A stretch of DNA of 64,000 bases. It comes from Phytohabitans rumicis. GTDB lineage: Bacteria > Actinomycetota > Actinomycetes > Mycobacteriales > Micromonosporaceae. Shown in pieces: positions 1-64,000 of the stretch. The notes beneath the pieces were generated by a model. It made no database searches and was not told the DNA's origin. It saw only the letters and a list, made by a program, of their open reading frames with translations. The position numbers and the translations under genes are program-made. The stretch covers positions 9,539,316 through 9,603,315 of the forward strand of contig NZ_BLPG01000001.1 in the NCBI RefSeq assembly GCF_011764445.1, read 5' to 3'. Position 1 is the stretch's first letter; each line of letters begins with the position of its first letter.

Positions 1-651
1 GGCGGGGACGGACAGCTCGTCGAGTAGCTGCCGGATCCGGCGTTCGATCTCGTCGCGGATCGGGCGGACCTGTTCCACGGTGAGTTCGGCCGGGTCGTCC
101 AGGACCCAGTCCTCGTAGCGCTTGCTGGGGAAGATGGGGCAGGCGTCGCCGCAGCCCATGGTGATGACCACGTCGGCGGCGCGGACGACTTCGTCGGTCC
201 ACGGCTTGGGGTACTCGCCGGAGATGTCGATGCCGCGTTCGGCCATCGCGGCGACCGCGGCGGTGTTGATTTCGATGCCGGGTTCGGAGCCGCCGGACCA
301 GGCGATCGCGGCGTCGCCGGCAAGGTGGGTGAAGAAGCCCAGAGCCATCTGGGAACGGCCGGCGTTGTGGACGCACAGGAACAGCACGACCGGGCGGCCG
401 TCGGTGCGCAGCCCTTCGACCCGGGCCAGGGCGGTCAGCCGCTGCCGGGCGAACCGTTCGGCGAGCAGGGGCAGGAAGTTGGGCACGGTGCTGAACGTGG
501 CGAACTGGTCGTAGCTGGAGTGCAGGAACCGTTCGATGGTTTCGGTGCCGTACACCCCGTCGAACTCCTCGCGGAGGCGGGCGGCGGCGGTGCGCAGGGC
601 CAGTTGCTGGTCGACGGACAGGCCGTCGCGGTGGTAGGTGGTTTCAGTCAT
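1..651 (-). CDS. arsC: Arsenate reductase ArsC with N-terminal helical extension (partial at left edge)
   Basis: This is a low-molecular-weight phosphatase-fold arsenate reductase that should reduce arsenate to arsenite. ATG at 651 opens 217 codons with no stop before the window edge, so the C-terminus lies outside. Residues 1-80 form a helical extension (FLHSSYDQF region) that the shorter ArsC at 1492-1902 lacks. The catalytic P-loop CVHNAGRSQ sits near residue 95, and the MGCGDACP motif with the second-cysteine region and KRYEDWVLDDP follow. The ATG overlaps the TGA of the upstream ArsR-phosphatase gene by 8 bases, so the two are translationally coupled. The family is clear. Whether it uses mycothiol or thioredoxin cannot be read from the sequence. 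Confidence 0.93.
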   Translation of the reverse strand, partial: MTETTYHRDGLSVDQQLALRTAAARLREEFDGVYGTETIERFLHSSYDQFATFSTVPNFLPLLAERFARQRLTALARVEGLRTDGRPVVLFLCVHNAGRSQMALGFFTHLAGDAAIAWSGGSEPGIEINTAAVAAMAERGIDISGEYPKPWTDEVVRAADVVITMGCGDACPIFPSKRYEDWVLDDPAELTVEQVRPIRDEIERRIRQLLDELSVPA

Positions 652-1330
652 GGTCGGCTCCCGAAGGTAGGGACGGCGCGAGTCGGTCGATCCGGTCGGC
701 GATGTCGCGGTAGGCGGCCTCGAACGCCGCGTCGGTGTCGGCGGGCGCCGGGTCGGGTACGGACCAGTGCAGCCGGGGTCGCACGCTGGCCGGTAGGTGC
801 TCGTGGGCGTTGTCGCAGACGGCGATGACCAGGTCGTCGCCGCGTACGACGTCGGAGACGTGGGCGGTGCGGGACGGGTCGAGGTGCAGGCCGTGGGCGC
901 GGGCCACCCGGACCGCGCGCGGGTGCACCCGTTTGGCCGGCTGCGTGCCGGCTGAGGCCGCCGGGATCGGGCTGCGCCGCTGCCACAGGGCGGCGGCCAG
1001 TTGGGAGCGGGCCGAGTTGTGGGTGCACACGAACACCACCCGGGCCGGCGGGTCCAGGGGCGGGGCGGCGATCACGGCCAGGGTTTCCGGGATCAGCCGC
1101 AGGTAGGTGCGGCGCCGGTCGCCCTCCGAGCGGGTGCGTACGACCAGACCGGCTTCCTGCAACACCTTCAGGTGGTGGGCGACCAGGTTGGTCGGCATGC
1201 CCAGGGCGGCGCCGACCTCGCCCGGTGACGCGTCCCCCAACGTGAGGGTGTCGACGATTGCCAGCCGGGCCGGGTCACCGAGCGCGGCATGCACCCGCGC
1301 CCGCACCATCAGGGATTCATCAGCGTTCAT
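644..1330 (-). CDS. ArsR-type HTH regulator fused to a low-MW phosphatase domain
   Basis: A 228-residue two-domain protein. Residues 1-85 are an ArsR winged helix (ALGDPARLAIVDTL, then NLVAHHLKVLQEAGLV). Residues 95-220 are a phosphatase/arsenate-reductase fold with the P-loop CTHNSARSQ and a late DPAPADTD aspartate motif. The HTH lacks the ELCVC-type metal-binding cysteines of classical ArsR, so the phosphatase domain, or arsenate itself, may act as sensor (inference). It is coupled to the downstream arsC by an 8-base overlap. A TGAGTCA repeat and a small palindrome overlap its start codon and may be an autoregulatory operator. Fusions of this type occur in actinobacterial ars loci. Confidence 0.88.
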   Translation of the reverse strand: MNADESLMVRARVHAALGDPARLAIVDTLTLGDASPGEVGAALGMPTNLVAHHLKVLQEAGLVVRTRSEGDRRRTYLRLIPETLAVIAAPPLDPPARVVFVCTHNSARSQLAAALWQRRSPIPAASAGTQPAKRVHPRAVRVARAHGLHLDPSRTAHVSDVVRGDDLVIAVCDNAHEHLPASVRPRLHWSVPDPAPADTDAAFEAAYRDIADRIDRLAPSLPSGADHD

Positions 1331-1352
1331 TGAGTCAATGATGGCTGAGTCA
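1329..1352. promoter_or_regulatory. Candidate ArsR operator: palindrome plus TGAGTCA direct repeat
   Basis: ATTGAGTCAAT (1329-1339) is a palindrome around one central base and overlaps the start codon of the ArsR-phosphatase gene. TGAGTCA occurs at 1331-1337 and again at 1346-1352, 15 bases apart, on one face of the helix. The position fits autorepression. The binding protein is inferred. Confidence 0.4.
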
Positions 1353-1363
1353 GATTGCTGGTG

Positions 1364-1487
1364 TCAACCGATGGCGGTGGCGGTCCAGGCGAGGGTGGCG
1401 GTCTGGACGGCGTCCCAGGGGCTGCCCAGATCGCGGGCCGGCGCTGATCCCGGCGTCGCTGCCGCCGACGATCACGAGCCGGCTCAC
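1364..1487 (-). pseudogene. Internal-deletion remnant of an FAD-dependent oxidoreductase
   Basis: GTG at 1487 starts a typical Rossmann FAD-binding N-terminus (RLVIVGGSDAGISA). After about 18 codons it passes directly, in another frame, into LGSPWDAVQTATLAW and a TGA at 1366-1364. The first piece matches the start and the second the extreme C-terminus of CoA-disulfide-reductase-like FAD oxidoreductases found in actinobacterial ars operons, so roughly 400 residues are missing. It begins 4 bases after the arsC stop, which fits a former last gene of the aquaporin-arsC operon. Confidence 0.7.
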
Positions 1488-1491
1488 CCGA

Positions 1492-1902
1492 CTACCGTCC
1501 CGGCACCAGGTCGGCGACCAGCTGCTCGACCCGTACACGGATCTCGTCCCGGATCGGGCGGACCGCGTCGATGCCCTGACCGGCCGGGTCGTCCAGCTTC
1601 CAGTCCTCGTACCGCTTGCCGGGAAACACCGGGCAGGCGTCGCCACAGCCCATCGTGATGATCACGTCGCTCGTGTACGCGGTGTCGTACTCCAGCAGGG
1701 TGGGAATGTTGCCGGTGATGTCGATGCCGACCTCAGCCATCGCGGTGACCGCGACCGGGTTGATCTGACCGGCGGGCGCCGACCCGGCCGAGCGCACGTC
1801 GACAGCGTCGCCAGCCAGGTGGCGCAGCCACCCGGCGGCCATCTGCGACCGGCCCGCGTTGTGCACGCACACGAACAACACCGTCGGCTTGCCCTGCGTC
1901 AT
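1492..1902 (-). CDS. arsC: Arsenate reductase ArsC (short form)
   Basis: This 136-residue protein is the single-domain arsenate reductase/LMW-phosphatase form. It carries the P-loop CVHNAGRSQ near residue 13, the MGCGDACPVFPGKRYEDW signature and the DDPAGQ acid loop. I chose ATG 1902 because the GAGAAAGGG ribosome site lies 9 bases upstream; the in-frame ATG at 1911 abuts that site with no spacer. It follows the aquaporin gene, whose corrected stop is at 1921-1919, and would feed arsenite to that channel. As read, the aquaporin frame runs into this gene only because of a single-base frameshift. Confidence 0.93.
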   Translation of the reverse strand: MTQGKPTVLFVCVHNAGRSQMAAGWLRHLAGDAVDVRSAGSAPAGQINPVAVTAMAEVGIDITGNIPTLLEYDTAYTSDVIITMGCGDACPVFPGKRYEDWKLDDPAGQGIDAVRPIRDEIRVRVEQLVADLVPGR

Positions 1903-1918
1903 CTGACTCATCCCTTTC

Positions 1919-2664
1919 TCAGCGCGTCCCGGGTCGGGTCGCAAGCCCATCCTCGTGCGGGACCACCACCTGCTCCACGCCCTTCTCCGGGTGCGGATAC
2001 AGCGCCGCCAGCAACCCCAGCCCCACCAGCAGGCCGACCAGTTGCGCGACCACGAACCCGGCACTGAGGCCGGCTCGATACCAGCGAAGGTATCGGTGAA
2101 CGCCCGCCCCACCGTTACCGCCGGGTTGGCGAAGCTCGTCGAGGAGGTGAACCAGTACGCCGCCCCGATGTAGGCACCCACCGCGGCCGGCGCCACCGCC
2201 GCCCGCCCCGACCGGGCCAGCGCGAACACCAGCAGTACCAGCCCGCAGGTCGCGACCACCTCACCCAGCCACAGGTACGGCTCGTCCCGGGCCTTGCTCG
2301 ACCAGTCCACCGCCGCCAGGTCGAACATCAGGTTCGCCAACACCGCACCGATGATCGCCCCGGCGACCTGGGCCGGGATATAGACGCCGAGGTCCCGCGC
2401 CGCCAGCCCGGCCCGGGTACGCCGGCCCAGCCACCAATCCGCGAGCGAGACCACCGGGTTCAGGTGCGCCCCGGACACCGGACCCACCACCAAAATGATC
2501 ACCGCCAGCCCGAACGCGGTCGCGATCGAATTCTCCAGCAACTGCACACCCACATCACCCGGCGACAGATTCGCGGCCATGATCCCGGAGCCGACCACCA
2601 CCGTCACCAGCAGAGCCGTGCCCACCAGCTCGGCGATCGCGCGCCGCCACAACGCCACGCCCAT
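1919..2664 (-). CDS. Aquaglyceroporin-type channel (AqpS-like), single-base frameshift
   Basis: A six-helix MIP-family channel with both asparagine signatures, NPV (HLNPVVSLAD) and NPA (FANPAVTVGRA). In ars operons such channels let arsenite leave the cell after ArsC reduction (known for Sinorhizobium AqpS). ATG 2664 overlaps the ArsR TGA as TGATG. The frame is correct to about 2058. Helix six (VAQLVGLLVGLGLLAALYP) is then in the next frame and ends at TGA 1921-1919. One missing base at about 2053-2060 explains this and gives 248 residues, a normal length. Without correction the frame fuses to arsC, which I regard as an artefact. Confidence 0.85.
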
Positions 2665-3020
2665 CAGCACTCCCGCCGCGCGTCCACGCTCGCCCGCGCC
2701 TTCTCCGCCAACCCCGCCAAATAGCCCGCCGCGCTGTCGAAGACCTCAGGCCGCAACCGGTAGAACGTGTACCGGCCCCGCGGCTCGGCCACCACCACAC
2801 CGGCCTGCCGCAATACCCGCAGATGATTCGACACGTTCGACTGCGAGGCACCCGTGTCGGCGACCAGATGACACGTACACGCCGGCCCGCCGGCCAGCAG
2901 CTCCACGATCTGGGCACGTAGCGGGTCGGCCAACAACCGGATCACATCATGCTCGGCTGATATCAGCACGGCATGATTCAACTGGGCGGTGGCCCGCTTG
3001 TCAACCGCCGGACCAGCCAA
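2664..3020 (-). CDS. arsR: ArsR/SmtB-family metalloregulator
   Basis: A 118-residue ArsR winged-helix repressor (DPLRAQIVELLA, QSNVSNHLRVLRQAGVV, RYTFYRL). The recognition-helix neighbourhood contains ACTCHL, a pair of cysteines at the position of the metal-binding ELCVCDL motif of ArsR/SmtB, so direct binding of As(III)/Sb(III) or another thiophilic metal is expected. TTG 3020 is preceded by AGGTG; a GTG at 2969 is the alternative start. The stop overlaps the aquaporin start (TGATG), so regulator, channel and arsC form one coupled unit. Confidence 0.88.
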   Translation of the reverse strand: MAGPAVDKRATAQLNHAVLISAEHDVIRLLADPLRAQIVELLAGGPACTCHLVADTGASQSNVSNHLRVLRQAGVVVAEPRGRYTFYRLRPEVFDSAAGYLAGLAEKARASVDARREC

Positions 3021-3561
3021 AACACACCTGAGGGCGGGCCATGAGGTTCCGGCTGGCCGACCCGCGGCTCGGGCTAGGCGGGTGGGTGCCGGGATGGGCT
3101 TCGGGCCGCGTCCGGCTCAGGCCGTCCTTGATGGCGGTGAGCAGGGTGAGGGCGGCGTCGAGGTGGGCCGTGTCGTGGTCGGCGGCCGCGGCGACGGTGG
3201 TGGCCCATTCGCCTCGGACGAGGGCGTAGTTGGCGCGTCCGTGGTCGGTGGGGCTGACGGTCACGCCGCGGCCGTCGTTGGGGTCGGCTTGGCGCTGGAT
3301 GAGGTCTTTGTGTTCGAGGCCGCGCAGGACGGTGGAGAGGTTGGTGCGCTGCAGTCCGGTGGCGGCGGCGATCTGGCTGGGGGCGGCCGGTTCGCTGTGC
3401 AGCAGGTAGCGCATCACCATGCCCTCGGACTGGGTCAGCGATTGGGCGCGTTCGTCCGCGTAGCCGCGGTACTGGATCTCCCTGCTGATGATCAGGGTCA
3501 GGTCGGCGAGATCGGCCCAGCGCTGCTCGTCTGATCTCCGCCGTGGTCGGTTCTTCGTCAC
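3001..3561 (-). CDS. MarR-family transcriptional regulator
   Basis: A 186-residue MarR winged-helix protein (TQSEGMVMRYLL, PSQIAAATGLQRTNLSTVLRGLEHKDLI, then the wing DPNDGRGVTVSPTDHG). It is divergent from the DHA2 exporter at 3653, the usual pairing in which MarR represses the pump and itself until ligand binds. GTG 3561 is preferred because longer starts would run through the two dyads at 3587-3636. Its 3' end overlaps the start of the downstream ArsR gene by 20 bases. Confidence 0.85.
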   Translation of the reverse strand: MTKNRPRRRSDEQRWADLADLTLIISREIQYRGYADERAQSLTQSEGMVMRYLLHSEPAAPSQIAAATGLQRTNLSTVLRGLEHKDLIQRQADPNDGRGVTVSPTDHGRANYALVRGEWATTVAAAADHDTAHLDAALTLLTAIKDGLSRTRPEAHPGTHPPSPSRGSASRNLMARPQVCFGWSGG

Positions 3562-3586
3562 ACCTGCAGCATAGGTGGTTGCCGGC

Positions 3587-3636
3587 TCATAGTTATGGGC
3601 ACATACTGATTCTGTCTTCATAGTTATCTGGACATA
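3587..3636. promoter_or_regulatory. Two repeated MarR-type operators between marR and exporter
   Basis: TCATAGTTATGGGCACATA (3587-3605) and TCATAGTTATCTGGACATA (3618-3636) match at 15 of 19 positions and lie 31 bases apart, three helical turns. Each contains its own dyad (TATG-N4-CATA and TTAT-N6-ATAA). They are the most AT-rich stretch for kilobases and sit between the divergent marR and MFS starts. Confidence 0.7.
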
Positions 3637-3652
3637 ATCAGTAGGGGGAGCG

Positions 3653-5086
3653 ATGACCGTCACCCATCCGTCGCGGCAGAGCGAGTTGCACCCGGTGGGA
3701 GTGTTCTTCCTGCTGGCGGGCGCGTTCCTGCCGATCATGGACTTCTTCATCACCAACGTGGCGCTGCCGAGCATCGACGCCTCGCTGCACGCGTCGACGT
3801 CTTCGCTGGAGCTGGTGATCGCGGGGTACGGCGTCGCGTACGCGGCGCTGCTCGTCCTCGGCGGCCGGCTGGGGGACCGCTACGGCCGGCGCCGGCTGTT
3901 TCTCGGCGCGCTCGCCGGCTTCGTTCTCGCTTCGCTGGCCTGCGGTCTGGCCCCAACCGTCGGGGTACTGATCGCGGCCCGGATCGCGCAGGGCGCGACG
4001 GCCGCGCTGCTCATCCCGCAGGTGCTGGCGACCTTCCACCACACCCTGGAGCACGAGCGCAAGGCGCGGGCGCTGGCCCTGTACGGCGCAACCTCGGGCA
4101 TCGCCGCGGTCGTCGGGCAACTGGTGGGCGGGCTGCTGGTCAGCGCCGACATCGCCGGCACCGGGTGGCGGCCCATCTTCCTGGTCAACGTGCCGATCGG
4201 CCTGGTGGTACTCGTGGTGGCGGCCCGGATCGTGCCCAACACCCGGTCCCCGCACCCGGTGGGCGTCGACGGGGTCGGCACGGTGCTGTTCGCCGCCACC
4301 CTCACCGCGGTGCTGGTACCGCTGACCGAGGGGCATTCGCTGGGCTGGCCGTGGTGGATCTGGCTGCTGCTCGCCGTCGCGGCCGTGCTCGCCGTGGCCA
4401 CGTACCTCGTGGAGAAGCGGTCCGAGCGGCGCGGCGAGGTGCCGTTGCTGCCGCCGTCGCTGCTGCGCCTGCCATCGATGTCCCGCGGCCTGGTCATGGT
4501 GTTCGCCTTCAGCGCCGGCTTCGGCGCGTTCATGTTCGTCTTCGCACTGATGGTGCAGGACGGCCTGCACGCCGACGCCCTGCACGGCGGCCTGGCGATT
4601 CTTCCCATGGCCGTGCTGTTCCTAGCCGGCTCGATGCTCGCGCCGCGCCTGATCGGCCGCTTCGGCCGGGCCGCGCTGTCCGCGGGCGCGGTCATCCAGA
4701 TCGCCGGCCTCGCCGCACTGGTGACGGTCGTCGTCCAGGACTGGCCGCACGTGAGCCTATGGGCGATGGCCGGGCCGCTGGCCCTGGTCGGCGGCGGGCA
4801 GTCGATGCTGTTCGCCGGGCTGTTCCGCAGCGTGCTGGCCGACGTGCCCGCCCACCTCGGCGGCGTCGGCAGCGGAGCGCTGATCACCCTGCAGCAAAGC
4901 GGTCTCGCCCTCGGCGTGGCCACCCTCGGCACCCTCTACCTCGCCCTGGCACCGCACGGCGTCCCACACGCCTTCGCCATGGTCGAGTCCGTGCATATCG
5001 CCATCGTCGCCCTGCTCGCCGTCGGCGCTGGCCTGCTACCGCGCTTCACCACGGCCGTCGCCACCATGCCCCTGGCCGAAGCCTGA
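3653..5086 (+). CDS. DHA2-family (14-TM) MFS multidrug exporter
   Basis: A 477-residue major facilitator of the EmrB/QacA type. Visible features are the first-helix MDFFITNVALPSI motif, the loop 2-3 motif GGRLGDRYGRRR, and motif C in helix five (GATSGIAAVVGQLVGG). It should be a proton-driven drug exporter in the cytoplasmic membrane. AGGGGG lies 6 bases before the ATG. It is divergent from the MarR gene and under its probable control. cydA begins 9 bases after its stop with only a GGAG between them, so cyd expression may partly depend on this promoter. Confidence 0.92.
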   Translation: MTVTHPSRQSELHPVGVFFLLAGAFLPIMDFFITNVALPSIDASLHASTSSLELVIAGYGVAYAALLVLGGRLGDRYGRRRLFLGALAGFVLASLACGLAPTVGVLIAARIAQGATAALLIPQVLATFHHTLEHERKARALALYGATSGIAAVVGQLVGGLLVSADIAGTGWRPIFLVNVPIGLVVLVVAARIVPNTRSPHPVGVDGVGTVLFAATLTAVLVPLTEGHSLGWPWWIWLLLAVAAVLAVATYLVEKRSERRGEVPLLPPSLLRLPSMSRGLVMVFAFSAGFGAFMFVFALMVQDGLHADALHGGLAILPMAVLFLAGSMLAPRLIGRFGRAALSAGAVIQIAGLAALVTVVVQDWPHVSLWAMAGPLALVGGGQSMLFAGLFRSVLADVPAHLGGVGSGALITLQQSGLALGVATLGTLYLALAPHGVPHAFAMVESVHIAIVALLAVGAGLLPRFTTAVATMPLAEA

Positions 5087-5095
5087 GGAGTCCTG

Positions 5096-6471
5096 ATGAG
5101 TCTGCTCGACTTATCGCGGTGGCAGTTCGCCATCACCGTGATGTTCCACATGACGTTCCCCGCCATCACGGTCGGGTTGTCCATCCTGCTGAGCATCCTG
5201 TACGGGGCGTACTGGCGCACTCGCAAGCCGGTCTATCTGCAGATGTTCCGGTTCTGGCGGCGCGTGTTCGCGGTCGGGTTCGCGATCGGCGTCGTGGCCG
5301 GGATCGTGATCACCTTCGAGATGGGGCTGAACTGGGGCGGCTACGCCGCGAAGACCGGCCCGGTCATCGGTCCGATCATCGGGATGGAGGTGGTCACCGC
5401 GTTCTTCGTGGAGGCGGGGTTCATCGGCGTCCTGCTCTACGGCGACGGCCGGGTGCGGCACGGCACGATGTTCGCCTCGACGGTGATGGTGTCGATCGGC
5501 ACGATCCTGTCCTCCACCTGGATCATCGCGGCTAACTCGTGGATGCAGACGCCGGCCGGGTTTGTCGTGCGGGACGGGCGGTTCGAGCCGACCGACTGGC
5601 TGGACGCGATCTTCAACCGGTCGTTCGTGTGGCGGTGGCCGCACATGGTCCTGGCCGTGCTGATCTCCGCCAGCTTCTTCGTCGCCGGCATCGGCGCCTA
5701 CTACCTGGTCAAGGGCAGAGCGCTGCCGTTCGCCCGCCGGTCGGTGTCCATCGCGCTGGGCGTGGCGGCGATCCTGCTGCCGGTACAGATCTTCGTCGGT
5801 GACCACACCGCCGGCGCGGTGCTGCCCTACCAACTGTCCAAACTGGAGGCCCTCGAAGGCAACTGGGCCCAGCCCAACACCGGGTTCGTCCTGTTCGCCA
5901 TCCCCGACCAGCAGGCCCAGCGCAACCTCGCGGAGCTGAACATCCCCTGCCTGGGCAGCGCGCTCAACAAGGATCTGAGCTGCCGGACCGCGATCCCCGG
6001 GCTGGACCTGACCCCGAAGGCCGACCGGCCGGACATGGCCGCGGTGTTCTGGGGATTCCGGGTCATGTTCCTCGGCGGGCTGCTCATGTTCGGCACCGTC
6101 TTCTACGCCACGATCCTGCGCCTGCGCCGCAAACTATGGACATCCAAACGCTTCCACCGCTTCCTGGTGTGGACGACACCGGTGGGCATCCTCGCCATCC
6201 TGGGCGGGTGGACCACCGCGGAGACCGGCCGTCAGCCATGGCTGGTGTTCGGCCAGCTGCGTACCGCCGACGCCGTCTCGCACCTGGCGCCCGGCGAGGT
6301 GGTGTTCTCCGTGGTGGGCTTCTCCCTGCTGTACCTGGCGATGCTGGCCGCGTACATCGGCTACATCGTGCACACGGTGCGGATCGGCCCGGAACGGGAC
6401 TGGCCTGACGAGCGCCGCCCAGATCTTGATTCGGTGCCGCTGCCCAGCCTGATCGGCGGGGGATGCGCTGA
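5096..6471 (+). CDS. cydA: Cytochrome bd ubiquinol oxidase subunit I, frameshift at 3' end
   Basis: CydA is the haem-bearing quinol-oxidising subunit of the high-affinity bd oxidase. It shows SRWQFAITVMFHMTFP with the axial histidine, GMEVVTAFFVEAGF, and the invariant GRQPW near residue 380, with a short Q-loop typical of actinobacteria. The main frame runs past the end of the gene. One extra G in the run 6458-6462 would give GGGMR and TGA at 6469-6471, overlapping the cydB ATG as TGATG and giving 458 residues. The uncorrected 779-residue frame is therefore an artefact or a recent mutation. Confidence 0.92.
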
Positions 6472-7409
6472 TGACCACCGTGTGGTTCGGGCTCATCCTG
6501 CTGTGCCTGCTGATGTACGTCGTCCTCGACGGGTACGACCTGGGCATCGGCATCGCCACCCTGGCCGAACGCGACGCCCGGTACCGGCACGAGATGCTCG
6601 AACAGGTCGCTCAAGCCTGGGACGGCAACGAGACCTGGCTGGTCCTGCTCGCGGTGGCCCTGTGGGCCGGGTTCCCGGCGGCGTTCGGCACCATCCTCCC
6701 GCACGCCTACCTTCCGCTGATCGTCATGCTGTTCTCCCTCGTGGTGCGCGGGGTCAGCGTGGAGATGGCCTCCCAATCCCATCCCGCGCCCCGATGGGAG
6801 ACAGCGTTCGGGGTCGCGTCGCTGACCGCCGCGCTGTCGCAAGGCGCCGCCGCCGGCACCCTGACCGGCGCCATCGGCGGGTTCTCGGCACTGTCCGCGC
6901 TGACGGTGACCTGCGGGTACCTGGCCCTCGGCTACGCATACACCAAGTGGAAGACAACCGGGCGGCTGCGGGCGCGGGCGGGACGCCGCGGCACGATCAC
7001 CGCGGTGCTGGCGACGGTGCTGGCTGCGGCGTGCCTGGTCGCCGTCAACGTCACCGCCGCGCCGCCGCACCTACACGACCCGGCGCGGACCGTCGCCGCC
7101 GGTGGGCTGCTGCTGATCGCCGCGGCCGGGGTGGCGGCGACCCTGGCGACCCTGCGGCGGGGCTCCCCGCACGACGGCCTGCCGCTGGTCGGCCTGGTGA
7201 CCGCCGTGGTGACGGTTGCCATCGCCCTCGTCGTGACCCGCTACCCGGCGCTGACGCCCGATCTGACGCTCGCGGACGCGGCGGCGCCGCACCACACCAT
7301 GGCGTTCCTGGCGGTCGGGATCGGGCTCAACGTGCCGCTGATCCTCTACTACACCTGGTTCGCCCACCACACCTTCCACGGAAAGCTCGGAGGCACCCAT
7401 GGCAACTAG
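6471..7409 (+). CDS. cydB: Cytochrome bd ubiquinol oxidase subunit II
   Basis: A 312-residue integral membrane subunit with the family start TTVWFGLILLCLLMYVVLDGYDLGIG and the WDGNETWLVLL motif in the first helical bundle. It pairs with CydA in the proton-motive bd oxidase. Its start overlaps the corrected cydA stop. Its last 11 bases overlap the next small gene, whose GGAGG ribosome site lies inside cydB. Confidence 0.95.
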   Translation: MTTVWFGLILLCLLMYVVLDGYDLGIGIATLAERDARYRHEMLEQVAQAWDGNETWLVLLAVALWAGFPAAFGTILPHAYLPLIVMLFSLVVRGVSVEMASQSHPAPRWETAFGVASLTAALSQGAAAGTLTGAIGGFSALSALTVTCGYLALGYAYTKWKTTGRLRARAGRRGTITAVLATVLAAACLVAVNVTAAPPHLHDPARTVAAGGLLLIAAAGVAATLATLRRGSPHDGLPLVGLVTAVVTVAIALVVTRYPALTPDLTLADAAAPHHTMAFLAVGIGLNVPLILYYTWFAHHTFHGKLGGTHGN

Positions 7410-7607
7410 GTCTCGGCTGCTGCGCGGCGTGCTGACCGTCGCCGGCATCATCGGCGGCCTCTTCTGCTACTTCGTCTGCCAAGGCATGTTCGCCGGCTAC
7501 CCCGCTACCACAGCGGCCTGCTCAGCCTAGCCGGCATGATCCTCCTCGCGGTCACCGGCGGCGCCGCCTGGATCATCGACGAACACCGGATCCGTGATGA
7601 CGGCTGA
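7399..7607 (+). CDS. Small two-TM membrane protein between cydB and cydD, single-base frameshift
   Basis: ATG 7399 has a strong GGAGG (7388-7392) six bases upstream. The first frame encodes a hydrophobic helix (VLTVAGIIGGLFCYFVCQG), and a shift of one base near 7504-7506 continues into a second helix (LLSLAGMILLAVTGGAAW) and [11 protein letters not shown], ending at 7605-7607 inside the cydD start. Corrected length is 69 residues. The position suggests an accessory subunit analogous to CydX/CydH, but I see no sequence match that proves it. Confidence 0.65.
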
Positions 7608-9282
7608 ACAGTGGCTCACCGGCGCGGCGGAACCGGGCCTTCGCCGGCTGCGGCTGGCCGCCGGCTGCCAGCTGCTGGAGACGATCTTCACCGTCGTGCA
7701 GTGGACGGGGTTGGCGTGGGTCGCGCGCGACGTGCTCCGCGGCGGGCGACCGAGCGGGCTCGGACTGGGTGTCCTGCTCGCCGGAGGGCTGCTCGCGGCC
7801 GGGGCGGCGTGGAGCGCGACACGCTGGCAGGCGGCTGGACGCCGCCGGATCGCCCACGCCATCCGGCGGCGCCTTGTGGCGGCCGTGCTGCCCACCGGGC
7901 AGCGGCGCGCCGAACCGGACCCGGCAACGGCCGCGCTCGCGGCCGTCGAATTGACCGACGACATCGCCGACCACCACGCCCAGACCATTCCCCAACGGCT
8001 GTCCGCACCCGCCTGCATGGCCGTCATCCTCCTGACCACCGCGGCCGTACAGTGGCCGGCCGCGGTGATCCTGCTCCTGGCGAGCCTGCTCGTCCCGCTG
8101 AACATGCGACTGGCCGGCCTGCTCGCCAAGGAAGGCGCGGACGAGCGGGCAGCCGCCACCACCCATTTGGCCGCCGTCGTCCTCGACAGCTTCCGCGGCC
8201 TGCCCACCCTGCGCGGCATCGGGGCACTGACCCGACGGCGCACCGAACTCGCCCACACCGCCGCCGACCTGAACACCACCACCATGGCGGTCGTACGGCG
8301 GGCGCTGCTGTCCGCAGCGGTGATGGAGGTCGTGGTCACCTTCTGCATCGCGGCCAATGCGACGTACATCGGGCTGTCCCTGCTCGGCTACGTCCGGCTG
8401 GACCTCGCACCCGGGATGACCCTGTTCCGCGGCCTGCTCACGCTGCTGCTGTGCCCGCTGTACTTCCAACCGATGCGCGCCGCCGCCACCGGATACCACA
8501 GCCGGCAGCGGGCCCTGTCAGCCGTACCGGTGATCAGCGGTCTGCTCGAGGCAGCCGAAGCGGGGACCGAACCGGTGCGGTACCAGCGCGAACGACCTGC
8601 ACCCGTCGGAGCGGTCACCGTCGTCCTCGACGACCTCTGGTTCCGCTATCCCGGCGTCGAAGCGCCGGTCCTGCACGACGTGAACCTGACCGTCCACACA
8701 GGATCATGGACGGTCGTGGCCGGACCGTCCGGCGCCGGCAAGACCACGCTGCTGTCCCTGATCGCCGGGACTCGCCCGCCGAGCCGGGGAACAGTGCGGT
8801 GGCTCACCCCCGGCGGATCGTCGCCGCCGCGGCTGGGCACCTGCGCCTGGATCGGTCAGCAGACGGTGCTGCTGCCCGGCACCGTCGCCGACAACATCCG
8901 CGTCGCGCGGCCGGGCGCCGGCCGGGCCGAGATCAACCGGGCGGTCGCCGCGGCCGGGCTGGACGACGTCGTCGCCCGGCTGCCACAAGGACTGGACACG
9001 CCGCTAGGGGAAGGCGGTTTCGGACTGTCCACAGGGGAGGCGCGACGGGTCGCGATCGCCCGCGCGTACCTCAGCGGCGCCGGGCTCTGGATCCTCGACG
9101 AGCCGACCGCGCACCTCGACCCCGAGACGGAGGCAAGGGTCATCGCCGCGCTGCGCCGCGCAACCCGTCGCCGTACCGTCATCGTGGCAACGCACTCGGC
9201 GGCCCTGGCCCACACCGCGGACCTGTTGCTCGAGCTCGCCGATGGGTCCGTCCATCCGGTGCGGGAGGCGACGCGGGTATGA
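7597..9282 (+). CDS. cydD: Heterodimeric ABC exporter subunit CydD
   Basis: CydDC exports thiols needed for bd-oxidase assembly. Residues 1-310 hold about six TM helices. The C-terminal ATPase has Walker [10 protein letters not shown], signature LSTGEARR (S for the usual G), Walker [14 protein letters not shown] and a switch histidine (VATHS). ATG 7597 lies within the end of the upstream small gene; a GTG three bases earlier is possible. The stop overlaps cydC as ATGA. Confidence 0.93.
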
Positions 9283-10829
9283 AGACCAGCGCCCTCGCCG
9301 CTGCCGGACTGGCCCTCGCCGTCCTGGCCGAGGCGTGCTCGATCGGGCTCCTCGCGCTCTCCGGATGGTTCATCGCCGCATCGGCCGTTGCCGGAGCCGC
9401 CGGATACAGCGCCTTCTCCTACCTGGCCCCCAGCGGCGGCGTACGCGCGTTCGCGGTGGGCCGGATCGCGGCGAACTACGCCAACCGCGTCGTCCTGCAC
9501 GCCGCGGCGCTGCGCCGGATCAGCACCGCCCGAATCGCCTTCTACGACCGCGCTGCCGGATCCGGTGCGACCGCCTGGTCCGGCCAATCCCTCGACCGGG
9601 TCATGTCCGACGCCGACACCACCGGCATGGCGCTCATCCAAGCCGCCGCACCCGCGGTCTGCGCCGCGACGATGACCGCGGGTGGTTGCCTCGCGATCGT
9701 GCTCGCCGGCTACCCGCCCGTGGCCGTGGTTCTCGCCGTGACGGCAACCGTCCACGCCGGACTCGCCGCCGCCGCGGCGTACCGGACCGACGACGCGGCC
9801 CGAACCCGGAGCCTGCTGCGCACCGAACTGGTCACCGCTACCGGCGCCTGGACCGAGATGGCGTCGCTGGGCGCCGCCGGCCTACTCGCCGACCGCACCC
9901 TGCGGCGCCTGGCCACCTTCGAGAGCCAGCAGAACCGGCATGCGGTGGCGGCCGCCCGCCTCGCCGCCAGCGCCCGCGCCGTCACCGCCACCGCCATGCC
10001 GCTCGCCCTCGTGCTCGCCGCACGGAGCGGCGCCACCGTCGCGGCGCTGGCCTTCGTCGCGCTGCTCGCCACCGGCGTGCTGGCCAACGGCGAACGCCTG
10101 CTGCCCGCCGCCATCACCTGGACCCAGGCCCGGCAAGCCAGGAAACGCCTCGCGTCGATCGGCGAAGAAGGGCCGGCCAGACCGCCGGCAGCGGCAACCT
10201 TCCGTACCTCGTTCGACCTCCGCGGCCTGACCGTATCCGGATACCGCCTGCCCGAGACACCGACGCGGGCGGCGCGCCAGATCCGGTTCACCGTCACCGC
10301 CGGCCAAACCCTGGTCGTGACCGGCGCGTCCGGCAGCGGCAAGACCACGCTGCTCACCAGCGTCGCCGCCGCCCTACAGCGGCAACCGTCAGCCGGAGTG
10401 GTCACCGCCGTACTGGCCGACGACTACCTGTTCACCGGCACGGTCGCCAGCAACATCCGGCTGGCCCATCCCGCCGCGACCGACGCCGACATCACGGACC
10501 TGCTCACCGACACGGCATTGGACCGCGCCCGGCTCGATCCGCAGACCAGCACCGGAGTAGGCGGACGCGGCCTATCCGGAGGCGAACAGCGTCGCCTGCA
10601 CATCGCCCGCGCCCTCGCCACCCAACCCGACGTGCTCCTCATCGACGAACCAACCACCGGCCTCGACCCCGCAACCGCCGAACACCTCCTCACCGGGATA
10701 CGCCGCCGCCTTCCCCACGTGGTACTCGTCATGGCCATCCACGACACACCCGGCGCCCGGCCCGGGGAAACCCCGGACTCCACCTGGTCGAGACTGTCGC
10801 TGGACCAGATCCAACTGGGCGACAGCTGA
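9279..10829 (+). CDS. cydC: Heterodimeric ABC exporter subunit CydC
   Basis: The 516-residue partner of CydD. It has an N-terminal TM domain starting [28 protein letters not shown] and an ATPase with Walker [10 protein letters not shown], signature LSGGEQRR, and Walker [20 protein letters not shown] lies 10 bases before ATG 9279, which overlaps the cydD TGA. As the last gene it completes the cydAB-small protein-cydDC operon. The D-loop is followed by AIHDTP, where histidine is kept at the H-loop position. Confidence 0.93.
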
Positions 10830-10978
10830 CAGCAAAATCCGGTTCGCCCGCCGGGCCGGTGCCCGTCCGAGCGGTGGTGCGGTCCAGCGACCGGGTCGCG
10901 GCGATCTACGGTTCAGACTCGCGGCGAAGGGCTGAATGGTTGATCCGGATGTGCCGGGCCGCGTCGTAGTCTGCGCGT

Positions 10979-12223
10979 GTGTCCAATGAGGAGTCCGGCA
11001 CACCGGCGCGGCGGTGGCGGGTCTGGCTGGGGCTGGGGTTGGCTCTGATCGCCGCGCTGCCGGCGTGTGGTGAGCGGGGCGTGCAACCGCCGGTGGTCGC
11101 TCGTTCCAAGTCGGCGGCCGAGCTGCGGGCCGCCGGCCTGGACAGTTTGCCCAGGCGGATCCAGGCGGCGTTGACGGAGCAGGCTGCGGCCCTGATCGCC
11201 GGCGACGAGCGCGGGTTCCTTGCCGCTGCCGAACCGGGCTCGCCGGCCGTTGCGGTGCTGCGGCAGCAGTTCCACTCGCTGCGCGCGTTGAAGGTCGCCA
11301 TCTGGGTGCCCGAGATCACCGAAGAGCCCGAACAGGACGCCGGCGAGTTGAAGGTCGGCGTGACGGTCAACCACTGCTTTGTCGTTGCGGCCTGCGAGCC
11401 GGCACCCGCGCTTTTCGAGACCCGATGGGTCGACCGCGACGGCACGGTGCGGATCGTGGCGGTGCAGGCGTCGCAGCGGGGTGGACCCCGGCCGTGGGAG
11501 GTCAGCGCGCTGCGGGCCGCGGTGGGGCAGCGTACGGTCGTCGCGACGACGCCCGCGCAGCGGGGCCAGCTCACCGTCCTGTCGCGCGAGGCCGAGAAGG
11601 CGGCGGCCGTCGCTGACAAGTACGCGGTCGGCGGTACGAAACCGGAGCGGTATCTGATCTTCTACGCCGGCGACGCTGAGTGGAAGCGCTGGTACGGCGG
11701 CGCCCCGTCGGCGTGGGCCGCCGGTTTCGCCGCCCCGACCGGCATGGGGCCGCACCATGTCGTGATCAAGGCCAAGGGTCTGCATGCCACCGTGCTCGAT
11801 GACGTTCTGAGGCACGAGATGACGCACGTGTCGTCGCTGCCTTTCGACGGCGGGTACACCCAGTCCAAATGGTGGCTTGTGGAGGGCATCGCCGAGCACG
11901 CCAGCCTGGCCGGACAACCGCTGGGCCGGTACAACGATCTGCCCGCGGTCCGCAAGCTCGTCCAGGGCGGGTGGAAGGGGCCGCTCCCGGAGAGCGCGCC
12001 GCCTGCCAAGGCCACCCGGGATCAGGCCGGCGGCGCGTACGGCGTCAGCCTTCTGGCCGTGCACCGTCTGGTCGAACGGTTCGGCATGGCGAAGATGCTC
12101 GCGTTCTTCAAAGCGGCCGTCCACGACGACAAGGCCCTCGAATCGGCGTCGATGGAACAGTTCGGCCAGCCCTGGAAGGCCGTACACGCGGATTGTGTCT
12201 CGTACGTGCGGAATTTCCGCTGA
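10979..12223 (+). CDS. Secreted lipoprotein with HExxH metallopeptidase domain
   Basis: A 414-residue protein from GTG 10979. A positively charged start, a hydrophobic helix and LPACG form a lipobox, so it should be anchored outside the membrane. The first half resembles a NTF2-like accumulation domain. The C-terminal half contains HEMTH near residue 280 and VEGIAEHAS about 30 residues later, which supply the two histidines and glutamate of a gluzincin zinc site (peptidase MA-like). The substrate is unknown. It faces the minus-strand MFS gene 3 bases away, so the two are convergent. Confidence 0.8.
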   Translation: MSNEESGTPARRWRVWLGLGLALIAALPACGERGVQPPVVARSKSAAELRAAGLDSLPRRIQAALTEQAAALIAGDERGFLAAAEPGSPAVAVLRQQFHSLRALKVAIWVPEITEEPEQDAGELKVGVTVNHCFVVAACEPAPALFETRWVDRDGTVRIVAVQASQRGGPRPWEVSALRAAVGQRTVVATTPAQRGQLTVLSREAEKAAAVADKYAVGGTKPERYLIFYAGDAEWKRWYGGAPSAWAAGFAAPTGMGPHHVVIKAKGLHATVLDDVLRHEMTHVSSLPFDGGYTQSKWWLVEGIAEHASLAGQPLGRYNDLPAVRKLVQGGWKGPLPESAPPAKATRDQAGGAYGVSLLAVHRLVERFGMAKMLAFFKAAVHDDKALESASMEQFGQPWKAVHADCVSYVRNFR

Positions 12224-12226
12224 ATC

Positions 12227-13513
12227 TCAAGGAATAGCTGACGAGTTGGCGCCAGGACCAGGGTGGTTGAAGGCCAGAACGGCGAGCGCGATCAGCATCC
12301 ACGCGGTGAGGTAGCCGAACGCCGCCGTTGCAGACACGGCAGTCCACAGGATGCCGGCGACGGCGCTGGCAGCGAGGTTGCCTGCCGCTTGGATGGTGGC
12401 GAGCAGTCCGAACGCCGACCCGCGCAGGTGAGCGGGTGCGAGCGCGGCGACGGCGGAGTGTTGCGCGGTTTCGACGCAGCCGATGGCCAGGCCGGCGGCG
12501 ATGAACGCCAGGGCCAGCACGGGCAGGTTGTCTCCGGCGGCGGCGAAGCCGGCGTATGCGGCGGCGAACAGCGCCACCCCGGCGGTGAGCACCCGCACCG
12601 GTCCGGTGGGTCCGAACCGGTCGGCGAGGCGGCCGGCGGGCAGCGACGCGGCGGTGGCTGCGACGTTGTAGCCGGCGTAGAGGACGAGCGCGACAACGGT
12701 CGCCGCGTCGGTGCCTCGACCAGGGGTGAGCAGTTCGGTGGCGCGCAGGATGAGCAGCGTCGCCGCGACGTTGCCGACCTCGAACGCGGCGACAGCGGCC
12801 AGGAGCCGGCCGAGCTGACCATGCAGCACGGGGCGGACGCGGATGCGTAGCGGTACCCGGTCGCGCTGCTCGGCGCGGGGGGCGTGGTGGATGGCGTAGA
12901 CGATCGCGGCAGCGGCGAGCAGACCGGGGATGACGGACAGGCCGATCGCCCAGCGGGTGCCGACGGCGGCGACCAGGCCGAGGGCGAGCAGCGGGCCGAA
13001 GATCGCGCCCAGGTTGTCCATCATCCGCTCGAACCCGTACGCCCGGCCGTAGGCGGAGGGGTGGACCACGTCGGCGAGCAGGGCGTTACGGGCGGGTACC
13101 CGCAGCCCTCGAGTAGCCCAGGCTCCGGCGCGCAGAACGCCTACCTGCCACACCTGCGTCGCGGCGCCGGTGAGCGAGGCGAGCACGGCGGTGGTGGTGT
13201 ACCCGCCGACCGCGACGCGGCGGCGCCGGCCCGGGTCGTCGGCGATAGCGCCGCCGACGAAGCGGGCGCCGCCGGCAAGCGCGTCGGAGACGCCCTCGAT
13301 GACGCCAAGGGCGGCGGCGGGTGCGCCGAGGGTGGAGGTGAGCAGGCTGGGCAGCAGGGCGGTGGGCACCTCGTGACCGACGTCGGCGAGCAGGCTGGCG
13401 CTGCCGATCCCGGCGACGCCGCGCGTCAGCCAGGAGCCGCCGCTCGCGGGCTCGGCCGCGGCGGTGGGCTCATCCTGCGGTGTGGCGGTCACGGTGAGCA
13501 ATCTGCCAACCAT
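12227..13513 (-). CDS. MFS transporter
   Basis: A 428-residue, roughly 12-TM major facilitator. The loop 2-3 region reads GGAIADDPGRRRRVAVGGY, and a second GRLADRFGPTGPVRVL motif lies at the middle of the second half. The family resembles metal/drug exporters annotated near MerR regulators. It overlaps the broken MerR-like gene upstream by 44 bases, so its original regulator may have been that protein. The substrate is not determinable from sequence. Confidence 0.88.
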   Translation of the reverse strand: MVGRLLTVTATPQDEPTAAAEPASGGSWLTRGVAGIGSASLLADVGHEVPTALLPSLLTSTLGAPAAALGVIEGVSDALAGGARFVGGAIADDPGRRRRVAVGGYTTTAVLASLTGAATQVWQVGVLRAGAWATRGLRVPARNALLADVVHPSAYGRAYGFERMMDNLGAIFGPLLALGLVAAVGTRWAIGLSVIPGLLAAAAIVYAIHHAPRAEQRDRVPLRIRVRPVLHGQLGRLLAAVAAFEVGNVAATLLILRATELLTPGRGTDAATVVALVLYAGYNVAATAASLPAGRLADRFGPTGPVRVLTAGVALFAAAYAGFAAAGDNLPVLALAFIAAGLAIGCVETAQHSAVAALAPAHLRGSAFGLLATIQAAGNLAASAVAGILWTAVSATAAFGYLTAWMLIALAVLAFNHPGPGANSSAIP

Positions 13514-13808
13514 CAGCCGACTGAGCGGCGAAGCGGCAGTGTCCGGTGCGGCATTCCTGGATCGTGGTGGTGATCAGCCGGCGGGTGCGGCGCAGTTCGG
13601 CGATCTTGGTGTCGATGCGGTCGAGGGCGCTTTCGAGTCGCCACTGTTCGCTGTCGCAGGTGGCGGTGCCGGTGTCGTGGGCGTGCAGCATCTCGATGAT
13701 CTCGTCGAGGGTGAAGCCGAGGTTTTGCAGCATGCGGGCCATCCGGATCGGCGCGGCGGTGTGGGGCCAGCCGGAGCCGTTCGGTCCAGGACGGGTCATT
13801 GATGTCAA
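13470..13808 (-). pseudogene. MerR-family regulator lacking its DNA-binding N-terminus
   Basis: From about 13780 the frame encodes the MerR dimerisation helix region (MLQNLGFTLDEIIEML), a cysteine at the metal-site position (TATCDSEQW), the coiled coil RIDTKIAELRRTRRL, and CRTGHCRF, as in heavy-metal MerR proteins. The winged-helix half that should precede it (about 60 residues) is absent. Instead the frame begins with a non-homologous PGPNGSGWPH segment. I read this as a truncated gene joined to unrelated DNA near 13780. Confidence 0.65.
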
Positions 13809-14007
13809 TGTCGTGACCGCCGCCGATCAGGGTGATGCCGGCGGCGACCGGCAGGTCTTCCAGGTGCGTGGCGAACAGATGGTCGCCGTCACCGATTTGC
13901 ACGACGATGCGGTCCGTGATGTGCCGCTCGTCGCGCACGTCGGGCGTGAACACGATCGTGCTGCGCAGGGCAGGCCCGTTGACGCGATAGGCGACCACCC
14001 CGTCCAC
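13790..14007 (-). CDS. Hypothetical protein fragment upstream of broken MerR
   Basis: GTG 14007 opens a coding-looking frame (VVAYRVNGPALRS, VRDERHITDRIVVQIGDGD, FATHLEDLPVAAGITLIGG) that loses coding character at about 13790, close to where the MerR C-terminus begins in another frame. I do not recognise the family. It may be the 3' remnant of a gene cut by the rearrangement that removed the MerR HTH. The formal stop is at 13513, but the last 90 codons are a shadow of the MerR frame. Confidence 0.35.
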
Positions 14008-14073
14008 TTCGCCGCCGCCGCCGATGAGCCGTGCCTGCTGGCGGTGCCGGCGCCGAGTCCTTCGGCTGCTTGT

Positions 14074-14108
14074 GAAGCGTCCGGGTCGGTGGGGTCCCCG
14101 GACGCTTC
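14074..14108 (-). terminator. Hairpin terminator of the secreted propeller gene
   Basis: GAAGCGTCCGGG (14074-14085) pairs perfectly with CCCGGACGCTTC (14097-14108) across an 11-base loop. It begins 14 bases beyond the stop at 14122. There is no T-run, as is common for actinobacterial terminators. Confidence 0.8.
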
Positions 14109-14121
14109 AACCAGCCCCGGC

Positions 14122-15042
14122 CTACGGGCAGGCGACCATGCTGCCCACCGGGCTGGTGCTGACCGTCGCCCAGCCGCCGCCGTCGAACGCCTCATAGAGG
14201 AACACCCGGGAGAAGGTGGCGTCCTCCGCGAACACCGCGTTGTTGGTGACTGTCGCGCTTCGGATGCCACCCGGCGGCTGCCCGAGGTCCTCCCAGGCGC
14301 CCGGAGTGCCCAGGTACCGGAAGAGGTTGCCGTTGGTCTTGAGCGTCGCGAACAATCCGTGCCCGCCACCGTAGATGGCCCACGCCCCACCGCCGATGTT
14401 GGTCCAGGCGGTGCCGGAGCCGTTGTACTGGAAGATTCCGGTACGGTCCGGGTTGAGGCCGTACAGCGCCGTGTTGGTGACGGCGAAGGAGTAGCCCGGT
14501 CCGCCGACCACCGACCAGGAACTGCCCGAGCCGGAGTACCGGTAGATGTCGCCGGCACTCGATTGCCGGGCGAACAGGCCGTAGTTGCCGGTGTACATGG
14601 TCCGGAACTGTCCGCTGATCGTGGTCCAACTGCTGCCCGACCCGTTGTACCGGCGCACCGTCTTCTGGGTGGGCGACGGGCCTAGCAGCAGGTAGAGGGC
14701 TGTGTCGGTCGTCTGATAGTCCCACGCCGCAGGGAGCCCTGGACGGGCGACCATCGTCCAGGTGGACGACGTCGGCCGCTTGAGCCAGGCTTCAGGCACG
14801 CTCGGGTTTACGGCCACCACGCCATACCCACCGCCGCCGTACACCGTCGCGGTGGCCGTGGTGCGGATCTGGGTGAAGCCCGATCCGCCCAGGTTGAATC
14901 GGGCAACCCCGCCGGTCGAGGGCACCACGCACAGCGTCGGGGCCGGCACCGCCTGCGCCGGCGTCGCGTGCACCGCGACCACCACTGTGCTGAGCACAGT
15001 TGCTGTCACCAGGCCCGAGAGGACTGTTCTCGTCGTCGACAT
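14122..15042 (-). CDS. Secreted beta-propeller/tectonin-like repeat protein
   Basis: A 306-residue exported protein. ATG 15042 has GGAGG six bases upstream and starts a signal peptide (TVLSGLVTATVLSTVVVAVHA, cleaved near AQA). The mature part repeats a 45-50-residue unit with the pattern YNGSGSSWTTI...YGLF and YNGSGTAWTNIGGG...YGGGHGLFA, five to six times, as in tectonin/tachylectin-like propellers that bind carbohydrates. Function beyond likely glycan binding is not known. It is monocistronic and followed by a strong hairpin. Confidence 0.75.
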   Translation of the reverse strand: MSTTRTVLSGLVTATVLSTVVVAVHATPAQAVPAPTLCVVPSTGGVARFNLGGSGFTQIRTTATATVYGGGGYGVVAVNPSVPEAWLKRPTSSTWTMVARPGLPAAWDYQTTDTALYLLLGPSPTQKTVRRYNGSGSSWTTISGQFRTMYTGNYGLFARQSSAGDIYRYSGSGSSWSVVGGPGYSFAVTNTALYGLNPDRTGIFQYNGSGTAWTNIGGGAWAIYGGGHGLFATLKTNGNLFRYLGTPGAWEDLGQPPGGIRSATVTNNAVFAEDATFSRVFLYEAFDGGGWATVSTSPVGSMVACP

Positions 15043-15135
15043 GCCCACCTCCGTGTTGGTGTCGGAAACCCCCGAATGCGGCAGGGGAAGCCGCATGCCT
15101 AAGGGAAGACCGGACTGCCGAGTTACAGTGTGCAC

Positions 15136-15420
15136 CGGGAGTTCGACTGCTGGGCACCCTCCGCGGCCCGAAAGGACTGCCCGAAAACGCCCCGTCGGCG
15201 GTCAGCGGCCCGGCTCCGATCGTGGGTTTGCCGGCGGCGGTCGGGCGTTGGCGGGTGTGATGAGGTGCATCGGTAGTTGCCCACCCACGTGCGTAGTGGT
15301 GGGCACTGGTGGATCATGACAGTGTGCGTCGGCGCGCCGCTGCGACTGGCACATCTGGCGTGAACTGGGAAACGCGGTTCTTATTCCGCCACGTACGGTC
15401 CACCAGAGAAACGGCAGGTC
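15136..15420. other. Non-coding stretch, possible small transcript
   Basis: There is no convincing reading frame on either strand between the secreted-protein promoter region and the T-tailed hairpin at 15421. The only notable context is that a plus-strand terminator follows without any upstream plus-strand gene. Confidence 0.4.
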
Positions 15421-15456
15421 AGCGGCGGCTCCCCTCAATAAGGGAAGCCGCTTTTT
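15421..15456 (+). terminator. T-tailed hairpin (plus strand)
   Basis: AGCGGC...CTCCC pairs with GGGAAGCCGCT around a CTCAATA-containing loop, with two bulged bases, and is followed directly by TTTTT. This is one of the few classic intrinsic terminators in the window. It has no protein gene to terminate on this strand. Confidence 0.6.
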
Positions 15457-15527
15457 GATGTTGTGGGGCGGCCCTGGAGAATCTCGGGACATGATCTCTG
15501 AGGTTGGACGGCTGGTGGTCTCCGTAG

Positions 15528-15656
15528 AGCCACCACGCCGTGGAATGCGGCATCAACCGCCTCAAACGCAACCTTGCCGTCGCCACCCGATTCGACCAAC
15601 TCGCCGTGCGCTACCAAGCCACCATTCACATCGCCGCGATCAACGAGTGGCTGTGA
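15528..15656 (+). mobile_element. 3' remnant of an IS5-family (DDE) transposase
   Basis: The 42 codons before TGA 15654-15656 read [27 protein letters not shown] and end AAINEWL. This is the characteristic C-terminus of IS5/IS112-type DDE transposases, including the catalytic glutamate region (VECGINRLK). The frame is closed upstream by a TAG at 15525, so only about the last tenth survives. No terminal inverted repeat was identified. Confidence 0.8.
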
Positions 15657-15740
15657 CCGAGTTTGATACAGGCCCTAGCGCCGTTCCGGCCAGCTCGCTG
15701 ACCACTTTCCCTGCGATGCAACCGTGGTTACATTGGGGGT

Positions 15741-16088
15741 ATGGAACGAACCGTGGTATTCGTGTGCGCGCACGGCGCGGGCAAGAGCCGGGTGGCGGCG
15801 GCGTGGTTCAACGCGGCCGCGCCGGCGGGCTGGCGTGCGGCGTCCGCCGGGCTGGAGCCGCAGGACGCGGTCAGCCCGTACGCTGCCGGGCTGCTCGGCG
15901 ACGCCGCGGGATGGCTTGACACGTCGGCGCCGCAGGCGTTGGCACAGGTGGGCGGTGACCTGCTGGTCGGGATCGACTGCGAGGTGCCCACCGCGCGCCG
16001 CTGGCGGCTGGACGCGCAATGGCCTGACGCCGCGGCCGGCACGCAGCTACGGGCCATGACCGCGGCACTGGTTGAGGAACTGTCCTGA
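15741..16088 (+). CDS. Low-MW phosphatase-like protein with altered P-loop, first gene of chromate operon
   Basis: A 115-residue protein with the LMW-phosphatase fold start (VVFVCAHGAGKSRVAAAWFN). The canonical CX5R loop reads C-A-H-G-A-G-K, so the phosphate-binding arginine is lysine and catalysis as a phosphatase or arsenate reductase is doubtful. It ends in TGATG with the ChrB N-domain gene, tying it to chromate resistance. It could bind an oxyanion as a sensor or accessory protein; that is inference. Confidence 0.75.
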   Translation: MERTVVFVCAHGAGKSRVAAAWFNAAAPAGWRAASAGLEPQDAVSPYAAGLLGDAAGWLDTSAPQALAQVGGDLLVGIDCEVPTARRWRLDAQWPDAAAGTQLRAMTAALVEELS

Positions 16089-16567
16089 TGAGTACGGGGG
16101 AGTGGGTGCTGCTGTCGTACCGGGTGCCGCGGGAGCCGTCGACGCCGCGGATCGCGATCTGGCGCAACCTCAAACGGCTCGGGGTCGCGCAGCTCGGCGA
16201 CGGCCTGGTCGGGCTGCCCGCGGACGCGCGTACCCGCGAGTCTTTGGAGTGGGTGGCCGACGACGTGCTCGCCGCAGGTGGGTCGGCGAGCGTGTGGCTG
16301 GCCCGGCCGGCGTCGGCGGCGCAGGAGCGTGACCTGGCCGGGCAGATGGCTGCCGCCCGCGCGAGCGAGTACGAGAAGGTGACCGCGCAGGCGCAGGCGG
16401 CCGGGGCGTTGACCGGCAGGGACCGGGATGCGGCGGTGCGGCGGCTGCGGGCCGAGCTGCACCGCATCCGGCGGCGGGACTTCTTCCCGCCCCCGCAGCG
16501 GGAGATCGCCCAGCAGGCGATCCGAGATCTGGCCACCGGTGCGCCGGTGATTGGGGCTGTGTCGTGA
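16088..16567 (+). CDS. chrB: Chromate resistance protein, ChrB N-terminal domain
   Basis: A 159-residue protein matching the N-terminal domain of ChrB (WVLLSYRVPREPSTPRIAIWRNLKRLGVAQLGDGLVGLP, later EYEKV). ChrB proteins act as chromate-responsive regulators or accessory factors. In many bacteria this is fused to the C-terminal domain; here the two are separate genes overlapping by GTGA. It follows the phosphatase-like gene with a TGATG overlap. Confidence 0.85.
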   Translation: MSTGEWVLLSYRVPREPSTPRIAIWRNLKRLGVAQLGDGLVGLPADARTRESLEWVADDVLAAGGSASVWLARPASAAQERDLAGQMAAARASEYEKVTAQAQAAGALTGRDRDAAVRRLRAELHRIRRRDFFPPPQREIAQQAIRDLATGAPVIGAVS

Positions 16568-16995
16568 GGTGGGCGACCCGGGCTGGGGTGCACATCGACC
16601 GGGCCGCGTGCGCGTGGCTGATCCGCCGGCACATAGACCCGCGGGCGCGGTTCGTGTTCGTCGCCGATCCGGCCGAGGTCCCGGCGGACGCGACGCCGTT
16701 CGACATGCGCGGCGTTGACCTGTCCCACCACGGCGCGGACTGCACGTTCGAGACGATCCTGCGCCGGTACGAGGTGGCTGACCCGGTGTTGTGGAAGCTC
16801 GCCGAAATCGTCCACGAGGCGGACCTGGACGACGGGCGGTTCGACGCGCCGGAAGCCGCCGGGCTGGACGTGGTCCTGCGTGGACTGTCGATGGTCCGCG
16901 ACGACCACGAGGTGCTGGAGCTGACCGGGCCGCTGTTCGACGGCCTGTACGAGTACCACCGCCGGGCCACGCTGTTGGGCCGGGAGCCGGCATGA
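16564..16995 (+). CDS. Chromate resistance protein, ChrB C-terminal domain
   Basis: A 143-residue protein from GTG 16564 with the ChrB C-domain signatures HIDRAACAWLIRRHIDP, FDMRGVDLSHHGADCTFET, and IVHEADLDDGRF. It contains several conserved histidine and aspartate residues that could bind metal. It overlaps both neighbours by 4 bases (GTGA upstream, ATGA into chrA), so stoichiometric expression with the ChrB N-domain protein is expected. Confidence 0.87.
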   Translation: MRWATRAGVHIDRAACAWLIRRHIDPRARFVFVADPAEVPADATPFDMRGVDLSHHGADCTFETILRRYEVADPVLWKLAEIVHEADLDDGRFDAPEAAGLDVVLRGLSMVRDDHEVLELTGPLFDGLYEYHRRATLLGREPA

Positions 16996-18368
16996 CGAGC
17001 GTGGAGCAGACCGACCGCGATGTGGTGCCGCTGCGGCACGCGGTCAAGGCGTGGTTCGCGATTTCGTTGCAGACGTTCGGTGGTCCGGCCGGGCAGATCG
17101 CGGTCATGCAGCGGCACCTGGTCGACGAGCGTCGCTGGATCGGGCAGCGCCGGTTCCTGCACGCCCTGAACTACTGCATGCTGCTGCCCGGCCCGGAGGC
17201 CCAGCAACTGGCTATCTATGTGGGCTGGCTGCTCAACGGCGTCCGCGGTGGCCTGATCGCCGGCTCCCTGTTCGTGTTGCCCGGGATGGTGGCGCTGCTG
17301 GCCCTGTCGGCGATCTATGTCGGGTACGGCGAGACCACCGCGGTGACGGCGGTGTTCGCCGGCGTGGCCCCGGCCGTGGTCGCGATCGTTGCCCAAGCCG
17401 TGTGGCGGGTCGGCATCCGGGCCCTGACCAACCCGGTCCTGGTCGGGTTCGCCGTGGCCGCGTTCGCGGCGTTGGCGGTGTTCGGCGTGCCGTTCCCGAT
17501 CGTCATCGCGGCCGCTGCCGCGGCCGGCTGGGCGCTGCACCGCTGGCGGCCCGCCCTGGCCGTCACCGGCGGGCACGGCAACGGCGGTGAGAGCGGGCCG
17601 GCGCCATTGGTGGCGGACGACGCGCTGCACCACGACCAGCCCACCGCCCGCCGCGCGGCCACGATCCTGGGCGTCGGGTTGCTGGCCTGGTTCGTCCCGG
17701 TCGCGGTGGTCGCCGCGACCACCGGCGTGGGCAGCGTCTACACCCAGCAGGGTGTGTTCTTCTCCGGCGCCGCCGTGGTCACCTTCGGCGGCGCCTACGC
17801 GGTGCTGGCGTACGTGGCGCAGCGCGCCGTCGAGGACTTCGGCTGGCTGTCGGCCGGTGACATGGTCCGCGGCCTCGCCCTCGCCGAAACCACCCCCGGC
17901 CCGCTGATCATGGTGGTGCAGTTCGTGGCGTTCCTCGGCGCCTACCACCATCCCGGCTCGCTGAACCCGTGGCTGACCGGGGTGGTCGGCTCACTGCTGA
18001 CCACCTGGGTCACATTCGTGCCATGCTTCCTGTTCATCCTGCTCGGCGCCCCGTACGTCGAGCGGCTGCGCGGCAACCGCACGCTGTCCGCCGCCCTGAC
18101 CGGCATCACCGCCGCGGTCGTCGGGGTCATCGCCAACCTCGGCCTCTACTTCGCCGTCCACACGCTGTTCGCCGACAGCCACACCATCACCGACGGACCG
18201 CTGCACCTACAGGTACCCGACGTGGCCAGCCTTCGGCCGGTACCCGCCGCGATCACCGCGATCGCCGCCGTACTGATCTTCCGGCTCCGGTGGTCTGTGC
18301 TGCGGGTCCTCGGAGTCAGCGCCACGCTCGGCTTGGCCGCCGGCCTGGCCGGGCTATCCGTTGCCTGA
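16992..18368 (+). CDS. chrA: Chromate efflux transporter
   Basis: A 458-residue CHR-family transporter made of two homologous halves. Each half has the signature region: FAISLQTFGGPAGQIAVMQRHLV with LLPGPEAQQLAIYVGW in the first, and FSGAAVVTFGGAYAVLAYVAQ with ETTPGPLIMVVQFVAFLGA in the second. It exports chromate across the membrane. ATG 16992 overlaps the upstream stop. It is the last gene of the operon 15741-18368. Confidence 0.93.
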   Translation: MTSVEQTDRDVVPLRHAVKAWFAISLQTFGGPAGQIAVMQRHLVDERRWIGQRRFLHALNYCMLLPGPEAQQLAIYVGWLLNGVRGGLIAGSLFVLPGMVALLALSAIYVGYGETTAVTAVFAGVAPAVVAIVAQAVWRVGIRALTNPVLVGFAVAAFAALAVFGVPFPIVIAAAAAAGWALHRWRPALAVTGGHGNGGESGPAPLVADDALHHDQPTARRAATILGVGLLAWFVPVAVVAATTGVGSVYTQQGVFFSGAAVVTFGGAYAVLAYVAQRAVEDFGWLSAGDMVRGLALAETTPGPLIMVVQFVAFLGAYHHPGSLNPWLTGVVGSLLTTWVTFVPCFLFILLGAPYVERLRGNRTLSAALTGITAAVVGVIANLGLYFAVHTLFADSHTITDGPLHLQVPDVASLRPVPAAITAIAAVLIFRLRWSVLRVLGVSATLGLAAGLAGLSVA

Positions 18369-18455
18369 CGCGGCCCCTTAAGACGCCGTGCTGGGGCTCC
18401 AAGCAGCGGCATTGGCCGGTGCAGCCAGGCTCGCGCCATCTGCACAATGGTCGCC

Positions 18456-18961
18456 ATGGACGAGAGCATCGCGAACGAAGCGTGGTGGAAGCGGCGGGCC
18501 GCCGCACAGGCGGAATGGTGGCGGAAACGGGCGGCAGCACAGCAGGAGGAGTCCCTCCGGCAGAACAGCCTGATGTACGGCGGTCTGATCGCGATCGGAG
18601 CCGTCATGGTGCAGCCGTTCCTGACCCCGGGGCCGCTTCCCTGGATCTGTCCGCCAAGATCTGCGTGATCGCGTTCTCCTTGGCTATCCCACTCTTGTCA
18701 GCTCTTATCATGTTGAATCGGCATGAGACCTATCGCCGGCGCATGACGAGTTCCGTTGTCGTGCTGGTGGCGCAGCAGGTGGCGCTCGGGCTCGGGTTCG
18801 TCGGGGTGGTCGGCGGCTTCTGGCACATCATGCCGATCGCCGGGATCGCGATCCTGGTTGGCACGGGCTTGGGTGTGGCCGTTCATAGCGCGGGCTATAT
18901 CCGGGTAGAGGAGGAAGACGCCCAAGCCACACAAGGTGCGGAGCAACCGCCCCAACCGTAA
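18456..18961 (+). CDS. Small membrane protein (hypothetical), single-base frameshift
   Basis: From ATG 18456 the frame encodes a W/R/A-rich coil (AWWKRRAAAQAEWWRKR) and a hydrophobic start (LMYGGLIAIGAVM), then stops. After one missing base in the CCCC/GGGG run at 18625-18632 the next frame continues with two to three TM helices (VVVLVAQQVALGLGFVGVV, AGIAILVGTGLGVAVHSAGY) and an acidic tail, ending at 18961. Corrected length is 168 residues. No known family recognised. Confidence 0.65.
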
Positions 18962-18963
18962 GT

Positions 18964-19091
18964 AGCCTGGTCGCTCATCTGTTCCGCTACCTGTTGCTCG
19001 GACGAGGTGACGCGCCCCCGGTCGTCCGCGAGATCATTCGCAAGAGCGAGCCGCGCACGGACCGCCGCCCCCGCACCCACGTGGGCGGCTG
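18964..19091 (+). pseudogene. Possible C-terminal gene fragment
   Basis: A frame with strong third-position GC bias reads HLFRYLLLGRGDAPPVVREI and ends RTHVGG at the TGA before the CorA-like fragment. It has no start codon of its own and I do not recognise the parent family. It is listed because it lies among other fragments at this junction and under the suspicious 3' extension of the EamA gene. Confidence 0.25.
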
Positions 19092-20123
19092 ACAGGGGTA
19101 GGCCATGGACGTTCGACTGATCACCGAGGACGGGATCGGGGCCCGGGCGGTGGGCGAGCTGCCCGCGCTCCTGGCCGACGAGAAGGCATTGGTCTGAGCC
19201 GACGCGGCCGTGGCCGGGGTGTACTCAGGCTCGTGGCGCTGTCCGGCGGTGGTGGCGTTGTTGCGGTCTGCTGTGGAGTGCCGGACGACCAGGGCCAGCC
19301 CGGCGAGGACGATGGCGGCGGCGGCCAGTTCGGTGGGGCCGATGGGCTCGTCGAGCAGCAGCCACGCCGAGCTGAGCCCGAAGACCGGCACCAGGAGGCT
19401 GAACGGTGCTACCTGTGCGATCGAGTATCGGACGATCAGCCGGTTCCAGATCCCGAAGCCGACGAGGGTTGACACGTAGGCGACGTATGCCACGGCGAGC
19501 AGCCCGCGTCCGGACAGGCCGGTGATCGCATCCAGCACCGCCTGTCCGCCGTTGACCACGCCGGCCAGGCCGAGCAGCGGCAGCGGCGGCACCAGGCTCG
19601 ACCAGGCCAGCAGCGAGAGCGGTCGCGTCTCGCCGCTGGCCCGCATGACGAGGTTCGCTACGGCCCAGCAGGCGGCCGCGAAGAGTGTCAGCGCGAAGCC
19701 GATCACCGTGGTGTGGCCGCCGCTGCCGACCGCCAGCACGCCGATCCCGACCGATCCGACCAGTACGCCGGCTACCTGCGACCGCGCCGGTCGCTCGCTG
19801 AGTACCGCCGCCGCCAGTAGCACTGACATCAGCGCCTGCGCCTGCAGCACCAGCGAGGCCAGGCCGGCTGACATGCCAGCGGCGAGCGCCGTGAACAGCG
19901 CCCCGAACTTCAGTACTCCGAGCACCAGCCCGTAGCCGACCACGTAGCGGAGCCGGGCGCTGGGGCGCGGCACGAGGAAGACCAGTGGCACCGCCACCGC
20001 GACGAAGCGCAGCGCGGTCAACACGAGCGGCGGCAGGTCGCGCAGGCCCAGTTCGATGGCGACGAAGTTGACGCCCCAGATGGCGGCGACGAGCACGGCG
20101 AGAAGTCGGTGTGACGCTTTCAT
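18987..20123 (-). CDS. EamA/DMT-family permease
   Basis: A ten-TM drug/metabolite transporter of the EamA type. Residues 1-285 contain two five-helix repeats (LLAVLVAAIWGVNFVAIELGL; ALTLFAAACWAVANLVMRAS), including SAWLLLDEPIGPTE typical of the second repeat. ATG 20123 fits the family N-terminus. The last 95 codons (from about 19260) are low-complexity, unlike the family, and run over fragments on the other strand. The natural stop has probably been lost through a rearrangement or indel. It is divergent from a LysR gene that likely controls it. Confidence 0.82.
   Translation of the reverse strand: MKASHRLLAVLVAAIWGVNFVAIELGLRDLPPLVLTALRFVAVAVPLVFLVPRPSARLRYVVGYGLVLGVLKFGALFTALAAGMSAGLASLVLQAQALMSVLLAAAVLSERPARSQVAGVLVGSVGIGVLAVGSGGHTTVIGFALTLFAAACWAVANLVMRASGETRPLSLLAWSSLVPPLPLLGLAGVVNGGQAVLDAITGLSGRGLLAVAYVAYVSTLVGFGIWNRLIVRYSIAQVAPFSLLVPVFGLSSAWLLLDEPIGPTELAAAAIVLAGLALVVRHSTADRNNATTAGQRHEPEYTPATAASAQTNAFSSARSAGSSPTARAPIPSSVISRTSMAYPCQPPTWVRGRRSVRGSLLRMISRTTGGASPRPSNR
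19105..19197 (+). pseudogene. N-terminal fragment of a CorA-like magnesium transporter family protein
   Basis: ATG 19105 starts DVRLITEDGIGARAVGELPALLADEKALV, then TGA after 30 codons. I recall this segment from the beginning of actinobacterial CorA-family proteins, where WVD normally follows; everything after is lost. Assignment rests on this short stretch only. The fragment is antisense to the last part of the EamA open frame. Confidence 0.4.
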
Positions 20124-20195
20124 GCCGGCAACGCTGCCCGACGAAATGCTTAAGGACCAGTTCAAAGCTCTTCATCGGCGTTGTAGCGTCGCTAC

Positions 20196-21100
20196 ATGGA
20201 CCTTGACGTACGCCGGCTCCGCGTGCTGCACGAGGTGGCGCTGCGCGGCAGCGTCACCGCCGCCGCCGCGGCGCTGCATGTGACCCCGTCGGCGGTCTCC
20301 CAGCAGCTCGTCCAGCTGTCCCGGGAGGCCGGGCACGAGTTGGTCGAGCGGGCCGGGCGCGGGATCGTGCTCACACCGGCCGGCCAGGTACTGGCCAGCC
20401 ACGCCAGGGAGGTGCTCGGCGCGGTGGAGCAGGCAGTGGCCGGGCTCGCCGCGCTTCGCGACGGGGTCAGCGGCACCGTGCGGGTCGGCGCGTTCGCGTC
20501 CGCGGCCGGCGCGTTGGTGGCCCGGCGGCCGCCCGCGCCCGGGCGAAGCACCCAGAGCTGGACGTACGGGTGATCGAGGCCGAAGACCAGCAGAGCCGAC
20601 TCGACCTGCACTCCGGCACCCTCGACGTGGTGGTGCTGCAGGAGTACGACCACGTGCCCGCGCCGCTGGTCGACGATCTGGACCGGCATCCGGTCACCAC
20701 CGACCCGATGCACCTAATCACCCCGATCGGATGGCGCCGGCACACCGGCCGGCTCAGCGAGCTGCGGGACATGCCGTGGATCGCCAGCACCGAGCACACC
20801 CCATGCCTGCGGTCCACATTGCACGCCTGCCGGCTCGCCGGCTTCGAGCCGGACATCCGGCACCGCGCCGTCGACTTCGCGCTCACCCTCGACCTCGTCG
20901 CCGCCGGACTGGGCGCCGCACTGGTGCCTGAACTGGCCCTGCGGCACGTGCCGCCCGGCGTACACACCGCGCCTCTGGCCGAACCGGTCACCGAGCGGCG
21001 CATCTTCGCGGTCACCCGCGCACTCGGCGGCACGCCGCAACGACCCGCGGTGCACGCCCTCCTGGCCGAGCTGACCGGCCGGGCCAGCCTCCACCATTGA
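20196..21100 (+). CDS. LysR-family regulator, single-base frameshift
   Basis: The first frame gives the HTH (DVRRLRVLHEVALRGSVTAAAAALHVTPSAVSQQL) and linker to FASAAGALVA, then a TGA. Adding one C to the run 20521-20523 restores the effector domain (ARAKHPELDVRVIEAED, HLITPIGW, LVAAGLGAALVPELAL) through to 21100, giving 301 residues, the normal LysR length. It is divergent from the EamA permease (72 bases apart), the common arrangement for a LysR and the transporter it regulates. Confidence 0.85.
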
Positions 21101-21181
21101 CCACTTCCGTCGATGCCGCTTGATCAGTTACACGCTCATGCCGCAAGACCCTTCGTCGGCGAGACCGCATGGGAGGTGGCG

Positions 21182-21952
21182 TTACCGCCCCAGCTCGGCG
21201 GCGGTCTTGGCGCCCTGTTCGCGCAGCCAGGCGATCACGTCGGTGGCGCCGCTGCGGGTCGCGGCGTCCAGCGGGGTCAGGTTCTCCCAGTCCGGAATCC
21301 AGTCGAGATCGGCGCCGTGGTCCAGCAAGAACCGGCAGGCCCGCTGCTGACCGCCGTGACAGGCTCCCCAGAACGCCCCGTTGACCTCGGCCTGCGTCGG
21401 CCGGGTGGTGCCGGTGAAGTAAGCCTGCAGGCGGTCGAGCAGCCCCAAGGTCGCCGTGTGCCACAACGACGTGCGCGCGCCGCGTTCGACCAGGCGGCGC
21501 GCGGCCTGCCATTGCGCGAACGCCGTCGCGTCATCCAGCGGGGTGCCGCCGCCGATGACCGCTCCCGGCGCGTCGATCTCGGCGCCGGCGTTCAGCAGCG
21601 CATCGAGCGCCTCAACGTCGTCGTTGCTGGCTGCCCAATGCAGCGGCGTCTCGGTATGCGGGCCGGTGAACCGGGCGTTGACGTCCGCGCCGGCCTCGAC
21701 CAGCGCGGCCACGGCGGCGGCCCCGTTCGGGTAGTGCCCGGGCCAGTCCGTGACCACGTGCAGCAGGGTCCGCGACGTGCCACCGTCGGGCCGGCCGTCG
21801 TAGTCCCCGATCCGGGCCGTCGAGAGGCCCGGGTGCTCGGCCAGCAGCCGCCGCAACGTCGCGATCTCTCCGCCATGGATGGCCTCGGCCGCGGCGACCG
21901 CCAAGGGATCCTCGGTGGCGAGGACGAGCACGTCAGCTGTCACAACACACAC
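21182..21952 (-). CDS. Ankyrin-repeat protein
   Basis: A cytosolic protein of about 255 residues with five ankyrin-like units: GEIATLRRLLAEHPGL, AAAVAALVEAGADVNARF, TPLHWAASNDDVEALDALLNAG, AQWQAARRLVERGA, TPLDAATRSGATDVIAWLREQGA. It should be a protein-interaction scaffold; the partner is unknown. GTG 21952 and GTG 21943 are both possible starts. It is convergent with the LysR gene. Confidence 0.85.
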   Translation of the reverse strand: MCVVTADVLVLATEDPLAVAAAEAIHGGEIATLRRLLAEHPGLSTARIGDYDGRPDGGTSRTLLHVVTDWPGHYPNGAAAVAALVEAGADVNARFTGPHTETPLHWAASNDDVEALDALLNAGAEIDAPGAVIGGGTPLDDATAFAQWQAARRLVERGARTSLWHTATLGLLDRLQAYFTGTTRPTQAEVNGAFWGACHGGQQRACRFLLDHGADLDWIPDWENLTPLDAATRSGATDVIAWLREQGAKTAAELGR

Positions 21953-21979
21953 GCTAACCTGGCGGTCTTGTCGGTCGGC

Positions 21980-22012
21980 GCCGGTCAGTGATCTGCGTAA
22001 TCACTGACCGGC
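21980..22012 (-). terminator. Hairpin, second of a tandem pair
   Basis: GCCGGTCAGTGAT (21980-21992) pairs perfectly with ATCACTGACCGGC (22000-22012) around a 7-base loop. It lies about 70 bases beyond the stop of the gene at 22083-22493 and just upstream of the ankyrin gene, so it insulates the two minus-strand units. Confidence 0.75.
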
Positions 22013-22049
22013 CCCTACGACGCGGCCCGGGAGCGAGAGTTATCCGTGG

Positions 22050-22074
22050 CCCGGGGCCCGGAGAGGGCCCCGGG
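22050..22074 (-). terminator. Hairpin terminator, first of a tandem pair
   Basis: CCCGGGGCCC (22050-22059) pairs perfectly with GGGCCCCGGG (22065-22074) across 5 bases, 8 bases beyond the stop codon at 22083. It is pure G+C, very stable, and has no T-run. Confidence 0.78.
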
Positions 22075-22082
22075 GACATCCA

Positions 22083-22493
22083 TTAAGCGGCGTCGAGGGC
22101 TGCGGTGATCTTGCGGGTCATGTCGGCCATGGTGGGGCTGGGCTCGTCCTTGTGGGCCCGGGTGGCTGCTTCGATGGCGACGATGACGGTGCTGCGGAAG
22201 TTGTCGGCCTCAGCTGGATCCTGCTGCTTGAGCAGGCTCGTGGCTGCCGTCAGGGCCGGCAACACGCGGTCGGCGATCTCGGCCACGGACTTGCCGTTCA
22301 AATCCTTGCCTTTGGGATATTCCGCGAGCACGTGCCCGACCAGGCCGGTGGCCGAGGCCAGCGCGATGCTGCCGTTGGTGGCGATCTTGTGTGGCGAGCC
22401 ACCGGCCGCACCAGCGGCAGATAGCAGCGTGATGGCGCCGTAGGCGGCGGTCCGCAAGGTGGTCTTGTCCTGGTCGGAAAGGGTGATGGACAT
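22083..22493 (-). CDS. Hypothetical cytosolic protein
   Basis: A 136-residue alanine-rich helical protein (SITLSDQDKTTLRTAAYGAITLLSAAGAAGG, later GLVGHVLAEYPKGKDLNG and SVAEIADRVLPALTAATSLL). GAGGAG lies 10 bases before ATG 22493, which I prefer to an upstream in-frame start. No cysteines, no signal and no recognised domain. It stands alone, followed by two strong hairpins. Confidence 0.65.
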   Translation of the reverse strand: MSITLSDQDKTTLRTAAYGAITLLSAAGAAGGSPHKIATNGSIALASATGLVGHVLAEYPKGKDLNGKSVAEIADRVLPALTAATSLLKQQDPAEADNFRSTVIVAIEAATRAHKDEPSPTMADMTRKITAALDAA

Positions 22494-22626
22494 GGTTGTG
22501 TACTCCTCGAAATCTGGTGGTGAGATCGGTGTGCCGTGTTCTGTTATGCCGCTACTGTCGGCGTCCGGCCTGACGCGACCCTGACGCCGGCCTGACATGA
22601 CCGCTGACACGGTCCGCTACGCGGTG

Positions 22627-23859
22627 TCAGTCGTCGATTGCCTGGTAGAGCGTGGTCCAGAAGTCGTGGAAGGCCCATGCCGAATTCGGGACGGACGTTC
22701 CGATCTGGGTGAGCAGGATTCCGACCAGTTGGTTGTCTGGGTCGGCGTAGGTGGAGGTGCCGCTTCCGCCGTCCCAGCCGTACTGGCCGATGGGCGCGTA
22801 GTCGCCGCGGTAGGTGCGTACCGCCATGCCGAAGCCCCAGCCGCCGTGTTGGCCCTGGCCGAACGAGATGTGGACGTTGTTGCGGGCCATGGCGGTTCGG
22901 GCGGCTTGTTGTTCGGGGGTGAGGCGGTTGGTGGTCATCAGCGCGACGGCGGGTCGGGACAGGATCCGTTCGCTGCCGTGCATGCCGTGGTTGAGCAGCA
23001 TCTGGAAGTAGGCGTGGTAGTCGTCGACGGTGGAGACCAGTCCACCGCCGCCGCCCGGGAACGCCGGAGGCTGGCTCCACCGTCCGCCCGCGGGCTCGTC
23101 CCAGACGTGGAACTGTCCGGTCTGCGGGTCGGGGGCGTAGAGGGCCGGCAGCCGGTCGATCTTGTCGGCGGGCACGTGGAAACCGGTGTCCTTCATGCCC
23201 AGCGGATCGAAGATGCGCTCGCGCAGGAACGTCTCGAACGACTGGCCGGTGACCCTGGCCACGAGTACGCCAAGGAGATCGTTGCTGATGTGGTACTGCC
23301 AGTGCTCGCCGGGCTGGTGCATCAGCGGGAGCGCGCCAAGGCGGCGCATCCACTCATCCGGCTCGGGCATCGGCGTCGGCAGGTTTGGGGTGAGCCCTTG
23401 CTCGAAGACGGCAGCCATGATCGGAGTGCCCAGCGCCGAAAAGTCCAGGCCGAGCCCGAACGTCGAGGTCAGCAGGTCCCGTACGGTAATCGGCCGCCGC
23501 GCCGGCACGGTGTCGTCCAGCGGGCCGTCGATCCGGGTCAGTACCTGCCGGTCGGCCAGTTCCGGCAGCCACGGGTCTACCGGGTCGTCCAGCCGCAGCC
23601 GGCACTCATCCAGCAGGACCATCGCCGCCGCGACCGAGACCGGCTTCGACGTCGAGGCCATCCGGAAGATCGTGTCCCGGCGCATCGGCGGGCCACCGTC
23701 ATGACGCATCGTCCCGATCGCCTCGACATGTGTCTCATCACCCCGGCTGACCAGAGCGACCAGACCGGGAATCCTCCCGGACTCGACATGCCCGGCCAGC
23801 ACCTCGCGCACCCTGTCCAACCCCGTTTTGGAGAAGCCGCTATTGCCTTGTCCCATCAT
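22627..23859 (-). CDS. Class C beta-lactamase-fold serine hydrolase
   Basis: A 410-residue cytosolic-looking esterase/beta-lactamase-family protein. It has the SxxK nucleophile motif STSK, the YxN motif YHISN, and a glycine-rich GGSGT near the C-terminus taking the place of the KTG strand. AGGGGG lies 6 bases before ATG 23859. The likely substrate is an ester or beta-lactam-like ring; there is no signal peptide. A perfect GATAAC-N6-GTTATC dyad lies 126 bases upstream, between this gene and a LysR gene transcribed in the same direction. Confidence 0.88.
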   Translation of the reverse strand: MMGQGNSGFSKTGLDRVREVLAGHVESGRIPGLVALVSRGDETHVEAIGTMRHDGGPPMRRDTIFRMASTSKPVSVAAAMVLLDECRLRLDDPVDPWLPELADRQVLTRIDGPLDDTVPARRPITVRDLLTSTFGLGLDFSALGTPIMAAVFEQGLTPNLPTPMPEPDEWMRRLGALPLMHQPGEHWQYHISNDLLGVLVARVTGQSFETFLRERIFDPLGMKDTGFHVPADKIDRLPALYAPDPQTGQFHVWDEPAGGRWSQPPAFPGGGGGLVSTVDDYHAYFQMLLNHGMHGSERILSRPAVALMTTNRLTPEQQAARTAMARNNVHISFGQGQHGGWGFGMAVRTYRGDYAPIGQYGWDGGSGTSTYADPDNQLVGILLTQIGTSVPNSAWAFHDFWTTLYQAIDD

Positions 23860-23984
23860 GAATCCCCCTTGCGTACGGCGTTCGACCCTCAAGACCCGTC
23901 CGGCGTGGCCGTACGACAGGCCAGCGCCGCCCATAGCGTGCGGTGGGCTTGTCTACTCGATCAACGACGACTTGTGTATCGACT

Positions 23985-24002
23985 GATAACGCGTTGGTTA
24001 TC
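23985..24002. promoter_or_regulatory. GATAAC-N6-GTTATC dyad, probable LysR site
   Basis: GATAACGCGTTGGTTATC is a perfect 6+6 inverted repeat with a 6-base spacer, flanked by a further CGACT/AGTCG pair (23980-23984 and 24006-24010). It lies in the gap between the LysR gene stop (24068) and the serine hydrolase start. The same dyad occurs at 51425-51442. Confidence 0.7.
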
Positions 24003-24067
24003 GCGAGTCGCCAGAAGTGGCCGTGGAACGGCGTTGCGAGTAATAGCGCAGGACGCGGCAAAGCGCG

Positions 24068-24952
24068 CTATGTGGTCTGCGCGTCCTCGGCGGCTTGGAC
24101 GAAGGCGCGGACCAGCGTCGTTTCGCTGGTTATGCGCCACACCGGCGCGTACCGCAGAATCGGTCCATCGGTGATGGGCACAAACGTGATGTCGCCGCGC
24201 TGCCGGGTGGCTGCCGCGTCTGCCCCGACGGGGGACACGACGCTGCCGCCGGCGATCGCCGTGAATGCCTCCTCGAGGGTGGCCACGGCGATTCCGCGCC
24301 GGATGGGCCGCCCGGCCGGTGTCACGGACGGGGTGTGCGCCTCCCACACGTATTCCGGGATAGGCCCGTCCGGATACACCACCGGGTAATCGCCGAGATC
24401 CTCCATCTCGATCCGCTCCCGACTGGCCAAAGGATGATCGGAGGCGACGGCCAGCACCAGATGCTCGGTGTGCAGCGCCGGCCCAACGGCCAGGTCGGGC
24501 TCGCGGACAGGTAGCCAGACCAGCCCGATGTCGACCCGGCCGGCACGCAGCCAACCGAACGGGTCACTGGGGAGAATCTCGCGCATGCGCAGCTCACACT
24601 GCGGATACCGCTGCCGGAACAGATCGAGGACGGCCGCGATCCCCTGGTGCTGGGTGGCCATGGTGCCAACGGTCAGGGTGCCGACCTGTCCGCGAGCGGT
24701 GGCGGCAGCTTCGTCGATGCCTGCCATGATCTCGCCGTAGCCCGCGTCGAGCCGGTCGCGTAGCCGCTCGCCGAGCGGGGTGAGTCGCACGCTGCGGCTG
24801 GTCCGCTCGAACAGGGCACCGCCGATCCGGCGCTCCTGCTGCTTGATCGACTGACTGACTCGTGCCTGCGAGATGCGGAGGCGTTCGGCCGTACGTCCGA
24901 AATGGAGCTCTTTTGCCAGCGTGAGGAAGATCTCGATGTCTCGCAGCTCCAC
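24068..24952 (-). CDS. LysR-family transcriptional regulator
   Basis: A 294-residue LysR protein with N-terminal HTH (DIEIFLTLAKELHFGRTAERLRISQARVSQSIKQQE) and a type-2 periplasmic-binding effector domain (VGTLTVGTMATQHQG, DIGLVWLPV, VVYPDGPIPEYVW). It is followed by the serine hydrolase on the same strand with the dyad between them, and a degenerate dyad lies upstream of its own start. I infer that it controls both, and possibly the operon at 49.7-51.4 kb. Confidence 0.9.
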   Translation of the reverse strand: MELRDIEIFLTLAKELHFGRTAERLRISQARVSQSIKQQERRIGGALFERTSRSVRLTPLGERLRDRLDAGYGEIMAGIDEAAATARGQVGTLTVGTMATQHQGIAAVLDLFRQRYPQCELRMREILPSDPFGWLRAGRVDIGLVWLPVREPDLAVGPALHTEHLVLAVASDHPLASRERIEMEDLGDYPVVYPDGPIPEYVWEAHTPSVTPAGRPIRRGIAVATLEEAFTAIAGGSVVSPVGADAAATRQRGDITFVPITDGPILRYAPVWRITSETTLVRAFVQAAEDAQTT

Positions 24953-25007
24953 CAGGCCATCTCCCTCCGGTCACGACGCACGCGAATACCCGCCCCTGGC
25001 GGCGAAC

Positions 25008-25025
25008 GATAACCGGTAGCTTATG
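25008..25025. promoter_or_regulatory. Degenerate copy of the LysR dyad
   Basis: GATAAC-cggtag-CTTATG retains the left arm and TTAT of the right arm of the dyad at 23985, with the same 6-base spacing. It lies 56 bases upstream of the LysR start, in the gap shared with the plus-strand GNAT gene, and would suit autoregulation. Confidence 0.45.
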
Positions 25026-25082
25026 CGGCGATTCGATCTTTCGCATTGTTCCGCACAACGGTCGGGGCGATCGTGGGAGCCA

Positions 25083-25888
25083 TGAGCCAACCCTTGATCG
25101 ACATCGTGAGGGTGTCGGATCACCTCGAGGGTTCGCGGTGGCAGGCTGTGTCACCGGGCGGCTCTGTGGCCGGAGTGGCCACCCTGCGGACAATCACCCC
25201 ATTCGGGCACGCCCTTCTGCTGCCACCGGCCCCGGCCACGACGCCGGGCGCCCCGGAGGTGAGCCTGTACGTCGAGCCGCAGTGGCGGCGGCGCGGGATC
25301 GGCTCCCGGCTGCTGGCCACCGTCCGGGAACAGACCGCCGAGCCACGCCTGGTCGCGGACGTGGCCGAGGGCACGCCGGGCGAGGCATTTTGTCAGCGGC
25401 ACGGCTTCCGGCACACCCGATCCCGGCGCCACGACCTGCTCACCTACTGCGATGTTCACCGGGCCTGGCTCGGTGAGCTCGTCGACGCCGAGCATCCCGG
25501 CTACCGCCTGACCCACTGGACCGGCGACCTGCCCAACGCGCCCCGTGTCGAAGAACTGCTGCGCAGCCCGAGCCGCCCCGGTAACGCCGTGCTGACCGCC
25601 GCGGACGCGAACGGCGACCTGGCGGCCTACGCCGTGGCGGTCGTCGGCGCGCTCTTCGAGCCCCGCGCTCGGCAGTACGGACCGGCCGTGCTTCCCGACC
25701 ATCGCGGACAGCAGCTGGGCCGCTGGGTCAACGCCGCTCTGATTCAGCGCCTGCGCGAGGTCCACCCGCACGTCAACGAGATCGAAACCGCCGCCGCCGA
25801 GGACGATCCCCACCTGCTTGCCGTACGCGAGCACCTCGGCTTCCGCTTTCTCCGGCGAACTCACCTCTACGAGCTCGCCCTGCCATAA
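25083..25888 (+). CDS. Tandem GNAT-fold acetyltransferase
   Basis: A 268-residue protein with two GNAT domains. The first has the acetyl-CoA loop EPQWRRRGIGSRLL near residue 65 and ends in CQRHGFRHT. The second has LPDHRGQQLGRWVNAALIQRL and ends in AVREHLGFRF. The layout is like mycothiol synthase and related tandem GNATs, but the length and context do not prove that role. ATG 25083 follows GGGAG. It is divergent from the LysR gene. Confidence 0.85.
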
Positions 25889-25923
25889 ACGCCCGCCTCG
25901 GCGCCGGCAGCACTTGGCCGACT

Positions 25924-26030
25924 GGAGACCTTTCGGGGTCAGGTTCAGAGTCAGGATCGAGTTCTGAGCTGCCGCGGCGCTCGTCGCGGTCCAGGCCGTC
26001 GCTCCCGCGGCCGCACCCTGCGCGGTCCAC
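25924..26030 (-). repeat. Dispersed repeat, copy A
   Basis: On the plus strand the core reads GGTTCAG, then AGGATCGAGTTCTGAGCT, GTCGCTCCCGCGGCC and CGCGGTCCAC. The same blocks occur in the same order at 52685-52782 and, inverted, at 52902-52970. Read on the minus strand all copies keep a frame resembling WTAQG-AAGATA-TAT-AAQNSIL, so the repeat may be a fragment of a repeated coding sequence. No element ends were found. Confidence 0.65.
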
Positions 26031-26219
26031 GACCAACCCCGACGGGCGATGCCTGCCGTTGTCCTAGGGTCTTGTGCCGCGGGGCTGGCAGCGCTGGTCG
26101 GGGGTTTCGGCGAGCGCTTGCGAGCCGCCGACCTGCGCGGTGCCCGCGGGAGCATGCGGCCCGCAGGTGGCGCGGGCCGGGGCATATCGGGGGTTGATCG
26201 GGCATCGCACAATTCAGCG

Positions 26220-26609
26220 ATGAACGGTGATCTCATGGTGCTGAACGGCGCCGAGCCCTTTCCGGAGCGTGTACGGCAGGTGTGCGCGGCCTGGCTGCGC
26301 GCCGGACGCGACGGTGATCTCCTGGTCACTGACAAGGCGTTCTTCACGGTGTACTGCTGGAGCCACAACCATGGGATCCGCGACCCGGCTGGCCCGGAGT
26401 ACGACCCGGAACTGGCCGAATACGTCACCGCCTCGTACGAGGCTCTCGGTGGGCGAGCCGGCTGGAACGCCATGTTGTGCCAGCGCACGCTGTGCCGCGT
26501 CTGTGGGGACAGGTACCTGCTGGAGAACCTCGGCGTGTGCACCGGGTGCATGGCGTACACCTGTTATCGCTGTGGCCCCCACGCCCACTGCACGGGTGAG
26601 CTTGTCTGA
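26220..26609 (+). CDS. Hypothetical protein with C-terminal cysteine-rich zinc-binding module
   Basis: A 129-residue cytosolic protein from ATG 26220. The N-terminal 85 residues are unassigned. The C-terminal 40 contain CRVC, CTGC and CYRC pairs and a CGPHAHC ending, enough for two zinc sites in a treble-clef or RING-like arrangement. It stands alone between the repeat and the ubiA operon. No function can be assigned; a regulatory or protein-binding role is possible. Confidence 0.6.
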   Translation: MNGDLMVLNGAEPFPERVRQVCAAWLRAGRDGDLLVTDKAFFTVYCWSHNHGIRDPAGPEYDPELAEYVTASYEALGGRAGWNAMLCQRTLCRVCGDRYLLENLGVCTGCMAYTCYRCGPHAHCTGELV

Positions 26610-26713
26610 CGGACACGCTGAGGTATCTGCTCGACACGCTCCGGCGTAGTATCGATGGCCAGAGATGTTCGTCGTCGCGGCGCCCGATCCCGTTCGGCGT
26701 CAGGGAGGCGCCG

Positions 26714-27655
26714 ATGACAAACCGGGTCGACGGAGCCCCCACGACGGGCGCCTCGGACAGGCCCGGCACCGCCCCCGCGGCGGCTCGCCGGGCGTCTGTG
26801 CTCATCGGCCTCGTGGGCATGGCCCGGCTCCGACAGTGGGGGCGAAACGTCCTTGTCGCCGGCGCCGCGCTGGCCAGCGGCGAGATCCTGCGTCCGGAGG
26901 TGTTCGGCGCGGTCGTTGTCGGCTTCGCTGCCTTCTGCCTGACCGCATCGGGCGTCTACTTCGTCAACGACATCCTCGACGCCACGATCGACCGTAACCA
27001 CCCCGCGAAGCACCTGCGCCCGGTGGCCGCGAGGTTGGTCCCGGTGCCGCTGGCCGGGGTCGTGGGTGCCGGCCTCCTGGTCGCCGGACTGGCCGTGGGC
27101 GCAGTACTGGGCGGTCTCGGGTTCGCCGCGCTCCTGGCGACGTACGTGGTCCTCATGGTCCTGTACTCGCTCCATCTCAAGCACCAGCCGCTGGTCGACA
27201 TCGCGACGATCGCGGCCGGCTACGTGCTGCGGGCGTTCGCCGGCGGCGTGATCGCCGGCGTGCCGATGTCACCGTGGTTCCTGGTTGTCGCCGCGTCAGG
27301 CTCGCTGCTCGTGGCGGCCGGAAAGCGGTACAGCGAGGTGGTCCAGGTCGGCGAGGGTGCGGCCGCCGCCCGGCCGGTGCTGGCCCGGTACAGCCCGTCG
27401 TACCTGCGTTTCCTGTGGGGGACCGCCGCCGCGGTGACCATCATGGGGTACGTCCTGTGGGCGTTCGACGCGCAGCGGCAGGGGACCTGGGCCGCGGTGT
27501 CGGCGGCGCCGTTCGCCTTGGCGGTGCTGCGGTACGTGTCCTTCATCGACCTGGGCGCCGCGGACAGCCCGGAGGCCGCCGTCCTACGCGACCGGAGCCT
27601 TCAATTGTGGCTGGTCGTGTGGTCGACATCGCTGCTGTTGGTCGTTGCCGGATGA
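26714..27655 (+). CDS. ubiA: Decaprenyl-phosphate phosphoribosyltransferase
   Basis: A 313-residue UbiA-superfamily prenyltransferase with about eight TM helices. The first aspartate motif is NDILDATIDRNHPAKHLRP and the second loop carries YSLHLKHQPLVDI. In mycobacteria this enzyme (Rv3806c) transfers phosphoribose from PRPP to decaprenyl phosphate, the first step to decaprenyl-phospho-arabinose. Its ATGA overlap with dprE1 and the following dprE2 secure this assignment over other UbiA functions. AGGGAGG precedes the ATG. Confidence 0.9.
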   Translation: MTNRVDGAPTTGASDRPGTAPAAARRASVLIGLVGMARLRQWGRNVLVAGAALASGEILRPEVFGAVVVGFAAFCLTASGVYFVNDILDATIDRNHPAKHLRPVAARLVPVPLAGVVGAGLLVAGLAVGAVLGGLGFAALLATYVVLMVLYSLHLKHQPLVDIATIAAGYVLRAFAGGVIAGVPMSPWFLVVAASGSLLVAAGKRYSEVVQVGEGAAAARPVLARYSPSYLRFLWGTAAAVTIMGYVLWAFDAQRQGTWAAVSAAPFALAVLRYVSFIDLGAADSPEAAVLRDRSLQLWLVVWSTSLLLVVAG

Positions 27656-28980
27656 CGAGGTGGGGGCTGTTGACCGGTTGGGGCCGTACGGCGGCGACCG
27701 GGATGACCGTGCTGAGCGGCCGCGACGACGCGGCGCTGTCGGAGGCGGTGCGTAACGCGGGCGCCCGCGGCATCCTGGCGCGCGGGCTGGGCCGGTCGTA
27801 CGGTGACGCCGCCTGCAACGCGGGCGGTGCGGTGGTGGACATGACGGGCCGCGACCGCATCCTCGGCTGGGACTTGGCGGAGGGCACGGTCAGGGTGGAG
27901 GCGGGGGTGAGCCTGCGCCGGCTGGTTGACGCGGCGCTCCAGCGTGGATGGTTTCTCCCGGTCCTGCCCGGCACCGGGTACGTGACCGCCGGCGGCGCGA
28001 TCGCGGCGGACGTACATGGCAAGAACCATCCCGCCGTAGGCTCCCTCGCCCGGCATGTGTCCTCTGTGGACCTTCTGACGGCGGATGCCGTGGTCCGCAC
28101 CGTGGGGCCGGCGGACACCCCCGAGGTCTTCCACGCCACCTGCGGCGGCATGGGTCTGACGGGGCTGATCCTCAGAGCGACGCTGCGGCTGGCGCCGGCG
28201 CCCAGCGCCTGGCTGGTGACCGAGACGGAGCGGGCGCCCGACCTGGACGGGCTGATCGCGCGGCTCGCCGACGGCCGCGGGTATCCGTACGCCGCGGCCT
28301 GGCTGGACCTGCTCGCGCGGGGCGGTACGACCGGGCGCGGTGTCGTCGTTCGGGGACGGCACGCCGCGCGGGGCGAGGCCCCGGTCGGGCCCGCGCCGGC
28401 CCGGCGGCGACCGGGCGTACCGGCGGTGGTTCCGGGCGGCACCCTCAACCGGGTCAGCGTGCGGGCCTTCAACGAGGCGTGGTTCCGGCGCGCGCCGCGC
28501 CGCCGGGCCCGCGCCCTGGCCTCCGTGCCGGCGTTCTTCCACCCGCTCGACGCCGTCCCGCACTGGAACAGGCTGTACGGCCCGCGCGGCTTCGTGCAGT
28601 ACCAGGCCGCGCTCCCGTTCGGTGCGGAGCCCGCGCTGCGCCGCCTCGTCGACCGGGTCGCCGCCTGCGGACACGCCCCGTTTCTGGGTGTGCTCAAGGT
28701 CCTCGGCGCGGAGGCCGGCGGTCCGCTGTCGTTCCCGATGCCGGGCTGGACCCTCGCGTTGGACCTCGCGGCCACGCCTGAGATCGTCACGTTGCTGGAC
28801 CGCCTCGACGAACTCGTCGCCGCGGCGGGCGGCCGGGTCTACCTGGCGAAGGACGCGCGGCTGCGCCCCGACCTGTTGGCGGCGATGTACCCGCGGGTCG
28901 ACGCCTTCCGCGAGACGCGCGAACAAATGGATCCTCGCCGCGTGTTCATGTCGAACCTGGCCCGGAGGCTGTCCCTGTGA
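27652..28980 (+). CDS. dprE1: Decaprenylphosphoryl-ribose 2-oxidase
   Basis: A 442-residue FAD enzyme of the VAO family that oxidises decaprenyl-phospho-ribose at C2. It shows the FAD-binding RGLGRSYGDAACN and AADVHGKNHP, plus the active-site strand GWTLALDL and AKDAR. Aligned without gaps to Mycobacterium tuberculosis DprE1, Lys400 corresponds to Lys418, and Ala369 (codon 28756-28758) takes the place of Cys387, the residue modified by benzothiazinones. It overlaps ubiA (ATGA) and dprE2 (GTGA). Confidence 0.93.
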   Translation: MTRWGLLTGWGRTAATGMTVLSGRDDAALSEAVRNAGARGILARGLGRSYGDAACNAGGAVVDMTGRDRILGWDLAEGTVRVEAGVSLRRLVDAALQRGWFLPVLPGTGYVTAGGAIAADVHGKNHPAVGSLARHVSSVDLLTADAVVRTVGPADTPEVFHATCGGMGLTGLILRATLRLAPAPSAWLVTETERAPDLDGLIARLADGRGYPYAAAWLDLLARGGTTGRGVVVRGRHAARGEAPVGPAPARRRPGVPAVVPGGTLNRVSVRAFNEAWFRRAPRRRARALASVPAFFHPLDAVPHWNRLYGPRGFVQYQAALPFGAEPALRRLVDRVAACGHAPFLGVLKVLGAEAGGPLSFPMPGWTLALDLAATPEIVTLLDRLDELVAAAGGRVYLAKDARLRPDLLAAMYPRVDAFRETREQMDPRRVFMSNLARRLSL

Positions 28981-29731
28981 TTGACGCCCTCGGCATCCCA
29001 CAGTCGCTGCTGCTGCTCGGTGGCGCGTCCGACATAGCGCTCGCGATCGCCCAGCGGTATCTCACACACCGTCCACTGCGGATCGTGCTGGTCGGCCGTC
29101 CGTCGCGGCGCCTCGCCGAGGCGGTCATCGATCTTGAGGCGGCCGGTGCGACGGTGCAGACGGTGGCGTTCGACGCCGCTCAGCCGGCCGACCATCCGGC
29201 GGTCGTCGAACAGATCTTCGCCGGTGGCGACATCGATGTCGCCGTCGTCGCGTTTGGCGTGCTCGGCGAGCACCCGGTGGCCGCGCTCGACCACCGCGAG
29301 GCGGTCGCGCTGGCGCAGGTCAACTACGTCGGCGCGGTGAGCGTCGGGGTGCTTCTCGCCCGGCGGCTGCGCGCGCAGGGGCACGGGCCATCGTCGCGCT
29401 GTCGTCGGTGGCCGGCGAGCGGGCGCGGCGGGTCAACTTTGTGTACGGGTCCTCGAAGGCCGGCCTGGACGCGTTCTACACCGGTCTTGGCTACTGGCTG
29501 GAGGGCAGCGGGGTCCGGGTCGTGGTCGTACGCCCCGGGCAGGTGCGCACGAGGATGACCGCGGGGCTTCGCGAGCAGCCGCTGACCACGACGCCGGAGG
29601 CGGTGGCCGAGGTGGTCGTTCGGGCCGTCTGGGCGGGCCGGCGCCAGGTCTGGGTGCCCGGTCGTTTGCGCCCGGTCATGGTGGTGCTGCGGCACCTGCC
29701 CGGCCCGCTCTTCCGCCGCCTGGGGCGCTGA
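28977..29731 (+). CDS. dprE2: Decaprenylphosphoryl-2-keto-ribose reductase, single-base frameshift
   Basis: A short-chain dehydrogenase that reduces the 2-keto intermediate to decaprenyl-phospho-arabinose with NADH. The N-terminal part has LLLLGGASDIALAIA (nucleotide loop) and NYVGAVSVG. Adding one G to the run 29385-29387 joins it to the second part with the catalytic YGSSK and VVVVRPGQVRTRMT, giving 251 residues. The start GTG overlaps the dprE1 stop. An essential-type gene with an otherwise perfect sequence argues that the shift is a sequencing error. Confidence 0.9.
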
Positions 29732-29735
29732 CGCG

Positions 29736-30650
29736 TCAGACCTCGGCGGTGCCTGCCCAGGGGTTGAACAGATGCAGGATGAGCGCGAGCACCGCCCAGT
29801 CGGGTGGCAGGACCGTCATCGCGCCCAGGATCACCGGTGGCGCCGCCCATTGATACAGGCGGATGGTGTCGGTCGCGATCACCAGTTGCCCGTACGCCAG
29901 CGCCGCGGTCACGGCGAGCATCGCCTGCACCTGCCGGTCGGTGGCGAGCGCGGCCAGGATGCCTGCGCCCCAGGGCAGGATCATCGACCGCGCGTCGAAC
30001 CACCGTCCAAGGTGGTGCACCCGGCTGGCCAGCACCGGGTATCGCGTGACGTGCGGCTGTGCCATCGGGTCGACGCCGATCCGCACGGTCAGCGCCCGGA
30101 TGAGCGGAACGGTGAGCCCGATCAGCGGCAGCAGGTGCCAGGCGAAGCACGCGGCGAAGACCGGGCCGGACTCCTTGACGGATCCCGCAATCACGGCGAG
30201 CGCCACGCCGAGCACCGGCTGGTCGTACTGGAACGCGACGGCGCAGCCGAGCGCCCACGTCATCGCCGGGCCGTCGACGAGCACCGGCCACCGGATGTGG
30301 ATCCGCCACACCCCGGACAGGCCGCAGACCAGCAGCGCCCCGACGACCTGGAGCCGGGCGTCGTCGACCCAGGGGCGCAGCCATATCGCGAGGAGCGGCG
30401 GCAGCGCGAGCAGGTGCAGGTACGCGCTGAGCCGCCACCGCCACACCGCGTCGCCGAGCATGAGCGGCAGCAGCCAGCGCAGCGCGAACGGCATGGGCAC
30501 AGGCTCGCGGCGGCCCAGAGCGCGGTAGCGGTGGCCGTCGGGGCTCACCGCCTCCGCGAGGTTCAGCCGATGCAGGACGAGTAACGCGGCGCCGAGTGCC
30601 AGGGCGACGAGCGGTGCAACCACGGGTTTCCCCCTGACCGAACGACGCAT
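29736..30650 (-). CDS. Polytopic membrane protein, possibly GT-C-like
   Basis: A 304-residue protein with about nine TM helices. An early loop reads SPDGHRYRALGRREPVPMPF and a mid-protein loop KESGPVFA, a layout reminiscent of GT-C lipid-linked glycosyltransferases (acidic residue in the first large loop). Placement next to the decaprenyl-phospho-arabinose genes and a carbamoyltransferase would suit a sugar-modifying role, but this is inference. It starts at 30650, only about 30 bases from the divergent carbamoyltransferase. Confidence 0.6.
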   Translation of the reverse strand: MRRSVRGKPVVAPLVALALGAALLVLHRLNLAEAVSPDGHRYRALGRREPVPMPFALRWLLPLMLGDAVWRWRLSAYLHLLALPPLLAIWLRPWVDDARLQVVGALLVCGLSGVWRIHIRWPVLVDGPAMTWALGCAVAFQYDQPVLGVALAVIAGSVKESGPVFAACFAWHLLPLIGLTVPLIRALTVRIGVDPMAQPHVTRYPVLASRVHHLGRWFDARSMILPWGAGILAALATDRQVQAMLAVTAALAYGQLVIATDTIRLYQWAAPPVILGAMTVLPPDWAVLALILHLFNPWAGTAEV

Positions 30651-30655
30651 TGCTC

Positions 30656-30677
30656 TTGATCAATGGATGGTACCATC
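30656..30677. promoter_or_regulatory. Two adjacent palindromes in a divergent promoter
   Basis: TTGATCAA (30656-30663) and GATGGTACCATC (30666-30677) are both perfect palindromes and occupy most of the gap between the divergent membrane-protein gene and the carbamoyltransferase. This is a likely operator region; the regulator is unknown. Confidence 0.45.
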
Positions 30678-30683
30678 GGTGAC

Positions 30684-32318
30684 ATGCCTGATACGGAGCG
30701 TCGAGGCGGCTCGGTGATCGTTGGCTTCGGTGGCTCCATCCACGACTTCGCGACGTGCCTGCTGACGCCCGACGATCGGGTGGTGGCGGTGGAGGACGAG
30801 CGGCTCAGCCGGGTCCGGTACGCCTACGGCGAGCCCGATCCCTGCCGCGCGTCGCTGGCGTACTGCCTCGACGCGGCCGGCCTGGACGCCGGCGCGGTGC
30901 GGGTCTTCGCCGCCAACGACATGCTCGACCCGGACCTGCGCCTTCCCGGCGTGGCGCCGACGTGGCTGAACCATCACCACACCCACGCCACGAGCACCTT
31001 CTTCACGAGTCCCTTCGAGGAGGCGGCGATCCTGGTCGCCGACGGCGCCGGCAGTGTGATCGACGCCGGCGGTGGGCGGCCGGCCGCCGACCATCATGAG
31101 CGCGAGACCACGACCTGGGCGTTCGGCCGCGGCAACGACATCGCCGTGCTCGGCCGGGTCATCGGCGGCAAGGCCGGTGCGGCCACGTCCAACGACCCGG
31201 ACGCGTTGATGTCCAACTCCCTCGGCGACTTGTACCGCGCGGTGACCGAGGCGATCGGCTTCGGCTTCCTCCAGGCCGGCAAGACGATGGGCCTGGCGCC
31301 GTACGGCGACGACCGCTTCGTGGATCGCCTGATGGAGCCGGTCGACCTCGGTCCGGACGGAACCTACGCGATCCGCATGTACGGCCCCGGCGGCATACTC
31401 GACCAGCTTGCCGGCATCGAGCGCGGCTCACTGGCCGATGACTTCATCACCAACGCGTGCGTCGCGGCGGCAGGGCAGGCGGTGCTGGAGACCGTCCTGC
31501 TGCACGTGCTGCAGGAGCTGTGGGACCGCACCCGCTGCCCCAACCTGTGCCTGGCCGGTGGTGTGGCGCTCAACTGCACGTTCAACGGGAAGATCAGCGA
31601 GCTGACGCCGTTCGAGAACGTGCACGTCGTCTACTCGCCGGGTGACAGCGGCACGGCCATCGGCGCGGCGGTAGCCGCCCGGCTCGCCGCCGCGGGCGCC
31701 GGTGCGACGTGGCGGATCGATGCGGGGCCCTACCTCGGCCGGCCCTATCCAGACACATTGGACGGTTATGGCGAAGTCCTCACCGAGGACCAACTGTGCC
31801 AGCGGGTGGCCGGGCTGCTGCACCAGGGGCAGGTGGTGGGCTGGTTTCAAGGCGGTGCCGAGTTCGGGCCGCGGGCGCTCGGCAACCGCAGCCTGCTCGC
31901 CAACCCGACCGACCCCGAGGTACCGGCCCGGATCAACAAGATCAAGGGACGAGAGTGGTTCCGGCCGGTCGCGCCCGTGGTGCTCGCCGAGCACGCACAG
32001 CGGTACTTCGACGCCCGGGGTCCGGCGCATTACATGCAGTTCTCCTGGCCGGTACGGGAGGCGGTGCGCGCGGCCGTGCCGGCGATCTGCCACGTCGACG
32101 GCTCCGCCCGCGTGCAGACCCTCGAGACCCGGCACAACCCGTTGCTCGCCGGGCTGATCAACGAGTTCGCCCGGCAGGGCGGCCCGCCCGTGCTGGTCAA
32201 CACCTCGCTGAACGTACGCGGTGAACCGATCGTCGAGACGCCCGCCGAGGCGATGCGGGTGCTGGCCGAGGCCGACGTCGACGCGATCGTGGTCGGTCAC
32301 CGCATGATCAAGCGGTGA
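30684..32318 (+). CDS. NodU/TobZ-family O-carbamoyltransferase
   Basis: A 544-residue carbamoyltransferase. The N-terminal Kae1-like domain has GFGGSIHDFATCLL, the metal-binding NHHHTHATSTFFTSPF and CLAGGVALNCTFNG. The C-terminal YrdC-like domain has EFGPRALGNRS and PVLVNTSLNVRGEP. These enzymes transfer carbamoyl from carbamoyl phosphate via carbamoyl-AMP to hydroxyl groups of sugars or antibiotics. I prefer ATG 30684 to the in-frame 30663, which lies in the palindrome region. The acceptor is unknown. Confidence 0.9.
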   Translation: MPDTERRGGSVIVGFGGSIHDFATCLLTPDDRVVAVEDERLSRVRYAYGEPDPCRASLAYCLDAAGLDAGAVRVFAANDMLDPDLRLPGVAPTWLNHHHTHATSTFFTSPFEEAAILVADGAGSVIDAGGGRPAADHHERETTTWAFGRGNDIAVLGRVIGGKAGAATSNDPDALMSNSLGDLYRAVTEAIGFGFLQAGKTMGLAPYGDDRFVDRLMEPVDLGPDGTYAIRMYGPGGILDQLAGIERGSLADDFITNACVAAAGQAVLETVLLHVLQELWDRTRCPNLCLAGGVALNCTFNGKISELTPFENVHVVYSPGDSGTAIGAAVAARLAAAGAGATWRIDAGPYLGRPYPDTLDGYGEVLTEDQLCQRVAGLLHQGQVVGWFQGGAEFGPRALGNRSLLANPTDPEVPARINKIKGREWFRPVAPVVLAEHAQRYFDARGPAHYMQFSWPVREAVRAAVPAICHVDGSARVQTLETRHNPLLAGLINEFARQGGPPVLVNTSLNVRGEPIVETPAEAMRVLAEADVDAIVVGHRMIKR

Positions 32319-32341
32319 CGGCGCCGGAGCCGCGAGTGGCG

Positions 32342-32698
32342 TCAGCCCATGCGCAGGAACCGGTCGTACAGCCGGCCGAGCAGGCCACGGCCCGCCGGCG
32401 TGCCCACCTCGTGCGGCCGCGCGACGCGGTCCGAGGGCACCTCCTCGGTGGGCAGGGGCCACTGCGCGGCGATCCTGCGGTCCTCTTCGTCACGCATCGG
32501 ATCGCAGGCGGGGAGCCGGCCGAACAGATGCAGCCGCGCGCGGACCACGGCCGGGTGGCGGCGCAGCAACTCGGCGATGTCCGTGATGCTCCAGCCGTCG
32601 TCGAACCCGTTGACCATGGCCGACTCCTCCTGCGCCGCCCACGGGTCCGCCGAGCGCGGGTATCCGAGCGGGAGGTGGGTGAGATCTGACTCGGCCAT
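32342..32698 (-). CDS. Hypothetical protein with HTH-like segment
   Basis: A 118-residue soluble protein. GGGAGGGC lies 7 bases before ATG 32698. The middle (DDGWSITDIAELLRRHPAVVRARLHLFGRL) resembles a helix-turn-helix. The rest is acidic and unassigned. It is separated by 42 bases from the gene upstream and may share its promoter. Confidence 0.55.
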   Translation of the reverse strand: MAESDLTHLPLGYPRSADPWAAQEESAMVNGFDDGWSITDIAELLRRHPAVVRARLHLFGRLPACDPMRDEEDRRIAAQWPLPTEEVPSDRVARPHEVGTPAGRGLLGRLYDRFLRMG

Positions 32699-32740
32699 GA
32701 CGTGCCCTCCCTTGCCGGAGCGGACCGGGTCCACTCTGGA

Positions 32741-33232
32741 CTAACGACGCTCGGGTGGTGGCTCGGCCGGCGAGCCCTCCGAGCCGACGGTGGCGGTGCC
32801 GGAGAGGTCGAGGTCGCGGCCGGCGACGAAGGTGCCGCGCAACTCGACGTTGCCGCCGACGGAAACGGCACCCGCGTCGGTGATGTGGACCCGGTGGCCG
32901 CCAGCCGGCAGCTGCCGCTCGATCTCGCGCACCAGGCTGGCCAGCTCGCCGGCCAGCTCGGGGTGCTCTTCGACGAGGTCGGCCAGGCGGGTCTGCCACG
33001 CCTGTGCCTGGGCCTGCCGGGCCTGCTCAAGCTCGTCACCGGACAACCCGTCCAGCTGCGTGGCGGACCGGTCGAGCCGCTGCTCCGCGCTGGCTTGCCG
33101 GTCCTGGTCTCCGCGGCCGAACAGGCGGGCGAACCCGGCCCGCGCCGCGGCCCACGCGTCAGTCGCGATGGCGCTCACGAGGACGCCGCCACCGCTGATG
33201 ATCAACGCCTGGCTGACCGGGTCGAGCACCAT
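32741..33232 (-). CDS. Small protein with N-terminal hydrophobic helix and VAGRDL strand motif
   Basis: A 163-residue protein: a hydrophobic segment at residues 8-24 (ALIISGGGVLVSAIA), a helical middle (SAEQRLDRSATQLDGLSGDELEQARQAQ), and a C-terminal beta segment GGNVELRGTFVAGRDLDLSG. That last motif matches GGDVRLVGTYVAGRDLIIHQ at residues 27-46 of the NB-ARC protein at 35439, sharing 12 of 20 positions. I infer a role as membrane-associated partner in the same conflict-type module. No enzymatic motif seen. Confidence 0.6.
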   Translation of the reverse strand: MVLDPVSQALIISGGGVLVSAIATDAWAAARAGFARLFGRGDQDRQASAEQRLDRSATQLDGLSGDELEQARQAQAQAWQTRLADLVEEHPELAGELASLVREIERQLPAGGHRVHITDAGAVSVGGNVELRGTFVAGRDLDLSGTATVGSEGSPAEPPPERR

Positions 33233-33302
33233 CCTGAACCCCCTTGTCGCCAGCCAGATACTAACCGAGTCGGCGTCGCGACCGTACGCTTTCGTCGCTG
33301 GT

Positions 33303-34223
33303 TCACCGTCCGGACATACGGGCCACGACCGGGGCGAACACCCGGTACGCGTCAGCGGTCACCACCACGTACGAGACGCCGAACTCCGCGCGGTGCCGTT
33401 CCAACGCGTCCACCAATCGCTCGATGTCGCCCACGAGCAGGTGCGGCGAGGCGAGCACCTCCTCGACCGGTAGCCGCATCTCCGCGGCGACCCCGTCCGC
33501 CGCGGCGCGCCAGTCGCGCGCGACGACCGTGCGATAGGCCCGGATGTTCAGCTCGACCCGGTCCAGCCGCTCACCGGCCGCGGCGCGGATCCACCCGACC
33601 TTCCGCCGGGTCGCCGCGGCCGTCAGGTCGGTCGGTACGCCCTCGGTGGCCGTGTGCACCGGGTTGAGGCCGACGATGTCCGCCTCCCGCGCCGCGAGCG
33701 TGAGGACCTGCCGGCCGCCGCCGCCTACCAGGATGGGCGGATGAGGGCGCTGCGCCGGCGCGGGCAGGCCGTCCAAGTCATGGACGGTGTAGTGGCGGCC
33801 GGTGATGCTGACCCGTCCGCCGCTCAGCAACGCTTTGACGATGGCCAGCGCCTCGGCGAGCCGTTCCACCCGTTCGGCGCCGCTCGGGAAGAGCAGGCCG
33901 AGGCGGTCGTAGTCGGTACGCCGCCAGCCCGCCCCGAGCCCCAGCTCGACCCGACCATCGGTGAGGCGGTCGACGGTCGCCGCCTCGCGGGCGAGCACGG
34001 CGGGATGCCGGAGGCCCTCGGCCAGCACGAACGATCCGACCCGCAGGCCGGGCGCGGCGTCCGCGGCGGCCATCATCGCCGGCAGGGGAGCCAACTGGTC
34101 GCCGGCATGGTCGATCACGAGCAGGCTCGCGTACCCGAGGTCGGCGACGTCGCGGCTCAGCGACCGCCAGGCGAGCCGGTCGTAGGAGTCGGACGCTTCC
34201 ACGCCGAAACGAAACGGTCTCAT
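33303..34223 (-). CDS. F420-dependent LLM-class oxidoreductase
   Basis: A 306-residue luciferase-like TIM barrel (FGVEASDSYDRLAWRSLSRDVADLGYASLLVIDH, GRVELGLGAGWRRTDYDRLG, PHPPILVGGGGRQVLTLAAREADIVGLN). This subgroup uses coenzyme F420 for hydride transfer to unknown substrates. It is divergent from the Gfo/Idh gene at 34314. No operon partner is obvious. Confidence 0.88.
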   Translation of the reverse strand: MRPFRFGVEASDSYDRLAWRSLSRDVADLGYASLLVIDHAGDQLAPLPAMMAAADAAPGLRVGSFVLAEGLRHPAVLAREAATVDRLTDGRVELGLGAGWRRTDYDRLGLLFPSGAERVERLAEALAIVKALLSGGRVSITGRHYTVHDLDGLPAPAQRPHPPILVGGGGRQVLTLAAREADIVGLNPVHTATEGVPTDLTAAATRRKVGWIRAAAGERLDRVELNIRAYRTVVARDWRAAADGVAAEMRLPVEEVLASPHLLVGDIERLVDALERHRAEFGVSYVVVTADAYRVFAPVVARMSGR

Positions 34224-34313
34224 CCCGTAAGGCTGTCAGGCCACGGTGGACGGTCATAGAATTCCGGCATCGTCGATGTCGAACCGTTCTGTGGGCGGCC
34301 GCTGGCTACGGCC

Positions 34314-35399
34314 GTGATCGGCTGTGGCGACGTTTCCCGCAAGTACGCGGCCACGTTCGCCCGGCACCCGCTGGTCCACGTCGCCCGGTGCGCGGACCTG
34401 CTGCCCGTACGGGCAGGGGAGCTCGCGGCCCGCACCGGCGCGGCGCCCGGCACCGTCGATGAGATCCTCGACGATCCCGGCATCGAACTGGTCGTCAACC
34501 TCACCCCGCCGCAGATGCACGCGCGCGTGACCGAGCGCGCGCTGCGGGCCGGCAAGTCGGTGTACACCGAGAAGCCGCTCGCGGTCGACGCCCCCACCGG
34601 GGCGCGGTTGCTCGCCGAGGCCACCGCGGCTGGGCTGTGGCTGGGCTGCGCGCCAGACACGTTCCTTGGTCCGAGCGCCCGGGTCGTGCGCGGCCTGATC
34701 GACGACGGCGAGATCGGCACGCCGCTCGGCGCCGCCGCGGCCATGCTGGCCGCCGGGCACGAACGCAGCTGCGCCACCCCCGACGCCTTCTACCAGCCGG
34801 GCGCCGGCCCGATGCTGGACATGGGCGTCTACTACGTGACGATGCTGGTCAGCCTGCTCGGACCGGTGCGCCGGGTGACCGGGATGCGGGCCAGCCCCGC
34901 GCCGCTGCGCACCATCGACGTGGGTGCGCGCGCCGGCGCCACGTTCGAGTCGACGGTGCCGACCCACGTCACCGGCCTTCTCGATTTCGCCAGCGGCGTG
35001 ACCGGCACGATCACCGCGAGCTTCGACGTCTGGGGCAGCCGGACGCCGCCGCTGGAGATCTACGGCACCCGGGGCGCGCTCGTCCTACCGGACCCGAACT
35101 TCTTCCGCGGCCGGGTCCAGCTCCGGCGAGCGGGACAGCGGCGCTGGATCGAGGTGCCGGTGCCGCAGCGTTGGCCGGCGGGGCGGGGCATCGGCGTCGT
35201 CGATCTCGCACACGCGATGCGCGGCCGTGGCCCGCAGCGGGCGGGCGGAGCGCTGGGCCGGCACGTGCTCGAGGTGATGACCGGCATCGTCGACGCCGAC
35301 GGCACCGGCCGCGATATCGGCTCGACCTGCGCACGCCCGGCCCCATTTCACCCGATGGTGTCAGACGACGGCTGCGCGTGGTGCGAGACGTTAGGCTAA
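34314..35399 (+). CDS. Gfo/Idh/MocA-family NAD(P) oxidoreductase
   Basis: A 361-residue sugar-dehydrogenase-type protein. It has the Rossmann loop IGCGDVSRKY, EKPLAVDAPTGARLL with the catalytic lysine of the EKP motif, and DMGVYYVTMLVSLLG with a C-terminal DP-x-FF barrel. GTG 34314 cuts off the first residue of the first beta strand. The frame is open back to 34260 without another good start, so the true start is uncertain. The substrate may be a sugar or inositol derivative. Confidence 0.88.
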   Translation: MIGCGDVSRKYAATFARHPLVHVARCADLLPVRAGELAARTGAAPGTVDEILDDPGIELVVNLTPPQMHARVTERALRAGKSVYTEKPLAVDAPTGARLLAEATAAGLWLGCAPDTFLGPSARVVRGLIDDGEIGTPLGAAAAMLAAGHERSCATPDAFYQPGAGPMLDMGVYYVTMLVSLLGPVRRVTGMRASPAPLRTIDVGARAGATFESTVPTHVTGLLDFASGVTGTITASFDVWGSRTPPLEIYGTRGALVLPDPNFFRGRVQLRRAGQRRWIEVPVPQRWPAGRGIGVVDLAHAMRGRGPQRAGGALGRHVLEVMTGIVDADGTGRDIGSTCARPAPFHPMVSDDGCAWCETLG

Positions 35400-35438
35400 T
35401 GGCACCGAAACGCTGCTCGCCGCCATCGACTGGACGCC

Positions 35439-37856
35439 ATGACCGAGACGCCTGAGGGGACCGGCGAGCCCGTGCCGCCGTCTCCGTCCACCGTGTCCGG
35501 CAGCGGCCTCGTGGCTGGCGGCGACGTGCGGCTGGTCGGCACGTACGTGGCCGGCCGGGACCTGATCATCCACCAGCACCCGCAGCAGCCGGTCGCCGCG
35601 CCGAGCGGCATCCACATGCTGCCCGCCCACGTGATCGACTTCGCCGGTCGCGACGACGACATCCGGCAGGCACTGTCCTGGTTCGAGGCCGGCAGCGGCA
35701 GCCGGCAGGCGGTCCCGGTGCTCGCTATCGCCGGCAAGGCTGGTGTCGGCAAGACCACGCTCGCCGTCCACCTTGGACATGAGCTGGCCGACCGCTACCC
35801 GGATGGCCAGCTCTACGTCAACCTGCGCGGGGTGGAGGCCGAGCGGCTTGACCCGGCCGAAGTGCTCAGCGGGTTCCTGCGCGCCTTCGGCGTCGCGGGC
35901 GCGGCGATCCCGCAAGAGCTGGAAGAGCGGGCCAGCCTGTACCGGCAGTTCCTGTACGACCGGCGGATGCTGGTCCTGCTCGACAACGCCGCCAGCGAGG
36001 CCCAGGTGCGGCCGCTGCTGCCGGGCAGCCCCGGCTGCGCGGTGATCGTGACCAGTCGGCCATTGCTGACCGCATTGCCCGGCGCCCGCCTGCTCACCCT
36101 CGATGTGATGCCGCCGGCGCAGTCGATCGACCTGCTCGCGAAGATCCTGGGAGAGTCCCGGGTGGCCGGCGGCGAGTCCGCCGCGGCTGAGATCGCCGAG
36201 CTCTGTGGCCACCTGCCACTGGCGCTGCGGATCGCCGCCGCGCGGTTGGCCGCCCGTCCCCGCTGGCCCTTGACCCATCTGGCCACACGGCTACGCGACG
36301 AGGGCACGCGGATCGCCGAGTTGAGAGCAGGTGATCTTGAAGTGCGTGCCGCCTTCGCGCTCAGCTATGAGGGCCTCGCCGAAGCCGACCGCCAGGCGTT
36401 TCGCCGGCTCGGCCTGATCCGCGCCTCCGACTTCGCCGCCTGGGTGGCCGCCGCGGTCCTCGACACCGACGTCCCAACCGCGGAGGAGGCGCTGGAACGA
36501 CTGGTCGATGCCCAACTGCTCGAATCGGACGGCTTCGACGCCACCGGCCAGCCCCGATACCGGTTCCACGACCTGCTGCGCTCGTTCGCCCGGGAGCGGA
36601 TGCGCGCCGAGGAGGAGCCGGCCGAGCTGGGTGCGGCGAGCGGCCGGTTTCTCGGCGCGTACCTCGCGTTGTCCAAGCGCGGCCTGTACCTGCTGGCCCC
36701 CAACAGCAAGCGCGATCCGCTCGCCAGCCGGGCGACCCAATGGCCGCCACCCGGGCTCGACATCGACGAGCTGATGCGCCCCACCCCGTTCAGCTGGTTC
36801 CTGGTAGAAACGCAGGGGATCGTGGCGGCGGTGACCCAGGCGTACGAGGCCGGCCTGTGGGACATGACCTGGGAACTGGCCGATCCGCTGCATTTCCACT
36901 GCCGCGTGTTCGCCCTGTGGAAGCCTTGGACGACGACTCACGAACTCGCCGTCGAGGCCGCCCGGCGGGCCGACAACCCCCGCGGCGAGGCGTTCATCCT
37001 GCGCAACCTCGGCAACGCCTACCGCGATGCGGGCCTGCCGGCGAAGGCGGTCGCCTGCTACGAGGCCAGCCTCGACCTCGGGCGCCGGCTCGACAGCCGG
37101 CTGATCCAGGCGGCGGCGCTCAACGGAGCCGGCGAGGTCACCCTCGACCGAGGCCGGTTGGTGACCGCCCGCTCATACCTCGAGCAGGCGCAGGCCGCCT
37201 GGACCGATGCCGAGGACTGGACCGGCGTGGCCTACGGGCACACCCACCTCGCCGTCGTCTACGCCGACCAGCGACTCCTCGACCAGGCCGAAGAGCACGC
37301 CGCCGAGTCGCTGCGGATGCAGACACAGTTCCGCGACCGCAGCGGCGAAGCGTACGCGCGGATGACCCTCGGCCGGATCGCCCGGCTGCGCGATCGGCCC
37401 GCGGACGCCGTCGCGGCGTACGAGCGGTGCCTGGAGATCTACGCCGAGATCGGCGAGCGGCTCGGCGCGGCCGACGCGCGGGTCAGCATGGCGCAGGCAC
37501 ATCGCGACCAAGGCCGCCACGAGGAGGCCGCGCGGCGGCTGGACGAGGCGATTACCACCTACCTCGACTTCGGCGGCGGCAGGCGCCGGGCCATCGCGTT
37601 CACGGTCCTGGCCGCCCTCGACCGTGACGAGGGGCGACTGCAGGCGGCGGCGGAACGGCTCGCGGAGGCGATCGCGGTACTCCGCGGCGCCGACGACATC
37701 CTCAACGAGGCACGCGCCCAACTGGAGTTGGCCCGGGTGCGGCACGCCGCAGGCGACGCCGGAGCGCAGGAGGCAGTCGCGGCGGCCATCAGCGGGTTCG
37801 AGCAGGCCGGCTCGCCCGAGGTGGACGAGGCCCGAGCCCTGGCCGAGCGGGTTTGA
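35439..37856 (+). CDS. NB-ARC STAND ATPase with TPR sensor domain
   Basis: An 805-residue signal-transduction ATPase. Residues 1-50 carry the VAGGDVRLVGTYVAGRDL strand motif. NB-ARC follows with Walker A GKAGVGKTTLAVHLGHEL, Walker B MLVLLDNAASE, the sensor VIVTSRP, GxP motif GHLPLAL and a winged helix with HDLLRSFARERM. Residues 500-800 are TPR repeats (RNLGNAYRDAGLPAKAVACYEASLDL). STAND proteins oligomerise on ligand sensing. It is convergent (17 bases) with the Trypco2-protease-NTPase operon and shares its motif with the protein at 32741. Likely part of the same conflict module (inference). Confidence 0.85.
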   Translation: MTETPEGTGEPVPPSPSTVSGSGLVAGGDVRLVGTYVAGRDLIIHQHPQQPVAAPSGIHMLPAHVIDFAGRDDDIRQALSWFEAGSGSRQAVPVLAIAGKAGVGKTTLAVHLGHELADRYPDGQLYVNLRGVEAERLDPAEVLSGFLRAFGVAGAAIPQELEERASLYRQFLYDRRMLVLLDNAASEAQVRPLLPGSPGCAVIVTSRPLLTALPGARLLTLDVMPPAQSIDLLAKILGESRVAGGESAAAEIAELCGHLPLALRIAAARLAARPRWPLTHLATRLRDEGTRIAELRAGDLEVRAAFALSYEGLAEADRQAFRRLGLIRASDFAAWVAAAVLDTDVPTAEEALERLVDAQLLESDGFDATGQPRYRFHDLLRSFARERMRAEEEPAELGAASGRFLGAYLALSKRGLYLLAPNSKRDPLASRATQWPPPGLDIDELMRPTPFSWFLVETQGIVAAVTQAYEAGLWDMTWELADPLHFHCRVFALWKPWTTTHELAVEAARRADNPRGEAFILRNLGNAYRDAGLPAKAVACYEASLDLGRRLDSRLIQAAALNGAGEVTLDRGRLVTARSYLEQAQAAWTDAEDWTGVAYGHTHLAVVYADQRLLDQAEEHAAESLRMQTQFRDRSGEAYARMTLGRIARLRDRPADAVAAYERCLEIYAEIGERLGAADARVSMAQAHRDQGRHEEAARRLDEAITTYLDFGGGRRRAIAFTVLAALDRDEGRLQAAAERLAEAIAVLRGADDILNEARAQLELARVRHAAGDAGAQEAVAAAISGFEQAGSPEVDEARALAERV

Positions 37857-37873
37857 CAGCGTCCTTCCAGGGT

Positions 37874-40800
37874 TTAGCTGAGGTGGAGTACCTCGTCGGC
37901 CACGGCGACGAGCACGGCGGGAGCGACCGCGGCCAGGGCATGCATCGGTGTCGCGTCGTAGAACAGCATGCTCCGCGTCGGGTAGTCGTGGAACAGCGCG
38001 GTGGCCAGCAGGCGGTGCGCGTTCTCGGGTCCGGCGGCTATGGCCAGATCGAGCAGTGCGCGCAGCCGGAGGTCCGGCTCGCCGACGAGTTGGACCTGCG
38101 CCTCGGCCAGCCCGAAGAGGCTGCGGGCCCGGCCGGAGTCGCCGGCGGCGGCCGTGATCTTGAAGATCTTGACCAGCAACCGGAGACGGTCCAGGGGGTC
38201 GGCGGACGAGACGGCGAGTGCCACGGCGCGGTCGGTGTCGCGCGTCGCGGTGACCGCCGCGAACGCCTGGCGGATCACAAACTGCCGTTCCCTCGGGTCC
38301 GCCGTGGTGTCGATCAGGGCCACGACCTTGGTCGCGAGGGCCTTCGCGGCGTCGCCATGGGCCAGGCGTACCAGTTCGACAAGCGTGGTGGCACGCCAGT
38401 ACGGGTTGTCGATCAGGTCGGCGGCCGCCTCCGCGCCGTCGGCGAGGGTTCTCGCCCGGTCGGCGTCTCCCGCGGCGGCCGCCGACTCGGCCAGCGTGGC
38501 AAGCGTCCGGGCCCGCTGGCGGGGGTCGGAGATGGTGGCGGCGAGTGCCTGCGCCTGGTCGACGTCGGGAGCTGCCTCGGCGATCCGGGTCAGCGCGCGG
38601 TCGCGCGCGTCGGGGTCGCGGATGGTCCGGACCAACGCCTCCGCCCGTGGCACGTGGTCGAGGTCGGCGAAGGTCTCCGCGACAGCGGTCAGCGCGCTCG
38701 CCCAGTGGTTTCCGAGCGAGCGGGTCAGGGCCTCCGCGCGGTCGAGGTCGCCCGCCTCGGCGACGGCGATGGCGACTCTCGCAATCGCCCCCGCACGGGT
38801 TTCGCTGCCGGACAAAGTACCGGCCAGCTCCTCGGCCCGGTCGAGGTCGCCGGCCCGGATCGCGGCGTCCACCAAGCTTGCGTGATCGCTCTGGGACGCC
38901 TTGCCGCTCGGGTTGGTCGACCGGGACGCGGCCTGGGCTCGGGCCAAGGCTTCGGCGACGTCGGCGACCGCCTTGGCCCGCGTCTCCGGGTCGCGGATAA
39001 CGGCGGCCAGTGCCGACGCCCGGTCGAACTCGCCCAGCCCCGCCAGCGGTCGGATCAGGTCGACGACGACCTGTGGGGCGGAAGTGGCGTCGGATCGAGC
39101 GACTCGCTCCGAGTCCGCTGCCAGCGCGGCAGCGCGCGGTTGACCGGCCTTGGCCGCGTACTCGGCGATTTCTGCCAGGGCTTGTGACCGGCGGCGCGGG
39201 TCGCTGGCCGCACGCGCCACCTCCTCGGCCCGGTCGATGTCGCCGATCCTGGCCGTGGTCGCCGCGAGCCTGGCTAGCGCGTTCGACGCGGTGTCCACGC
39301 TCCACCGCGAGGACTCGACGGAGCGCGCGGCCCGGTACGCCCGCTCGGTCAGCCGTGCCACCCGTTCGGTGTCACCCGCCGCGGCCGCCGGCGGGATCAG
39401 GTCGGTCAGGGTCCAGGCCCGTCCGTACGGCACAGGGATCGAGTTGGCGACGCGCTCGGCGGCATCGAGATCACCGAGGTCGACAAGGACCGTGACCAGC
39501 TCGTTCAGCACCCGCGACCCGGGTATCTCGCCGGTCTTCGGATCCCACAGCATCCGGCGCAGGCCGGCCGCCCGTCCGATTTGGCCCGCGCGGGCGTACA
39601 CCCGGACCAGGTCGTAGAGGACGGCCTCCTGAAGCTTGGGATGGATGGACTGCTCGGCTCCGGCCGCGGCCGCGTCGGCCAGCGTGACCGCCCGCTCGGT
39701 CTCGCCAAGTGCCGCGAGCGCCAGGGCGAGGCCCGCCTGGGCCACCGCCCGCCAGTCCCGGTCGGTGATCCCGCCGGCTATCGCCTCGGCGCGTTCGACG
39801 TCGCCGAGGCCGGCGATGGTCCGGGCCAGCGTGGCGTACACGCCTTCGCGGTCGTCCTGGTTTTCGATGGTCGCGGCCACCGCCTCGATACGCGCCACCA
39901 GCGCGGCCACCTCGTCGGCGTCGCCGGCACCCGCGGCCCGCTTCACCAGGTCGATCAGGGCGTCGACGCGTTCGCCGGCGTCGCTGATCGAGGACGCGGC
40001 GGACTCGGCGAGACGGGCGAGCCGCGTGGCGTGTCCGGCGTCGCCGGTCGCCGCCCGCATCCTGGTGAGGGTTGCGAACCGCACCGCCCGGCTGCCTTCG
40101 TCCGAGATCGAGACGGTGAGCCGCACGGCCTGATCGAGGTCGCCGCGCCGGGCCCAGGCGCCGGCAAGGTACGCGAGCGCGGCGTCGCGGTCGGAATCCG
40201 TGATCGACACGGCGGCCGCCTCGGCCAGGTCGGCCAGGGACGCCGCCCTGGCCTGGTCGCCGGCGCGTGCCGCAAGCGTCATGAGGTCGGCCAGGGCCCG
40301 TGACCGCCGGCCCGGTTCGGTGATCGACCGGGCGAGCGCCTCGGCCCGGTTGGGTTGCCCGAGCCTGGCCCACACACTTGCGAGCGCCTCCGGGATGCCG
40401 GTGTTGCGGCCGGCGAGGTGGTCGCGGTGGACCATCAGCCTGGCCATCGCCAGTAGATCGCTGCCACCGCCGGCGAGTACGGCCTCCTGGGCGCTGGTGA
40501 CTTCGGCGAACGCCGCGCTGTCGCCGCCGGTCAGGTCCAGCATCCGGTCGTGCCGGTCGGCGTCGGTGCCGCAGCTGACCATCCGCGGCAGATCTGCGGT
40601 GGACCGCAGCAAGGAGTGGTAGCCGCCCAGCAGGTACTCCGGTGTCGTGGCCGGCCAGCCGGCGTCGCGGTACCGGTCGGCCCAGGCGTGGATGGTCTGC
40701 CGGTGCGCGGCGAGCTCGGCCTCGCCGAGCCGCCGCACCGCCGTCTGCTGGAGCTCCTCATGACCGAACAGGTAGACCTCCGGCGCCGTACCGGCCTGCC

Positions 40801-41668
40801 ATAGGCTCAGCCGCCGGGTGAAGACGCGTCCGGCCCGTCCTTGCAGGTACGACTCCACGTCACGCCTCCGCCGGCCGGTCAGGTCGGCCAGGTCGGCGCA
40901 GCTGAGACCGCCCCCGGCGGCGGTGATCAGGCCGAGCAGCTCGGACCCGACCCGGTCGCCGTGCAAGACCTCGTCGAGCTCCCGCTCCGCCCCGGCGCGG
41001 ATGTCGACCACCGCGGGGGACTGGTCGAGGCTCCGTACGACGGCGGATGCTCGGAGGGCGGCCTCGACGGAAGGATTCGGGCGGCTGCCGACGACGACGC
41101 GCATCCCGGCCGGCACCCGGTCGGGCAGCAGGTTGGCGATGCTGTGCGCGGTGCCGACGCCGGCGTCTTCGTCCAACCCGTCCACGACGAGGACGAGCCG
41201 CTTCCCGAGGCGCCGGCACGCCTCGGCCGCGTCGGTGAGCATGCCGAGCAGGTGGGCGTCCTTTGTGGACTGCGTGAGGAACACCGGCATCGGCTGTCCG
41301 AGCAGCTCGGCCAGCTGCTCGAGGACGACGTCAACGAAGGCGTCGCGGTCGTCCTGATGCGCGAGCCGGCCGGTGACGAAGAACGCCACTACCCGCACGT
41401 GCGCCGGCGGGTGCAGCACGAACCAGGACAGCAGGGCCGACTTGCCGGTCCACGCCGGAGCCCGCCACCACAGGTACGGATCGCCGTCCGACCCGATGCA
41501 GAACCGGGACAGCTCGGCGAGCTCCGCCTCCCGATCGACGAGGGTCTCCGGCGCTATCCGCCGCACCTGGTGGACGTACGCCGACCGGACCACCGGACCG
41601 GGCGAGAGGCTGATATCGGGAAGCGTGCGCTCGTGGCGGGGGACCACCACGGCCGGCGCGCCGGTCAC
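37874..41668 (-). CDS. Large STAND-type NTPase with long alpha-solenoid
   Basis: A 1264-residue protein from GTG 41668, overlapping the protease stop (GTGA). After a REAELAELSRF leader the NTPase has Walker A APAWTGKSALLSWFV (first G replaced by A), Walker B RLVLVVDGLDED, the sensor RVVVGSRPN and a winged-helix region to about residue 350. Residues 500-1230 are roughly twenty helical-pair repeats of 33-36 residues with consensus AGDLDRAEALARSI-DP-RARALA-LAE. This is the NTPase core typical of actinobacterial trypsin-associated conflict systems. Confidence 0.85.
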   Translation of the reverse strand: MTGAPAVVVPRHERTLPDISLSPGPVVRSAYVHQVRRIAPETLVDREAELAELSRFCIGSDGDPYLWWRAPAWTGKSALLSWFVLHPPAHVRVVAFFVTGRLAHQDDRDAFVDVVLEQLAELLGQPMPVFLTQSTKDAHLLGMLTDAAEACRRLGKRLVLVVDGLDEDAGVGTAHSIANLLPDRVPAGMRVVVGSRPNPSVEAALRASAVVRSLDQSPAVVDIRAGAERELDEVLHGDRVGSELLGLITAAGGGLSCADLADLTGRRRRDVESYLQGRAGRVFTRRLSLWQAGTAPEVYLFGHEELQQTAVRRLGEAELAAHRQTIHAWADRYRDAGWPATTPEYLLGGYHSLLRSTADLPRMVSCGTDADRHDRMLDLTGGDSAAFAEVTSAQEAVLAGGGSDLLAMARLMVHRDHLAGRNTGIPEALASVWARLGQPNRAEALARSITEPGRRSRALADLMTLAARAGDQARAASLADLAEAAAVSITDSDRDAALAYLAGAWARRGDLDQAVRLTVSISDEGSRAVRFATLTRMRAATGDAGHATRLARLAESAASSISDAGERVDALIDLVKRAAGAGDADEVAALVARIEAVAATIENQDDREGVYATLARTIAGLGDVERAEAIAGGITDRDWRAVAQAGLALALAALGETERAVTLADAAAAGAEQSIHPKLQEAVLYDLVRVYARAGQIGRAAGLRRMLWDPKTGEIPGSRVLNELVTVLVDLGDLDAAERVANSIPVPYGRAWTLTDLIPPAAAAGDTERVARLTERAYRAARSVESSRWSVDTASNALARLAATTARIGDIDRAEEVARAASDPRRRSQALAEIAEYAAKAGQPRAAALAADSERVARSDATSAPQVVVDLIRPLAGLGEFDRASALAAVIRDPETRAKAVADVAEALARAQAASRSTNPSGKASQSDHASLVDAAIRAGDLDRAEELAGTLSGSETRAGAIARVAIAVAEAGDLDRAEALTRSLGNHWASALTAVAETFADLDHVPRAEALVRTIRDPDARDRALTRIAEAAPDVDQAQALAATISDPRQRARTLATLAESAAAAGDADRARTLADGAEAAADLIDNPYWRATTLVELVRLAHGDAAKALATKVVALIDTTADPRERQFVIRQAFAAVTATRDTDRAVALAVSSADPLDRLRLLVKIFKITAAAGDSGRARSLFGLAEAQVQLVGEPDLRLRALLDLAIAAGPENAHRLLATALFHDYPTRSMLFYDATPMHALAAVAPAVLVAVADEVLHLS

Positions 41669-42364
41669 CGCCGCCCACCCCGGGAGATAGCGGTGGACGC
41701 GGCGAGCGCGGCTTCGAGCGGTACCACCATGAGGCGGCGTTGCTGGCGGTCGGCGTCGGCGCCGACCACCACGCCGACCAGCTGCCCCTCCGGCAGCAGC
41801 ACCCCGGCGCCGGACATCCCGCCCCAGCCGCTCCGCGCCACCGGTGTGGCGGTCGAGACGTCCAACGGCATCCACTGCCGGGGCAAGGGATGTCCCTGAG
41901 CTGCCGGTGGCTTGGCCTGCCCCATGGGCAGCAGCGTCCCCCAGACCTGCTCGGACTGCCGGACCGTCGCATGTGGGCCGGGCCGCCGGACTGGCGGGCC
42001 TCGTCCGGGAAGCCGACCGTCTCGCAGCCGTGCTCTACCGTGCTTCCCACGGCCACCACCCGGGCTCGGCCGAGGGCGGCGCCGCCCAGCCGGGCGCGTC
42101 GTCCGCGTCCGGCTCGACTTCAAGAATGGCCAGGTCCCAGGCGGAATCGGCGGCCAAGACCCGGGCGTTCACCCATCGGGGCGCCGGTTCACCGCGCCGG
42201 ATCAAGCGAACCAGGACGCCCCCGGGACGCGGCTCCCGCGACGCTTGGGCCACCACGTGGTGCGCGGTCAGGACCCCGCGCGCGCCGATCGCCACGCCGG
42301 AGCCTGCCCGGCCGGGCCAGGCCCAGACCTCCGCGAGCCGGCTGTCCCACAAGCGCTGAGCCAC
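41665..42364 (-). CDS. Trypsin-like serine protease, two single-base frameshifts
   Basis: The first frame has GSGVAIGARGVLTAHHVV with the catalytic histidine and AWDLAILEV with the aspartate. After a missing C near 42059-42061 the second frame reads VVAVGSTVEHGCETVGFPDE. After another near 41968-41970 the third frame gives SEQVWGTLLPMGQ and WGGMSGAGVLLPEGQLVGVVV with the catalytic serine, ending at 41665. Correcting both yields 233 residues and the GTGA overlap with the NTPase gene. Cytosolic, no signal peptide. It is probably the effector switched by the NTPase. Confidence 0.82.
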
Positions 42365-42385
42365 GGCCGGCTACCCGTCAGCCGG

Positions 42386-42703
42386 CTACCGGCCCGGTGC
42401 GGGCTGGTCGCCTGAGATGTCCAAGGGACCCGGCGAACCGTCGTCGCCGTCGTGCAGCTGCGGCGTCATCGTCAAGACCAGGGTCTGTGTCCGCTCGTTG
42501 CCGGAACGCACGCCAGCGCCGGCCTCGACCACGTACCAACGGACCTTGCCGGAGCCGTCCCTGTCCAGCCTGGCCACGGTCTCCACGGTCAGCGTCACCT
42601 CGCTGGCGCGGAACCGCACGCTGCGCCCCTCACCCGATCGCCACGCGGACTCCAACTCGTCGCGCAAGGCTTCCAACGCCGCCGCGAGCCCTAGTTCCTC
42701 CAC
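42386..42703 (-). CDS. Trypsin-co-occurring domain 2 (Trypco2)-like protein
   Basis: A 105-residue protein starting GLAAALEALRDELESAWRSG, then VRFRASEVTLTVETV, then VRWYVVEAG and TQTLVLTMTP. These blocks match the Trypco2 family, named for its association with trypsin-like proteases and NTPases in bacterial conflict operons (established from comparative genomics). It ends 21 bases before the protease start. It may act as adaptor between sensor and protease. The family call is from memory of the pattern. Confidence 0.78.
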   Translation of the reverse strand: MEELGLAAALEALRDELESAWRSGEGRSVRFRASEVTLTVETVARLDRDGSGKVRWYVVEAGAGVRSGNERTQTLVLTMTPQLHDGDDGSPGPLDISGDQPAPGR

Positions 42704-42980
42704 AGGAGGAGTCTACTGTGGAGGACCGCTCGGCAAGACCCGTCGCGAGGTCGTGAAGCCGACACTCAGGCGCTATCGTGAGCTGCGGCAGGCACGTCCC
42801 CACGTAATGGCGACAAGAGGCGCCGCTGGGCAGCCGCACCCCGACGGAAGGGAATGGCGGCGTGGCAGTGCGGTTGCTGGACCGCCTGCTACAGCGTCGC
42901 GTGCAGGTACTTCGCGACGGACTCCGGGCCGACCGAGGCGCAGCGGCACCAGTCGACCAGTGTCAGGTCGTAGGCCCGCA

Positions 42981-44456
42981 TCAGGCCGGCGAGACCGGCC
43001 GCCGCGTTGCCGACGGCGCCCGACTCGCTGGCGTAGCGGCAACAATGTCGTGGCTGCACGGGTTGGCAAGTGTCCGGTGTGGGCTGTCGTCGGTGGTGCC
43101 GTCGGCCGCCGTGCCCCGCACCCACCAGACGATCCGTACGTGGCGCAGGCCGGTGCGGCTGCCGCTGGCGGTGCTGCGCGTGGTCGCGGTCATGGCGGCG
43201 CTCTGGGGGGCGGACTCGGTGGCGGGCCGCCAGTAGAGACGACTCGAGGTCATGGTGCGGTTGGCGGTGGCGTCGGCGAAGAGCGTGTACGTCGCCCCGT
43301 CCGAGCCGCACCGTACGTCCCCGCTCGCCGTGACGGCGAACGCGGGCCGGCGTTCGCTTGTGGATGGTGTCGGGCTGTCGGGCTCTGGTGTGGACAGTGG
43401 ACCGGTCGGGTCCGGTATGGATGATGGGCCGGATGACGAGGCGGCCGGTGAGGGCGGTGCGGCCGAGGGCGCGGTCGACGGCGGGGGCGCCACGGGTGCG
43501 ACCGGTAGTGTCGGTGGACCCGCGGACGCCGATGTGGACGGTGCCGGCGGCGCGGATCCGCTCGCCAGGTCGGGCGGTGGCGTGGTCTTCCCGGGCCGGG
43601 TCAGCACGATCACGACCAGCATCGCCATGGCCGCCGCGGCTCCGGCCGCCGCCAGCGTGCTTCGCCGCCGCCGCGCCGCAAACCCGTCGCGGTCGAGCCG
43701 GACATCCGGCGGCCCGGCCGGGCGCCACGAGGCGGCGGGCAGCACCGCGAACGGCGCCGCTACGTACCCGGTCAGCAGCGCCGCCGGGCTGAGCAGCGCG
43801 GCACGGCTCGCCACGCAGCGGGCGCATCCATCGACGTGGCGGCCGAGCCGCTTGCGCAGCCGCGGGGTGAGCCGGCCGTCCCACCCGGGGACCAGCTCCC
43901 GCAGCCCCGGGCAGGCCGCCGCCCGCGCGACGAGCAGCACGCCGAGCGCGCGCTCCAGCTGGGAACGGGCCCGGGACAGGCGGGCGTGCGCGTGGTTGGC
44001 GGAGACGCCGAGCACCGCGCCGATGTCCGCCGCTGACAGTCCATGCCGAAGCGCCAGCTCGATCACCTCGCGGTCGCCGTCGCCGAGCCCGGCCGCCGCT
44101 GCGTGCACGAGCTCGCGCACCTCCGCCGCCCGCACACCCGCGCCGAGATCGGCGGTGTCCGCGGTGGTGTCGTCGAGCTCGGCGGGCGACTCGCGCCGCC
44201 GGTCGCGGATCTGGCGCAGGCACTCGCGCCGGGCGATCGCGTACAGCCACGGCAGGAGCCGCTCCGGCTCGCGCAGCTGCCCGGCCCGCCGGCCCGCGAT
44301 GACGAACGTGTCCTGCACCGCGTCGGCGGCCGCGTCCGCGTCGCGCAGGGTCGCCCGGCAGTACGCGTACAGCCGGGGCGCATAGCGGCGGTAGGCGCCG
44401 TCGAGACCCCGCGGGTCGCCGGCGACCATCGCCGCCACAAGCCCACGGTCGTCCAT
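42981..44456 (-). CDS. ECF sigma factor with fused zinc-finger, TM and extracytoplasmic tail
   Basis: A 491-residue protein. Residues 1-165 are sigma2 (YRRYAPRLYAYCRATLRDADAAADAVQDTFV) and sigma4 (LRHGLSAADIGAVLGVSANHAHARLSRAR). A zf-HC2-like HVDGCARC follows near 215, then a TM helix (LAAAGAAAAMAMLVVIVL), a P/S/T-rich linker and a C-terminal domain with two cysteines. Such membrane-tethered ECFs carry their own anti-sigma module. Near the 3' end another frame (AYDLTLVDWCRCASVGPES, to 42889) also looks coding, so the true C-terminus may be shifted by an indel. Confidence 0.82.
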   Translation of the reverse strand: MDDRGLVAAMVAGDPRGLDGAYRRYAPRLYAYCRATLRDADAAADAVQDTFVIAGRRAGQLREPERLLPWLYAIARRECLRQIRDRRRESPAELDDTTADTADLGAGVRAAEVRELVHAAAAGLGDGDREVIELALRHGLSAADIGAVLGVSANHAHARLSRARSQLERALGVLLVARAAACPGLRELVPGWDGRLTPRLRKRLGRHVDGCARCVASRAALLSPAALLTGYVAAPFAVLPAASWRPAGPPDVRLDRDGFAARRRRSTLAAAGAAAAMAMLVVIVLTRPGKTTPPPDLASGSAPPAPSTSASAGPPTLPVAPVAPPPSTAPSAAPPSPAASSSGPSSIPDPTGPLSTPEPDSPTPSTSERRPAFAVTASGDVRCGSDGATYTLFADATANRTMTSSRLYWRPATESAPQSAAMTATTRSTASGSRTGLRHVRIVWWVRGTAADGTTDDSPHRTLANPCSHDIVAATPASRAPSATRRPVSPA

Positions 44457-44655
44457 CTCCGGCACGGTAGCTCCCCTCGCACCCGAGCCGTGGCCCCGAA
44501 GATCACGCCCCGGGGCCACCCTGCCTATGGAATGCCAGAGGGTACAGAAGCGGCTGTCGCGATCCCGACAGGTGGAAGTTGTTGGTGGTAGCGGCCGGCA
44601 TATCTCTCACCGGTGTCCGGCACCACACCCGGGCACCGACAGATCGGAGAAAGTC

Positions 44656-45063
44656 ATGCCTGTCATCCACGCTCCTTGGGCCCTGCGCGGGGCGGCCCGA
44701 GCCGCGGCAGCCGCCGCGTTCGCGATAGCCCTGCTCGCTGGCATCCCGCCTACGGCGACGGCTGCACGCCCGACGGCGGCGGCCAGCACGACGGCGACCG
44801 CGGCCAGCCCAACCGAAGTCCAGGCGACCAAGGCGAGACTGCTGGCCGCCATCGAGCCGTGCGCGACCCGAGTGCCACGCAACGACGTCGTCGCGTTGGG
44901 CCAGTGCACGCGGGACCTCGCCGTACCCAACGCCGAACCCAGCCAGGGCATCATCGACTTGATCTACACCTTCCTGTACTGCCTGTGGTTGCAGTGGGAC
45001 GACGGCACCTGGGACGGCCCGTACCCGACCGTCGGAGCCTGTATGGAGGTGCACGGGTACTAG
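44656..45063 (+). CDS. Small secreted protein
   Basis: A 135-residue protein with a signal peptide (ALRGAARAAAAAAFAIALLAGIPPTATA). The mature part has four cysteines (EPCATRV, GQCTRDL, LYCLWLQWDDG, GACMEVHGY) that could form two disulfides. GGAGAAAG precedes ATG 44656. It is divergent from the sigma factor gene and could be a target of it. No family recognised. Confidence 0.65.
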   Translation: MPVIHAPWALRGAARAAAAAAFAIALLAGIPPTATAARPTAAASTTATAASPTEVQATKARLLAAIEPCATRVPRNDVVALGQCTRDLAVPNAEPSQGIIDLIYTFLYCLWLQWDDGTWDGPYPTVGACMEVHGY

Positions 45064-45599
45064 GCACAGGTCGCTGGCGGACTCGCTCGACGAACGTTTC
45101 GGCATCCTCCATACGGCCAGCCAGTCGAGCGTCCTTCCCGATCTCCTTTGCAGGTCGAGCGCCGCCAACCGAACGGCTGGCACATGTGGGCCGCGTCGGC
45201 CGCTGCCTGGCCACGGATACCAGGCGGCGGCCGGCAGCGGACCCGGCCCACACGTCAGGCTCACGCTCAACCCAGACCCGGCACCTACACCCTGCCCACC
45301 AACTACTACGACCGCACCAGCCGAATCCCTCGCCGGCACGTCCAGCCTTCCCAACCGGGTCGTAGCCCGCGGAGCCTCCCGTCAAGCTCATACAGGAAGA
45401 TCGGACGGTGTGCGTGGTCCGGACACCTGCTGCGCCACACATGCGCCCAGCACGAGGAATCGGTGCGCACGTCGACAGCTCACGCAGGCCGGCGGGTTGC
45501 TGCACTTCACGACTTCACCGGTGCGTACGTGCACGTGGCGGGCGCGTAGTCACGCCTGTCGGGCCTGGTTGGTTAGTGCGCGACGAGGTCGAGCCGGGG
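45064..45599. other. Intergenic stretch without supportable gene
   Basis: Open frames exist on both strands, but none has a ribosome site, consistent codon bias or recognisable sequence. The region may hold decayed DNA between the secreted protein and the convergent hydrolase. Confidence 0.4.
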
Positions 45600-46460
45600 C
45601 TAGGTAGCGGGCGGTGCCGCGCGGCGGGCGAGGAATGCCTCCACAGTCGCCGCGAAGGTGGCTGGGTCGTCCACCCAAGGGAAGTGCCCGGCTCTGGGCA
45701 GCACCGCCAGGTCGGCGTTGTGGAGAAGGGCGGCCAGGTCGCGTACGGCCGCGGACGTTGGCCAGATGTCGTACTCACCGACCACCAACAGCACCGGCAC
45801 CGTGAGCGCCGCGAGCCGTTTCGGCAGCGTCGGGTCCGGTTCGAAGCCGGTGTAGAACCCGTCCGTGGCCGGCTGGGCGAATTGGGCGGGCTCGGCGGCG
45901 GCCTGCGCCTGGGCCGCGGCGTCCCACCGCCCATACAGCAGCGGCGCCGACAGCCAGCGGTACCGCTCCAGGTCCTGCGGCGATGTGGCCTCGGCGCGCA
46001 GGGCGGCGACCGCGTCGGCGTACCACGGCTCATGCTCCCGTCGGGCCAGCACCTCGTCCACGCCAAGGTCGGACTGGATACCAACCACGCGCAGGGACGG
46101 ATCGATCAGCACAAGACGGTCGAGCCGGTGCGGATGCTCGGCCGCGTACAACAGGCAGATCCCACCGCTCGCCGAGTGTCCAAACAGGTCAATCCGATCC
46201 AGCCCAAGGTGGCCGCGCAGCGCCTCGACGTCCTCGACGAGCCGGTCGACCTGGTACGTCGTGGGATCCCGCGGGGCCCGCGACGCGCCCGTGCCGCGGT
46301 TGTCCAGCAGGATCAACGTCCGGTGATCGCTGAGACCGCCCAACTCACCGAGGTACTCGACGGCCTGACCCGGACCACCCGGGACGCACACCAGGGGCGG
46401 ACCTGAGCCGACCACCCGATATGCCAGGTCCGTGCCGTCCCAGGAGCGAAAACGCAGCAT
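45600..46460 (-). CDS. Alpha/beta hydrolase (proline-iminopeptidase-like)
   Basis: A 286-residue alpha/beta hydrolase. The oxyanion region is VCVPGGPGQAVEYLG, the nucleophile elbow GHSASGG, the acid VVGEYDIWP and the histidine AGHFPWVDDP. The HGGPG-like start and DNRGTGAS fit the prolyl-iminopeptidase/esterase subgroup. ATG 46460 gives the family N-terminus (RFRSWDGTDLAYRVVG). The substrate is unknown. Confidence 0.88.
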   Translation of the reverse strand: MLRFRSWDGTDLAYRVVGSGPPLVCVPGGPGQAVEYLGELGGLSDHRTLILLDNRGTGASRAPRDPTTYQVDRLVEDVEALRGHLGLDRIDLFGHSASGGICLLYAAEHPHRLDRLVLIDPSLRVVGIQSDLGVDEVLARREHEPWYADAVAALRAEATSPQDLERYRWLSAPLLYGRWDAAAQAQAAAEPAQFAQPATDGFYTGFEPDPTLPKRLAALTVPVLLVVGEYDIWPTSAAVRDLAALLHNADLAVLPRAGHFPWVDDPATFAATVEAFLARRAAPPAT

Positions 46461-46870
46461 GCGACCCAAGTCTGCCACGAACCCTGGCGAGGTAAGACCA
46501 CGTTGGCTACGGTCACCGCGCCGACAGCTCCGCGCACGATCAGTGCCAGCAGATGCCGCCAGCCGGCCGCCTCGGTGTCCTGACGGTCCGCGTGGAACAC
46601 GACGCTTGTCGGCCGGGTCGCGACGGAATGGCCGACGCGGCGGCAACGGTCGCGGGCCGGACCGCCCGCACTGGGTCCGACCGCTTCCGCGAAGACCCTG
46701 AAGGTGGGTTATGAGGGACAGAGCCTTGCAGGCTGTGGTCCTCAACGCCCTGGAACTCAGGTGGGAAAGCGCGGTTCGAGTGTCGAGCCGAGAAGCTACG
46801 GCTTCCTTGAGCGACGACAATGCCATCATGCTCATACATACCGGCCGCACCCCGCACCCAAGAGGTTCAG
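46461..46870. other. Intergenic stretch, promoters only
   Basis: This 410-base divergent gap separates the hydrolase from the small gene at 46871. I see no supportable reading frame or RNA structure. It should contain both promoters. Confidence 0.4.
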
Positions 46871-47143
46871 ATGCTCTACCAGAGCCCTGCTGACTATTGC
46901 GCCGAGTACGCCAAAGCGCATAACCGCAACAAAACTGATGAATTCGGCGCCGTGTCCACACTGGAAAAGGTGACTGTCGTCAGCGAGACCCCGGACACGG
47001 CGCGGGTCGAGGCGCTCTGGTTCACATGTGGCCACGACCCGGATTCCGGGTACTACGACGTTTTTGAGCGCACCGCCTTCGTCCTGGTCAAGCGGTACAA
47101 CGGGTGGCGCCTGCACTCCGAAGAAGATCTCGGCTACGAGTGA
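46871..47143 (+). CDS. Small hypothetical protein
   Basis: A 90-residue soluble protein from ATG 46871, preceded by AAGAGG. It reads as an alpha+beta domain (SPADYCAEYAKAHNR, VEALWFTCGHDPDSGYYDVF, TAFVLVKRYNGWRLHSEEDL), similar in outline to small NTF2/SnoaL-like folds. It is AT-richer than its surroundings in the first half, which may indicate transfer. No function assigned. Confidence 0.55.
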   Translation: MLYQSPADYCAEYAKAHNRNKTDEFGAVSTLEKVTVVSETPDTARVEALWFTCGHDPDSGYYDVFERTAFVLVKRYNGWRLHSEEDLGYE

Positions 47144-47386
47144 CAACTGATTAGCATCTCCGACCCTGCACTCCCCGCCTGTCCATCCTCTGACCAGGTT
47201 TCTTCGCGGCTACCTCGTACGGAGCCTGTCTTGATACTTCGGGTGGGGATGGCACGGGCACGGCAAGGTTGGTGAGTGTGTAGCCGAGGGCTCTGTGTTG
47301 ATGTCCAGAGTGGATTCGACGCTAGTACGGCAGCCCGGGATCGTTATGTAGATGATCGACGATGTAATGGGTGGAGTGGGTGCTGG

Positions 47387-47905
47387 TCAGCCGAGTGACC
47401 GTCGGTATCGCACGATGGTCCGTAGGACGCCGCGTGTCTTGTCCTGCTTGACTGCCTTGTCCGCCAGCCAGCCGTTCGCTTCGTAGAAGCGCCGAGCCCG
47501 GTGATTTGTCTCCAGTACCCACAGGGTCGCCTGTCGATAGCCAGCCTCGCCCAGCGCGTTGACGGACGCTGTCATGAGCAGCGCGCCGACGCCCGCGCCC
47601 CAGACGGCCGGCAGAAGGTAGATGGCCGTGATCTCGCCGACCGTGAGCGGGTCGGCGTCCTGGTCTCGTGTCGGGCACAGATCGGCGAACCCGACGATGC
47701 CATCGTCGTTGTCAGCCACCAGCGTCGCGGAGCGTGGCCAGTCCGCTTCGGCCAGGATCCGCTCCCATACCTCGCGCCGCCGGCCTGTTTCCTGACTGTC
47801 CGGATCGTCCTGGGGCAACAGTCCTTGATACGCCGCCCGCGATGAGGCCACGTGTACCACGGCTATCGCCAGCGCGTCGGTGACATCGGCACGACGAACC
47901 CGCAT
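47387..47905 (-). CDS. GNAT-family N-acetyltransferase
   Basis: A 172-residue GNAT. It has RRADVTDALAIAVVHVASSRAAYQGLL, the beta4 strand EITAIYLLPAVWGAGVGALLM with the acetyl-CoA loop, and the C-terminal ATLWVLETNHRARRFYEANGW. ATG 47905 is preferred over 47914 because CCAGG lies 9 bases upstream rather than adjacent. The substrate is unknown. Confidence 0.88.
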   Translation of the reverse strand: MRVRRADVTDALAIAVVHVASSRAAYQGLLPQDDPDSQETGRRREVWERILAEADWPRSATLVADNDDGIVGFADLCPTRDQDADPLTVGEITAIYLLPAVWGAGVGALLMTASVNALGEAGYRQATLWVLETNHRARRFYEANGWLADKAVKQDKTRGVLRTIVRYRRSLG

Positions 47906-48142
47906 GACTGCCATCCTGGCGGACCCGCCCCGCCGAGCAAACTGGTTACCGGACCCGCCTTGACAACGACCAGCCTCCGTGATGAGTGCTGCCGGCCCAA
48001 GGTGACCGCCGCCCTGCTCAAATCAACAGCCTGACCATCGCAGCCGACCTCCCCGCCGCCGAAAACGTGGCCCGCGTAGCGGCCCCGCGAGAGGGGACCG
48101 CTGGCCGACCGAAACGTCGGCCGACGAGGCGATCATTCAGGA

Positions 48143-48173
48143 GCCACGCCGAGCTCGGCGAGCTCGGCGTGGC
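48143..48173 (-). terminator. Perfect long hairpin after the FAD monooxygenase
   Basis: GCCACGCCGAGCTC (48143-48156) pairs perfectly with GAGCTCGGCGTGGC (48160-48173) around a 3-base GGC loop, 10 bases beyond the stop at 48184. It terminates the three-gene operon 48184-51374. Confidence 0.85.
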
Positions 48174-48183
48174 CCAGTTCCGC

Positions 48184-49722
48184 TTACCTGATGCGGGGTG
48201 TGCCGAACCAGCCGGAGAGTGCTTCTCGCAGCGCGGGCGCGGCGGTGTCGTCAGGTTCGTCGAGGGTTGCGGCCCAGGCGATGTGGGCGTCCGGACGGAT
48301 CAGCAGGACGTCAGCCGGTCGCTGATCGGTTTTGGCGGTGTGGATGTCGACGCGATCCTGCCAGTCTCGGGTGGTCCGGCGAAGGTCTGGGCGGTCGGCG
48401 AGGTCGAGGAGGATGGGCCGTGCGGGGTGCATGAGTTCCGCGACGCTGGTGATGCCCTGGTCGGTGTGCAGGGTGAGGTTGGGGGTGAAGGTGCCGGCCA
48501 ACGCGTGGTGGTGGGAGCCGGGCATCGGGTAGCGGATGTCGGTGCCGGCGACCAGCGCTCCCATCCGGCGCAGCGGCTGCTCGTCGGCGAGCAGTTCCTG
48601 GAAGACTTCCCGGAGCGCGTCAGCGGCCGGGTCGTGCCCGCGCCGCAGTGCCACCTGAGCTCGGGTGTGCAGCATGGTGCGGGTGCCGGCGAAGTGGCGT
48701 TCGTCGTGGTAAGTGTCCAACAGGCCGGCCGGCGCCTGGCCGTGGATGTCGGCGGCCAGCTTCCAGGCCAGGTTGACCGCGTCGAGCATGCCGGCGTTGA
48801 GTGCCACACCGGTGGCGGGGAACAGATGCGCCGCATCACCGGCCAGCAGGATGCGCCCGTCACGGTATCGTTCGGCCTGCCGAGCCTTGAAGGTGAACCG
48901 TGACAGCCGAATCGGTTCTCCCACCGGCAGATCCGCGCCGAGTACCCGGCGGATGCTGTCCTGGAGTTCGGTTACGGTCATCGGTGTGTCGTCGTCGTAT
49001 TCGGTGGTCTCGTCTTCGATCGTGTAGAGGGAGACGACCTTGGAAGCCGGCGATGAGCCGACTCCGAGCAGACCCTGACCGGTCCGGGTGAAACCCGCGC
49101 GGATCGTGCCGAAGCCGGGGACATCGAGATCACCGTTGCCGCGCACGCTCACCGTTTCCGGCAAGGTGACCTGGGCCAGCCGGTTGACCTCGGGATAGGT
49201 GGTGCCGGGGAACGGAATGCCGGCCCAGTCACGGACCCGGCTGCGCGCGCCGTCACAACCCACGAGGTAGCGGGCGATCACCCGGTACGGCCCATCCGGT
49301 CCCCGCACGTCCACGGTCACCGCGGCGTCGTCCTGGCTCACCCCGATCACCTCGTGCCCGCGGCGGATGTCGACACCGAGTTCGTCGGCGCGTTCGCCGA
49401 GCAACTGTTCAAGCTGCTGTTGCGGCAGCGGCAGGGCGTGCATCGGGGGATCCGCCAGCTGGGTGAAGTCCAGATGCACACCGCCGAACGGGAATCGGGG
49501 CGCCGGAACGGGGCCGGTGCAGGCTGCCTCGAATCGTTCCAGCAAGCCCCGGCAGCGCAGCAGCTGAAGGATCTGCCCGCCGAGACCACCGGCCTTCGGG
49601 GTGTCCCGGCGCTGCGGCAGCCGCTCCAACACCAGCGGTCGCACACCGGCCAAACGCAGTTCAGCAGCCAGCATGAGACCTGTCGGGCCAGCGCCCACAA
49701 TGATCACGTCGGCCTCTATCAC
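48184..49722 (-). CDS. FAD-dependent aromatic hydroxylase (rifampicin-monooxygenase-like)
   Basis: A 512-residue class A flavoprotein monooxygenase. It has DVIIVGAGPTGLMLAAEL (FAD loop), LVGCDGARSRVRDWAGIPFPG (DG motif), ILLAGDAAHLFPATGVALNAGM (GD motif) and a thioredoxin-like C-terminal domain (DVLLIRPDAHIAWAA). The group includes antibiotic-inactivating enzymes and polyketide hydroxylases. GTG 49722 overlaps the corrected stop of the upstream serine hydrolase (GTGA), so both are co-translated. An antibiotic-modifying role is plausible but unproven. Confidence 0.88.
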   Translation of the reverse strand: MIEADVIIVGAGPTGLMLAAELRLAGVRPLVLERLPQRRDTPKAGGLGGQILQLLRCRGLLERFEAACTGPVPAPRFPFGGVHLDFTQLADPPMHALPLPQQQLEQLLGERADELGVDIRRGHEVIGVSQDDAAVTVDVRGPDGPYRVIARYLVGCDGARSRVRDWAGIPFPGTTYPEVNRLAQVTLPETVSVRGNGDLDVPGFGTIRAGFTRTGQGLLGVGSSPASKVVSLYTIEDETTEYDDDTPMTVTELQDSIRRVLGADLPVGEPIRLSRFTFKARQAERYRDGRILLAGDAAHLFPATGVALNAGMLDAVNLAWKLAADIHGQAPAGLLDTYHDERHFAGTRTMLHTRAQVALRRGHDPAADALREVFQELLADEQPLRRMGALVAGTDIRYPMPGSHHHALAGTFTPNLTLHTDQGITSVAELMHPARPILLDLADRPDLRRTTRDWQDRVDIHTAKTDQRPADVLLIRPDAHIAWAATLDEPDDTAAPALREALSGWFGTPRIR

Positions 49723-51040
49723 TTGCCACTCCGTTCGCGGTCGTTCGTCGGCTGAGCAGACACGGTCGGTCTATCCTGCCCGCCGCAGAACACCTCCTTG
49801 ACAAGCCTGTCCACCAGCGTCGGGAAGTCCTTCGCCGGGCCTCTTGTGGCCTCGTCCACCCAGGTCACCGATGCGGTCAGGGTCGTGCTGCCGTCGGGTG
49901 AGCTGTACATCAGCGCCCCGTAGCCGTGCGGGGGCTGCCGTTGTGCTGGTAGACGGTGCCGCAGTTCGGGCCCAGATCTTGCACGAACAGGCCGAATCCG
50001 TAGTTGTACTTCCCGTACGGTTTGCGCATCTCGGCCAGCAGCGGGGCCGGCAGGAGCTTGCCGCTATTCAGCGCGGAGATGAACGTGTGAAGGTCCTGGG
50101 TGGTCGAGATCAGGTCACCGGCGCCGGCCAGGAGGGAGAGGTTCTGGCGGGAGATGTCGACTACCTTCTGCTGGCCGGCCTCCTGGTAGCGGTAGTAGCC
50201 GTGGGCGTGCGGCCCGGGCAGTTGCGTCCGGTTGCCCGGCACGACGGTGCCCTTCAGGCCGAGCGGCCGCAGGATCCGCCGCTGCATCTCCTGGGCGTAC
50301 GAGCGGCCGGTGACCTTCTCGATCAGCAGCAGGGCCAGCGTGTAGTTGGTGTTGGAGTAGCTCTGGTCCGCGCCCGGCTCAAACCGTGCCGGCTTGGACA
50401 ACGCCAGCCGTACCAGCTCTTCTGGCCGGTAGCTGTGGAACCTGTTTTCCAGCCACTCGTCGCCGGTGGCCGGGATCCCCGGCACGACCGTCCCGTCGTC
50501 GTAGTCCTCGCCGGTGTAGTTGAACAACCCGCTGGTGTGCTGCAGCATCATCCGCACTGTGATCCGCCGGTCCAGCCCGAGCGCGGGCAGGTAGCCAGCC
50601 ACCGGGGCGTCCAGCGCGATTTTGCCCTCCGCCACCAGTTGCAGCACCAGGGTCGCGGTGAAGGTCTTGGTGACGCTGCCCGCCCAGAACCGCCCGTTCG
50701 TCGGCGGCTTGGCGCTCTGGCCCAGCGTGCGCACACCGGCGCTGCCAGCCCACTCGCCCCGCTGATCGTGCACGCGCAGCTGCATCCCGGCAAAGCCGGC
50801 ATCGACGAACTCCTGGATGGCCTTCTGCAGCTCTGGGCGATCCTGCACGGCAGCGGCCTTCGGCACGGTCACGCTGCTGTCCGCACTGGCGATCCCGGGT
50901 GTGGCCGCCGCGGTCAGGAGCGCGGCGGCCAGCGCCGTGACCGCCACCGGCCGCAAGACCTTGCCGCGGATGACCGAACGCTGATGCACGCCGTAAACGC
51001 GCGCCCCGGTCTCCGTGGTCGCGGGGGATTGGGTTCTCAT
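49719..51040 (-). CDS. Secreted penicillin-binding-type serine hydrolase, single-base frameshift
   Basis: A D-alanyl-D-alanine-carboxypeptidase/class C beta-lactamase-fold protein. A signal peptide (VAVTALAAALLTAAATPGIASA) is followed by SVTK (SxxK), YSNTN (YxN) and a C-terminal HGYGALM taking the KTG position. One extra C (G on the plus strand, 49930-49934) joins the main frame, which otherwise stops at 49910, to the last 63 codons ending at 49719. Corrected length is 440 residues and its stop overlaps the monooxygenase start. Confidence 0.87.
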
Positions 51041-51061
51041 TCCTCGTCCTTAGTGTCGCGC

Positions 51062-51374
51062 TCAGGCGAACAGCTCGCCGAGCGATTCGGGGGTCGATGG
51101 GGATGGGCCGGGATGGTAGGCCGGCAGCTGCGTGCCCATCAGCTCGCCTACCAGGAAGTCGCAGGCGCGCTGGCTATAGCCGCGCACGTCGATCTCCCCT
51201 CAGCGGCGTCGATGGCCGCAGCATCAACTCGAACTGCCGCGAGCCGGTCGACGCCCGCAGGACGGGCCTGGGGCCGGTGCCGATCCGGGCGGTGACGCGG
51301 GCGATGGGTTCCAGTTCCCGACGCAGCGCGCCGGGTACGGCGTACCTCGCCGCCATGTCCAAGGGCATGCTCAT
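51062..51374 (-). CDS. Small hypothetical protein, first gene of serine hydrolase operon, frameshifted
   Basis: From ATG 51374 (or GTG 51389) the frame reads PLDMAARYAVPGALRRELEP and RASTGSRQFELMLRPSTPLR. Removing one C from the run 51196-51199 continues into EIDVRGYSQRACDFLVGELM and ends SLGELFA at 51064-51062, giving 103 residues. The stop lies 21 bases before the serine hydrolase start. No recognised family. A GATAAC dyad sits 51 bases upstream. Confidence 0.6.
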
Positions 51375-51424
51375 ACCCTGCTTGGACACCGGACCCCGAT
51401 CAACGACAACTTCGCACGCCGTGC

Positions 51425-51442
51425 GATAACGCGCGAGTTATC
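51425..51442. promoter_or_regulatory. Second GATAAC-N6-GTTATC dyad
   Basis: GATAACGCGCGAGTTATC has both arms and spacer length identical to the dyad at 23985-24002, even sharing the first three spacer bases (GCG). It lies upstream of the small gene, serine hydrolase and FAD monooxygenase operon, and also in the gap leading to the plus-strand S41 peptidase. Confidence 0.7.
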
Positions 51443-51577
51443 AAAGGCGAGGGCCGCGAGCGCGACGCCACGGACCGGCCCGGCCGAAGCGGCCATCGCG
51501 GGGAAGGCTGATCATGCATACCGAAAGTGCCTATACGTCTTTGACGTTTTCGTAAGGGCAGTGCTCTACTTCCTGCC

Positions 51578-52482
51578 GTGACGACCCTGACGAAGCTTCA
51601 GCCTGCCCCTGTCATCGACGAGATAGCCAGGCTGCTGACCGAGCACTACGTTTTCCCTGAGATAGCCGAGCAGCTCGCCGGTCTGCTACAACGACGCCTC
51701 GCCGAGGGCGCCTATGACGTCGACGGTGCCGAGGAGCTCGCCCGTCTGGTCACCGCGGACCTGCAGTCCGCCAACGACGACAGACACCTGAGACTGAAGC
51801 ACCACGCCGACCCGGTGCCCTCCCAGCAGGGGCAGCCACCCTGGCCTCCATGCGCCGGGACTTCGACACCTCGCTGGGCGGTGCGCCCCGGGTGGAGTTG
51901 CTCGGCGGAGGGGTCGCCGTGGTGGAGCTGGCGCCGATGCTGTTTCCGCTCGAGTGGGCCGCCGAACCGCTGAGCGCCGCGCTCACCCTGGCCTCCCGCG
52001 CCCAGGCGCTGATCGTGGACCTTCGCGCCAACCGGGGTGGCGACCCGGACACGGTCGCCTTCATCTGCAGTTACCTATTGGACGAGCGCACTCACCTCAA
52101 CACCATGTACTGGCGCGACGGCGAGCGCAGCGAGCAGTCCTGGAGCCTGCCGCACGTTCCCGGCGCGCGCTTCGGTGGCAGCAAACCGTTGTATGTATTG
52201 TCCAGTGACAACACCTTCTCTGCCGCTGAGGAGCTGGCGTACGACCTGCAGCAACTCGGCCGCGCCGTGGTCGTCGGCGAGCGCACCCGCGGCGGCGCCC
52301 ATCCGTGCAAGGGCTGGACCGTGCACCCACACCTGGAAACCACCGTCCCCACTGGCCGCGCCATCAACCCCGTCTCCGGCGCGAACTGGGAGGGCACCGG
52401 TGTGCAGCCGGACGTCCCTTGCACTGCTGCTGAGTCCCTCGACCAGGCGCACGCACTGGCCCTCGGTCGACTGGCAGGCTAA
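51578..52482 (+). CDS. S41-family peptidase, single-base frameshift
   Basis: An N-terminal helical domain (VIDEIARLLTEHYVFPEIAEQLAGLL) is followed, after one missing G in the run 51829-51832, by the S41 fold in the next frame: LIVDLRANRGGDPDTVAFICSYL, SSDNTFSAAEELAYDL with the catalytic serine, and GERTRGGAHP. Corrected length is 301 residues. There is no PDZ domain or signal peptide, as in the small interphotoreceptor-retinol-binding-like S41 group. The physiological substrate is unknown. Confidence 0.87.
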
Positions 52483-52684
52483 CGCATCCAGCTCATCGAC
52501 AGTGTGGTACCCAAAGTCGTTCGAGCTTGGCGCGCACGCCTTCGGTGTCCTTCGCGGCGGATGATGTCCACAATGGTCGCAGCGCCGGTGTGTGGACCAG
52601 CAGCGGGGCCGGTCAACTGCAGCGGCCGCGCCGCGAACGCCAACGACCCTTGTACCAACGAAAGTCCCGCACCGGGCCAGCTAT

Positions 52685-52782
52685 GGAGATTTTGAGGTTA
52701 GGTTCAGGATCGAGTTCTGAGCTACCGCGATGTCCGTCGCGGTCCGTGCCGTCGCTCCCGCGGCCTCGCCCTGCGCGGTCCA
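52685..52782 (-). repeat. Dispersed repeat, copy B
   Basis: This copy matches copy A (25924-26030) in long blocks, including AGGATCGAGTTCTGAGCT, GCCGTCGCTCCCGCGGCC and CGCGGTCCAC, in the same order and orientation. On the minus strand it reads LWTAQGEAAGATARTAT and AVAQNSILNLTSK. Confidence 0.65.
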
Positions 52783-52901
52783 CAATCGACAGACGAACGG
52801 TGCCGGTGGGTATGCGGACGGCGGACCGTTTCCGATAGGGAGGAAGAGCCGGTCAGCTTGTTCGCGGTAGCACTCCACCTCTGGCCCAGGGGCTGTGGGT
52901 T

Positions 52902-52970
52902 GTGGGACGCGGAGGGTGAGGCCGCGGGAGCAACGGCACGGACCGCGACGGGCGTCGCGGCAGCTCAACA
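52902..52970 (+). repeat. Dispersed repeat, copy C (inverted)
   Basis: This copy reads LWDAEGEAAGATARTATGVAA on the plus strand, so it is inverted relative to copy B 120 bases away. The shared core is GAGGCCGCGGGAGCAACGGC and GGACCGCGACGGG. It lacks the AQNSIL end of the other copies. Confidence 0.55.
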
Positions 52971-53279
52971 TCTTTTGATTTCCTCACCCTCACCGCGAGA
53001 GGTCTCTAGAGCCGTTCTCGTCGACTTGGTAGACATCAACTGGGCGCTGGCCTTTCGGGAAGCTGCACGTGCGTTGCGGCAAGGGGTGCCCGCGGCGCCG
53101 GGCCGCGAGGGCCGCCGGTGTGGGTAGTGGGCCGGAATCCGCGGCTGGTTCGCGCGAGCGGCATCCGTCTCCGAACGCCACGGTGTTACTCATCCCTCCG
53201 GTGCGGCCGGCCTCGACAGCCAGCTGACACAAGATTTGGTGGCCCGGCTTGGGGTGGAGACGCTTGGGTTCGCGGGAAC

Positions 53280-53789
53280 TCATGGAACTTGGTCAGCGGG
53301 CGAGGGCGGGCGACCTTCTCGCTGTGTAGCAGTGGGGCGCCGCCGATGCACTTTCTCCGTATGATGAAGATCACCGATTGTTGGGCCGTGAGTCCCGTGG
53401 TGCGGTCGCAGCGCCGTGCCTGACGCTGGCCACGGGTCACCGGTGTCCACCGTGGTCTCCTTCATGGCTGGTCGCTGATGGGCGCGCATAGGCGGCGCGT
53501 GGGCATGCGCAATCCTGCCCGCGGGATGGCTGGGGTTCTGGTGGCGAGGGCCCGCAGCGGGCGCGGGCAAGGATGTGGGGCACGCTGGGCACGCGCGGTG
53601 GCCGTGGCGGCCTGCGGGCTTCGAGGTCAGGACCCGGGTCGGTGGTTCAGCGCGTGCGGCCGCCCGCGCAGGCCCGGGTGGGTGGCGGGTGTAGACGGCG
53701 TCGCCCCGGCGGATCGCTACCACGGCGGCGGTGTCCGGGTCGGTGACGATGTCGTCGTAACAGACCGCTCCTGCCGGTGGCTGACACAT
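53280..53789 (-). CDS. Uncertain small protein
   Basis: ATG 53789 starts CQPPAGAVCYDDIVTDPDTA and VVAIRRGDAVYTRHPP with good third-position GC. After about 40 codons the frame becomes a proline/arginine/histidine-rich string without coding bias, so only the start may be real. No family recognised. The alternative is chance. Confidence 0.25.
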   Translation of the reverse strand: MCQPPAGAVCYDDIVTDPDTAAVVAIRRGDAVYTRHPPGPARAAARAEPPTRVLTSKPAGRHGHRACPACPTSLPAPAAGPRHQNPSHPAGRIAHAHAPPMRAHQRPAMKETTVDTGDPWPASGTALRPHHGTHGPTIGDLHHTEKVHRRRPTATQREGRPPSPADQVP

Positions 53790-53864
53790 ACTGCCGGGAC
53801 GGACGATCCCTTTTGATCGAACACCATCTATTCTTACCTCCGTCGTTCTACCGATGGAGGCAAG

Positions 53865-54100
53865 ATGCGCAGACTCAAGATGGCGATCGTGGCGACGATC
53901 CTGGTCGGCTCGACGGTGTTCGTCGGGGCCGCGCCCGCGCACGCCACACCCATCCTTCGTGGCGTCGTCTACGACTACTCGGAATGTGTCCGGATCGGCA
54001 ACTACGGCATCCAGAACTACGGCTGGACCGGCCCGCTCCAGTGCGTCTGGTATCCGACTGGCAGCAGCTACCCCCGGGCTACTGGTTCATCTACGCCTGA
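53865..54100 (+). CDS. Small secreted peptide, single-base frameshift
   Basis: GGAGGCAAG precedes ATG 53865. A signal peptide (MAIVATILVGSTVFVGAAPAHA) leads to a mature domain of about 50 residues with two cysteines (YSECVRIG, PLQCVWYP) and many glycines and tyrosines. Adding one C to the run 54071-54075 gives PPGYWFIYA and TGA at 54098-54100, for 78 residues. Uncorrected, the frame runs 370 codons into the DinB gene, which is not believable. Confidence 0.7.
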
Positions 54101-54464
54101 CGCGCACCGTGCGCAGCAACGGACCGAGCGGGCGGCAGCCTGGAGCGTCTGTTTCTGCTCAGGTACCACACGTAGGCCACCTGATAGACCACTGTCCTCA
54201 TGGGCCGGTGCAGCCCTGGCCGGCCTATGGGGAATGCTCACGAATTTCACCCAAAGAGCAGAACCCCCACACGTGAACCTAATGTGGTGTCACATTCAGG
54301 TCTTGCCCTCCCAGCCGTACCCCACACCACGCCGACGGCCACCGCGGTCGGATACGCGCTCGCACCCGCCAGCAGCGCGTCGAGGCTGGCGAGCCTGCCT
54401 ACAGCATCCCTACCTCACTCTCCGCGCTGGTGGTTTTGTCGTACCGGGCTCCTACGATGTGCCG
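54101..54464. other. Intergenic stretch without supportable gene
   Basis: The frame open across this region is an artefact of the shift at 54071-54075. I see no ribosome site or family signal, and no hairpin with a T-run. Confidence 0.4.
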
Positions 54465-55214
54465 GTGACGCGATTCGTGCAGCAGCCCGACTACGAGGGT
54501 GCGGAGTTCATCGACCTGTCAATGGCCAGCGCGACCTTCCGCGAGGTGGATCTCAGCGGCGCCCGGATGCGTGGCGTGCTGCTGTTCAACGCCGACATCG
54601 ACGGGGCGATCGACGGGCTGCGCGTTAATGGCGTGGAGGTCATGCCGTTGATCGAGGCCGAGCTGGATCGCCTGCATCCCGAACGGCTGCGACTGCGGCC
54701 GACCACACCCGAGGCGATGCGCGATGCGGTGGATGTCGTCGAGGAGCTGTGGCAAGCGACGGTCCGACGTGCCAGTGGGCTGCCGCAGGAAGCCGTCTAC
54801 AGGGCAGTGAACGACGAATGGTCGCTCGCCCAAACCCTTCGCCACACGATCTTCGTCGTGGACGCGTGGTACGGCCATGCGGCGGCCCTTCGCCCGAATC
54901 CGTTCCATCCGATCGGGGTGCCCGCATCGTTCATCACCAACGGCGCCGAGTTTGGCATCGACGAGTCGGCCGCGCCCACCCTCGGTGAGATCCTCGCCGT
55001 GCGCGCCGAGCGGATCGCTGATCTGCGCGCGTATCTGGCGAAGGTCACGCAGGAGGAGCTGGACCGGGTGCGGGGGCCGAACACCACGATGGGCTGCCCG
55101 CGGCCGGCCGAGCGTACGGCGGTTGAGTGCCTGCAAGTCATTTTCAGCGACGAGTGGGCGCACGTGCAGTTCGCCAACCGTGACCTGGCCATCCTGGAAC
55201 AGGAGTATGCGTGA
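54465..55214 (+). CDS. DinB-family protein with N-terminal pentapeptide-repeat-like segment
   Basis: A 249-residue protein from GTG 54465. Residues 10-55 follow the A(D/N)Lxx pentapeptide pattern (AEFIDLSMASATFREVDLSGARMRGVLLFNADIDGA). Residues 85-245 are a DinB/MST-like four-helix bundle with EWSLAQTLRHTIFVVDAWYGH (metal histidine), and SDEWAHVQFANRDLAILE. DinB-fold proteins include mycothiol-dependent transferases. The function here is unknown. Confidence 0.82.
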   Translation: MTRFVQQPDYEGAEFIDLSMASATFREVDLSGARMRGVLLFNADIDGAIDGLRVNGVEVMPLIEAELDRLHPERLRLRPTTPEAMRDAVDVVEELWQATVRRASGLPQEAVYRAVNDEWSLAQTLRHTIFVVDAWYGHAAALRPNPFHPIGVPASFITNGAEFGIDESAAPTLGEILAVRAERIADLRAYLAKVTQEELDRVRGPNTTMGCPRPAERTAVECLQVIFSDEWAHVQFANRDLAILEQEYA

Positions 55215-55257
55215 TGTTCGACGCCCTGCATGGCCTCGGACGGGGATGTGTAGGTGA

Positions 55258-55860
55258 TCAGGAGATGGTGATGTGTACCCAGGCGTTCTCGACGTTCTTG
55301 CACTGGTCGCCGGTACCGTTGTCATGCGCCGAATACCCGTTGTCGGAATAGCCGTCGTCCTGGTAGCCGAGTTGCAGCGCTCCGCCGTTCGCGCCCACCA
55401 GGAGCGGCCGGTTGATGACATTCTGGATCACCACTAGGCCGTTGGTGGCGCCGGGAATGGCGATTGTGCCATGGTAGAGACCGTTGTTTGGGCTCGGGTT
55501 GACGTAGCGCTTCCAGGTCAGGCCGCGGCCGCCGGTCTGCACACACCCGCCTGCTTCGATCACCACGCGCTGCCCGGGTTGGAATTGGATCGCCGGGTAG
55601 GTGGTCGCCTCCTGGGTGACGGTGGGTTCGATGACGAAGCAGTGAACCGGAAAGGACTGCGTCGAGCACGTGACCGACTGGAGGTTCGGGTCGACCCCGG
55701 CGCGAATGAGATCGGCGTATGTGCTGATGGTCGTGCCGGCATCTGTGCTGGTGGTCGTGTCGGCACCGCCGGGAGAGACCGGCGCATTGCCTGCGCTTGC
55801 GGGCCCCGCTAGAGCGACCGCAGCGACCAGCGCCGGCAGGATCAGCGTTGACGCTCGCAT
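55258..55860 (-). CDS. Secreted protein with possible jelly-roll/lectin-like domain
   Basis: A 200-residue exported protein. ATG 55860 starts a signal peptide (STLILPALVAAVALAGPASA). The mature part has cysteines in SVTCSTQSFPVHCFV, a beta-rich region (FQPGQRVVIEAGGCVQTG), and a C-terminal block of Gly/Asp/Tyr (LGYQDDGYSDNGYSAHDNG) ending in VHITIS. The acidic glycine block could bind calcium and sugar as in PA-IL-like lectins. This is inference. Confidence 0.65.
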   Translation of the reverse strand: MRASTLILPALVAAVALAGPASAGNAPVSPGGADTTTSTDAGTTISTYADLIRAGVDPNLQSVTCSTQSFPVHCFVIEPTVTQEATTYPAIQFQPGQRVVIEAGGCVQTGGRGLTWKRYVNPSPNNGLYHGTIAIPGATNGLVVIQNVINRPLLVGANGGALQLGYQDDGYSDNGYSAHDNGTGDQCKNVENAWVHITIS

Positions 55861-56136
55861 GAGCAACCTACCTTTTACCACTTGTCTTTCCTCCTTGCTG
55901 GTTATCGGGATGAGTACGCCGACAGGTGCCGCCGCGTGAACGACGTATCCTCGCCTCCCGGAACGGTTTGTGCTGTGAGTGCGGTGGCTGTCGTAAGCGT
56001 TCAGCGGCTGAAGCTGGGGTGGGGGAATCCCGGACGATTCCGGATGCGTGGGCATCGAGCTACGCCGTTAGATCCGGCGAGCCGGATCATGGACATAGCC
56101 CCTGACCTCACCACCGGCTCGTGTTTAGGTGGATCT

Positions 56137-58690
56137 ATGGCTGTGCCGCGATCGGATGGTGGGTTCGTCGGGCTGCCGGACCCGGGCCAGGCCGGCAGTC
56201 TCGACGAGCTCACCGAAGGGTTGCGGGTGTTGAAGGTCTGGGCCGGTGATCCGTCCTACGAGACGATCAAACATCGCATCAACATGTCCTGGAGAACGAC
56301 CGGCCGGCCTGGTGGCGAGTTGGCGAAAAGGGCGACGGTCGCGGACTGCTTCAAGAACGGCCGGCGACGCCTCAACACCGACCTCGTGATCGCGGTGGTC
56401 CAGGCGTTGCACCCGGACGTGGGGTACGTGACCCAATGGCGGCAGGCGTTGCAGGTCATAGGCGGGGAGGCCCAGGCGGCATCGCAGGTCCGGGTCCAGG
56501 ACACGCTACCGCCCGACCTGGCCGGGTTCACCGGCCGCGCAACCGAACTGGATCAGCTCCGCGAGGCACTGCACCACAGCCAGCAGAACGGTGGCGCGGT
56601 GGTGATTTCCGGGATGGCCGGGGTCGGCAAGACCCAACTCGCAGTCCACGCCGGGCACCTCCTGGCCCAGGACGAGACGTTCGACCGGATCCTGTTCGTC
56701 AACCTGCGCGGATTCCACCCGGGCTGTGCCCAACCGCCTGCTGACCCCGCCGCCGTCCTGGACGGCTTCCTTCGCCTGCTCGGGGTGCCCGGCCAGCAGA
56801 TCCCGCATGACCTGCCCGCCCGCGCCGCCGCCTACCGTGACCGGCTCGGTCAGACCCGTGCTTTGGTGGTGCTGGACAACGCCGCCGAGGCGGATCAGGT
56901 CCGGCCGCTGCTCGCCGACGCACCAGGCTGCCTCACCTTGGTCACAAGTCGACGAAGCCTCACCGACCTGATCCCCGCAACCCACGTCGCGGTGGACGTG
57001 TTCACTCCCGACGAGGCCCTGCGATTGCTGTTCCTGGCCGTACCCGACGTACCCGTCGGCTCCGACCCGAATGCTCCGGCTCGCATCGCCCGCCGCTGCG
57101 GCTACCTACCCTTGGCCCTGGGGCTGATCGCCGGACACATTCGGGAACACCCGGCTGGACATTAACGGACCACGCCGACCGGCTCGACGAACGGCACCAC
57201 GACCGGCGCCTGGACACCGACGTGGAACTCGCACTCAGCCTGTCCTACCAGCGGCTACCCGCCGACCGACAACGGCTGCTGCGGCGACTGGCGCTGCACC
57301 CCGGGCAGGACCTCGACGCCCACGCCGCCGCTGCCCTGGCCGGCCCCGACCTTGACACCACCTGGACCCACCTGCGCTACCTGTGCGGCGACCACCTGCT
57401 GCAACAGGGCACTGCCGGCAGGTACACCCTCCACGACCTGGTCCGCGCCTACGCCGCCAGCCGGGCCTGCGACGAAGATCCCCCACCCGAACGCCGCGCC
57501 GCCCTGACCCTCCTCTTCGACCACTACCTGGCCACGGCGGCCACCGCCTTGGACGCCCTCTACCCGGCCGAAGCGTACCGGCGGCCCCACATCCCCCACC
57601 CGGCACGCCCACCCCGAAACTGACCGACCTGGACAACGCACGCGCCTGGCTGGACACCGAACGAGCCAACCTGGTCGCTGTCGCCGCGCACGCCGCCACC
57701 CACGGCTGGCCGTCCCATGCCATTCGGCTGTCCGTCATCCTGCATCGCTACCTCGCCAGCGGATACTTCACCGACGCCCTGGCCATCCACGACCACGCCC
57801 ACCAGGCCGCTCGCCGTACCGGCGACCCGAACGGACAGGCCCGCGCACTGACCAACCTCGGCGCCATCGACCTGCAAATGGGCCGGTACCGACAGGCCAC
57901 CGTGCATCTGCGAGAAGCCCTGCGTCTGTTCCGGCGTGGCGGCGACCGCGTCGGCGCATCGCCAGCGGGTCGCGCCCGGCCGGCCACCGGCCACGCCCGG
58001 ACCCGACAGCGACAGGCCCGCGACCACATTGGTGAAGCACGTGCCCTCAACGGCCTCGGCATCGTCGACCGGCGGCTGGGGCGCTATCGGCAAGCCACCA
58101 ACCACTTCCACCAGGCCCTGACCGTATACCGACGGGCCAGCGACCGAACCGGCGATGCCTGGGTGTCAACCAACCTCGGCGACCTCGACCTGGAACTGGG
58201 CCGCTACCGTCTGGCCGCCGACCACTTCCAGCGAGCCCTGGACCTGTTCCGCCAGACCAGCAACCGCAGCGGGCAAGCCTGGGCGCTGGACGGTCTCGGC
58301 CGGGTCCACACCCACATCGGCCAGCCCAGTCAAGCCACCAAGCACTACCAGCGGGCACTGACAGTCTTCCGCACGACCGGAGAGCGCGACGGCGAAGTGT
58401 CCGTACTCAACGGCAAAGGCGAAGCCGCCCACGCCGCCGGCCGGCCCACCGATGCCGTCACCCACCACGCCGCCGCGCTCAGCATCGCCACACATACCGG
58501 CGAGGGCGACCAGCAGGCCCGCGCCCACACCGGCCTCGGCCACGCCCACCGCACCCTCGCCAACTCCGCCCGCGCTCGCCAGTACTACCAGCAAGCCCTG
58601 ACCCTCTACACCAACCTCGGCATGCCGCAGGCCAACCAGATCCGCACCCACCTCGCAACCGTCGACGACAACAGCACGAACAACAGTTGA
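56137..58690 (+). CDS. NB-ARC/TPR STAND regulator with N-terminal HTH-like domain, two frameshifts
   Basis: ATG 56137 follows AGGTGG. Residues 15-90 (DELTEGLRVLKVWAGDPSYETIKHRI) resemble the HTH-like front of actinomycete STAND regulators. NB-ARC has Walker A GMAGVGKTQLAVHAGHLL, LVVLDNAAEADQVRPLL, LVTSRR and GYLPLALGL. One missing base near 57153-57158 and one C at 57599-57601 restore WTLTDHADRLDERHHD, the winged helix (HDLVRAYAAS), then six TPRs to 58690: 851 residues. Third-party homologues have this same order. Likely a transcriptional or conflict regulator. Confidence 0.83.
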
Positions 58691-58700
58691 AGGGCGCACC

Positions 58701-59723
58701 TTATGGTCGGGTGAGGATGGTGGACACCGAGCTGTAGCCCGTCGCGCTGAGGGTGTACACCGTGGTGGCTGGCGGTCCGACCGTGGCCGTGCACGTGATG
58801 ACAACCCCGGTCGACCAGTTGGTCGGGGTGAGCACGATCGTGGTCGGTATGCAGGTAATGCCAGGGTCCCCGGTCCGGGTCAGGAAGACGATGACGGCGC
58901 TCGGGGGCGGTGCGGTCATCTGGACCACGAAGAACGATTGGCCACCATCGGGAACCACCAGCGATGTCGGAGTGACGACGAGGGCTCCGGTCGGGGCGGC
59001 CACATGGAACGGGACCCGGGCCGACGTCCGCAGCGGTGGCTCGCCGTTGTCGATCGCTGTGGCCTCCAGGACGTGGTCGCCGGCCGGGAACCCGGTGAGG
59101 ACCCCCGCATAGGGCGCGGTGGTGTCGGCCAGCACGAGGGTGCCGTCCACCCGGAACTCAACCCGGGCCACGCCGTGGTCGTCGATCGCGGTCGCGGCCA
59201 ACTGCACCGGGGCCGGCGCCTGGATGAGCTGGCCGGACTGCGGGCTCGTAATGCTGATCGCCGGCGGCTGGTTGGCCGCGGGGACGCTGAGGCAGGTCGT
59301 TCCGTTGACGGTGAACACGGTCGGATCGGTGTTCGTGCCGCCGTGGGTGCCGTAGAAGCCGAGTGTGATGCTGGCCCCGGTGGCCAGATTGTCGCTCCAG
59401 GGCGCGTTACTCGCGGCCGTCACTTCGTTGCTGCCGAGCGCCTGGCTCCAGGTCACTGGCCAGCCGGCGGTGACCCGTTGATCGCCCGGGAAGGCGAACT
59501 GCAGCTCCCAGCCGTTGAGCGCGTCGCCGGTGTTCGTGAACAGGATGCTCGTCCCGAACTGCGTACCGGTCGCCCAGGTCGTGCGGTACTCGACCCGGCA
59601 GCCCGACGCCGCATAGGCGGGCGTGGCGGTCGCGCCCGCGAACGCGACCATCCCGGCCAGGGCGACCACCGTCGCGACCACCGCGGCCGACAGACGCGGA
59701 CGAATCGAATGAAGTGTGCGCAT
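58701..59723 (-). CDS. Secreted CBM2 carbohydrate-binding protein with Ig-like domain
   Basis: A 340-residue exported protein. A signal peptide (LSAAVVATVVALAGMVAFAGATATPAYA) is followed by a family 2 carbohydrate-binding module (CRVEYRTTWATGTQFGTSILFTNTGDALNGWELQFAF; GASITLGFYGTHGGTN, closing cysteine in TCLSV). Next is a PPAISITSPQSGQLIQ-type Ig domain and a C-terminal beta domain. No catalytic domain is present, so it binds cellulose or chitin without hydrolysing it. It faces the NB-ARC gene tail-to-tail. Confidence 0.87.
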   Translation of the reverse strand: MRTLHSIRPRLSAAVVATVVALAGMVAFAGATATPAYAASGCRVEYRTTWATGTQFGTSILFTNTGDALNGWELQFAFPGDQRVTAGWPVTWSQALGSNEVTAASNAPWSDNLATGASITLGFYGTHGGTNTDPTVFTVNGTTCLSVPAANQPPAISITSPQSGQLIQAPAPVQLAATAIDDHGVARVEFRVDGTLVLADTTAPYAGVLTGFPAGDHVLEATAIDNGEPPLRTSARVPFHVAAPTGALVVTPTSLVVPDGGQSFFVVQMTAPPPSAVIVFLTRTGDPGITCIPTTIVLTPTNWSTGVVITCTATVGPPATTVYTLSATGYSSVSTILTRP

Positions 59724-60117
59724 GCCACGGTCCCCTCGACTCGCGGGCGACCCGACGCGCAGCCGGCGTTCCCGCCCAACTCCAGCACGGCGTGGAACCG
59801 CGGCGCAGGATCACCTTCGAGCCTGCCACATAAATAGACCAGAATCAATGCCCATGCGGGTATCCGCGCGGGCGATACGGATCCGCCGTGAAGCGCACCA
59901 GGGGTCGGTGATCCAACTCTACCCATTCAGTCACGTAGAACTATATTTGCCGTTTCCGTCCCGCTGTACAGAAAGGCTCGCATCTGAGGGTGAGACATTG
60001 GATGTCCTGGGCGGCGGTCCTTCGCGCTGTTCTCCGGCGGCGTGGTCACGGAACAGTTCCCACCAACGACGACGGTGACGCCGGCCCGCCCGGTCGGTGG
60101 ATCGTGCGGTTCCCCGG
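59724..60117. other. Intergenic stretch without supportable gene
   Basis: This should carry the CBM2 gene promoter. AT-rich patches near 59830 and 59930 could hold promoter elements. No supportable frame. Confidence 0.4.
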
Positions 60118-60915
60118 TCAGGTCGTCATGGGCGGCGTCGTGCATGTGACGGCCGTCCACAACGCGGTCGGGTCGCCGCCGGCGCGGTGGTGCCAGGCCG
60201 ACGGATGGGAACCGACGAGATCGTCGGCGTGAGCTGCTACGCGGTTGGCGGGCGGCGTCTCGTCGCCTTCGCCGCTGTCGATACCGGGTGGCGGCACGCG
60301 GCCACCGCCGAGCAAACGAACGTCCACAGTGGTCTGCGCGGTCGTGTTGGTCGAGGACCGCCGACAGTGAGCTGGGCCGGTGCCGGGCAGGTCCAGCTGA
60401 CTGGGCAGTGGCCGTGAGGCTAGCGGCGGGCCAGGGTCAGCAGGCGCCGGGGATGGCAAACAAATGGCGTCGCGCCACGGTTTTCGTAGATCGCTCGCAG
60501 CCGAGGATTTCGAGGAGTCTCGTTTCCGAATCGCGTTCTTGTGCGGGTCGGTGGAGAACGAGGCAGACGTCCGCGATCTTTTCGACCTCGTCGTGTGCCT
60601 GGTGATCGACGAGGACACCCTCCGCCACCGGCTCGCGACCCGACGCCAGTCGGCCGGCACCGGCCGGATCTCGATTCGGCCGGATTCGACGTCGGCGAGC
60701 GCTAGCGTGGGGATCCGACCGGGACCGATGTTCACCCCACGCTGATCGATCACGACCAGGAGCGCAGGAGTGCGCACCTCCCGCCCATTCAGACGGACCG
60801 AGTACGGGACGAACACCGTCGGGTCCGACTCCAGATCCACCGTGCCAGTCTGGCAGCACTGGCACGCCGCCGAATACAGCGCACCGTCGTGTGTTCGCGT
60901 CGATCGCGACCTCAT
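60118..60915 (-). CDS. Hypothetical protein translationally coupled to the amidase, unclear C-terminus
   Basis: ATG 60915 overlaps the amidase TGA as ATGA, which supports a real start. The first 95 residues look coding (ALYSAACQCCQTGTVDLESD, TVFVPYSVRLNGREVRTPAL, LADVESGRIEIRPVPADWRR). From about 60640 the frame loses coding character and is antisense to the kinase-like fragment, so the gene appears truncated near there and runs on to a chance stop at 60118. The closely spaced cysteines may bind metal. Family not recognised. Confidence 0.45.
   Translation of the reverse strand: MRSRSTRTHDGALYSAACQCCQTGTVDLESDPTVFVPYSVRLNGREVRTPALLVVIDQRGVNIGPGRIPTLALADVESGRIEIRPVPADWRRVASRWRRVSSSITRHTTRSKRSRTSASFSTDPHKNAIRKRDSSKSSAASDLRKPWRDAICLPSPAPADPGPPLASRPLPSQLDLPGTGPAHCRRSSTNTTAQTTVDVRLLGGGRVPPPGIDSGEGDETPPANRVAAHADDLVGSHPSAWHHRAGGDPTALWTAVTCTTPPMTT
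60464..60745 (+). pseudogene. Fragment of an AAA/NMP-kinase-like protein
   Basis: The plus frame reads SRFRIAFLCGSVENEADVRD, LFDLVVCLVIDEDTLRHRL and ATR. This matches the middle of small shikimate/adenylate-kinase-like AAA proteins (VCGC-N...LFD-V-LLVVD--TLRHRLATRT). There is no Walker A upstream and the TTN-DFGK continuation is lost after about 60664. It is antisense to the end of the gene starting at 60915, so one of the two was truncated by recombination. Confidence 0.5.
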
Positions 60916-62339
60916 TCCGCTTCGCCGTTCCTCATCGTCCATGCGATCAGGGCGAGCTCGGAGTTGGGTGGTCCGAGCAGGCAACGCCCAACGGGGCCTT
61001 CTGAGGTCGAGCTGCCCGGCGTAACCAGAGCGGGCCTGCCGGTTATCCCCGCGATGCAGGTCAGCTCGAGTGTTGCGCGGCGGGCCCGCTCGACCTCGCG
61101 CGGTGACGTCCACAGTCGCGGTGCGGGCCCAGCCGCAGCGGGAAGGCGTAGGACGGCCCCGCCAAGGAGGCCGTCGATGGTCGAACGTGCGCGGTCGAGC
61201 ACTTCACGCGCCCGTGCGTCCTCGGCCGAGGTGATCCTGGATGCTGCCGCGAAGCGCTCGCCTGCCGAGCCGAGGACGGCCCTTGGATGCTCGGCGATCC
61301 AGGCGCCGTGCACAGACCAGGCTTGGAATGCCTGGTGTACCCGGAACGCCTCGGCGTACGTGGCGAGATCCGTGAGCCCGAGCTCATCGAGATCCACCAC
61401 CGCACCGCTGAGCGCGAACGCCGATTCAGGCGCCAACGCCATGGCGGCGGAGCGGAGCAACTGCGGTGTTCGGGTGAGCAATCCGACCGTGTCGAAGTCG
61501 GGTGCGAGCGGGACCATGCCGTCCACCGGTACCGACCCGTGCGTCGTCCGCAGGCCCCACAGCCCCTGGTAGGAGGCCGGAACCCGGATCGATCCGGCGG
61601 TGTCGGTGCCCAGTCCGATCGATGCGGCGCCGAGCGCGACGGCCGTCGCGGGCCCGCTGGATGAGCCGCCCGGGAGGGCGCCCGGCACGAGGGCGTTGAC
61701 CGGCGTGCCGTAGTGCGGGTTGTCACCGGCGAGCGAGTAGGTCAGCTGGTCGGTACGGGCGATGCCGCGAATGGCGGCGCCGGCGCGGAGGAGCCGGGCG
61801 ACGGCCGAGGCGTGCGTCGTGGCGTGCGGCTGCCCGTCGAGGTACGTCGGTACCCCGGCTCCGATCGCATGGCCAGCGACGGCGAAGACGTCCTTCACCG
61901 CGACCGTCTGGCCCTGGAGATCCCCGGTACCCGTTGGCGGGACCAACGGATCTCCCACGATGCGCCAGACCGCCGGGTCGAAGGTCGTGGGCGGTGCGCT
62001 GACATGCGCCGCGGTGACCTGCCAGCCGGCGGTTGTCCGTCGCCACAGCTGGGTCTGGAGCCCGTGTCCACCGCGTCGCGCTGCGGTCACTGCGACGATC
62101 AGGGCAGTGTTGTCGTCGATTACCTGGATCTGGACATCGACGAGCTCGCGGGGGAGGGCTCCGCTTCGGCCACGACGGAACGCGTCGATCTGCTCGTGGC
62201 CGATCAGAAGGCCGCCACCGTCGCCGCGCAGCGTCGTCCCTTCGTCCGCGAAGAGCCGTGACATCGTCTCGAGGTCGTTCTGCATCAGCGCGCGTTCGTA
62301 GGCTTGGAAAGCGTCATTCAGACCGGCGGGGATGCTCAT
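60912..62339 (-). CDS. AtzH-like domain fused to amidase-signature hydrolase
   Basis: A 475-residue protein. Residues 1-125 are an AtzH/SnoaL-like fold (DAFQAYERALMQNDLETMSRLFADEGTTLRG). Residues 130-470 are an amidase-signature enzyme with catalytic lysine in TVAVKDVF, PGGSSSGPATAVALG, and the nucleophile region GLGTDTAGSIRVPAS. In s-triazine catabolism AtzE amidases act on carboxybiuret with AtzG and AtzH partners; here AtzH is fused. The length is near the sum of both. ATG 62339 overlaps the preceding 40-residue ORF. Confidence 0.88.
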   Translation of the reverse strand: MSIPAGLNDAFQAYERALMQNDLETMSRLFADEGTTLRGDGGGLLIGHEQIDAFRRGRSGALPRELVDVQIQVIDDNTALIVAVTAARRGGHGLQTQLWRRTTAGWQVTAAHVSAPPTTFDPAVWRIVGDPLVPPTGTGDLQGQTVAVKDVFAVAGHAIGAGVPTYLDGQPHATTHASAVARLLRAGAAIRGIARTDQLTYSLAGDNPHYGTPVNALVPGALPGGSSSGPATAVALGAASIGLGTDTAGSIRVPASYQGLWGLRTTHGSVPVDGMVPLAPDFDTVGLLTRTPQLLRSAAMALAPESAFALSGAVVDLDELGLTDLATYAEAFRVHQAFQAWSVHGAWIAEHPRAVLGSAGERFAAASRITSAEDARAREVLDRARSTIDGLLGGAVLRLPAAAGPAPRLWTSPREVERARRATLELTCIAGITGRPALVTPGSSTSEGPVGRCLLGPPNSELALIAWTMRNGEAE

Positions 62340-62458
62340 CGGGTGTAGTCCGCCTTCCGGATGCGGCCGCGGACGCCTTTCACCACGTCGACGGCCGGGG
62401 AGATGTCGAGGTCGGTCGCCGCCCTGAGACAGGCAAGGCCAGCGCGCGGCGGCGTCAC
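62336..62458 (-). CDS. 40-residue ORF locked between deaminase and amidase genes
   Basis: GTG 62458 overlaps the upstream TGA (GTGA) and its own TGA overlaps the amidase ATG (ATGA), so both ends are translationally coupled. It reads AGLACLRAATDLDISPAVDV and VKGVRGRIRKADYTR. AtzE-type amidases often need a small GatC-like AtzG partner encoded just upstream; this one is shorter than AtzG and I see no clear match, so the role is a guess. Confidence 0.5.
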   Translation of the reverse strand: MTPPRAGLACLRAATDLDISPAVDVVKGVRGRIRKADYTR

Positions 62459-63705
62459 CGGGCGACGACCGATCCGGCGCGTACGGTCGTCAGGACGGGG
62501 ACCGTCTGGGTGACCGCGACGTCCGGTTCCTCGGCCGCGACGAGGGCGAGATCGGCTACCTGTCCCACCGCAGGGCCATGAGGTGGCAGGCCCATCAAGC
62601 TGGCCGGCACCGTGCTGATCGCCTCGAGAAGATAGCGACGCTGTGCCGGTCCCGATGCGCGGTGGGTGACGCCGGCCAGGGCCGCGGCCTGGAGCAGGCT
62701 CGCATTCCCGAACGGCGCGAACGGGTTGGCGATGTTGTTGCTGACCACGGCGACGGCGACTCCCGCGCTGATCGCCTCGAAGACCGGGGCCAATGACCTG
62801 AACCCCGGCTCGCCCTGTCCGCCGAGATACAGGTCGGTCGCCGGCGCGGCGGCGATGCCGATGCCCGCCTCGGCGAGTGCGTCGAGCCGCTTGCGGCGGC
62901 TGTACTCGTCCATCGTCGCCAGTGTCGTCACGTGGCCCAGCAGTACCCTGCCCTGCAGCGCGTGCGTGCGGGTGCGCTCGACGACGAGGTCGATCTGGGA
63001 CTGCGCCGGATCGTCGCTGAAATCCAGGTGCAGGTCGACCGGGCGGCCGTAGAGTTCGGCGAGGCTGAACACGAAGTCCAGGTGAGCGGCCGGGGCGGCG
63101 TCGACGTACGGGCAGCCGCCGACCACCTCCACGCCGTCGTCCAGGGCGGCCCGCATCCGGGCGCGAATCTCTGGATCGGCCAGCCCGAGCTGCGGAAAGG
63201 CACAGAGCTGGAGCTGACATGCCTGGTGGTGCTCGCGCTGCAACTCGAGGTGGACTTCGACGATCCCTGGGTTCGTGCTCGCGGAAATCTCGACATGGGT
63301 CCGGGCGGCGACCGTCCCGTACGCGACCATCGTCCGCACCGCCCGGGTGGCGCGAGCGTGGACCTCCGCGAGCGGGCGTCGTCCGAGGCGTTCGACCGCC
63401 CCGATGGCACCGGCGAGAGTGGCCTCCGGTATGCCGTGTTCGCGCTCGGCCTCGGTGAGCAGGTATGCCTTGTCCAGATGCACGTGCGCGTCGACGAATC
63501 CGGGGAGCAGGAGGTTACCGCCAGCATCCAGACCGGGTTCGGCTTCCCGGTCTGTGTTCGACTGCGGTGCGTCGCGGCGTACGCGCCCGGCTTCGATGTG
63601 CAGTTCGCGAAGCCCGTCTGTTCCGGGCACCCGCGCTCGGCGGATGGTCAGCTCGTTGCGAGGCGTCCCGTCGATCGGCGCCACCCACGTGCGTTCGGCG
63701 GTCAT
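62455..63705 (-). CDS. Cytosine-deaminase-like metal-dependent amidohydrolase
   Basis: A 416-residue amidohydrolase. Metal ligands appear as PGFVDAHVHLDKAYLL (HxH), THVEIS, DLHLDFSDD, LLGHVTTLATM and SNNIANPFAPFG, as in cytosine deaminase and atrazine-pathway enzymes. ATG 63705 overlaps a TGA that fits the end of the upstream gene (ATGA); a GTG at 63720 is the alternative. It begins the deaminase-ORF40-amidase operon, probably for catabolism of a substituted pyrimidine, triazine or urea. Confidence 0.87.
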   Translation of the reverse strand: MTAERTWVAPIDGTPRNELTIRRARVPGTDGLRELHIEAGRVRRDAPQSNTDREAEPGLDAGGNLLLPGFVDAHVHLDKAYLLTEAEREHGIPEATLAGAIGAVERLGRRPLAEVHARATRAVRTMVAYGTVAARTHVEISASTNPGIVEVHLELQREHHQACQLQLCAFPQLGLADPEIRARMRAALDDGVEVVGGCPYVDAAPAAHLDFVFSLAELYGRPVDLHLDFSDDPAQSQIDLVVERTRTHALQGRVLLGHVTTLATMDEYSRRKRLDALAEAGIGIAAAPATDLYLGGQGEPGFRSLAPVFEAISAGVAVAVVSNNIANPFAPFGNASLLQAAALAGVTHRASGPAQRRYLLEAISTVPASLMGLPPHGPAVGQVADLALVAAEEPDVAVTQTVPVLTTVRAGSVVAR

Positions 63706-64000
63706 TGCCCGGACAGACACGCGACAGCACCCGCCGCGACGGGGGCACCAGCACCTGGGATCCGTCGCAGCGGACGATCACGAACGCGACGACCTGTCCG
63801 TCGTCGGAGACCAGGTAGTTCTCGATCCAAAGAGTGGGCCCCGCCCCGCTGTCCGCTCGGCGCCGGCAGGCACGCTCGCGATCCGGACCCGAAGATCGGT
63901 GGAAGCGACGGCGACGGACCTGAGGATGTCGCCGAACAGCTGTTCAGAGGAGTTCTGCGGGAGCGTGGGGGAGCCCTGGCATCCGACGGTCACGTAGGCG
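63702..64000 (-). CDS. Hypothetical protein, partial at right edge, frameshifted
   Basis: The frame enters from beyond the window (VTVGCQGSPTLPQNSSEQLF, GDILRSVAVASTDLRVRIAS). A missing C in the run 63839-63842 shifts it into PTLWIENYLVSDDGQVVAFV and IVRCDGSQ. A further shift near 63750 would give an AVACLSGQ end whose TGA (63704-63702) overlaps the deaminase ATG. It is probably cotranscribed with the deaminase. Family not recognised. Confidence 0.45.

Follow-up and report, generated by a model that had tools for sequence, protein, structure and literature searches.

On the minus strand at positions 37874-42703 of a 64,000-nucleotide stretch of its genome (hereafter the window), the actinobacterium Phytohabitans rumicis encodes a Trypco2 protein, a trypsin-like domain and a STAND NTPase, in that order. 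Here we report that this locus belongs to a widespread type of two-gene module, in an actinobacterial version that consists of Trypco2 and a trypsin-STAND ATPase with a helical-repeat sensor. The module may arrest or kill the cell upon sensing an invader, a defence function that we infer from sequence comparison. The original locus most likely held two genes, Trypco2 and a trypsin-NTPase fusion, rather than three, and the present spread of the trypsin over three reading frames is most likely due to assembly error (Table 1).

Table 1. Features of the Trypco2-trypsin-STAND locus, in window coordinates
Feature	Position	Strand	Evidence
Trypco2 protein, 105 aa, GTG start	42386..42703	-	PF19631 2e-20
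Trypsin-like N-terminal part, His and Asp motifs	42038..42364	-	Trypsin_2 6.2e-11, frame plot
Trypsin-like middle part, second frame, GFPDE stretch	~41965..42065, approximate limits	-	Translation, frame plot
Trypsin-like C-terminal part, Ser motif GMSGAG, third frame	41665..41965, 5' limit approximate	-	Translation, relatives' trypsins
STAND NTPase with C-terminal helical-repeat solenoid, 1264 aa	37874..41668	-	NPHP3_N, PADLOC STAND_TPR
Walker A-like APAWTGKS	41438..41461	-	A-x-x-W-x-G-K-[ST] in 12/12 aligned rows
Walker B-like DGLDED	41165..41182	-	D-G-x-D-E-D invariant, 26-row alignment
Solenoid, helical repeats of ~33-40 residues	37877..40378	-	Self-similarity; matches in relatives

Components of the locus

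The sequence-only reading of this DNA had described a 105-residue Trypco2-like protein, and the profile search agrees, with 73.3 bits against PF19631 at a gathering cut-off of 24.2; a frame matching Trypsin_2 starts 21 bases past its stop. In the accessible passages of Kaur et al. 2020 (PMC7159879), Trypco2 is named for its co-occurrence with trypsin. The same genome holds a second Trypco2 (L109:6224-6541). Apart from the window's locus, it has an unbroken pair of Trypco2 and trypsin-STAND-TPR. No convincing match among solved structures was obtained for Trypco2 (best E 0.24) or for the NTPase (one match at E=0.29), and a single-sequence structure model of Trypco2 reached a mean pLDDT of 56.5.

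The trypsin-like domain is encoded by 41665-42364, spread over three frames. Its first piece scores 43.7 bits against PF13365 (cut-off 27.6) along profile positions 1-67 of 144, and its C-terminal piece matches relatives' trypsin domains, with E as low as 9e-9 against a set of 41. The codon-position GC signal departs from the His/Asp frame near 42065 and shifts through the same three frames at about the same places. Of the trypsin with His, Asp and Ser motifs proposed earlier, the profile match and the motifs, whose residue roles were assigned by eye against relatives, are present, but the motifs lie in separate frames rather than in one gene. The sequence-only reading had itself hinted at such breaks by writing of 'frame-corrected sequences', and the profile searches that it proposed recovered both Trypco2 (2e-20) and trypsin (6.2e-11). 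In listed alignments of at least 60 residues the pieces share 29-41% identity with other trypsins; they match trypsins of the fused family and of other STAND proteins at similar scores, so that these matches do not place their origin. The two breaks lie ~100 bases apart, a tighter clustering than that of the other breaks in the window.

The NTPase passes the NPHP3_N cut-off (1.9e-5, 25.3 versus 24.8 bits), stays below that of NACHT (PF05729; 17.1 versus 26.7 bits) and matches the PADLOC STAND_TPR model at 1.6e-97. Walker A and Walker B stretches are both present, the latter reading VVDGLDED; in the former an A replaces the first G, as in 12 of 12 aligned rows, and the W, G and K are invariant across a 26-row alignment. 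Self-similarity of the solenoid peaks at offsets 33 and 40, the best exceeding the mean for offsets 10-119 by ~4 SD, which is consistent with about 20 repeats, and 115 of 145 relatives match the solenoid at E<=1e-3. A single open frame, a TPR-like solenoid and this self-similarity bear out the earlier description of a 1264-residue NTPase with about twenty helical repeats. The solenoid length and the Walker A variant, which had been called unusual, are family-typical by the alignments and by a survey of 138 loci, the window's own among them, in which the reading frame stops within the locus. Measured from where the core match begins to the stop codon, their length has a median of 1133 and a 90th percentile of 1386, compared with 1264 here. 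Both were dropped as special features. When the C-terminal 808 residues were searched in the genus, six genomes including its own matched, the best match in another genome being 42% over query residues 487-636.

As to the three coupled minus-strand genes claimed earlier, the junctions exist, namely a 21-base gap between the Trypco2 stop and the trypsin-like frame, read from the sequence, and a GTGA overlap at 41665-41668 that joins the trypsin-like 3' end to the NTPase start, a GTG at 41668; but the trypsin is not one open frame, and in relatives it is fused. Profile searches place Trypco2 and then a sigma factor upstream of the NTPase. No defence island was seen among 15 window proteins or pieces scanned with PADLOC, which gave, the locus aside, TPR-type matches and weak ones to STAND at 35439.

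Trypco2 and trypsin in the NTPase family

The NTPase family is large in Actinobacteria: its core occurs in 63 of 200 genomes of the same bacterial family (own genome counted), and a contig-wide genome scan returned at least 79 loci from many actinobacterial genera. The N-terminal effectors are interchangeable among trypsin, caspase, nuclease, DUF4062 and short motifs, with caspase, DUF4062 and Mrr nuclease scoring above their cut-offs in the same N-terminal position of relatives. Trypsin is found in 24 of 145 NTPase relatives and is fused to the NTPase in every one of them; all 24 come from the same-family survey, whereas all 67 loci retained from the best 80 of the contig-wide scan lack it.

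Trypco2 lies just upstream in 21 of the 24 trypsin-bearing relatives (it was not found at L067, L095 and L096) versus 0 of 121 without trypsin (Fisher 2e-22, a value in which kinship is not corrected for). The core match begins 717 bases beyond the Trypco2 stop here, 611-924 bases beyond it in 20 of the 21 relatives with Trypco2 and 2045 in L070. A trypsin follows at 19 of 21 Trypco2 loci that were read, at 15 of them within a reading frame of at least 860 residues, and none was recognised by model at the other two, L228 and L244. By this comparison Trypco2 goes with the trypsin, across more than one STAND type, rather than with the NTPase to which the trypsin is fused. The earlier assignment to a conflict-type locus of Trypco2, trypsin and STAND gains from the profile matches and from this association, but the accessible passages of Kaur et al. 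place Trypco2 with VMAP ternary systems. A neighbourhood survey, which had been suggested as a check, finds the three together in relatives, but with the trypsin fused to the NTPase.

Origin of the three trypsin frames

We favour two original genes because relatives fuse trypsin to the NTPase without exception and an unbroken pair exists in the same genome. Assembly errors are the likely cause of the breaks, since the same kind of damage appears to affect further conserved genes in the window and the two NTPase paralogues: LysR, SDR and S41 genes are split over two frames with Pfam matches on either side, and both paralogues in this genome look broken versus 2 of 142 others. Frame-path flags were not taken as evidence by themselves, because they also mark ordinary gene overlaps and a spot in the open sigma-factor frame near 43602. 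With no single open frame as read, the trypsin in this strain could be dead.

A real three-gene operon, with a natural GTGA overlap and with frame errors confined to a free-standing trypsin, appears unlikely. The overlap and GTG start are in the sequence, and the coding frame changes near the overlap; however, all trypsin-bearing relatives have the fusion, the NTPase N-terminus (LPDISLSPGPVVRSAY) resembles by eye the trypsin-NTPase linker of fused relatives (for example LPDVVPAPGATLTRAGY), and outside the window a separate upstream match occurs once, as a 74-residue fragment in L070, a locus that has the fusion as well. We also doubt that this is a true pseudogene, in which the protease arm decayed, perhaps owing to the cost of an active protease, and the NTPase was kept. 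Such decay would fit two frame breaks so close together and a fully open NTPase, but codon-position bias persists in every trypsin piece, none of the His, Asp and Ser motifs has been lost, splits also affect unrelated conserved genes of the window, by eye in the same direction, and the NTPase paralogues look broken. Programmed ribosomal frameshifting that links the three trypsin frames and the NTPase is scarcely credible: all frame changes do go in the same direction by eye, but those of unrelated window genes do so too, and in relatives a single frame encodes the equivalent product.

Position of the NTPase core

The core of the window's NTPase falls, with strong branch support, within a clade in which no other sampled member carries a trypsin. 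This position suggests a natural effector swap, in which a module of Trypco2 and trypsin, severed at the linker that immediately precedes the core, became attached to a STAND lineage in whose other sampled members no trypsin is recognised by model, a scenario that we advance tentatively and rate somewhat short of even. Trees that force the core to the trypsin-bearing side are worse by 39 and 25 log units, and this forced placement is not rejected at 0.05 by the AU test (p 0.063 and 0.069).

Many sister NTPases bear short N-terminal segments that look, by eye, like amyloid signalling motifs. Partner proteins with this short motif showed no clear overall excess (3 of 120 own loci versus 1.2% of other-locus pairs, at >= 26 bits). 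Among own-locus matches only one reached E<=1e-3, and this was a wrong-frame segment of the window itself, set aside as a composition artefact.

Comparison with described systems

As in the accessible parts of Kaur et al. 2020 (PMC7159879), PF19631 here adjoins a trypsin tied to an NTPase-based system; unlike there, where Trypco2 accompanies VMAP/MoxR/vWA ternary systems, the trypsin sits on a NACHT-like STAND protein with a solenoid. Membership of a VMAP ternary system was rejected, as MoxR ATPase, vWA and VMAP genes were absent among the six neighbouring proteins tested by profile search (33303-46961).

With AVAST type 1 (Avs1b), as described in passages of PMC12799240, the locus shares an N-terminal trypsin, a STAND domain, a repeat sensor and an upstream gene tied to the protease; unlike in that system, no Avs1a MBL nuclease was found beside the NTPase locus, and Trypco2 stands in its place. 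The first trypsin piece matches the PADLOC Avs1b profile at 2e-4 and scores 13.3 bits against the NCBIfam Avs1b model, and the matches listed for the NTPase include none to an Avs1b profile. With that score far below the cut-off of 1500 and the upstream nuclease not found, membership of Avs1 was rejected. The PADLOC STAND_TPR model (PDLC01173) matches the NTPase best over residues 34-606, but is described with an Xre-HTH, whereas here the N-terminal domain is a trypsin. Bacterial NLRs with amyloid motifs (BASS 1-10), as they appear in parts of PMC8086366 and PMC12261475, differ from this protein, where a trypsin is present and inspection by eye reveals no such motif.

Proposed mechanism and implications

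Taken as a whole, the module is probably an NLR-like intracellular sensor with a protease effector, built as a single trypsin-NTPase fusion behind Trypco2. The solenoid would bind a ligand from an invader or from stress, NTP binding would lead to oligomerisation of the STAND core, and oligomerisation would bring the N-terminal trypsin domains together and switch the protease on, with proteolysis ending in cell arrest or death. Because Trypco2 tracks the trypsin and not the NTPase, it would be the dedicated partner of the protease, most likely its substrate or inhibitor. The sequences themselves show the domains, their order, the association across the family, the fusion in relatives and the broken frames; that the module senses a ligand, oligomerises, uses Trypco2 in this way, kills the cell and serves defence is what we infer. 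We found no experiment on this NTPase family; a precedent is Avs1b, a trypsin-STAND protein which, according to the accessible passages of PMC12799240, cleaves and activates a partner nuclease upon infection.

The module might instead act as a switch in the development or stress response of a filamentous actinomycete, for example in programmed proteolysis during differentiation, rather than against viruses. The lack of a defence island in the PADLOC scan, the many actinobacterial genera represented in the contig-wide scan and the neighbour at 35439-37856, which matches the model of the AfsR regulator but does not reach the cut-off (445.9 versus 1430 bits), would all suit such a role; but we think it improbable, given that a patchy spread through the bacterial family, together with different effectors at a single position, is characteristic of conflict systems.

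Three-gene readings in this assembly are possible frame-error artefacts, and Trypco2 becomes a clear candidate substrate or inhibitor of the protease that can be tested in intact relatives. If the effector swap is true, a single receptor scaffold would have exchanged recruited effectors for a built-in protease.

An apparent two-gene locus

The sequence-only reading had proposed an operon of three genes, encoding a Trypco2-like protein, a trypsin and a solenoid STAND NTPase. Pfam profiles bear out the Trypco2 (PF19631) and, in its first piece, the trypsin (see table), while the NTPase also matches STAND_TPR of PADLOC at 1.6e-97 and has a NACHT score below the Pfam cut-off. A gap of 21 bases separates Trypco2 from the trypsin-like region, which meets the NTPase in a GTGA overlap. 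The window itself comes from close to one end of its contig, which measures 9.6 Mb (genome of 10.7 Mb, 3 contigs, completeness 96%).

Features of the window, with profile matches and motifs
Feature	Position	Strand	Observation
Small membrane protein	about 18447-18926		appears split, by eye only
LysR gene	20196-21097		split; Pfam profile matches both sides of break
SDR gene	28977-29728		split; Pfam profile matches both sides of break
Small protein	32744-33232	-	shares 16-residue motif with STAND at 35439-37856
NB-ARC-TPR STAND	35439-37856	+	shares 16-residue motif with protein at 32744-33232
NTPase, 1264 residues	37874-41668	-	NPHP3_N 1.9e-5 (Pfam)
Trypsin-like region	41665-42364	-	Trypsin_2 6.2e-11 for first piece (Pfam)
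Trypco2	42386-42703	-	Pfam 2e-20
S41 peptidase gene	51578-52479		split; Pfam profile matches both sides of break
NB-ARC gene	56242-57620		appears split by eye; second piece without Pfam match

The division into three genes probably does not hold. Among 145 relatives, defined as loci with the NTPase core of the window's STAND protein, 24 carry a trypsin, in every case fused to the N-terminus of the NTPase, and in none of these 24 is a separate trypsin the sole one. Between the Trypco2 stop and the point where the core match begins lie 717 bases in the window; in 20 of the 21 relatives that have Trypco2 as well as the fusion, this distance is 611-924 bases. The remaining relative, L070, reaches 2045 bases, about 1.1-1.4 kb above the others, and has a 74-residue extra trypsin fragment between Trypco2 and the fusion. 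The first residues of the window NTPase also resemble, by eye, the trypsin-NTPase linker of fused relatives. Together, these features argue for two genes instead of three.

An unbroken pair is present elsewhere in the same genome (L109:6224-9613), where Trypco2 (L109:6224-6541) is followed after six bases by a protein of 1021 residues that matches Trypsin_2 and TPR over the cut-off and STAND below it. Its STAND type differs from that of the window, and the locus is without the window family's core.

Frame breaks

The window trypsin is spread over three frames: one holds the His and Asp motifs, another the middle part and a third the Ser motif. Third-codon-position GC tracks these frames in turn before moving to the NTPase frame near 41668. 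The coding-frame path across the window flagged further direct frame changes (some of them ordinary gene overlaps, and one a false flag), a subset of which was examined by translation and Pfam. Five other genes are or appear split (see table); in our reading of the frames they all shift the same way as the trypsin breaks, which points to assembly indels. Both NTPase paralogues in the same genome (L033, L034) continue past their stop in another frame, as against 2 of 142 other relatives (L038, L191; Fisher 6e-4); L135 and L186, also flagged, look like tandem copies. Because other window genes are split in the same direction and both paralogues look broken, we judge assembly error the probable cause of the breaks, and decay a distinctly less probable one.

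Spread of the NTPase family and its effectors

Of 200 genomes from the same family, 63 contain the core, the window's own genome among them. It was also met in 272 stretches of genome_contigs, the best 80 of which gave 79 loci, all with actinobacterial names. After removal of 12 duplicates, 146 distinct loci were parsed, window included. All 24 trypsin-bearing relatives come from the same-family survey; Trypco2 lies directly upstream in 21 of them (exceptions L067, L095 and L096) and in 0 of the 121 relatives without trypsin.

Ten N-terminal parts, including a trypsin control (L063), were searched for domains; as they start at the previous in-frame stop, they may hold non-coding residues. Matches comprised caspase (L041, L074), DUF4062 (L071), Mrr endonuclease (L137), DUF7779 alongside a borderline NB-ARC (L060) and, below the cut-off, HTH (L075) and the sole match of L056; among these ten, L057 and L080 had no match. 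By eye, many other NTPases have a short N-terminal segment alone.

In a tree of 139 rows (7 of 146 omitted for stops or short length), the window core falls within a 104-row clade without any other trypsin (SH-aLRT 99). A careful tree of 63 rows, which omitted five long trypsin rows and included 46 of the 117 others, supports the corresponding branch at 100/99, with the window nested deeper at 96/89. Placing the window core on the trypsin-bearing side gave p values of 0.063 and 0.069 in AU tests. From branch support and AU values together, an effector swap, in which trypsin was grafted onto a STAND lineage whose other sampled members are without it, is thus likely but not proven; possibly, trypsin was instead kept from a trypsin-bearing ancestor. 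The remaining trypsin rows form more than one clade, so trypsin changed hands more than once or was repeatedly lost.

Short motifs in neighbouring proteins

The motif shared by two proteins of the window (see table), GGNVELRGTFVAGRDL and GGDVRLVGTYVAGRDL, is identical at 12 of 16 positions and is possibly a homotypic recruitment motif. Small open frames near six relatives have a motif like the NTPase N-terminus, internal in L176, L135 and L155 and C-terminal in L042, L144 and L188, the latter placement being likewise that of amyloid-motif NLR/effector pairs. There was no clear overall excess of such motifs in small neighbouring frames.

Trypco2, trypsin and a proposed mode of action

Trypco2 was found in 30 of 101 genomes (28 over the cut-off). 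We read 21 of its loci, 20 picked from 42 matches plus L109, itself among the 42. A trypsin lies downstream in 19, and for fifteen of these the frame that contains it is 860 residues or longer; in several such frames a P-loop can be made out by eye. Two loci (L229 and L241, the latter being L070 again) have an NTPase of the window's family. Trypco2 therefore accompanies trypsin irrespective of the NTPase.

In the pertinent passages of the literature, Trypco2 is defined as a trypsin neighbour in VMAP systems (Kaur et al. 2020, PMC7159879) and mentioned in DGR loci (2024; PMC10907252), and many trypsin and STAND combinations are described in a paper whose main text is without the word Trypco (PMC8195603). 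No description of this exact STAND family with Trypco2 was seen in the passages searched.

On the model of NLR-type STAND systems and of Avs1b, the solenoid would act as sensor, the NTPase would assemble, and the trypsin would be the acting part. In Avs1b, the trypsin is described as responding to infection by cleaving and activating a nuclease that is its partner (PMC12799240); no nuclease was found beside the window locus, where, unlike in Avs1b, Trypco2 fills the upstream-partner position. Because of this position, its small size and the lack of any enzymatic Pfam match, our best guess is that Trypco2 may be an inhibitor or substrate of the trypsin.
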